The position numbers were made by a program, and so were the translations under genes. This document shows, one piece after another, positions 1-34,727 of a stretch of 34,727 bases of DNA. The DNA lies in contig CAMDCX010000016.1 of assembly GCA_945890715.1 (NCBI GenBank), positions 1 to 34,727 on the forward strand, written 5' to 3'. The notes under the pieces were generated by a model. The model did not search any database, had not been told where the DNA came from, and saw only the letters and a list, made by a program, of their open reading frames with translations. Position 1 is the stretch's first letter, and each line of letters opens with the position of its first letter. Source of the stretch: PVC group bacterium (GTDB taxonomy: Bacteria; Verrucomicrobiota; Kiritimatiellia; CAIKKV01; CAITUY01).

Positions 1-281
1 ATCTGATAGACATGCAGGTCGGGCGCGTCAGATATCCGCTTCCACACATCGGTATCACTCGTATCCAAAAGCCGGATCGTCGATGTCTTTATCGCGGTTG
101 CTGTTCCTTTTCTCACATTCAGCGTCAAGTTGGCGCCAGATGGCGGCACGTTATAGCTTGTCCACTTCCGGCCCCCTTGAACAAGCACCTCGCCCACCAT
201 CGCACTCTGAGATTGAACGCTTCCAGCCATTAACCAGAACCCTACCGTGATTCCAATGCCAATTCGATTCCAATATGTCAT
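1..281 (-). CDS. Partial CDS of an exported protein of unknown function, truncated by left window edge (MTYWNRIGIGITVGFWLMAGSVQSQSAMVGEVLVQGGRKWTSYNVPPSGANLTLNV...)
   Basis: Reverse complement from ATG at 281 is open to the window edge; starts 2 bp after the stop of the 284-931 gene; N-terminal hydrophobic signal-like segment. Not in the ORF track because it has no stop inside the window. Confidence 0.6.
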   Translation of the reverse strand, partial: MTYWNRIGIGITVGFWLMAGSVQSQSAMVGEVLVQGGRKWTSYNVPPSGANLTLNVRKGTATAIKTSTIRLLDTSDTDVWKRISDAPDLHVYQ

Positions 282-283
282 GT

Positions 284-931
284 TTATGCTTTCTTCGTTT
301 GTGGGGCCTTCTTGGCGCCCAGTGCTGCCTTGATCTCGGGCAAGCGCTTGGCAACCACCAACTCGATGCAGGGACTGCCGGGGAATTTCCGCACAAACTC
401 CTCGTGCAACTTGAGAGCTTTCACCCAGTCCCGGCTCCAATACGTCATCGTGGCCAGACTCAATTGAGCCTGCCACGCCATATCGCCATCCGGATATTCC
501 TTGAGTATCCGCTTATAACACTCGGCCATTCCCGCCTGATTCTCGAGCAGGCAGTCGAGTGCCGCGATCCGCATCAGTACGTCATCAGCCAGGGAACTCC
601 TCCGGTAAGTCACAAGAAAATGATTGTAACACTCCAACGCCTTCCGAAATTCGCCCAGCTGCCGGTAGCAACGCCCCGCCTGCATCAGCGCCCAGGCCGA
701 GTCCTCCGAACCCTTGCCTAGGGTTTCTGCGGCTTTGTAGGCCTTGAGCGCCTCCTCATACCGCTTGGCGGTGAAGAATATGTCTGCTTTACGCAATGCG
801 ACAGTCGCCCGGTTGTCACGGGCCACCACTTTCAGGTCGGGCAACTGCGGAGCGGCCTGCCCCGATTTCAAAGGCAACACAACAAGGGCAATCCACCCCA
901 TACTGCAAAAACATTTTACAAAAGCACTCAT
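284..931 (-). CDS. TPR-repeat exported protein
   Basis: ORF 284..1021; likely start MSAFVKCFCSMGWIALVVLPLKSGQA (signal peptide) at 931; TPR-like helices (AKRYEEALKAYKAAETLGKG..., GEFRKALECYNHFLVTY...). Confidence 0.75.
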   Translation of the reverse strand: MSAFVKCFCSMGWIALVVLPLKSGQAAPQLPDLKVVARDNRATVALRKADIFFTAKRYEEALKAYKAAETLGKGSEDSAWALMQAGRCYRQLGEFRKALECYNHFLVTYRRSSLADDVLMRIAALDCLLENQAGMAECYKRILKEYPDGDMAWQAQLSLATMTYWSRDWVKALKLHEEFVRKFPGSPCIELVVAKRLPEIKAALGAKKAPQTKKA

Positions 932-1145
932 CTTGACCTTCCAAACAGAGCCTGCCAACGAGCGACTATTCTGTTCACGGAAAGCCCGGAGACTACCACG
1001 CGCCCCCCCCTTTGATGTCAAGAGCTTTGTAAAAATGTTTGAATAAATTGTGAATTCCCTGCTGGCGCCATTCCTATCAGGCCTTACTGAAGCCCCCTTT
1101 TCAAGGTCGCAATTGCGCGCTTGAAAGCAGGTGGGGGACGACTCC

Positions 1146-1279
1146 TAGCAGCCCGTTGAAAAAACCTGCATTTCCGAAAGAAGACGGCGGCAACGGCGTG
1201 CCGCCCTCCAAAATCATGAGGATTATGAGAGTTGTGGAGGGCGCCGCGCTGTCGGCGCCTGTTTTTCAACAGGCTTCTG
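1146..1279. repeat. MITE/REP-like element: full-length imperfect palindrome with terminal inverted repeats
   Basis: Outer arms AGCCCGTTGAAAAA (1150-1163) / TTTTTCAACAGGCT (1262-1275), 1 mismatch; inner arms GGCGGCAACGGCGTGCCGCCCTCCA (1186-1210) / TGGAGGGCGCCGCGCTGTCGGCGCC (1235-1259), about 20/25 complementary. Confidence 0.6.
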
Positions 1280-1291
1280 GGCGGGGCGCGG

Positions 1292-1822
1292 TTAATCCAC
1301 AAGCACTTTGGCAGGGACGCCGGAAGAGGACGGAGGGATAACAGAGAGTTTCCGTGAATTCACAACGGTGGGATCAACGGAGGTCTTGAGGTCGCCCAAG
1401 GCCCAGATAATGGCATCCTTGAGCTCCCCATCCACCTTGGATAATCGCTGTGCCAGTTCGCGGGCAATGCTTCGATATAACTTCAGTCCAATCGAAGGAC
1501 GAATGGCAATCAACTTTTCGAACTCGACCCGCGAAAATTCCATGACATGGGTTCGCTCCAGGGTCAGCACACTCGCGGAACGGGACTCCACCCCCAGGAA
1601 ACAGACTTCCCCGAAAATATCAAGAGGACCCAACTCAACCAGCTTCTTGTGCTTGTTGATCCCGATGGCCTTGCGCACTTCCACCCGGCCATCCAGAATC
1701 AGGAAAAACGAACACCCCGCCTCGCCCTCATGGAGAATAACCTGACCCGGATCATAAACGTGCGCGGCACCGATCTTTTCAACGGCCGCCATCTCGTCAG
1801 AAGTCAGGTCACGAAGAATCAT
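1292..1822 (-). CDS. Cyclic nucleotide-binding domain protein (Crp/CAP-type cNMP-binding fold without obvious HTH)
   Basis: AAHVYDPGQVILHEGEAGCSFFLILDGRVEVRK...LGPLDIFGEVCFLGVESRSASVLTLERTHVMEFSR is a CNB/RmlC-like jelly-roll signature. Confidence 0.8.
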   Translation of the reverse strand: MILRDLTSDEMAAVEKIGAAHVYDPGQVILHEGEAGCSFFLILDGRVEVRKAIGINKHKKLVELGPLDIFGEVCFLGVESRSASVLTLERTHVMEFSRVEFEKLIAIRPSIGLKLYRSIARELAQRLSKVDGELKDAIIWALGDLKTSVDPTVVNSRKLSVIPPSSSGVPAKVLVD

Positions 1823-1831
1823 GCCACCCCG

Positions 1832-3520
1832 TCAGGGAATCGAAAACTTCACCGCTGTTGCCACCACTTCCGCCTTGATCCGAGCCAGAGCCGCCTCATC
1901 GGCCTGATACCTGACGGCGTCCACAATCCAGCCGCCGAGCCGTTCCATCTCGGCTTCCTTCATGCCACGGGTGGTGACGGCCGGGGTGCCGATACGTACC
2001 CCGGAGGTCACGGCCGGCGGACGGGTATCAAACGGAATCGCATTCTTATTCACGATGATTCCGGCCTTCTCCAGGGCGCAGGACGCATCCTTGCCGGTCG
2101 TCCCGAGCGGTGTCAGATCCACCAGCATAAGATGGTTGTCCGTCCCTCCCGACACAATCCGCATGCCATGCTTGGCCAGATAGGCTGCCAGCACCTGGGC
2201 ATTCTTCACCACCTGCTTCTGGTACACCTTGAACTCAGGCGTCATGGCCTCCTTGAAGCAGATTGCCTTGGCGGCAATGGTGTGCATCAGGGGGCCGCCC
2301 TGAAGTCCCGGAAAGACCTGCTTGTCCAAATCCTGGGCATACTTGGCCTTGCAGAGCACCATACCGCTGCGCGGGCCGCGAAGGGTTTTATGCGTGGTCG
2401 TCGTAACAAAATCGGCGTAGGGAACCGGACTGGGATGCACGCCGGCGGCAATCAGGCCCGCAATGTGGGCCATATCCACCATGAGCAAGGCCCCCACGCT
2501 GTCGGCAATCTCACGCAGCCGCTTGAAGTCCAAAACGCGCGGATAGGCACTCGCACCGGCCACGACCAGCTTCGGCTTGCTCTGAGCCGCAAGAGTCGCA
2601 AGCTCATCATAGTCGATCATTTCCGTTTTTTGATTGACCCCGTAAGGCACGATCTTGAAAAACCGGCCGGAGAAATTCACCTTGTGGCCATGCGTCAAGT
2701 GACCGCCGTGAGCCAGACTCATAGCCAGAATCGTATCTCCCGCCTGCAGTGCCGAAAAATAGACCGCCATATTGGCGGAACTCCCGCAATGCGGTTGCAC
2801 ATTGGCATGTTCGGCTCCAAACAAAGCCTTGGCCCGGTCGATGGCGAGCTGTTCGGCCACATCCACAAACTCACACCCGGCATAATAGCGCTTCCCGGGA
2901 TACCCCTCGGCGTACTTGTTCGTCATGACCGAGCCCTGCGCCTCGCGGATGGCCCGACTGGTGTAATTCTCGGAGGCGATCAGGTCGATCGTCCTGAGCT
3001 CGCGCTCTTCCTCATGCTTGATGGCATTGTAAACCTCGGAATCCACAGCCGACACCGAGGCCACTTCCACGGCCGCCCCGCCCATGGCGCCCATCTTATC
3101 AACGCGCCGCTGATGCCGATCCTCACCCACGAACGACTGCTTGAGCCAGGCCGAGAAAATGGATTCCGCCTGCTCCGGCTTCACCAGATCGCTCCCCAGC
3201 ACCAGCACATTCGCATCATTATGAAGCCGGGTCGTCTGCGCCATTTCAGGCGTCAAGCACAAGGCGGCACGCACCCGGGGAAATTTATTGGCCGCCATGC
3301 TCATGCCGATTCCCGTCCGGCAAATCAGCACCCCCTGCTCCACAAGCCCCTCCGACACCCTCTCGGCCACCAGGCGGGCATAATCGGGATAATCCACGGC
3401 TTCCACGCTGTCGCAGCCGACATCCTCGACGGCGATGCCCTGCTTTTTCATGATCTTTTTCAGGGCTTCCTTAAGTTCAAAACCGCCGTGATCCGCACCA
3501 ATCGCCATTCTCATGATCAA
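1832..3520 (-). CDS. Bifunctional fusion: ribose-5-phosphate isomerase B (N-term) and serine hydroxymethyltransferase (C-term)
   Basis: N-term [21 protein letters not shown]...[23 protein letters not shown]...[13 protein letters not shown] (RpiB); C-term [13 protein letters not shown]...[20 protein letters not shown]...[18 protein letters not shown] (SHMT, PLP lysine motif). One uninterrupted 562-aa frame. Confidence 0.92.
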
Positions 3521-3534
3521 AATCCTTCCTGCGT

Positions 3535-4611
3535 TCAGTTTCCTGGTCTGTACAATCCTCGCAAATGCATCACCAATTCCGGCATGGCCGCCTCAATCTC
3601 GTCGCGAATGGTCCGATAGACATCAACCTTCATTCCGAAGGGATCCGGAACATCCTCCCCCTGATGACGCGCATTGAAATCATTCAGCATCACAACCCGC
3701 CCCGCCACACCGGGGAAACGGAGGATTACCGCGCGTTTGTGAGCTTCCGTCATTACCACAACAAGATCGGCAGCGTCAATCCGCGCCTGTGCCAGAGGCC
3801 GGCTCCGATGATCCCCCAAATCCAGGGTTTTCTCGGCACTCACTTCGATCGAACCCTCACTGGCCCGTTGGCCCGGGATGGCCGACACCCCCGCCGAGTC
3901 CACCTCCCACTCTGATTGTTTTCCCAGCCAATGCCGCGCCAGAATCGCCGCCAGGGGACTGCGACAGGTATTCCCCGTACAGACAAAAAGAACCAGGGGC
4001 CGCGCCATGACCGTCTCACGGGGAAGAGCGCCCTGCCGGAGAATCACGGGACCTTCCCCGGTGGCATCTACGACCGTGCTTTCCACGCCCAGCCCGGCTG
4101 GTCCCGCATCCAATGCCAGGGCCACGCTGTTCCCCAGTGCCTCGAACGCGGCCTCGACCGTCCGTGCCGCAGGGGCTCCACTGATATTGGCGCTGGTGAC
4201 CCGCAGGATGCCGCCAGCCGCTTTTAACACGGCTCTCGCCACAGCATGATTAGGAACACGAAATCCCTCTGTGCCCTTTCCGCACCTCAAAACCAGCGTG
4301 AGGGGACCCGGCCAGTATCGCTTCGCCAACCGCCGCGCCCAAAGAGGAAACATCGCCTTCTGGCGTTCCACCTCCTCAAGTCCCGACACCAGCAGAGGAA
4401 TCGGCTTGCCACGATCCCGTTCCTTGGCAGCATAAATCCGTTCAACGGCACCTTCCACGCTTGGGTCGGCGGCAACTCCATAGACCGTCTCGGTCGGTAA
4501 AATGATCAGTCCGCCGGATCTCAACGCCCGAGTTGCCTCTGAAATAAGAGCAGGTTCAGGACGAACCGGATTAACCACTAGAATTTTGGATTTAGCGCTG
4601 GCCATAACCAC
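3535..4611 (-). CDS. Fusion: Sua5/YciO/YrdC threonylcarbamoyl-AMP synthase (N-term) and low-molecular-weight protein (arginine/tyrosine) phosphatase (C-term)
   Basis: N-term [14 protein letters not shown]...[17 protein letters not shown]...WPGPLTLVL...RVTSANISG...STVVDATG; C-term [23 protein letters not shown]...[19 protein letters not shown] (LMW-PTP P-loop and DP loop). Confidence 0.9.
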
Positions 4612-5563
4612 TCAAGACACGAAGACCCAGAAGAATGTCTGTGGCCCGTCGCAGGGCGGCATCCTGATCCACCCGCTGCATCAACTCCCGATCCTGCTCC
4701 GACTTGACGCTGAGTGGCCGGGCCGGTGAATTCGTTGTGGACAGCATGGCATTCCCGGTGTCAACGCCACGTCCCACTTCCACATCGGGACGAATTCCAC
4801 GTCCTTCATACGAAACCGATTCAAGCAGATGGAGTTTCCGGGTTGTCAGCGTGATGACCTGTCCGTCCGGCAGGGTTAACGCCTCCCGGAAGCGAACCTC
4901 CCCGGAGGTGGGCGAACCAATCACCATAATCCCGGGCCGCCCGTGCCACACGGCAACCATCGCCTCTGCCGCCAACCGGGTTTGGTTATCAACAAGCACC
5001 ATCAGCGGTACGTTAAGGGAAACCCCCGCTTCAACCTTGTTTGTCGAAATCGGCTTATCCTGATTATCCGTCACAATAAACAACGTTTCCCCGGAATGAC
5101 GTCCAATGCCCGCCAGATGCGAAATGGAATCCAGATCCTGCCCCCCTGCCCCCCGGAAATCCAGAATGATCCCAGCCTTGCCGTCCAGCGCCCTGACATG
5201 ATCCAAAATTTCACGCCCGCTTCCCTTGAGCACTCCCTCGATCTTCAGGTAGGCAATATCCTCCGGCCACAGTTCAACCGCAACAACAGCCTGTTTCCCT
5301 GCACCCTGTTTGCCCGCATCACCGATGGCTTTGTCCACCCCGATAAACGCACCGGGATCGATCGACCGGAGAATACCCTCAATCCCGCCGCGCACGGCCT
5401 GAGACCGGTCCATCAGGACTCCCCGGGTTTCCAGGCTGGACAGAATGTCGTCAAGACTGACCGTTGCAAAACAGGAACAGGCTGAGAAAATTAAAAGAGA
5501 GAGACCCAGGCAAAAAACAACGCCCGTTTTCTCAGGCTTTTTTTGATTTTTTTGCGATTTCAT
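4592..5563 (-). CDS. S41 (C-terminal processing) peptidase-like exported protein, probably catalytically inactive
   Basis: AYLKIEGVLKGSGREILDHVRALDGKAGIILDFRGAGGQDLDSISHLAG...VPLMVLVDNQTRLAAEAMVAV...GSPTSGEVRF...GRGIRPDVEV matches the S41 core layout; lipoprotein/signal-like N-terminus (CLGLSLLIFSACSCFA). Confidence 0.7.
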   Translation of the reverse strand: MKSQKNQKKPEKTGVVFCLGLSLLIFSACSCFATVSLDDILSSLETRGVLMDRSQAVRGGIEGILRSIDPGAFIGVDKAIGDAGKQGAGKQAVVAVELWPEDIAYLKIEGVLKGSGREILDHVRALDGKAGIILDFRGAGGQDLDSISHLAGIGRHSGETLFIVTDNQDKPISTNKVEAGVSLNVPLMVLVDNQTRLAAEAMVAVWHGRPGIMVIGSPTSGEVRFREALTLPDGQVITLTTRKLHLLESVSYEGRGIRPDVEVGRGVDTGNAMLSTTNSPARPLSVKSEQDRELMQRVDQDAALRRATDILLGLRVLSGYGQR

Positions 5564-6068
5564 TCTGGATCCTGTCATTCCCGGCATTGACCTTGTCAAT
5601 CAAGGTCTGCTTATGGCTCACCAGTTGACGCGCCAGATCCGGTCGACTCAGGGCCAGTATCTGAACGGCAAGGAGGGCGGCATTTACCGCGCCAGCCTTG
5701 CCCACTGCCACCGTGGCAACCGGCACGCCAGCCGGCATCTGCACGGTCGAGAGAAGGGAATCCAGCCCGTTCATAAAGCCACTCGTCACGGGAATGCCAA
5801 TAACGGGAAGGGAGGTATGCGCACAGATCACGCCCGCCAGATGGGCGGCTCCTCCTGCCGCGGCAATGATTACTTTCACGCCCTGGCCGGACGCCTTTCG
5901 CGCAAAGGCCGATGCCATATCCGGCGTCCGGTGCGCGGACATCACGCGCACCTCGGACATCACTCCGAAATGCGTCAACGTTGAAACTGTTTCCTCCAAC
6001 AGGGGCCAATCTGAATCGCTCCCCATCACCACAGCCACTTCCGGCTTTCGTCCTGTTTTTTTATTCAT
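5532..6068 (-). CDS. purE: N5-carboxyaminoimidazole ribonucleotide mutase
   Basis: VAVVMGSDSDWPLLEETVSTLTHFGV...VMSAHRTPD...IIAAAGGAAHLAGVICAHTSLPVIGIPV is the PurE signature; likely start MNKKTGRK at 6068. Confidence 0.95.
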   Translation of the reverse strand: MNKKTGRKPEVAVVMGSDSDWPLLEETVSTLTHFGVMSEVRVMSAHRTPDMASAFARKASGQGVKVIIAAAGGAAHLAGVICAHTSLPVIGIPVTSGFMNGLDSLLSTVQMPAGVPVATVAVGKAGAVNAALLAVQILALSRPDLARQLVSHKQTLIDKVNAGNDRIQNEIAKKSKKA

Positions 6069-6082
6069 TTTTATCCCTCGGC

Positions 6083-6110
6083 CTTCATCCCTCATAATTC
6101 ATCCTTCATC
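6083..6110. repeat. 7-bp-period tandem repeat (CTTCATC CCTCATA ATTCATC CTTCATC)
   Basis: Four consecutive 7-mers read directly at the purD/purE junction. Confidence 0.6.
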
Positions 6111-7380
6111 CTTTTTTAAGGGCTTTCGCCGCGATATCACGACGAAACATCGCGCCGTCATAACTGATTTTCCCAACAGCCTGATAGGCGGAGCCTACAG
6201 CCTCCTTCAACGTCTTTCCCAGCGCGGTCACTCCCAGCACCCGTCCACCCGACGAGAGGACCTTGCCGTCTTCAAACCGGGTTCCGGCATGAAACACAAC
6301 CGCCTCTTTCACCTTCGCCGCCATCTTGAGACCCCGGATCTCCTTGCCCTTCTGATACGCTCCGGGATACCCTCCGGCGGCCATAACGACACACACACAC
6401 GCCTCAGGCTTATAGCGCACCAACCCCGGACTGAGCGTGCCGTCAATGCAGGCCTCCAAGGCTGGGATCAGGTCACCTTGAATCCGGGGCAGAATCACCT
6501 GGGTTTCCGGATCCCCGAAACGACAGTTAAATTCCAAGACCTTGGGTCCCGCCTTGGTCATCATCAGGCCGGCATAGAGCACCCCCTTGTAATGGATTCC
6601 CCGGCTCTTCAACTCGGCAAGCGTTTTCCCGAACACCTCCCGCTCGACAACCGGCATCAATTCGGGGGTGAGAATCGGAGCAGGCGAATAAGCCCCCATG
6701 CCCCCCGTGTTGGGCCCCTGGTCGTTATCGTAGGCCCGCTTGTGATCCTGGGCGCTGGCCAGCAATACCACATGAACGCCGTCGGTCAGGGCCAGCACGG
6801 ACACTTCCTCGCCTTCAAGAAATTCTTCAACAAGAACGCGCCTTCCCGCATCACCGAAGGCACCCTCCACCAAAGATTCATGAATAGCCCGTTCAGCCTC
6901 CTGGAGGGTAACGCACACTGTGACGCCTTTCCCGGCAGCAAGTCCCTCGGCCTTGATCACGATCGGCACCCCGATATCATGAATGAAGTCGAGCGCTTTC
7001 GCGGCATCCGTAAAGGTGCTGGACTGGGCGGTGGACACCCCCGCAGCCACCATGACGTCCTTGGCAAAAACTTTACTCCCCTCCATCCGGGCCGCCTCCT
7101 TGGAGGGGCCGAACACTCGCAGACCCTCTTTTTCAAGGAGATCCGTGAGACCCGCGCAAAGAGGCGCTTCAGGGCCCACAACGGTCAGATCGGGTCGGTT
7201 GGCGCACGCCCAGGCAACGATGCCCCGCATATCCTCAGAGCCGATATCCAAATTCGTCGCCAACTCCGCCGTCCCGGCATTCCCGGGCGCACAGAAGACC
7301 TCCGGCTTGCGGCTGTCATGAATCAACTTCCAAACCAGGGTATGTTCCCGGCCCCCTCCGCCAATCACTAAAACTTTCAT
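6106..7380 (-). CDS. purD: Phosphoribosylamine-glycine ligase
   Basis: MKVLVIGGGGREHTLVWKL...VGPEAPLCAGLTDLL...EGLAAGKGVTVC...GMGAYSPAP...VLEFNCRFGDPETQ. Confidence 0.97.
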   Translation of the reverse strand: MKVLVIGGGGREHTLVWKLIHDSRKPEVFCAPGNAGTAELATNLDIGSEDMRGIVAWACANRPDLTVVGPEAPLCAGLTDLLEKEGLRVFGPSKEAARMEGSKVFAKDVMVAAGVSTAQSSTFTDAAKALDFIHDIGVPIVIKAEGLAAGKGVTVCVTLQEAERAIHESLVEGAFGDAGRRVLVEEFLEGEEVSVLALTDGVHVVLLASAQDHKRAYDNDQGPNTGGMGAYSPAPILTPELMPVVEREVFGKTLAELKSRGIHYKGVLYAGLMMTKAGPKVLEFNCRFGDPETQVILPRIQGDLIPALEACIDGTLSPGLVRYKPEACVCVVMAAGGYPGAYQKGKEIRGLKMAAKVKEAVVFHAGTRFEDGKVLSSGGRVLGVTALGKTLKEAVGSAYQAVGKISYDGAMFRRDIAAKALKKG

Positions 7381-7432
7381 AATGAAAAGAATATCGGATG
7401 CGGGTGCGGAGTCAACGGTTTTAGGGAAGCTC

Positions 7433-8308
7433 TTAAAATAACTCGCCCTGATCCTTGGCCTTGATCAGGGAATGAAACTCCATCCGGGTATAAAAGGGTC
7501 TCATAATGGCGGGCCATTCAGGCTTCACGGCAAGGGTTTCCAATCCGGGACAACAGGGCAGATCAACCCGAAGCCTGACCAGCGCGAGGTTCCGCTCCAC
7601 GCGATCCCGCTGGGCAATCAGGTTCGTGCGGATGCGCGTCGAGTGAATCTCATCCACCCGGGACCACATGGCCTCAAGGGATCCAAATTGTCCAAGCAAT
7701 TTAGCCGCCGTCTTGGGCCCCATTCCCTCGACCCCGGAAATATTGTCCACGGCATCCCCGGTCAAGGCCAGCCACTCGACAATCTGCCCGGGATGGACGC
7801 CGGTTTTCTCGAAAACCTCAGCGTGACCAAGCCGCTTATCATCCTTTCCCCAAGTCGCCATCCCGATTTTCCCGGAAACCAGCTGGTAGAGATCCTTGTC
7901 ACTGGTCACAATGATGACGTCATCCGCCTCCCGCTCTCCCCAACACGCCAATGAGGCCAGAACATCATCAGCCTCCTGCTGATCGAGGCGAATCAAGGGA
8001 ATGCCAGCCAAGTCCAGGAATTCACGAACCGGCTCAACCTGCCGCCTGAGATCATCGGGCATGGGAGGCCGTTGAGCCTTGTATTCGGGAAGCAGATCCA
8101 GCCGGGTTTTAGGGGACCCTCCATCCCAGGCCACCGCCCAATGGGAGGGTTTCCAGACCTCCAGGAGCTGATGAATCCCACGAATAAAACCGAACACCGC
8201 ATTCGAGGGTTGTCCCTCGTGGGTTGCAAGCCCCCTGATGCCGAAGAAAGATCGGTAAAAGAGCTGAGTCCCGTCAACCAACAGGAGTCTTCGGGCGCTC
8301 ATAGCCAC
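7433..8308 (-). CDS. Stand-alone 5'-3' exonuclease (PolA N-terminal/FEN family)
   Basis: LLLVDGTQLFYRSFFGIRG...QEADDVLASLACW...IVTSDKDLYQLV...LTGDAVDNISGVEGMGPKTAAKLL (acidic clusters and H3TH motif); no polymerase domain. Confidence 0.88.
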   Translation of the reverse strand: MAMSARRLLLVDGTQLFYRSFFGIRGLATHEGQPSNAVFGFIRGIHQLLEVWKPSHWAVAWDGGSPKTRLDLLPEYKAQRPPMPDDLRRQVEPVREFLDLAGIPLIRLDQQEADDVLASLACWGEREADDVIIVTSDKDLYQLVSGKIGMATWGKDDKRLGHAEVFEKTGVHPGQIVEWLALTGDAVDNISGVEGMGPKTAAKLLGQFGSLEAMWSRVDEIHSTRIRTNLIAQRDRVERNLALVRLRVDLPCCPGLETLAVKPEWPAIMRPFYTRMEFHSLIKAKDQGELF

Positions 8309-8313
8309 ACCCG

Positions 8314-11300
8314 TTATTGACCGGGCGCCATCGCTGCAGGAACGGTCATGCCCCCGCTTAGGGCGGACGGCTTATCCTTCGCACCGGGCTTGGCGGTGTC
8401 CTGATGCGGCTTCCGAATCAACTGCCCGCTCGGATCCACAAGTTTGGCGGTCACGAAAATCAGCAGATTTTTTTTGACGCTCTTCTCAGACTTGGAGCGA
8501 AACAGAGCGCCCAGAAGGGGAATGTCGCCTAGAATCGGAATCTTGTCGTTCGTCTTTTCCAATGCCTCCGTGATCAAGCCACCCATGACCACCGTAGCGC
8601 CGTCATAGATTGAAATCTTTGTTTCAACCGAACGAACCTGAAAGAAGGGCTGCGGCATGTTCAAGGTCGACTCGGAGCCGTCGGCGCGACGCACGGTCGA
8701 ACCGTATTGGTACCAGATCGGCTCCGTGACCACCTGGGGCTTCATGGTCAGGTTGATCATGTTTCCATCCGGACTGACTTCCGGCATCACATTCAGAATG
8801 ACTCCCACCTCGCGGGTGGTAAAGTCCTGGGGTGTCACGGTGGTTTCCTGAATCATATTCGCCTGATTGTTGCCGCCACCCCCCACATTTTGACCGATCG
8901 AACCGCCCTGAATTTGGAAGGAACTCGGGTAGATATACTCGATCACCACTTTGATGGTGGCTTCGTTACCGGATTGAGTCGTCACCTTCGGGGCGGACAG
9001 AAGATCGGCATTCCCATTCTGCTCCAAGGCGTGAAGAATCATGGTGATATCCGGGTTTGTCAGCACACCGGCAATGCTCGCCATGGCACCCATGGAGCCC
9101 TTGCCCCCTCCGAGCGGGGTTTCCTTGCCGTTGGCGTCGGCTCCATAGAACCGTAATCCTTTGGTCAGACCCCCTCCAGTCGAATTGGCATTCATCTGGA
9201 CACGGGGATTTGAGGAAAGAGGAGCAAACGGATTCGCGTTATTCTTGACCATCATCTCCCAATTGTCAGTCAGCAACCATTCCAGTCCGGCTTCATACAT
9301 GTCGGTTTCGTTGACCTCGACAAAGCGTGCCTCGATTTCAACCTGTTGGGGTACCACATTCAATTCGGAAAGAATTCTCTCGAAGACCACCAGGTTATCC
9401 GCCGTGTTGGCCACAATCACTTTTCCGATGGCGGAATTATAAGTGATGGAAGATCCTTTGGGGAAATTAACGCCCATGTTTGAAAAATACCCCTTGAGAT
9501 CGGATGGCACCGCATCCCCGATCCCGTCTCCAGCATCGAGGGCAACCTTCTCACGCCCCCCAATGCGACTGACCGTCGGCATCGCTGTCCCCGCCTGCTG
9601 AACGCGCTCAATAAAAGTAGGCTCAACGGGATACATGCGCATTTCCATGGAATCGGGCGACCAATCCACGGGGACAATCATCACAACCTCTCCGTCAAGA
9701 CGCCACTTCAACCCGGCCACACTCGTGATAATTTTAAGAGCGTTATATAGCGTAATGTACCGCGCAGAGAACGTCACCTCAGGAACACCCGAAGAGGCCG
9801 CTTTTTCAGCAGGCGCCCCGAAGACATCATCTGCGGCTCCGCCAGCGGCTGGTTTCGGAGCCGCAGAGGTTCCGAGACCAAGATTAAGGATGATGTTAAC
9901 CCCCTTCTTGGATTCGTCGTCCGTGGTCTTGTCACAATCCCGACTCCGCTTATTCAGGAAATCCACCACATCATGCATATTCGCCTGACGAAACTCGATT
10001 TCGTCAATGACGATCTTCTTCATTTTTTCTTCCAGAAGATTGTTGGGCGTGGTGGTCACCGTCGGACCCGGAGCCTCCTTGCCCTTGACCACCTTGTATT
10101 TTGAATTCCAAGCATCGCGAACTTCCGCTTTCATTTTCCGGGAGGTGGCGTCACGTTCCGCCGTTTTGTTCCCATATTCCCGCTCCCCAAGAACCTTGAG
10201 ATAGCGCATAGCCTCCCGGTTGTCGGGGTCGAGCCCCAACACCGATTCAAAACGGGACCTTGACTCCGCATACTCGCGCTTCACCATAAACTCCCGGCCA
10301 AGACGCATGTATTTTTCAACTTCCGTCTCACTGGGATTCACTTCCGTAACGGTTTCCGAACTAACCGTTTCATCCTTTTTCTTCATCGCGTCAAGCAAGG
10401 CGGCAAGCCTGGGATTGTTGGGACGTTGTTTGAGAAATTCTTGCCCCTTCAACACAGCTTCCCCTTCCTTGCCGTCCTTCACCATTTTCCGGATAAGCTG
10501 GTATTCACATTCTGGAATCTGCGCAACGGCCCGAGCCCGGAGTGCCATGCACTGGGGTACGACGGGCAATTTGTTAAGAGCCATCTTATACTGATCACCG
10601 GCCGTGGCGTAGTCCCCATTTTTTAACGCCTTCTCAGCGCTGTCCATGGCCATGCGTCCATCCAGTTCACGAGCCTTTCTCCGAACGACTTCCTGATCGG
10701 CAATCGTGGTTGCAATCTTGACTCGTTCCTCAGTTCCCATATTTTTAACGGCTGCCTCCAGCGCAGCCTTTGTGCCGGCATCAGGAGACACAGCCGCCTC
10801 GATCACAGGAGCCTGAGCAACGGGTTCCAAAACCGGTTTCGCGGGCTCCTCAACAACCGGGGCGGGCGCAACAACCGCCGCCGCAGGCGCTTCGGAAACT
10901 GGCGCAGGTGCAGGAGCAAGCTCTTCAACAACCGGGGCAGGCGCAGGAGCAAGCTCTTCGACAACCGGGGCAGGCGCAGCAGTGGGCGCAGGAGCAAGCT
11001 CTTCAACAACCGGAGCAGGCGCAGCAGTGGGCGCAGGAGCAAGCTCTTCAACAACCGGTTCAGGCGCAGCAGTGGGCGCAGGAGCAAGCTCTTCAACAAC
11101 CGGTTCAGGCGCAGCAGTGGGCGCAGGAGCAAGCTCTTCGACAACTGGGGCAGGCGCTTCGATCTCCGGCTTTTTCTCAGCATCACCCGGAACGACCGGC
11201 GCGGATTCTGCAACCCCTTCGGCCTGATTCATTTCCTGAAGCAGAACTTGAGTGCCCGTATCCTGTCCCTGTGAAAACCCCTGCCAACCAGACGTAAAAT

Positions 11301-11346
11301 TTATCAGGACAACGATTAGAAAACTGCACATCACATTGAATCTCAT
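8314..11346 (-). CDS. Type IV pilus/type II secretin-family outer membrane protein, Amuc_1098-like
   Basis: Signal peptide, P/A/E-rich repeat region, TPR-like region, N-domains (YNSAIGKVIVANTADNLVVFERILSELNVVPQQVEIEARFVEVNETD) and C-terminal secretin domain (VGVILNVMPEVSPDGNMINLTMKPQV...GATVVMGGLITEALEKTNDKIPILGDIPLLGALFRSKSE). Confidence 0.9.
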   Translation of the reverse strand: MRFNVMCSFLIVVLINFTSGWQGFSQGQDTGTQVLLQEMNQAEGVAESAPVVPGDAEKKPEIEAPAPVVEELAPAPTAAPEPVVEELAPAPTAAPEPVVEELAPAPTAAPAPVVEELAPAPTAAPAPVVEELAPAPAPVVEELAPAPAPVSEAPAAAVVAPAPVVEEPAKPVLEPVAQAPVIEAAVSPDAGTKAALEAAVKNMGTEERVKIATTIADQEVVRRKARELDGRMAMDSAEKALKNGDYATAGDQYKMALNKLPVVPQCMALRARAVAQIPECEYQLIRKMVKDGKEGEAVLKGQEFLKQRPNNPRLAALLDAMKKKDETVSSETVTEVNPSETEVEKYMRLGREFMVKREYAESRSRFESVLGLDPDNREAMRYLKVLGEREYGNKTAERDATSRKMKAEVRDAWNSKYKVVKGKEAPGPTVTTTPNNLLEEKMKKIVIDEIEFRQANMHDVVDFLNKRSRDCDKTTDDESKKGVNIILNLGLGTSAAPKPAAGGAADDVFGAPAEKAASSGVPEVTFSARYITLYNALKIITSVAGLKWRLDGEVVMIVPVDWSPDSMEMRMYPVEPTFIERVQQAGTAMPTVSRIGGREKVALDAGDGIGDAVPSDLKGYFSNMGVNFPKGSSITYNSAIGKVIVANTADNLVVFERILSELNVVPQQVEIEARFVEVNETDMYEAGLEWLLTDNWEMMVKNNANPFAPLSSNPRVQMNANSTGGGLTKGLRFYGADANGKETPLGGGKGSMGAMASIAGVLTNPDITMILHALEQNGNADLLSAPKVTTQSGNEATIKVVIEYIYPSSFQIQGGSIGQNVGGGGNNQANMIQETTVTPQDFTTREVGVILNVMPEVSPDGNMINLTMKPQVVTEPIWYQYGSTVRRADGSESTLNMPQPFFQVRSVETKISIYDGATVVMGGLITEALEKTNDKIPILGDIPLLGALFRSKSEKSVKKNLLIFVTAKLVDPSGQLIRKPHQDTAKPGAKDKPSALSGGMTVPAAMAPGQ
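10913..11160 (-). repeat. In-frame tandem repeat in secretin N-terminal region: six copies, spacing 33 bp once then 45 bp four times
   Basis: GGAGCAAGCTCTTC occurs at 10913, 10946, 10991, 11036, 11081, 11126; encodes (A)P[AE]PVVEELAPAPTAA repeats. Confidence 0.9.
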
Positions 11347-11400
11347 AGAGTTATCTCCTTAATATCCAAAACAGAAAAAAGGCAAAATCCCCATGAATGG

Positions 11401-12414
11401 CTAGGGCTTCACCGGTTGCGATTCAGACATTTTGCTCTCAATCCATACATCCAGACTGCGGGAAGGGTCGTTTATTAATACACGCTTCCCTTGTGTGTCA
11501 ACTTTTTTGACCTTGTAACTGGATCCCTTCAAGTCAAAATCGATATCAGGGCGGACTGCGAAAACCGCCTCATCAATCAAGGAAATCAGCTTGATCTCAT
11601 AATCATCACGAGGCACCTGGCGCCCCTTGATCAATGGAATCTTTTTGCCATTGTGTTCCAAGGTGAGCGTGGGTCCCTCCTGGGCATGCTCGTCATAGGC
11701 ATGGAGCGTAATACCCTCCGCTTTCTCTCCGAGCTTCTTCCAATAGGTTCGACCACCCGAGCGAAGGTTGATTTGGAAAATCAGGTTGGTTCCGGCCTTG
11801 CTGACCCCCTTGAAAATCATCCGGAACGGAATGGGCTTGATCTCAGCAACACGAATCTTGGCAAGGTAGGGAGGATGGCTTTCAGGATCCTTGGGATCCG
11901 TCTTCCATTCATATTCCTCACGCGTGGTAAACCCATCGTTGTCGGGATCCGTATTAACAACGTCCCCGTCGAAGGCGAACACCCCGTGCTTCTCCTCCCA
12001 TTCATCCGGAATGCTGTTATGATTCCGATCAACGATTTCAGTTTTATCGATCGGCTGCGGCGCTCCACACACTAAAAACGTACAATTAGTCGCGGCATAG
12101 GGGATTGGACGATCACAGTTCACGCATTTCACGCGAAGTTCCGGAGTCAGCAACGCCAGTGGCCAGGCCTCATTCTGAAAGGGAGCACCCAGTGCCGTCA
12201 GGGCGCTTCGAAACATTGAACGATCCGGTGGCAACGCCTGTTCAAAGGCGGGCTTAAGCGACTTCAATTCCCTGTCGAATCGCTTCTCAGCCGTTTTCTG
12301 CCCCTGGGCCATAAACGCGAGGACGAGCACCGAAACCAGAAGGACGAGCAGAACTCCGGCCGCGATAATTCGGTCGTAGTTTTTCTTAAACCAAGCTCCA
12401 ATCCCGGCCACCAT
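11401..12414 (-). CDS. Amuc_1099-like pilus-system inner membrane protein with Cys cluster and Ca-binding-like Asp repeats
   Basis: Single N-terminal TM (IIAAGVLLVLLVSVLVLAFMAQ), VKCVNCDRPIPYAATNCTFLVCG, DRNHNSIPDEWEEKHG and NTDPDNDGFTTREEYEWKTDPKDPESHP; position between the secretin and the Amuc_1100-like gene. Confidence 0.7.
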   Translation of the reverse strand: MVAGIGAWFKKNYDRIIAAGVLLVLLVSVLVLAFMAQGQKTAEKRFDRELKSLKPAFEQALPPDRSMFRSALTALGAPFQNEAWPLALLTPELRVKCVNCDRPIPYAATNCTFLVCGAPQPIDKTEIVDRNHNSIPDEWEEKHGVFAFDGDVVNTDPDNDGFTTREEYEWKTDPKDPESHPPYLAKIRVAEIKPIPFRMIFKGVSKAGTNLIFQINLRSGGRTYWKKLGEKAEGITLHAYDEHAQEGPTLTLEHNGKKIPLIKGRQVPRDDYEIKLISLIDEAVFAVRPDIDFDLKGSSYKVKKVDTQGKRVLINDPSRSLDVWIESKMSESQPVKP

Positions 12415-13391
12415 TATTTTACCCCTCCCGGCTGTTTCTCAGGCGCTGGAGCCTGGGGTTTTGAAAACTGAAACACATCCATATCCATCTTAATGGTTAA
12501 TAGGTTTTCGCGCCCGCAGACAACCCGATAGTCCCGCGTTTTGGGAACTTCTTTCTCAGTCTCGATACCACCGGCTTCTTTCGCCGCCCCGCCTGCGCCA
12601 TCCTTGCGCTCAAATACCTTTTCATCTCCCTTAACCTCCAGACGGGTCACCACGGTGAAAATCGAATTGTTGGCAAGTTCGTTAAGGATCTTCATCAGGC
12701 CGCTTTCGCGCGCCTTGAACTGAACTGAAAAACGCCACCGGCCGTAAAGCTGTCCCTCAGGAACAAGCCCCGCTCCCGAATCCACACTGTTTTTCATCTC
12801 GATCTCACCACCCCGCGCGGCGACCGGCACCTTGCCTGCGGAGCCAGCCACGGCATCCACCTCAAACTCCTGCCGGGCAACAGCATCCAGAGAGCTGATG
12901 TTTCCAGCGTACAAGGCCAGACAAAGCGCCTCGACAATCTTAAGTTGCTGAGTCAGCCGCGGCACATCCTGGGGCGCGGGAAGATCTCCCTTTATATGAC
13001 GTCCAAACCCGAAATCAAACGCCTTAGGAACGGCGATTCCTCCGGCCACGGCCTTCGCCAGCAAATTTCGCTGCGTATCGAAAAATTGCGTGATGAAACG
13101 AGCCGGACTTTGCACCACCGGCTCAACCTGCCCCGCCCCCATCGCCGACTGAAGATCCAGCACCTCCTGCTTGATCGTTTGGATATTCTCCCGCTCCAGA
13201 CTGAGGTTGGCCGTCGAAGGAAAGGGATTCTGGCCATACAGAAATTCCAGGCGTTTCTTGTTCTCCTTTAACACGGTTTCAGCGTCGGTGAAGTGCAGAA
13301 ACTTCAACACCACCAGCGCCACAGCTCCCAGAAAAAGAAGCCCCAGCACCAGCGCCAAGGCAATCACGATTATTTTCCGTTGAGATTGCAT
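12414..13391 (-). CDS. Amuc_1100-like pilus-associated protein
   Basis: N-terminal TM, coiled region, FDFGFGRH and C-terminal NLLTIKMDMDVFQFSKPQ resembling the Amuc_1100 family end; gene-order context; TAATG overlap with the next gene. Confidence 0.7.
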   Translation of the reverse strand: MQSQRKIIVIALALVLGLLFLGAVALVVLKFLHFTDAETVLKENKKRLEFLYGQNPFPSTANLSLERENIQTIKQEVLDLQSAMGAGQVEPVVQSPARFITQFFDTQRNLLAKAVAGGIAVPKAFDFGFGRHIKGDLPAPQDVPRLTQQLKIVEALCLALYAGNISSLDAVARQEFEVDAVAGSAGKVPVAARGGEIEMKNSVDSGAGLVPEGQLYGRWRFSVQFKARESGLMKILNELANNSIFTVVTRLEVKGDEKVFERKDGAGGAAKEAGGIETEKEVPKTRDYRVVCGRENLLTIKMDMDVFQFSKPQAPAPEKQPGGVK

Positions 13392-13394
13392 AAA

Positions 13395-15122
13395 TTATGC
13401 CTCCCCCGTAACGGTCTTCTTATTTTGGATGGGGAGAACCACGACCGGCTCGACCGCCTTGACCGACGGCGGAACCGTTCGGTCACACGGCTTCGCATTC
13501 AATCCGATTTCAACCGTAAATTCTGTGGCGAAATCGGTCCCTTCAACAGGCTTGATTCGCTTGATCTGAAGGTCATCCGAGAAATATCCGATGGATTTCA
13601 GACTTGCCACATACTCGGTGATAGCCTGATTGGTAACCTTGTCGCTAAACGCCATGCCCCGGATTTCCAGCCGTATCGCCGTCGCCTTCGCGTCCTTGGG
13701 AGTCATCAACCGGACACTCGTCAACCACATCCCCGGCGCCAGTCGTTGATGAAGACCATTCATCATAACCACCCAACGGGTCCGCGCAACAATCAGCCCA
13801 TTCAAGTCCTCAGCCTTGGCGTACAACTGTTCCTTTTGTTTGGAAAATTCCCCCAACTTGAGATTGGGCGACTCAAGGGCTTCCAGCCGCCCCTGGACCA
13901 TATCCCGCCTCTTTTCAGCCAGGGTGGACATCCGGTGCAGAAACAATCCGAACACAAGCACGGTTAAAACCAGTCCCGCCGCCGCCAAGCCAAAAAACGG
14001 AAGCCGCCGCTGTAGCACCTTGCGGGCGGCCAAAACGGGAGGCATGAGATTGATTTCGACCGGACAGGACAGCGTGCGTCGCAACGCCAAACCCACCACT
14101 TCGCCCAGCAGGTGAAGGTTCGCCGCCACCTTGTCGGACTCAATTGAGGAACTGACTGCCACATTGCGGAACGGATTCAGGAAATCAACCTCCGTTTTCA
14201 GCTTGTCCTTGAGAAACGTGTTGACGTGCGGAATCACGGAACATCCCCCGGTCAACAACACCATGCCGGGCTGGCTTCCGCCCTGCTGGCTACGGTAAAA
14301 ATTAATGGTTCGAATCACCTCGGCATGCAGGCGGGTCATGATATTGCGCACAATCTTGGAGGTACGGTCCGCCACCCCCACCTCATGCCCCTCATACACC
14401 CCGCCAAACCCTACAAACGCATGAGCCACCTTGAGCTGCTCGGCCTCCTCAAAGGAGAGCTCAAATTCCTTCATCACATCCTTGGTGATCATCGTTCCCG
14501 CCACCGGAATGCTGCGACTGAAAATCTTCGTCCCCTCGACAAACACCACATTGGTCGATCGGGCACCCATGTCCAGAATCATGGTGCATCCCGGCAGGTC
14601 GGAATAGTTGTATCGCACCGCGTTGTAAAGAGCCAAAGGCGAAACATCCACCAGGATCGGATCCAGACCGGCCGCTTCAACGCAATCGGTCAGGTTTTTA
14701 ACCAAATCACCCTTGACCGCCACAAGCAGAACGCTCAGTTCCCCTGTCTCCTGGCCGACCAATTGATAATCCCACACCACCTCGTCCATCGGGAAAGGCA
14801 CATTCTGTTGCGCCTCATACTTGACGATCTGAGAAATCTTATCAGGCGTTACCGGGGGAAGCTTGACATAGCGAGGAAAAACCATCTGTCCCGATACCGA
14901 AACGGCCACGGCGCCAGGCCGGATGCCACTGCTTCGCATCGCGTCACGAATCCCCGAGACAATGTAAGCCGACGAATCCAGGGTCGTTTCAGGATCAAAT
15001 CCCAGGGGGGATACGGAATAGTTGACCAGCTCAAGGCTCGTCGTTTCAATAATCCTGAATTCAGCAAGAACCAGCTTACTGTTTCCGATATCCAATGCCA
15101 GAATACGGTCTGATCCAAACAT
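13395..15122 (-). CDS. Amuc_1101-like PilM-type actin-fold ATPase fused to PilN-like TM/C-terminal domain
   Basis: PilM: ILALDIGNSKLVLAEF...VSGQMVFPRYVKLPP...YEAQQNVPFPMDEVVWDYQLVG...MILDMGARSTNVVFVEG...VLLTGGCSVIPHVNTFL; then FFGLAAAGLVLTVLVFGLFLH TM and PilN-like periplasmic part. Confidence 0.88.
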   Translation of the reverse strand: MFGSDRILALDIGNSKLVLAEFRIIETTSLELVNYSVSPLGFDPETTLDSSAYIVSGIRDAMRSSGIRPGAVAVSVSGQMVFPRYVKLPPVTPDKISQIVKYEAQQNVPFPMDEVVWDYQLVGQETGELSVLLVAVKGDLVKNLTDCVEAAGLDPILVDVSPLALYNAVRYNYSDLPGCTMILDMGARSTNVVFVEGTKIFSRSIPVAGTMITKDVMKEFELSFEEAEQLKVAHAFVGFGGVYEGHEVGVADRTSKIVRNIMTRLHAEVIRTINFYRSQQGGSQPGMVLLTGGCSVIPHVNTFLKDKLKTEVDFLNPFRNVAVSSSIESDKVAANLHLLGEVVGLALRRTLSCPVEINLMPPVLAARKVLQRRLPFFGLAAAGLVLTVLVFGLFLHRMSTLAEKRRDMVQGRLEALESPNLKLGEFSKQKEQLYAKAEDLNGLIVARTRWVVMMNGLHQRLAPGMWLTSVRLMTPKDAKATAIRLEIRGMAFSDKVTNQAITEYVASLKSIGYFSDDLQIKRIKPVEGTDFATEFTVEIGLNAKPCDRTVPPSVKAVEPVVVLPIQNKKTVTGEA

Positions 15123-15128
15123 AGCGTC

Positions 15129-15770
15129 CTACTTCAAAGCCTCATAGTCATCAAAGTTGACGAGGGCAAATGGGGTTTTCGACCTGTCCACGACATACCC
15201 TTGCACCGGAACCAATTCCGGCCTTTTCCACCAGTCCTGAGGGAGCGGCTTGCCGGGGCCGAGCTTGCCCTCAGAAAGCGTGCCGACCACCTCCCCCTTG
15301 ATCACGGCCTCCACCGCCACCCCGATCACGTCACCAAACCGGGCCAAACCCGCCGGCCGGATGTAGGCAGACCCCATCCGGCTCCGCCCGCGCGCCACAT
15401 CGACATAGGTAACCGTCCCTTTAAGCAAAGTAAATTTGGCTGTTTCGCGGTTTTTCAGAAGGGCAAAAAAATGAAAAATAATTTCGTCCTGCCATTCCGG
15501 TTCGGTATCAAATTGAAGTCCGAGTTCCACCCAATTCCGGGATTCCCCCCGTCGATTCCCTGAGGAATTCGAGCCTTGCATGATGCTTCGGGGCCCGAGC
15601 CCCGTCAACTCCCTCAGCCGGATCATTCCCCCGGCACCCAAGGCGGATCTACCAGCATTGACAGGAGTGCCCCTGCTGGAGATCGCCTGAGCCAGCGCCT
15701 GGCCATCGCCCATCGCCAAAGCCAACACCACATAAACCCAGATTTTCCAAGCCATGCAATCGGTTTTCAT
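15129..15770 (-). CDS. Amuc_1102-like pilus-system exported protein
   Basis: Signal peptide (MAWKIWVYVVLALAMGDGQALAQA), first gene of the Amuc_1102-1098-like cluster; NWVELGLQFDTEPEWQDEIIFHFFALLKN; assignment largely by synteny. Confidence 0.6.
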   Translation of the reverse strand: MKTDCMAWKIWVYVVLALAMGDGQALAQAISSRGTPVNAGRSALGAGGMIRLRELTGLGPRSIMQGSNSSGNRRGESRNWVELGLQFDTEPEWQDEIIFHFFALLKNRETAKFTLLKGTVTYVDVARGRSRMGSAYIRPAGLARFGDVIGVAVEAVIKGEVVGTLSEGKLGPGKPLPQDWWKRPELVPVQGYVVDRSKTPFALVNFDDYEALK

Positions 15771-15826
15771 CAGGCCCTCCTATACGAATAAAGCCGGAAC
15801 AAATAAACCAATACCAGAATCGGGGC

Positions 15827-15854
15827 AGTATAGAGTGAGGCCGATTAAGGTCAA
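15827..15854 (-). promoter_or_regulatory. Putative sigma70-type promoter for the pilus-like operon (TTGACC-16-TATACT)
   Basis: Minus strand: -35 TTGACC (15849-15854), 16-bp spacer, -10 TATACT (15827-15832), about 57 bp upstream of the 15770 start. Confidence 0.55.
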
Positions 15855-15970
15855 AACAAAAAACACACAGATTCGCAAATGAAGGCCCCCCGGGGGGGGC
15901 AAAAACACCTTCAGCTCCCTGCGCCGTCCTCTTTCTGCTTGATTTTCAGGCTCTTCCGATTTAATGAGCA

Positions 15971-18031
15971 GTGAGCTGGTGCCAATTTTGCCAGAAGGGG
16001 GGGGATAACCTGTTGGGCAAGGAAACTGTCAGAGTCTTAATCGTGGATGACAATGAGAACGACGCCTTGGTCATTCGTCAACAACTCGCCCAAAGTCCGT
16101 CCACCTCTTTTCTCACGGATTGGGCGGCCACCTATCAGGACGCCCTCCTCAAGATCCATGCCGGCGGCCACGACGTATGCTTGATTGATTACACGCTGGA
16201 TGAACAGAACGGCCTTATCCTGATCCAGACGGCGCTTCAACTCGGCAGCAAAGCCGCCATGATCATGCTCACCGGAACCGATGAGGGCGCCATTGACGCC
16301 GCCGCCACCGAATCCGGAGCGGCCGACTATCTGGTTAAAGGCAAATATGATTCCGACATGCTCGAACGCGTCATCCGCCACTCCCTACACCGATACCGAC
16401 TGGAAGGCGAACTGCGCGCCGCCCGGGACAATCTTGAAAAACGCGTCGAAACACGAACCGCTGAACTGTGCGACGCCATCTCAGCCCTACAGCAGGAAAT
16501 CGACCGGCGCGAATCCATCGAACGCCAGCTCCGTGAAACCGAAGAACGCTATCGCATCATCTTCGAGGAGGCCATGGACGCCATCATCCTCATCGCAATC
16601 CCGTCTGGCACCTTTGTGGACTTCAACAGCCAGGCCTGCAGGCAACTCGAGTATTCACGGGAAGAATTTAAAAAACTGACCATCCTCGACATTGAAGCGC
16701 GCGAAACCCCAGAACAGTCCCGGCAGCATATCGACCGAATCCTAAACCAGGGCGCCGAGGTGTTCGAATCCCTCCATCGCACCCGTTCCGGAAAAATCCG
16801 CAACATTTTAATCAGTACCCGCCCCATCCTCCTGAGCGGTACAAAATATCTTCTGGCCCTCTTTCATGATTTCACCGAACGCAAGCAGACGGAAGACGAT
16901 CTGCGTTCGGCGGTTATCCGGCTGGAGCAGAACAACCAGGCCAAATCCGAATTCGTCGCCAATGTCTCGCATGAATTGAAAACCCCCCTGACCTCCATGA
17001 TGTATGGGGTCCGGAATCTCCTGAAGGGAATCGCGGGCCCCCTTCCCGACCATGCCATTCGCTACTTGAAACTGTTTGATAGCGAGTGCCAGCGTCTGGT
17101 CGCCACCATCAATGACATCTTGGATCTCGGTAAACTGGATAACCAATCCCTGACTTTGGCCCCCATCACCGCTCCGCTCGGGCATCTGGTCAGAGGCTGC
17201 CTGGAAGCCCTCCGTCCCCAGGCTGATGCCGCCGGAATCGTCATGACCGTCACTCTGGATCCCCGCACCCGCTTCGTGCATTGCGATCCCAACATGATTC
17301 AGAGGGTGCTGTACAATATCCTGGGTAATGCGGTCAAATTCACCCCGCCGGGTGGCACCATCACGCTCAGCGTTCGCCCTGAGGCTGAGCAAGCCTTCGC
17401 CCGGATCACCGTAACCGATACGGGCATCGGGATCCCACCGGACGCTATGGCTCGGGTGACCCAGCGTTATTTCAGAGCCAGCAACCATGCCTCAGGCTCA
17501 GGCCTGGGCCTTGCCATCTCGAAGGAAATTATCATTCTCCATGGCGGTACACTCGCTCTCGCCAGCCCACCACCCGGACAGGAAAAAGGAACCGAAATTA
17601 CGCTGACCCTCCCCCTCGGCGAGCCCCCCACCATTCTCGTAGCCGACAATGATGTGGTGATACAAACCCTTTTGAAGCTCCACCTGACCACCCTCGGCTA
17701 TCGCGTCATCACCACCCAAAGCGGACAGGAAACCATCCTCACGGCGGAAGCAAGTCGGCCGGATCTCATTCTTCTCGACCTCATCCTGGAGGATATCAAC
17801 GGGGTTACCGTCATTCTCACCTTGCGAGGCTCTCCCTCAATACGTTACATCCCCATCATCGCAATCACCGGAGCCACCCTGGACGAATCCACTTCAGAAG
17901 TCCTCTCCCGTTTTTCCATTCCCACCCTTCCCAAACCATGGAATTCAAAGGAACTCACGGAAACCATCGAGAGCGCCTTGCTCGGTATGACCGTTTTCCA
18001 GACACCAGCCGGAAAGGAACCCCGATCATGA
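15971..18031 (+). CDS. Hybrid sensor histidine kinase, REC-PAS-HisKA-HATPase-REC (true start may be TTG at 16013)
   Basis: VRVLIVDDNENDALVI...CLIDYTLDEQNG; PAS ERYRIIFEEAMDAIILI; HisKA FVANVSHELKTPLTSMM; N-box NMIQRVLYNILGNAVKFTPP; DTGIGIP; GSGLGLAIS; C-term REC TILVADNDVVIQTL...LILLDLILEDINGV. Confidence 0.92.
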   Translation: MSWCQFCQKGGDNLLGKETVRVLIVDDNENDALVIRQQLAQSPSTSFLTDWAATYQDALLKIHAGGHDVCLIDYTLDEQNGLILIQTALQLGSKAAMIMLTGTDEGAIDAAATESGAADYLVKGKYDSDMLERVIRHSLHRYRLEGELRAARDNLEKRVETRTAELCDAISALQQEIDRRESIERQLRETEERYRIIFEEAMDAIILIAIPSGTFVDFNSQACRQLEYSREEFKKLTILDIEARETPEQSRQHIDRILNQGAEVFESLHRTRSGKIRNILISTRPILLSGTKYLLALFHDFTERKQTEDDLRSAVIRLEQNNQAKSEFVANVSHELKTPLTSMMYGVRNLLKGIAGPLPDHAIRYLKLFDSECQRLVATINDILDLGKLDNQSLTLAPITAPLGHLVRGCLEALRPQADAAGIVMTVTLDPRTRFVHCDPNMIQRVLYNILGNAVKFTPPGGTITLSVRPEAEQAFARITVTDTGIGIPPDAMARVTQRYFRASNHASGSGLGLAISKEIIILHGGTLALASPPPGQEKGTEITLTLPLGEPPTILVADNDVVIQTLLKLHLTTLGYRVITTQSGQETILTAEASRPDLILLDLILEDINGVTVILTLRGSPSIRYIPIIAITGATLDESTSEVLSRFSIPTLPKPWNSKELTETIESALLGMTVFQTPAGKEPRS

Positions 18032-18792
18032 CTCCCGCACGAATCCTGCTCGTTGACGATGAACCCAGCTTATTGCTCACCGTGGGCGACCAATTGAGGC
18101 TTGAGGGATATGAGGTGATTCCAGCCAAAACCGGCGAGGAAGCCATCCTGGCCATACGAAACCAAACACCGGATTTGATCATTCTGGACATCAGTATGCC
18201 CGGCATGACCGGTCTGGCTCTCCTGAAGAAACTGTCCGGCCCCGATGGAAAACCCCATTACCCGATCCTGATTTTTACCGCCCGCGCCAACATGGAGGCA
18301 TTCTTCAAGACCACCGCCGTGGAGGGATTTCTGACAAAAACAAGCGATCCAACCCTGCTCCTCTCAGAAATCAAACGCATTCTCCTCAAGACCCGGAAAG
18401 ATGCCCGAAACGTTCCTCCCCCGTCAGGCCCGAAGTCGCGCCGCACCGTCCTGATTTTGGAGGACGATCCCACCCTGAACATGCGCTTGAAAACGTCTTT
18501 TACGATCGCCGGTTACGAAACCCTGACGATCACCGATGGCCACGCCCTCGCTCAAACCCTTCAAACCCATTCCCCGTCCGTAATCCTGCTCAAATCTCTC
18601 CTTGCCGGCACCACCGGCAGTTCCCTCGCCGAAAGCCTCGCCGATTACACCACAGCCCGGGGCATTGCCGTCATCCTCTACGATGCCAGCGGCATCCATA
18701 AACCCGGCGACAAATTCGTCAATGTGACCAAGTTTGTCCCCTCCAATCTTCCCGCTGATCTTCTGAAAGCCACCGCCGCCCTCCTGGACTGA
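18028..18792 (+). CDS. Double receiver-domain response regulator; second receiver degenerate
   Basis: MTPARILLVDDEPSLLLTV...LIILDISMPGMTG (REC1); RRTVLILEDDPTLNMRL...VILLKSLLAGTTG (REC2, phosphoacceptor position is Lys). ATGA overlap with the kinase stop. Confidence 0.85.
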   Translation: MTPARILLVDDEPSLLLTVGDQLRLEGYEVIPAKTGEEAILAIRNQTPDLIILDISMPGMTGLALLKKLSGPDGKPHYPILIFTARANMEAFFKTTAVEGFLTKTSDPTLLLSEIKRILLKTRKDARNVPPPSGPKSRRTVLILEDDPTLNMRLKTSFTIAGYETLTITDGHALAQTLQTHSPSVILLKSLLAGTTGSSLAESLADYTTARGIAVILYDASGIHKPGDKFVNVTKFVPSNLPADLLKATAALLD

Positions 18793-18795
18793 CCT

Positions 18796-20556
18796 ATGAA
18801 ATCACTCGCCCTCTGCCTCGTGCTCGCCATCGTCCTCCCGAACCACGCCGAAGAGTGTTTTCCCAGACCCGGCTGGAGCGATAAACCTAACCCCCTCGCC
18901 TCCCCGGAGGCCGTTCCCGGCGGGGAATTGTCCCTCTTCGGGTTTCAATTCCCCAAGAGTTTCAACCCCTATCTCGACAACAACTCCTTCAGCGCCGACC
19001 TCTTCAGCATGCTTTATGAATCACTGCTCTCCTTGAATCCACTTTCACCCGACTATGAACCCGGCCTGGCTGAAAAATGGTCTATTTCCGACGACAAGCG
19101 CACCTTCACCTTCTGGCTGAATCCGAAGGCCCATTGGAGCGACGGCCGCCCCATCACAGCGGCCGATGTGAAATGGACATTCGACGCGATCATGAATCCA
19201 GCCAACCTCACCGGCCCCCATAAGGTCGCACTCGAAAAGTTTTCCAGCCCCATCATTGTGGATGAGCGGTGTATCCGCTTCACCACCACGGAACTCCACT
19301 GGCGCAACCTGGGCGCCGTCGGCTCCCTTCAGATCCTGCCACGCCATGCTTTTGAGGCGCTGGACTTCAATAAGGTCAATTTCGAATTCCCTGTCGTCTC
19401 CGGACCGTACAGGATGGGAACGGTCAGGGAAGGCCTTTCCGTCACCCTCGAACGTCGCGCCGACTGGTGGAACCGGAACGCGTCCTCCTCCCGGGGAATC
19501 GCCAATTTTCAAACCCTGAAATACAAGTTTTTTGACTCCCAGGAAACCGCCTTTGAGGCCTTCAAGAAAGGCGAATTCGATCTGTTTCCGGTCTACATGG
19601 CACGGCTCTGGATGAATGAAACCAGCGGCGAAAAGTTCTCCAACAACTGGATCCTCCGGCAAAAGATCTCCAACTACGACCCCATCGGGTTCCAGGGATT
19701 CGCCATGAATATGCGGCGGCCGCCTTTTGATGATGTCCGCGTCCGGAAAGCCCTCTGCCACCTCGTCAACCGCGAGCGTATGAACGCCACGCTGATGTAC
19801 AACCAGTATTTCCTCCACCGGTCCTATGTTGAGGATCTCTACGATGCCACCCATCCCTGCCCGAACCCCTTGACCGCTTTCGACAAGGAGCAGGCGAGAA
19901 AACTCCTCGCTGAGGCTGGTTGGAAGGCCAATCCAGCCACCGGGCTCATCGAAAAGGACGGCAAGCCCTTCCGTTTCCGCTTCCTTGAACGCGAAGCCTC
20001 CTCCGGAAAATTCCTCTCGATTGTCGCCGAGGATCTGCGTGATGCGGGAATTGACATGCAGATCGATTCCAAGGATCAGGCCGCGTGGACCCGCGACATG
20101 GATGAATTCAACTTCGATATGACCTGGGCCGCCTTCGGGTCATCCCTGTTCAAGGATCCCGAGGGACCCTGGTCATCCCGGGAAGCCGACCGGAAAATGA
20201 GCAGCAACATCAGCGGATTCAAGGACAGCGCCGTGGATGCCCTTATCGAACGGCAAAAACCCCTGTTCGATGTCGCCGCCCGTCACGCCCTCTGCCGGGA
20301 GATTGACCGGATCGTGTTCTCTCAATACCCCTACGCCCTGCTCTGGAACATCAATTACAAACGTCTCGTCTACTGGAATAAGTTCGGCACCCCGCCGACC
20401 GTCCTGGGAAAATACAACAATGAGAGCGGGGCCGCCTGGTACTGGTGGGTTGACGACGATGCCGCCGCCGACCTGAAGGATGCCATGAAGCAGAATCGCC
20501 CGCTTCCCAGGCGTCCCGCGGAAATCACCTTCGACAACGCCTTCCCCAGCCGCTAA
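18796..20556 (+). CDS. Family 5 extracellular solute-binding protein (peptide/oligopeptide ABC type)
   Basis: Signal peptide; FNPYLDNNSFSADLFSMLYESLLSLNPLSPDYEPGLAEKWSISDDKRTFTFWLNPKAHWSDGRPITAADVKWTF is the SBP_bac_5 signature. Confidence 0.93.
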   Translation: MKSLALCLVLAIVLPNHAEECFPRPGWSDKPNPLASPEAVPGGELSLFGFQFPKSFNPYLDNNSFSADLFSMLYESLLSLNPLSPDYEPGLAEKWSISDDKRTFTFWLNPKAHWSDGRPITAADVKWTFDAIMNPANLTGPHKVALEKFSSPIIVDERCIRFTTTELHWRNLGAVGSLQILPRHAFEALDFNKVNFEFPVVSGPYRMGTVREGLSVTLERRADWWNRNASSSRGIANFQTLKYKFFDSQETAFEAFKKGEFDLFPVYMARLWMNETSGEKFSNNWILRQKISNYDPIGFQGFAMNMRRPPFDDVRVRKALCHLVNRERMNATLMYNQYFLHRSYVEDLYDATHPCPNPLTAFDKEQARKLLAEAGWKANPATGLIEKDGKPFRFRFLEREASSGKFLSIVAEDLRDAGIDMQIDSKDQAAWTRDMDEFNFDMTWAAFGSSLFKDPEGPWSSREADRKMSSNISGFKDSAVDALIERQKPLFDVAARHALCREIDRIVFSQYPYALLWNINYKRLVYWNKFGTPPTVLGKYNNESGAAWYWWVDDDAAADLKDAMKQNRPLPRRPAEITFDNAFPSR

Positions 20557-20575
20557 GCGAAGCGAAAGAAAGAGC

Positions 20576-20613
20576 TTGAGCCGGAAGGGGCTTGCGCCTA
20601 GCATACGGCTCAA
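20576..20613. other. Inverted repeat (TTGAGCCG ... CGGCTCAA), possible hairpin
   Basis: Perfect 8-bp arms at 20576-20583 and 20606-20613, intergenic. Confidence 0.4.
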
Positions 20614-20646
20614 ATTAAGTCAGCAAATCATACTTAACGGTGGGCT

Positions 20647-20952
20647 ATGTCAACTATCAGAACAATCAAGCTGAAACGGGCAAATTCGGATTCAAGTCCG
20701 GCATCCCTTAATGACCCCACGCCGAACGCGACGCCGGAGGGAAGTGAATCTCCTGCCGAAGTCAGCCCGAAAGATTCGTCACCCGCACCCATCGCGTCTA
20801 CGGTTGCCGCCCGGGGCGTTTCCGGAAAAACCTACATGCCGTTTGTGATTGCCGCGTCTCTGGTGGTGGTCGGCTTTCTCGTGATCATGCTGCTTCAGCA
20901 ACTGGAAATTTCCTTTTACCAGGCAGAACCCTCCGTCTGGCTGACGAAGTAG
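20647..20952 (+). CDS. Small hypothetical protein with one C-terminal transmembrane helix
   Basis: Low-complexity S/P/E-rich N-terminus, then FVIAASLVVVGFLVIMLLQQL; does not overlap another plausible gene. Confidence 0.5.
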   Translation: MSTIRTIKLKRANSDSSPASLNDPTPNATPEGSESPAEVSPKDSSPAPIASTVAARGVSGKTYMPFVIAASLVVVGFLVIMLLQQLEISFYQAEPSVWLTK

Positions 20953-20955
20953 GCC

Positions 20956-22116
20956 TCAGGGCAGGAACTTGCCCCGTTTCAACTTCTCGGGAAGATAGGT
21001 CTCGAGAACATAGTTCAGGCCGTGTTTCGCAAACGCCTGCTGTTCCACGCGAACTCCCATTTTGAGCATCTGGTTGAGCGCATCCTGCCATTCCTTGTGG
21101 TGCCTGATGAAGGGGTCATTTTTCATGGCATCCCGGGCCCGCTTGATATCCACGTCTTCCAGGGGATGCGTCGCATCCTGAAGTCCGAAATCGATGATAT
21201 CCTGGGGGGTCACCCCGAGATAATGCGCCTGGGGCACGCAGAAAAAACGGTTGATGTGAGCCGCCTGCCCCGAGCCGACCTTCAGGGTCCGGTAAATATT
21301 GCAGTACCCGTAGGGATCGCCATCGGTAAACACCAGGACGGGCAACTTCTGGTCATCCGCCAGCCGCCGGATAAATCGCCGGCACGCCCGGGTCGGAACC
21401 CCGCTCATGGAAATCAGAACACATTGAGCGGTTTCATAATACCGATGGTGAACCAGGCGCTGAAAAAGCGAGGAGGTTTCAATGACCAGAATGAATTTGG
21501 CGTTGGACTCAAACTTCAGGTGCTCCACCCGGGCCGGGATGCTCCAGGCGCCCGTGCCGAGTTTCCCGCAATTGATTTTCACGATCTCACCGGTTGAGGG
21601 ATTCTGATCGATGACCGTCAACGGCCCAGTCACATCGCCGCCGCGCTCCTCGGGAATATATCCGATCTGCTCGCGATTGACCCCCAGCATGGCTTCCATA
21701 TCATCAAGGAGCGTATCGCTCTCGGGCTGTTCGTCAAACCGGCACTCACCCCAGCTCTTGCTGTTGTAGTAGATCTCACGTTTTCCGGCGATGTCGTTCT
21801 TGTCGAGCAGGTCTTTCTTCGTCGTCGCCAGAAGCCGCATCGACTGGGCAAAGGTCTTGACGGTGTTGTAGCTGAGGGTACGCGTCGCCATTTTCCCCCG
21901 AATTTCAAAATACCCGGTCTTGGGATCATATTTCACATTGGCCAGGGACCGGATCGGAAATCGCAGGGAGGGCTTCTTGGCTTTCTTAATGATGTCGTTG
22001 AGCACCTCGCGCCCCACCGTGAGAATGCGCTCGGACACATCGGCGCGCCCCTTCTTCAGAACCGCTTCGCTGGATTCCTTCGATGTCTTCTGAGGTTTTT
22101 TCTTTGCCATCGTCAT
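20956..22116 (-). CDS. top6A: DNA topoisomerase VI subunit A (Spo11-like)
   Basis: Catalytic Tyr motif KREIYYNSKSWGE; Toprim VIETSSLFQRL and FTDGDPYGYCNIYRTLKVGS; HPLEDVDIKRA. Confidence 0.93.
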   Translation of the reverse strand: MTMAKKKPQKTSKESSEAVLKKGRADVSERILTVGREVLNDIIKKAKKPSLRFPIRSLANVKYDPKTGYFEIRGKMATRTLSYNTVKTFAQSMRLLATTKKDLLDKNDIAGKREIYYNSKSWGECRFDEQPESDTLLDDMEAMLGVNREQIGYIPEERGGDVTGPLTVIDQNPSTGEIVKINCGKLGTGAWSIPARVEHLKFESNAKFILVIETSSLFQRLVHHRYYETAQCVLISMSGVPTRACRRFIRRLADDQKLPVLVFTDGDPYGYCNIYRTLKVGSGQAAHINRFFCVPQAHYLGVTPQDIIDFGLQDATHPLEDVDIKRARDAMKNDPFIRHHKEWQDALNQMLKMGVRVEQQAFAKHGLNYVLETYLPEKLKRGKFLP

Positions 22117-23801
22117 GTCTCCAGATGCGACCGTTCAAGCATTTTCCGCAGAATCTGCACCACCCGGTCTTCTTCCTTGCCAGGAAGATCCAGGATGTCC
22201 TTCAGACCCAGCGCCAGATGCGGAATGTATTTCTCAATGTAGGAGCGTTTTCGTTCCACTTCATTCTCCCGGTTCCGGCGACTGAGATGCACCGCCAGGC
22301 GGCGCCCGCATTCCTGGACACAAAAGGTAATCTCCCGGATGATTTCCGGATAGTGGGCAATGGCCTCCTTGCTTTCACTGGTGAAGGGAACCCACACACT
22401 GGCAATGTGCACCATGATCACCGCCGGTCCGACAGGGACCGACCCGCGCGGTTGGGCCAGACCGTAATTCTTCCAGTTCACCCCGCTGATCGCCTTGGTA
22501 ATGGCACAGGCTCCGCCCATATACAACAGGGGGACCCGGTTGGCAAAACGAAGAACACGCACCGGGTCGTCACCGCTGAGTCCCTCATTCTCCCCCGCCT
22601 TCGCATAGGCCAGCCCCACCTCCACCTGAAACGGGTTGCCCCGGTACACCGTGGGATCCCGGGTTACCGCCGTGCAGAATTCGGCCTGAATCTCCTTCGC
22701 CAATCCACCCGCGATCAATTCCTCACCAATCGGCGACAGGCAATCCGTGGGGGGGCGCATCAACTTGGTCTCATTCACCGCCTTATATAAAACCTCGATA
22801 TCACGCTGGGCAATCCGGCGTGGATTGGCCTTGGGATCCAGCCCCGCCCTGGTACAGATATCCAACGCGGTCGGACTGCTGACACGGGAAAAATCCTCCG
22901 ACAACGCTCCGCGCAGCGTGCGGGACTCGGTATCGCGAAGCATCTGCATCAGCATTCCCAGCTCCACGCCGTGCGGGTGAGGCTTGATCTCCACCGGCGG
23001 CACGGGCAACTGGTGCGCCAACCGCATCCAGGAAATCCACTGCCCTTCTACAAGCGGCGCCGCAGCCTGGCCCTCCGAATCCACCTCCTTGTTCAAGAGA
23101 TTAATCCGGCAATGCAACTGCAAGTGGGGGTTGGCCACCAAACATTGCCTGAGAAACTCATCCACCGAGAGTTTTCCCCGGACATACTGAGCCTCCATCT
23201 CGATGGTTACCGAAGTCCCATGCGGACTCGTCTCGGGAGTCCCGCAGGCTCCATCGGCGGCGGGTCGGGGAAAGGCCGGGCGCCAATCCAGCTCGACATC
23301 CTTCAGGAGGGTTGGCGTATTCTTGCGGGTATCGATCTGGACCTCGATATGATGGGCCATTTTTCCCTTGGATATGCGGGACAGGATCCGGGTGGCCGCC
23401 CCGGTGGTCAATTGCCCGTACATCCCCGCCGCACTAATCCCGATTCCCTGCTGTCCACGGGACATGCGCAGACGATGAAACTTGGAGCCATACAACAGTT
23501 TGGCAAAAATCCGGGGCACCTGCTGGCGAACCACGCCGGGGCCATTATCCGTCACCTCCATCCGGAAGCGCTTCTCTCCGGTCTGGGTGATTTCCACGCT
23601 GATTTCCGGGAGGATTCCCGCCTCCTCGCAGGCATCCAGCGAATTATCAACCGCTTCCTTAACGGCGGTCAACAACGCCTTCCTCGGGCTGTCAAACCCG
23701 AGCAAATGCCGGTTCTTGAGAAAAAATTCGGAGACCGAAATCTCACGCTGCTGGCGAGACATGGTTTCCGCCGTGGCAGACTGGGGTGTGGTTCGTGACA
23801 T
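22113..23801 (-). CDS. top6B: DNA topoisomerase VI subunit B (GHKL ATPase)
   Basis: VSEFFLKNRHLLGFDSPRKALLTAVKEAVDNSLDACEEAGILPEI; VTDNGPGV; FAKLLYGSKFHRLRMSRGQQGIGISAAGMYGQLTTG; HGTSVTIEME; transducer VPFTSESKEAIA. 4-bp overlap with top6A. Confidence 0.95.
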   Translation of the reverse strand: MSRTTPQSATAETMSRQQREISVSEFFLKNRHLLGFDSPRKALLTAVKEAVDNSLDACEEAGILPEISVEITQTGEKRFRMEVTDNGPGVVRQQVPRIFAKLLYGSKFHRLRMSRGQQGIGISAAGMYGQLTTGAATRILSRISKGKMAHHIEVQIDTRKNTPTLLKDVELDWRPAFPRPAADGACGTPETSPHGTSVTIEMEAQYVRGKLSVDEFLRQCLVANPHLQLHCRINLLNKEVDSEGQAAAPLVEGQWISWMRLAHQLPVPPVEIKPHPHGVELGMLMQMLRDTESRTLRGALSEDFSRVSSPTALDICTRAGLDPKANPRRIAQRDIEVLYKAVNETKLMRPPTDCLSPIGEELIAGGLAKEIQAEFCTAVTRDPTVYRGNPFQVEVGLAYAKAGENEGLSGDDPVRVLRFANRVPLLYMGGACAITKAISGVNWKNYGLAQPRGSVPVGPAVIMVHIASVWVPFTSESKEAIAHYPEIIREITFCVQECGRRLAVHLSRRNRENEVERKRSYIEKYIPHLALGLKDILDLPGKEEDRVVQILRKMLERSHLET

Positions 23802-23813
23802 GATACTCCTCCC

Positions 23814-24617
23814 TCAGGCACCGGCCAACTCACGACTGCGTCGGGCGGCCGCCGCGATGGTGTGGCTCAACACCTCCGCCATGTCCGGGGTTTCCAGAAC
23901 GGCACGCCCCGCCGCCGTGGTGCCCTTGGCGGAGGTCACTGCCGCCGCGAGAGCAGCAGGCTCCATTCCGTTTTCCATCAACAGCCGTGCCGTACCCAGC
24001 ATGGTCTGGGTTGCCAGCGTCAACGCCTGTCCACGGGGCAGTCCCTCCTGAACCGCGCCATCCACAAGCCGATCCAGGAGATAGGCGAAAAAGGCGGGGC
24101 CCGATCCGCTTAACGCCGTCACGGCATCAAACAAGGCCTCCGGGAGTTCCGTCGCCTTCCCGCAACACCCCAGCAACCGGGCGACCTGCTCCGAGTCCGC
24201 CATCGTGGCGCGGGCTCCCCGCGTATACACATTCATCCCCTCGCCCACCAGGCAGGCAATATTGGGCATCACGCGCACCACACGCCCGTTCGGAAGAAGG
24301 GACTCCAGATAGCCCGTTGTTTTTCCGGCCGCGATTGAAATAATCAGGTGATCCCGGGTGAAGCACGGGGCCAGGTTGCGCAAAACCTCATTCAGTTGCT
24401 GGGGCTTTACGGCCAGCACGCAGACGGAGGCCGCCCGCACAACCTCAGCATTATCCACCGTAATGCGTACACCCAGTTCCCGACTGACCTCGGCGAGTCG
24501 TTCGGAGCTGACATCGCCCGCTAAAATCTCATCCGGGGTAATCACCCGCTTTTCGATAAACCCGGCCATCATGGCCTCAGCCATTTTTCCGGCGCCTATG
24601 AATCCGATCTGAATCAT
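23814..24617 (-). CDS. proC: Pyrroline-5-carboxylate reductase
   Basis: MIQIGFIGAGKMAEAMMAGFI...RVMPNIACLVGEGMNVYT...ALSGSGPAFFAYLLDRLVDGAVQEGLPRGQALTLATQTMLGTARLL. Confidence 0.95.
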   Translation of the reverse strand: MIQIGFIGAGKMAEAMMAGFIEKRVITPDEILAGDVSSERLAEVSRELGVRITVDNAEVVRAASVCVLAVKPQQLNEVLRNLAPCFTRDHLIISIAAGKTTGYLESLLPNGRVVRVMPNIACLVGEGMNVYTRGARATMADSEQVARLLGCCGKATELPEALFDAVTALSGSGPAFFAYLLDRLVDGAVQEGLPRGQALTLATQTMLGTARLLMENGMEPAALAAAVTSAKGTTAAGRAVLETPDMAEVLSHTIAAAARRSRELAGA

Positions 24618-24626
24618 GATGCTCTC

Positions 24627-25664
24627 CTATCGCCTCATCGGCTCCATCATCTTACCGATCATTTCAACCGACTTGATGTAAGGCTTCATGATCATCCCTC
24701 GTCCCGGGAAATTGCAAAAATTTCCGACCACCAGGAGAGTCGTATAAACTATCGCCAGAAGCAGCAAGAGGGTTCCAATCCCTTTCTCCCTCCCCCGCCT
24801 CGGACGCGGTGGCGAAAGGGCTCCGTCATGGCCAACCCAATCTTGGGGAAGCTGATCCTTGATCTGTCCGGTCTCATAGGCTGACAAAACTTCAATAACT
24901 CCCCCCAGATTGGGTTCCGAGGCAATGTGCCCGTGCGTCCGGGAAACAGCCTCCATCACCTCGACCGCCGCATTAGAGGGACACGCGGTGAAACACGGGG
25001 GCGTCATTTTCATCATGCTGATGTCATTATGACCATCCCCCACCACCAGAATCTCGGCGGTGCTCACGCCAAGATGGGCGGCCAATTCCGTTACCGCCAG
25101 ACCCTTGGTGAAGGGGATAACCCTGACATCCAGACCGCCTGGCGATTCAAAAAGCTGAAGGTACTTGTAGGCGCGTACCTTGACCCGCAATATTTCCGCC
25201 GCGACCTGGGCGGCGCCTTCGTCCTCAAAGTGAAAAAAGAGACGCTGCCGACTGGAATAGACCACTTTGGCAAACGGATTGTGCGACAACACGGCCCGTT
25301 TGAGTTTCGGCAAGGCCCGGCGCAGCGCCAGATCGTCCTTCCAATGCAGCCATAAGACCCTGAGATTCCAAATCCAATGCGGCAGAAAGCCCCAAGTCCT
25401 GGTTTCGTAGATATAGGCATGTCGGGCGATCACATAGTCCGGCGAGATCCCGAACATGTTCATGGGCCGGAAAATATCCTTATACCCGTGCAGGCTCCGC
25501 CCCGTGCACACGACCCAGACCGCCCCATGATCGCGCCGCAGGGAATTAATCCGATCCCGGAAGATCCGGAATTGTTCATACTCAGGCCGATGCCCCATCA
25601 GGGTGCCGTCGGCATCGGTCACAAACATCCGGATCCGGCTGAGAATGTTATCGGAGCGGTTCAT
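24627..25664 (-). CDS. HAD-superfamily (Cof/SPP-like) phosphatase with C-terminal transmembrane tail
   Basis: MFVTDADGTLMGHRPEY (motif I), VVCTGRS (motif II), KGLAVTELAAHLGVSTAEILVVGDGHNDISMM (motifs III/IV); C-term IGTLLLLLAIVYTTLLVVGNF. Confidence 0.85.
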   Translation of the reverse strand: MNRSDNILSRIRMFVTDADGTLMGHRPEYEQFRIFRDRINSLRRDHGAVWVVCTGRSLHGYKDIFRPMNMFGISPDYVIARHAYIYETRTWGFLPHWIWNLRVLWLHWKDDLALRRALPKLKRAVLSHNPFAKVVYSSRQRLFFHFEDEGAAQVAAEILRVKVRAYKYLQLFESPGGLDVRVIPFTKGLAVTELAAHLGVSTAEILVVGDGHNDISMMKMTPPCFTACPSNAAVEVMEAVSRTHGHIASEPNLGGVIEVLSAYETGQIKDQLPQDWVGHDGALSPPRPRRGREKGIGTLLLLLAIVYTTLLVVGNFCNFPGRGMIMKPYIKSVEMIGKMMEPMRR

Positions 25665-25684
25665 GACGTCATCAACCGCCCGGG

Positions 25685-26845
25685 TTATTTTTTGGCCGCG
25701 GCGGACTCCTTGATCAAGCCCAACCCGATTACTTCGCGCTGGATCTGATTGGTACCCTCGTAAATCTGGGTGATCTTGGCATCGCGCATCATCTTCTCAA
25801 CGGGATATTCCCGCATGTAGCCATAGCCGCCCAGCACCTGGACGGCGTCCGTGGTGACCTTCATGGCGGTATCGGAGGCGAACAACTTGCACATGGCCGA
25901 GATCTTGCTGATATCCTTGGCGCCACTGTCAATATGACGCGCCGCCGCATACACCAACGCGCGGGCCGCCTCAACCTGCGTGGCCATATCGGCCAGCATG
26001 AACTGAACGCCCTGGAACGAACAGATGGGCTTGCCGAACTGACGGCGCTGACGGCTGTAATCAACGGCCTCATCCAGCGCACCGGCCGCAATACCCAGCG
26101 CCTGGGCGGCCACACCGGGCCGAGAACTGTCGAGCGTCTTCATCGCCACGATAAAGCCCATCCCTTCCTTGGCCAGCAGGTTCGCCTTGGGAATGCGGCA
26201 ATCCTGAAAAACCAATTCCCGGGTCGCCGAGGCGCGGATTCCCATCTTGTTCTCCTTCTTGCCGAAGGTAAAACCCGGGGTGCCCTTCTCCACGATGAAC
26301 GCCGAGGCACCACGCGCGCCCTTGGCTTTGTTCGTCATGGCCACCACCGTATAGATTTCCGCCTCGCCGCCGTTGGTAATCCATTGCTTGGTTCCATTCA
26401 ACACATAATGGTCGCCATCCAGGACGGCGGTGGTTTTGATGCCGCCCGCATCCGATCCCGCATTGGCCTCGGTCAATCCGAACGCCGCCAGGGATTTTCC
26501 GGATGCAATGCGCGGGAGAAACTTCTTTTTCTGTTCGTCGGTGCCGAACAGGATGATCGGGAATGTGCCCAGAGCCGTGGCCGCAAGGGCCAGCGCAATA
26601 CCGCTACAAACCTTGGACAACTCTTCGACGCAGATGGACAGATCCATGATCCCGCCGCCCATACCGCCGTAGTCTTCACTGATATAAACGCCGCACAGGT
26701 CGGCATCGGCAAAAACCTTGACGATTTCGTGGGGAAATTCATTCACTTCGTCATAATGTTCGCGAATGGGCTTGATCTTTTCCTGAGCAATCTGGCGTGC
26801 AAGATCCCGAATCATTCCCTGCGTCTCTGTAAAACCGTATTCCAT
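25685..26845 (-). CDS. Acyl-CoA dehydrogenase (short/medium-chain type)
   Basis: MEYGFTETQGMIRDLARQIAQEKI...FGLTEANAGSDAGGIKTTAVLDGDHYVLNGTKQWITNGG...RRQFGKPICSFQGVQFMLADM...QVLGGYGYMREYPVEKMMRDAKITQIYEGTNQIQREVI. Confidence 0.96.
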   Translation of the reverse strand: MEYGFTETQGMIRDLARQIAQEKIKPIREHYDEVNEFPHEIVKVFADADLCGVYISEDYGGMGGGIMDLSICVEELSKVCSGIALALAATALGTFPIILFGTDEQKKKFLPRIASGKSLAAFGLTEANAGSDAGGIKTTAVLDGDHYVLNGTKQWITNGGEAEIYTVVAMTNKAKGARGASAFIVEKGTPGFTFGKKENKMGIRASATRELVFQDCRIPKANLLAKEGMGFIVAMKTLDSSRPGVAAQALGIAAGALDEAVDYSRQRRQFGKPICSFQGVQFMLADMATQVEAARALVYAAARHIDSGAKDISKISAMCKLFASDTAMKVTTDAVQVLGGYGYMREYPVEKMMRDAKITQIYEGTNQIQREVIGLGLIKESAAAKK

Positions 26846-26907
26846 TTTATTGTCTCCCAAATCGTTAGGATGAAAAAAACCAGCGCTTTCCCGCCAGAAC
26901 CGGGCAG

Positions 26908-26937
26908 ACTATAGGGGAACACCCTACTGCGGGGCAA
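26908..26937 (-). promoter_or_regulatory. Putative promoter for acyl-CoA dehydrogenase gene (TTGCCC-18-TATAGT)
   Basis: Minus strand -35 TTGCCC (26932-26937) and -10 TATAGT (26908-26913) upstream of the 26845/26860 start. Confidence 0.35.
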
Positions 26938-26975
26938 GAAAATCCTGAAATCAGGTTTGATGATTATGGAATCCC

Positions 26976-27983
26976 ATGGTAATTACCCAAACCATGAATA
27001 CTGGCATTACGCTTTATCCTTACATCTTTGAACCCGCCTACAAGGACTACATCTGGGGCGGAAACCGGATCCCGGCCTTGTTCAACCGGAACCAGCCAGA
27101 CGGCATCTATGCCGAATCATGGGAATTGTCCGATCGCCCGGAGGGAATGAGTCATGTCGGCAATGGCGCCCTGAAAGGCGAATCACTCGCCACCCTGGTT
27201 ACCCAATTCGGGGAAAAACTTTTGGGACGGGGCGTCAAAGCCACCGCCTTTCCCCTTCTGGTCAAACTGATCGACGCCCGGGAACGACTCAGTATCCAGG
27301 TGCATCCGGATGACGAAAAAGCCGCCCAGGGCATCGGTGAAGCCAAAACAGAGGCGTGGCATATTCTCGATGCCCCGCCAAACGCCCAGGTCTTCGCCGG
27401 ACTCACGTCCGGTACAAATGAACCCTCTTTCCTTGCGGCCCTTCAGAAAAACCAGTTGGAAAAAACCCTTCAGGCGGTTCCCGTGATTGCCGGCGATACC
27501 ATCTTCATCCCGGGCGGCCGTGTTCACGCGATTTGCGAAGGACTCCTGATCCTGGAAGTCCAGCAGAACTCCAACACCACCTATCGAGTCTATGATTGGG
27601 GACGTCTGGACAAACAAGGGAACTCCCGTGAACTCCACCTCGCCCAGGCCTTAAAGGTGATTCGCTGGTCCGACCCCGCCCCCGTAAAAACAGCTCCCCA
27701 GGCAACCCTCACCAAGCCCGGCACCCTTGTGACCGAACTGGTGGTCTCTCCCTATTTTCGCCTGGAAAAAGTGGAAATCAGCGCTCCGTTTTTTGTCCAG
27801 CATGACGGCAAAAGCTTCCATGCCCTCTTTACCGGCCAGGATGAAGTTAAGGTCATGAGTGAGGCCGGCAGCGAGCGCATTCCACGCGGCCGAACCTGCC
27901 TCATCCCGGCCGCACTGAATCAATACACGCTGAAGCCCACCGGTCGAAGCGCCACGCTTCTGCGAATTTCTGTTCCATCCTGA
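26976..27983 (+). CDS. manA: Class I mannose-6-phosphate isomerase (start may be ATG at 26994)
   Basis: YPYIFEPAYKDYIWGGNRIPALF...PLLVKLIDARERLSIQVHPDDEKA...GETKTEAWHILD-like; FIPGGRVHAICEGLLILEVQQNSNTTYRVYDWGR. Confidence 0.93.
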   Translation: MVITQTMNTGITLYPYIFEPAYKDYIWGGNRIPALFNRNQPDGIYAESWELSDRPEGMSHVGNGALKGESLATLVTQFGEKLLGRGVKATAFPLLVKLIDARERLSIQVHPDDEKAAQGIGEAKTEAWHILDAPPNAQVFAGLTSGTNEPSFLAALQKNQLEKTLQAVPVIAGDTIFIPGGRVHAICEGLLILEVQQNSNTTYRVYDWGRLDKQGNSRELHLAQALKVIRWSDPAPVKTAPQATLTKPGTLVTELVVSPYFRLEKVEISAPFFVQHDGKSFHALFTGQDEVKVMSEAGSERIPRGRTCLIPAALNQYTLKPTGRSATLLRISVPS

Positions 27984-27987
27984 TTCC

Positions 27988-28686
27988 TTAAGCCTTGAGG
28001 TAGGCTTGCCGCTTGGGCTCGGGAAATTTCTCGATGGCGTAACGGAGCATGGTGCGGGGCATTTTTTTGCTCCGGGGTTTGAGAAAAGTTTCCAGGACGG
28101 CACCGTCCCGCTTCCCGACTTCACGCAGCATCCAGCCAACCGCCTTGTGAATCAGGTCTTCACGATCACTCATCAGCCGGTCGGCCAATGCCAGAGTGTC
28201 GATAAAGTCACCCTGCCGGATAAAGGGGAAGGTCGCCAGAATGGCGATCCGTCGCTCCCACAGGGATTTTGAGCCCACCAACCGGTAAAGCGGGCGACGG
28301 GAACGGTTCGTGAGATACCCGCCAACCACCTGCGGCGCCGAAAGATCGACCAGATCCCAGTTGTTAATCCGACGGGTATGATCCAGATAGAACCGGTAGA
28401 TCCGGGCCCGATCCGCCTCGCTCCCCTTTTCGAATTGGCGCACCAGAATGAATAGAGCCAAAGCCCGGTCTTCATGAATACCCGACTCCAGAAGAACGTG
28501 AAGCGTCGCCTCATCAACGGCTTCAAACTCCTTCACCAACGTACGCAGCACCGGAACCCGCACGCCGACAAAAATATCGCCCTCGCCATAGTCCCCAGGG
28601 TCGGTTTTGAAAAACCACTGGAGAATCCCGGCATCCTTCGGGTTACCCAGTTTTCGAATCCGAGATTGGATTGTTCGTGAATTCAT
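27988..28686 (-). CDS. DNA alkylation repair protein (AlkD-like HEAT repeat)
   Basis: KTDPGDYGEGDIFVGVRVPVLRTLVKEF...NNWDLVDLSAPQVVGGYL...KSLWERRIAILATFPFIRQGD...HKAVGWMLREVGKRD. Confidence 0.92.
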   Translation of the reverse strand: MNSRTIQSRIRKLGNPKDAGILQWFFKTDPGDYGEGDIFVGVRVPVLRTLVKEFEAVDEATLHVLLESGIHEDRALALFILVRQFEKGSEADRARIYRFYLDHTRRINNWDLVDLSAPQVVGGYLTNRSRRPLYRLVGSKSLWERRIAILATFPFIRQGDFIDTLALADRLMSDREDLIHKAVGWMLREVGKRDGAVLETFLKPRSKKMPRTMLRYAIEKFPEPKRQAYLKA

Positions 28687-29360
28687 CAGTCCTCAAGACG
28701 GAAATCAAATTGAAGATCCATGGTAGCGGAGACCGCCTGTCCATCCCGCTCCGCAGGCTTGAAGCGGGCCTTCCTCGCCGTGGTAAGGGCCGACTCGTCG
28801 AGGGCCGGGAACCCGCTACTGGTTTTCACGGCGGCGGATTCCACTTCTCCCTGACGGGTCACCCGGAGGGAAATCGTCACTTTCCCCGCCTCACCCCGAA
28901 CCCGGGCCGTATACGGATAGTGAGGCTGTATCCCGGAAAGCGAAATCGGCCGACCAGCCCGCTCAACGCCCTGAATCGGCGACCTAACCGCCAAGGCGCG
29001 GGTGTCCTCCAGAGGCATCTGAATCGATTCAGATCGCCAATTTGGCCTGTTTGGAGCCACCATAACCGCGATGACGGGCTCTGGAATTTCCGCCGGTTTC
29101 GCCTCGGGAATCGGGGCAACCGGAATCGCTTCCTGACGCACTTCCGGAGAAACCGACGCCAGGATTTGATCCATCACCGCCGGTTGGGAAACACTGGGTG
29201 AGGGACTTGGCGGTGGCGCCAGATCCAACTCCAAGCGCACAAAAGCCGGAGTCGGCGTCACGGTCGGCCAGTACCGGATGGCCAGAATCAGCACGATGGC
29301 TCCGATAATATGAAGCGACACCGCCAGAATGAAGGAACGGCTCATGGCGGGGAGCGGCAT
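28686..29360 (-). CDS. TonB family energy transducer
   Basis: N-terminal TM (SRSFILAVSLHIIGAIVLILAI), proline-rich middle, C-terminal PHYPYTARVRGEAGKVTISLRVTRQGEVESAAVKTSSGFPALDESALTTARKARFKPAERDGQ. Confidence 0.9.
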   Translation of the reverse strand: MPLPAMSRSFILAVSLHIIGAIVLILAIRYWPTVTPTPAFVRLELDLAPPPSPSPSVSQPAVMDQILASVSPEVRQEAIPVAPIPEAKPAEIPEPVIAVMVAPNRPNWRSESIQMPLEDTRALAVRSPIQGVERAGRPISLSGIQPHYPYTARVRGEAGKVTISLRVTRQGEVESAAVKTSSGFPALDESALTTARKARFKPAERDGQAVSATMDLQFDFRLED

Positions 29361-29391
29361 GAAAATCACGCCATTTCCATCCAACTCCCTC

Positions 29392-29423
29392 ATTCTGGAT
29401 TCTGCATTCTGGATTCTGGATTC
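29392..29423. repeat. 7-bp-period tandem repeat (ATTCTGG ATTCTGC ATTCTGG ATTCTGG ATTC)
   Basis: Four 7-mers plus 4 nt, in the tonB/btuB-like intergenic region. Confidence 0.8.
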
Positions 29424-29430
29424 TTTCCCT

Positions 29431-31335
29431 TTAGAACGTCACTTTTATCCCGCCATACCCGGCGCGGCCGGGGGTTCCATACCCGAGCACTTCCTCGTAC
29501 TGCTCGTCAAACAGGTTTTCCACCCGACCGAACAGGGTAACGTTCTTATAAACGTCATACGAGGCATAAAGGTTCAAGAGGGTGTAGCTGTCCAAGGTGA
29601 TATTCTGATAGATCGAAAAATCCTCATCCTGCCGTTCACCCACATACACTAACCCGGCTGTTCCCCGGAATTTCGAGGTAAAGGCATAGGTCGCGTCGAG
29701 GGCCGCCTTGTTGCGCGGACGTCGGAGCAGTTCCGCACCGGTCATTTTATCCTCGGCATCCGTATAGGTATACGAGACTCGCATGGACAGATCCTTAACC
29801 GGCTTGGCTGCAACAAAGGTCTCGACGCCCCGCGATCCGGCCTGGCTGACGTTCCCGTATGAGGCGGTCACGAAATTGTAGTCTATCATATCATCGAATT
29901 GATTCTCAAAGTAGGTCACGCCGACCGTCAGCGCACCCGCCATGAGATCCTGCTCGACCCCGGCATCCCAGCCCTGGCTCGTCTCGGGATTCAGATCCGG
30001 GCTTCCATAAATCGAGTACAGCTGAAACAGGGAAGGCGCCTTGAAACCGGTTCCGTACGAACCGCGCAACCGGGTTCCCGTGGCCGCGAGGTCATACACC
30101 GGCGCCACCCGCCAGGTGGTCTCCGTGCCGAACACATCATAATGATCCACCCGCCCGCCGAGGGTCGTCGTCAAGGGGCCGGTCGTCAGGACATCCTGAG
30201 CATAGGCGCTCTGATGCCGGGCCGTCTTGCGATCGAACCGATCCACATAACCCATCGCCTCATAGGTTGACTCGGCCGATTCCTGCTGAACCTCGAACCC
30301 GGCAGTGACCAGGTTGGCCTTTCCGAAATACAGGTCATTCTGGAGTTCCAGCTTCTGAAGCAGACTGTCGAATAGGGAATGCCCCAGAGACGATGTGTCT
30401 TCCCGACGCTGGCTGACCCAGGAGCCGCCGAGGCGGGGGCGCCAGAAGCCGTCGAACAACGTGGCTTTGCCCTCGCCGTATAGGAGAAGGGTGTTCGCTT
30501 CACCGCGATCATCGGTATCCGCCAGAATGCCGCTCATATTATAGCCGTCATAATCATACCGGGCCTGATTCCAGCGCACCAGTCCGGTGGCCTCAAACTC
30601 CTCGACGGGCGTCCATCCCAGCCGTGCCGACGCCTCGGTGCGGCCGTAGCCATCCTTTTCCGTGTTACCGTTGCGTTCATTCGCGCTGGAGATTCCCTGC
30701 GAATCCTGGCGCGAGGCGCCTGCGGAATAATTGTACCGGGAATTACCGCCACGAACCTCGGCCTTTTCATTGAAGGTATTGAACGAGCCTGCTTCGGCGG
30801 ACACTTCACCGGAAGCGGGGCCGCTTCCTTTTTTGGTAATGATATTAATCACGCCCCCCATCGCATCGGCACCATAGAGCGTGCTCTGTGGCCCACGAAG
30901 AACCTCAATGCGCTCCACATTCTCGACCGGCACCTGACTGAGATCCGCCCCGCGCCCGACATCGGAGGCATTATTAAGAGGCACTCCGTCAACCAGCACC
31001 AGAGTTTGTTCAGACTTGGCGCCGCGCATGAACACCGACGCCGTGCCCCCGGCCCCGCCGCTCTGAACCACATCCAGCCCCGGCACGTCACGCAGAGCCT
31101 GGACCACTGAGGCGCACTGACGATCCCTCAAACGTTCCCGGTCAATCACCGTGACCGAACTTCCCACCGAGGAAACCGGCATTTCCACCCGGGTCGCCGT
31201 CACCACGATGTTATCCTGCACCACCTCATTGGTCGTCGCCGCTCCGGCCACGCCCGCCGCCATCATCATCCATCCCGCCACCACATGCTGCTTCTTGATC
31301 TTCATTCCGACTTTCCTTCGACCGTTACCAGGCAT
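29431..31335 (-). CDS. btuB: TonB-dependent outer-membrane receptor, BtuB (vitamin B12) type
   Basis: DNIVVTATRVEMPVSSVGSSVTVIDRERLRDRQCASVVQALRDVPGLDVVQSGGAGGTASVFMRG...TLVLVDGVPLNNASDVGRGADLSQVPVENVERIEVLRGPQSTLYGADAMGGVINIITKKG; preceded by a cobalamin riboswitch. Confidence 0.92.
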   Translation of the reverse strand: MPGNGRRKVGMKIKKQHVVAGWMMMAAGVAGAATTNEVVQDNIVVTATRVEMPVSSVGSSVTVIDRERLRDRQCASVVQALRDVPGLDVVQSGGAGGTASVFMRGAKSEQTLVLVDGVPLNNASDVGRGADLSQVPVENVERIEVLRGPQSTLYGADAMGGVINIITKKGSGPASGEVSAEAGSFNTFNEKAEVRGGNSRYNYSAGASRQDSQGISSANERNGNTEKDGYGRTEASARLGWTPVEEFEATGLVRWNQARYDYDGYNMSGILADTDDRGEANTLLLYGEGKATLFDGFWRPRLGGSWVSQRREDTSSLGHSLFDSLLQKLELQNDLYFGKANLVTAGFEVQQESAESTYEAMGYVDRFDRKTARHQSAYAQDVLTTGPLTTTLGGRVDHYDVFGTETTWRVAPVYDLAATGTRLRGSYGTGFKAPSLFQLYSIYGSPDLNPETSQGWDAGVEQDLMAGALTVGVTYFENQFDDMIDYNFVTASYGNVSQAGSRGVETFVAAKPVKDLSMRVSYTYTDAEDKMTGAELLRRPRNKAALDATYAFTSKFRGTAGLVYVGERQDEDFSIYQNITLDSYTLLNLYASYDVYKNVTLFGRVENLFDEQYEEVLGYGTPGRAGYGGIKVTF

Positions 31336-31415
31336 TTCACTTCACTCGCGACGCTCCCTGCGCCACGCGTCTTCTTTCCCTTCCGCCACTGCCCACGGTC
31401 TCCCAACGCATCAAC

Positions 31416-31459
31416 AAAAAAAAGACCCCTGATCTTCCTGATGGAAAATCAAAGGTCTG
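31416..31459 (-). terminator. Intrinsic terminator in the btuB leader (riboswitch expression platform)
   Basis: Minus strand AGACCTTTGATTTTCC-atca-GGAAGATCAGGGGTCT-TTTTTTT: 16-bp stem with G-U pairs, 4-nt loop, 8 consecutive U counting the last stem base. Confidence 0.85.
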
Positions 31460-31534
31460 ATGAGTCTGTTTAATGCCTCATTCCTCTTCCATCGCGAAAG
31501 AGAGACAGACGACGCCAAGCGTCATCGATCCATT

Positions 31535-31695
31535 GAGCATGAAGTATTACGTCTTCTGGCTTCCGGCTTCAAATCTACTTCCCCACCTTCCCCCCGCCCA
31601 TGCGGGAGTGGTTCCGGGGTTTCGTAGCCGGTTACAGCGGCGCGACCGCGTCTGAATCTCACAGACTTCCGTACTTACTTCACGGCTTCCAGTAA
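31535..31695 (-). ncRNA. Cobalamin (adenosylcobalamin) riboswitch
   Basis: Minus strand ...ACGGAAGTCTGTGAGATTCAGACGCGGTCGCGCCGCTGTAACCGGCTACGAAACCCCGGAACCACTCCCGCATGGGCGGGGGGAAGGTGGGGAAGTAGATTTGAAGCCGGAAGCCAGAAGACGT: GCCGCTGTAA core and AAGCCAGAAGAC B12-box-like segment, upstream of btuB. Confidence 0.92.
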
Positions 31696-31712
31696 TCAAA
31701 GAACTGGCGCGG

Positions 31713-31740
31713 AAAATACCATGTTCCCGCCGGACGTCAA
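31713..31740 (-). promoter_or_regulatory. Putative promoter for riboswitch-btuB transcript (TTGACG-16-TATTTT)
   Basis: Minus strand -35 TTGACG (31735-31740), -10 TATTTT (31713-31718), just 5' of the riboswitch. Confidence 0.5.
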
Positions 31741-31761
31741 TCCTGTTTCCTCGCCATTTGA

Positions 31762-31784
31762 TTCAATGACAGAGTTTCATTGAA
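31762..31784. other. Perfect 8-bp inverted repeat TTCAATGA-7-TCATTGAA
   Basis: Read directly; lies just upstream of the putative btuB promoter and downstream of the RM gene. Confidence 0.5.
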
Positions 31785-31905
31785 GTTAAGGTTCATCGTG
31801 CTACCCTATTCTCAAGTCGGTGAACGCGCTTCGGGCGTACTTTGCTCGGGATCGAAAGATCATGGGACTTCACCGACCCCTTTGGATTGTGAATGATATT
31901 TAGCT

Positions 31906-34727
31906 TTAGGCTCGCTCTTGGTTCAGCGAGAGAAGTCGCTCAAGAATGGCTTCATCAGTGAGATCGCTGGGCCACCCATAGGCGGCAGCGACGGCGGCGT
32001 CAAGTTTCGCGTGGCAAGCGGCAAGCCAGGCGGGACGTTCGTTGTAGAGCTTGGTCAAGGTGCGTGCCTTGAGGCGGGCGGCACATTCGACGTCGCGCGG
32101 CACAAGGCGCGGATATCGCACCGTGCCGATTTTGAAATCGCCGCGATCCGTCACAGTGGCCGGGTCGATGTAACGATCCCACGGGCCGCCTACTGTTCCG
32201 GGAAACTCCAGCTTCTCCGGGCGCGTCCATTCAGGAGGGTTAAGCCAGTTCTCGCGTATTTCGTTCAGCTCTTTTGCGGCGGCGGAAATGGCGGCGGCGT
32301 GTTTGCTGGGGGTAGCAGGAAAAGGGAATGTCTCAAAACAAGTAGTCGGCGTGTAACGGGGCCTTGTCTCCAGACGGGTCCCCATTCGCAGCGACCACAC
32401 CTCGTGAAAGCGCGAATGGAGGATGCCGAAGAACAGGTCATCGGAGCGCGCAAAAACTGCCAACGCATGGTCGGGATTTGTTGGAACCCGCCGCCACGCA
32501 AAGAGCCGGTGCTTTGAGACGATGGTTGTTACGAGAAAACGATCAAGCTTGCGCAATAAGGTAAACATGTCTGGACAAGGTCTTGCAAGACGCCACCAAA
32601 ACGTCTTCTGCACCGGTTCGCGATGATTCGCACGCAAGGGGAATATATGCTTTAACACATACCCAAATGCGGTTTCGTATTGTTGACACTCCTGCTCTGA
32701 AAGAGTGATTGGGAAATCAATAATCCATGTATCAGGATCCCGCGTCGTAACAGCATCGGCATTCAGGTAAGGAACAACTACATCGCTTGAAGGTCGACCA
32801 TTAGGGTTAGGCTCCAGAAGGATTGCGATGGCCGTTGCTTCATCAATGTCCAAAGGAGCTTTTTTCGTTGTCCCGATGAAGCACACATCCGTATTTGACG
32901 CGAGTTTGGCTGCCCCCGCTGTGTCAGCGGCAGCAGTTAAGTTCGCGTTTAGGTTTGTGACCTCCCTTCCGTCAAGGGTGTAAACCGCCTCTGTCCCGTT
33001 GTCAAAGGCTACCATACTGACGTGAACATTTGCTCCGTTGAGAATCCAAGGCCGATCACTTTCCGCCCAGAAGATACCGCCGCTTTCCTTGATCCGTTTC
33101 AGAACCTCACGATTTGCGCCGCCTCGTATTCCCTGGGTGGCGAGAAGTCCCGCGCGCTTACACTTGCCTTCGGCGATATGGGCGCGAGCCTTTTCAAACC
33201 AGTAACAGCAAAGATCAGACTGGCCGGGGATACGGCCATCATAGAGAGTTCGCAAGCGGTCAACGTACGTATCGCCCAACTCACGGCGCATGATTTTGTC
33301 GCCGAGAAAAGGCGGGTTGCCGACAATAAAGTCCACAACAGGCCAGTCGGGTTCTTTGCACTCCGCATTCGCCACTCCGCACTCCGCACTCAAAATGGCG
33401 TCCATAAGACGGATGTTTTCAGAGAGGGGGCGCAAGATGGGATCGGCAGGGAACCCGAAACCGTTGACGCGTATCCATTGGAGCCAGCCAATCCAGACGG
33501 TCATCTGTGCCAAGTCATGGGCGTAGGAGTTGATTTCGATGCCATAGAGTTGAGACGGCCCGACCATTGGCAGGAATGAGCCAAGACCGTTGTCGTTACC
33601 AAATAGGATGGCCTCTTTCTCCAGATCTTTCAGGCGAAGCAAAGCGACATAGAGAAAGTTTCCGGAGCCGCACGCCGGATCGAGAACCCGGACATGTTGC
33701 AGGCGATCCAGGAAACGGAGAAGAATGGTTCCGGCTTCACCCTTTGCCTTTTTCATGGCGGCGACGCTCAATGGCTTTGCCAGAGTTTTGGAGTTCGAAA
33801 CGGTCTTTCGGCCGGTCGTAAGCAGGGCGTTGATAATTTCACGGGATTCGTTCCATTCCCGGCGGAGAACTGACATGATAACCGCATCCACCACGAGTTC
33901 AATGTCTGCCCGGCTGGTGAAATGTGCGCCGAGTTGGGACCGCTTGGCCGGGTCAAGGCCGCGTTCAAACAGTGTGCCGAAAATGGATGGGTCAACGGAA
34001 CTCCAGTCGAGTTCTGCAGCAGCCGCAATGCGCTTCATTTCATCGGTGGTCAGGTCAAGGACGGTGCGATCATCAAACAGGTTGCCGTTGAAATACCGGA
34101 TGGGTTCCAAGCCAAAGTCGCCACCTGTGGCCATGGTATCAAAAAGTTGGCCCAGTATTTTGCAGAACCGCACCGGGTCGCCTCGCGATTGCTCCACAAT
34201 GCGGGTAAACACCATATTAGGCAAGAGGCCGGTATCTTCAGCAAAGAGGCAGAAGACAATCCGGTCAAGGAAATGGGCGACCGCCGCAGGGTCAAGGCCA
34301 CGTTGGCGCAGGGCGGCGGCGATTTCGGCAAAGTGCCGGGCCGCGTCCTGTGTGACGGCTGTACTAGTGCGGCCGGGGCGCAGCGCCTCGGGATTGTGGA
34401 AAACCGCGCGCATGATTTCGATATTTCGGGGTTCACCCAGACTTTCCAGAGGGATGTCATAGGTGGCCGATACGGTGCCGGTGAAGTTGGTGTGAACAAC
34501 GATACGGTCAAGATCGCAGACAATCAGCAAAGGCGGATTCTCCAAGGCGTCCCGGTACCGCAACAATTGATCGTAGGCGGCCGAAAGATCCTTGCGCTTG
34601 CCCTTGTATTCCAAGCCGAAGAAATCTTTTTTCCATACATCCGCGAAGCCGTCACCCCCTCCTTGTTTAGCGGCCCCTTTCTCAAAGCAAAATGTCGCGC
34701 CGGTGGGATCGCTGGCGGCAGGAGTGG
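31906..34727 (-). CDS. MmeI-like type IIL restriction-modification enzyme (nuclease + helical + N6-adenine MTase + TRD), 5' end beyond right edge
   Basis: MTase motif I VLDPACGSGNFLYVAL and motif IV IVGNPPFLGDK; TRD/C region FHEVWSLRMGTRLETRPRYTPTTCFETFPFP; reading upstream of the tracked TTG start remains open: ...TPAASDPTGATFCFEKGAAKQGGGDGFADVWKKDFFGLEYKGKRKDL (D...EYK nuclease motif). Confidence 0.88.
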   Translation of the reverse strand, partial: TPAASDPTGATFCFEKGAAKQGGGDGFADVWKKDFFGLEYKGKRKDLSAAYDQLLRYRDALENPPLLIVCDLDRIVVHTNFTGTVSATYDIPLESLGEPRNIEIMRAVFHNPEALRPGRTSTAVTQDAARHFAEIAAALRQRGLDPAAVAHFLDRIVFCLFAEDTGLLPNMVFTRIVEQSRGDPVRFCKILGQLFDTMATGGDFGLEPIRYFNGNLFDDRTVLDLTTDEMKRIAAAAELDWSSVDPSIFGTLFERGLDPAKRSQLGAHFTSRADIELVVDAVIMSVLRREWNESREIINALLTTGRKTVSNSKTLAKPLSVAAMKKAKGEAGTILLRFLDRLQHVRVLDPACGSGNFLYVALLRLKDLEKEAILFGNDNGLGSFLPMVGPSQLYGIEINSYAHDLAQMTVWIGWLQWIRVNGFGFPADPILRPLSENIRLMDAILSAECGVANAECKEPDWPVVDFIVGNPPFLGDKIMRRELGDTYVDRLRTLYDGRIPGQSDLCCYWFEKARAHIAEGKCKRAGLLATQGIRGGANREVLKRIKESGGIFWAESDRPWILNGANVHVSMVAFDNGTEAVYTLDGREVTNLNANLTAAADTAGAAKLASNTDVCFIGTTKKAPLDIDEATAIAILLEPNPNGRPSSDVVVPYLNADAVTTRDPDTWIIDFPITLSEQECQQYETAFGYVLKHIFPLRANHREPVQKTFWWRLARPCPDMFTLLRKLDRFLVTTIVSKHRLFAWRRVPTNPDHALAVFARSDDLFFGILHSRFHEVWSLRMGTRLETRPRYTPTTCFETFPFPATPSKHAAAISAAAKELNEIRENWLNPPEWTRPEKLEFPGTVGGPWDRYIDPATVTDRGDFKIGTVRYPRLVPRDVECAARLKARTLTKLYNERPAWLAACHAKLDAAVAAAYGWPSDLTDEAILERLLSLNQERA
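33360..33391. repeat. 7-bp-period tandem repeat inside the RM gene (ACTCCGC ATTCGCC ACTCCGC ACTCCGC ACTC)
   Basis: Four 7-mers plus 4 nt; encodes SAECGVANAEC in the linker before PDWPVVDFIVGNPPF. Confidence 0.75.

Follow-up and report, generated by a model that had tools for sequence, protein, structure and literature searches.

A divergent MUL2-type locus in a Kiritimatiellia genome probably encodes the alignment subcomplex and secretin of a type IV pilus

In the genome of an uncultured member of the Kiritimatiellia we found a five-gene block that represents a new, divergent member of a system already described in Akkermansia muciniphila as MUL2. This block probably encodes the trans-envelope alignment subcomplex and the outer-membrane gate of a type IV pilus, with the motor and the pilins encoded elsewhere, a reading to which we assign a probability of roughly 0.8. 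The window, meaning the whole stretch of 34,727 nucleotides that was analysed, corresponds to contig C16 in an assembly (G000) of 2.1 Mb with 87 contigs and a completeness of 89.5%. In a tree of 94 PilM-like proteins, which was made with a quick method and contained some long branches, the window protein fell inside a Kiritimatiellia clade beside lake metagenome bins. Lentisphaeria and Akkermansia-type sequences formed separate groups in the same tree, and Planctomycetota PilM was placed far outside on a long branch.

All five genes are encoded on the minus strand, running from 15770 to 8314 in the order 1102-1101-1100-1099-1098 (named here after their Amuc_ counterparts). The first gene encodes an Amuc_1102/MUL2A-like exported protein (15129..15770, 213 aa), followed by genes for an Amuc_1101/MUL2B-like protein (13395..15122, 575 aa), an Amuc_1100-like inner-membrane protein (12414..13391, 325 aa), an Amuc_1099-like protein with a single transmembrane (TM) segment (11401..12414, 337 aa), and an Amuc_1098-like outer-membrane secretin (8314..11346, 1010 aa). 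The preliminary description of this DNA had called the genes co-directional and tightly spaced, which holds for the strand and for three junctions (6 bp, 3 bp and a one-base overlap), but the last junction measures 54 bp. It had also listed an exported protein, two single-TM proteins and a large secretin, with which both hydropathy and family matches agreed: 1099 and 1100 each showed one N-terminal TM, 1101 one internal TM near residue 377, and 1102 and 1098 carried signal-peptide-like N-terminal stretches. A possible promoter on the same strand (TTGACC-16-TATACT, 15827..15854), which is a consensus match only (10/12), lies 57 bp upstream of 1102. The neighbours of the block are ordinary and include genes for a 5'-3' exonuclease, for purine synthesis and for a PAS histidine kinase/response regulator.

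The proposed correspondence to the Akkermansia families was borne out by profile searches. All five NCBIfam models for Amuc_1098-1102 matched proteins of the block in locus order, with E values of 8e-133 for 1098 (NF042912), 5.8e-25 for 1099 (NF042425), 3.5e-26 for 1100 (NF038287), 4.5e-146 for 1101 (NF045709), and 2.8e-11 for 1102 (NF042424). The curated (equivalog) cut-off was passed by 1099 only, and since the other four remained below it we regard the proteins as divergent members of their families and not as strict equivalogs. The assignments of 1100 and 1102 were further confirmed against the PDB, where the 1100 profile matched Amuc_1100 with an E value of 1.3e-17 and 1102 matched Amuc_1102 (7dsz) with an E value of 0.0012 as a single sequence and 1.4e-19 as a profile. 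The Amuc_1102 family has been likened to archaeal type IV pilin (PMC13174399).

The 1101 protein matched PilM_2 (E 4.2e-45), and its profile matched Myxococcus PilM (3jc8_Ma) over residues 1-350 with an E value of 1.4e-62 and, as a separate match, Myxococcus PilN (3jc8_Na) over residues 356-524 with an E value of 1.5e-9. Because PilM and PilN are matched by separate stretches, with the TM near residue 377, 1101 is a PilM-PilN fusion made of a cytoplasmic actin-like PilM (about residues 1-350), the TM segment and a periplasmic PilN part. Its earlier description as a PilM-like ATPase thus captured the PilM part but not the PilN part. For 1100, an AlphaFold model (mean pLDDT 84.5) retrieved Amuc_1100 first in a fold search (E 3.8e-11; TM score 0.84 to 6kny by target length), and the next matches were PilO of P. 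aeruginosa (2rjz, E 8e-4) and of Myxococcus (3jc8_Oa, E 2.9e-3), with a probability of 1.00. We base the predicted PilO-type fold of 1100 on this fold search and do not count as proof the weak Pfam PilO matches, which were obtained for 4 of 42 homologues of 1100 (best E 0.014). The secretin 1098 (PF00263, E 1.7e-35) consists of a TPR-like N-terminal half and a C-terminal secretin domain, and scored about equally with GspD and PilQ models. Its N-terminal part (residues about 60-145; window 10940-11157) contains a 45-bp tandem repeat with 4.8 copies and 95% match, of which each unit encodes VVEELAPAPTAAP(A/E)P.

Profile and fold searches thereby placed the type IVa pilus components PilM, PilN, PilO and PilQ all within the block. 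The arrangement resembles the pilMNOPQ operon of Pseudomonas and Myxococcus in its order M-N-O-[P position]-Q, in the PilO fold, in having the secretin last, and in having motor genes at other loci. It differs in that PilM and PilN are fused, that the extra gene 1102 stands first, and that 1099 takes the place of PilP. The 1099 protein combines its TM anchor with a CxxC...C zinc-ribbon-like motif, a TSP3/EF-hand-like Ca motif and a beta-rich C-terminus. Among its homologues D156, D158 and D160 were invariant and the Cys residues conserved; TSP3_bac was detected in 27 of 39 members and the zinc-ribbon-like UPF0547 in 12 of 39. Searches with Pfam, PDB profiles and Foldseek gave no match between 1099 and PilP. 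The Foldseek comparison of its model, which is multi-domain with a pTM of 0.49, to the PDB reached a TM score of about 0.1 only, and a PilP role is therefore suggested by gene position only, though with such a model 1099 may still bear remote similarity to PilP. Compared to the A. muciniphila cluster, the block shares the five families in the same order and orientation, including the PilM-type 1101 with a C-terminal extension, the exported 1102 and the large secretin (1098 being PilQ in MUL2). Besides its divergence, it is set apart by the extra Pro/Ala-rich repeats in the N-terminus of the secretin.

The gene order is widely conserved. We fetched loci with the 1101 protein and searched them with profiles built from the five proteins; all 55 loci from Kiritimatiellota and Lentisphaerota were collinear, 35 of them with five genes, 4 with five genes plus another secretin in tandem, and 16 truncated at contig ends, so that 39 were complete. 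The same order was present in an Akkermansia-type genome (L155), in support of the order proposed earlier, and in two other members of the phylum (L156 and L157). Two tandem 1098-type secretin genes were seen in the Lentisphaerota loci L090, L091, L092 and L094 and in L157. Strong 1101 matches were found in 125 of 155 genomes of the phylum (those at least 90% complete, plus the 89.5% complete genome of the window). The preliminary description had suspected a core envelope machine of a wider PVC clade; this is supported for Verrucomicrobiota in the GTDB sense, but in the Planctomycetota loci that were returned a distant PilM-like gene was accompanied by no more than a distant secretin, and 1099, 1100 and 1102 were absent. 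At one locus (L116, G027:C1:2764000-2783000) the block is disrupted: 1099 is interrupted by a DDE_3 transposase gene, ORFs resembling transposases occupy the place of 1101, 1100 is short and 1102 is missing, and PilB and PilC of that relative remain.

As had been stated before, the window encodes no PilB, PilT or PilC; our search of its ORFs likewise returned neither a homologue of Tad proteins nor an ORF resembling class III pilins. This is a property of the window and not of the lineage, in which the motor genes have been split off from the block. The source genome encodes seven clear T2SSE ATPases, and several PilB/PilC and a PilT. Among its contigs, C45 carries a full type IV pilus cluster that includes a secretin, a PilM-like protein and a pilin of its own, C31 a type II secretion system (T2SS), C39 a T2SS-like gspHIJKLMD set, C13 a Tad cluster, and C83 an orphan PilC. 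A close orthologue of the latter (at least 394 bits) was found in 40 of 44 genomes of the class. In relatives a pilB-pilT-pilB-pilC unit ends with this type of PilC; the unit was read directly in L115 and L159, pilB-pilT-pilB was read directly in L160, and the unit is implied by coordinates in many more relatives. Within the 89.5% complete source assembly the pilB-pilT-pilB unit and a prepilin peptidase were not found, both of which are present in members of its genus.

Motor genes are not next to the block at most loci. In one relative (G034, locus L115), however, a single strand encodes PilB-PilT-PilB-PilC, two N_methyl pilin-like genes with prepilin N-methylation motifs, one further gene, and then 1102-1101-1100-1099-1098, and at L066 the C83-type PilC lies 672 bp upstream of 1102. 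The tie between pilins and the block comes from proximity in L115 only. The genome survey for co-occurrence that had been suggested earlier showed pilT in 124 of 125 genomes with 1101 versus 22 of 30 without it (Fisher p 6.6e-6), a comparison that counts genomes and not independent losses, is uncorrected for shared descent, and is driven by about three clades; 8 of the 9 phylum genomes without pilT also lacked 1101. The presence of pilT alone is no proof of partnership with the block, because C45 holds a separate full pilus cluster with its own secretin. Several candidate links were dropped. The PilB on C38 of the source genome adjoins its own PilC (L123) and occurs in G032, which is without the block. 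An ATPase on C42 that was first labelled PilT is TadA-like instead. The PilC upstream of the block in L047 and L114 is another paralogue (40% identity), separated from the block by unrelated genes, and the joint absence of the C83-type PilC and the block from G032, seen once, is not significant.

In the proposed machine, the PilM-PilN protein would couple a cytoplasmic motor through the inner membrane, and the PilO-like 1100 together with 1099 in the PilP position would span the periplasm as an alignment frame under the 1098 secretin, the presumed gate in the outer membrane. PilB and PilT on a PilC platform, supplied with the pilins from another locus, would extend and retract a filament through this gate, and the exported 1102 might be an added subunit of the envelope or filament structure that contributes a surface or envelope function. 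We infer the physical assembly, the filament and the substrate of this machine. Its most likely use, by analogy with MUL2 of A. muciniphila, would be to capture large glycans or particles and take them up by retraction. The preliminary description had missed that the locus is known as MUL2 with a mucin-accumulation phenotype (PMC13174399, PMC12418764) and that it maps onto pilMNOPQ. MUL2 comprises amuc_1099-1102 (PMC13174399), and the MUL genes of A. muciniphila encode pili and are reported to be needed for internal mucin accumulation (PMC12418764, citing Davey 2023). Marine Akkermansiaceae with the MUL2 locus take up fucoidan, and both mucin and fucoidan accumulate inside Akkermansiaceae cells (PMC13174399). 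We favour glycan capture because of this role of the A. muciniphila homologues in mucin accumulation and the fucoidan uptake by marine Akkermansiaceae.

The same accumulation inside cells with MUL2, and the lack of an adjoining motor at most loci, would also fit an import that proceeds without motor or filament, with the secretin and periplasmic proteins serving a 'selfish' uptake of polysaccharides as a gated channel or a scaffold. We consider this unlikely, as no role is known for a PilM-PilN fusion and a PilO fold outside a pilus-type platform, pilT nearly always co-occurs, and one relative has motor and pilin-like genes directly adjoining the block. About equally unlikely is type II-like protein secretion, for which the block would provide the secretin and platform of a system using a pseudopilus. 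The GspL/M/C/D platform and its secretin are architecturally related to the block, the folds of PilO and GspM are related, and 1098 does not favour PilQ over GspD models; against this stand the separate T2SS clusters with their own GspD in the same genome (C31 and C39), the best PDB matches of the 1101 profile, which are PilM and PilN of pili and not GspL, and the linked motor operon with PilT, a retraction ATPase that is absent from T2SS. Least probable among these alternatives is a pilus that takes up DNA in natural transformation and works together with the product of the 5'-3' exonuclease gene (7433-8308). Of 35 testable loci, 14 have the exonuclease no more than 158 bp after 1098 and the other 21 lack it at this spot, and a rho-like ORF beyond it at L066 suggests a housekeeping neighbour; ComEC is present in most genomes tested, but occurs also in genomes without 1101 and pilT and therefore does not discriminate.

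Beyond the type IV pilus reading itself, the block might represent a distinct Verrucomicrobiota pilus subtype with fused PilM/PilN, a metal-binding 1099 in place of PilP and the new exported subunit 1102, whose ancestral role in lineages from water, sediment, rumen and gut would be to capture large glycans and import them; we put this forward as a tentative and rather doubtful extension. New with respect to the described system are its extension to Kiritimatiellota and Lentisphaerota, its mapping as PilMN-O-?-Q, and the linkage to motor genes. Among papers accessible without subscription we found none that reported the locus in Kiritimatiellota/Lentisphaerota or this mapping with motor linkage, and the published survey of MUL2 covered the order Verrucomicrobiales and two other orders (PMC13174399), outside which the clade of our host lies. 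The motor genes are now named as targets for asking whether glycan import is pilus-driven.

Amuc_1100 is known from studies of its activity on the host as a probiotic protein, in which it is usually treated as an outer-membrane or pilus protein standing on its own. The homologue in the block has a predicted fold like that of PilO, which serves in alignment and is anchored in the inner membrane, and the block occurs almost throughout a phylum whose members mostly live outside hosts. The host effect of Amuc_1100 therefore looks like a side effect of an ancient envelope machine.

Several other genes of the window were noted. The exonuclease gene at 7433-8308, 5 bp after the secretin gene, encodes a stand-alone Pol I-type 5'-3' exonuclease, and the polymerase domain of DNA polymerase I was not found in the incomplete source genome. 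Two genes appeared to be fusions, one of ribose-5-phosphate isomerase B and serine hydroxymethyltransferase (1832-3520), the other of Sua5/YrdC and a low-molecular-weight tyrosine phosphatase (3535-4611). The genes for the A and B subunits of topoisomerase VI, an enzyme type more familiar from archaea and plants, are adjacent at 20956-23801. A TonB-like protein adjoins a TonB-dependent receptor at 28686-31335, and an MmeI-like combined restriction-methylation protein is encoded at 31906-34614.
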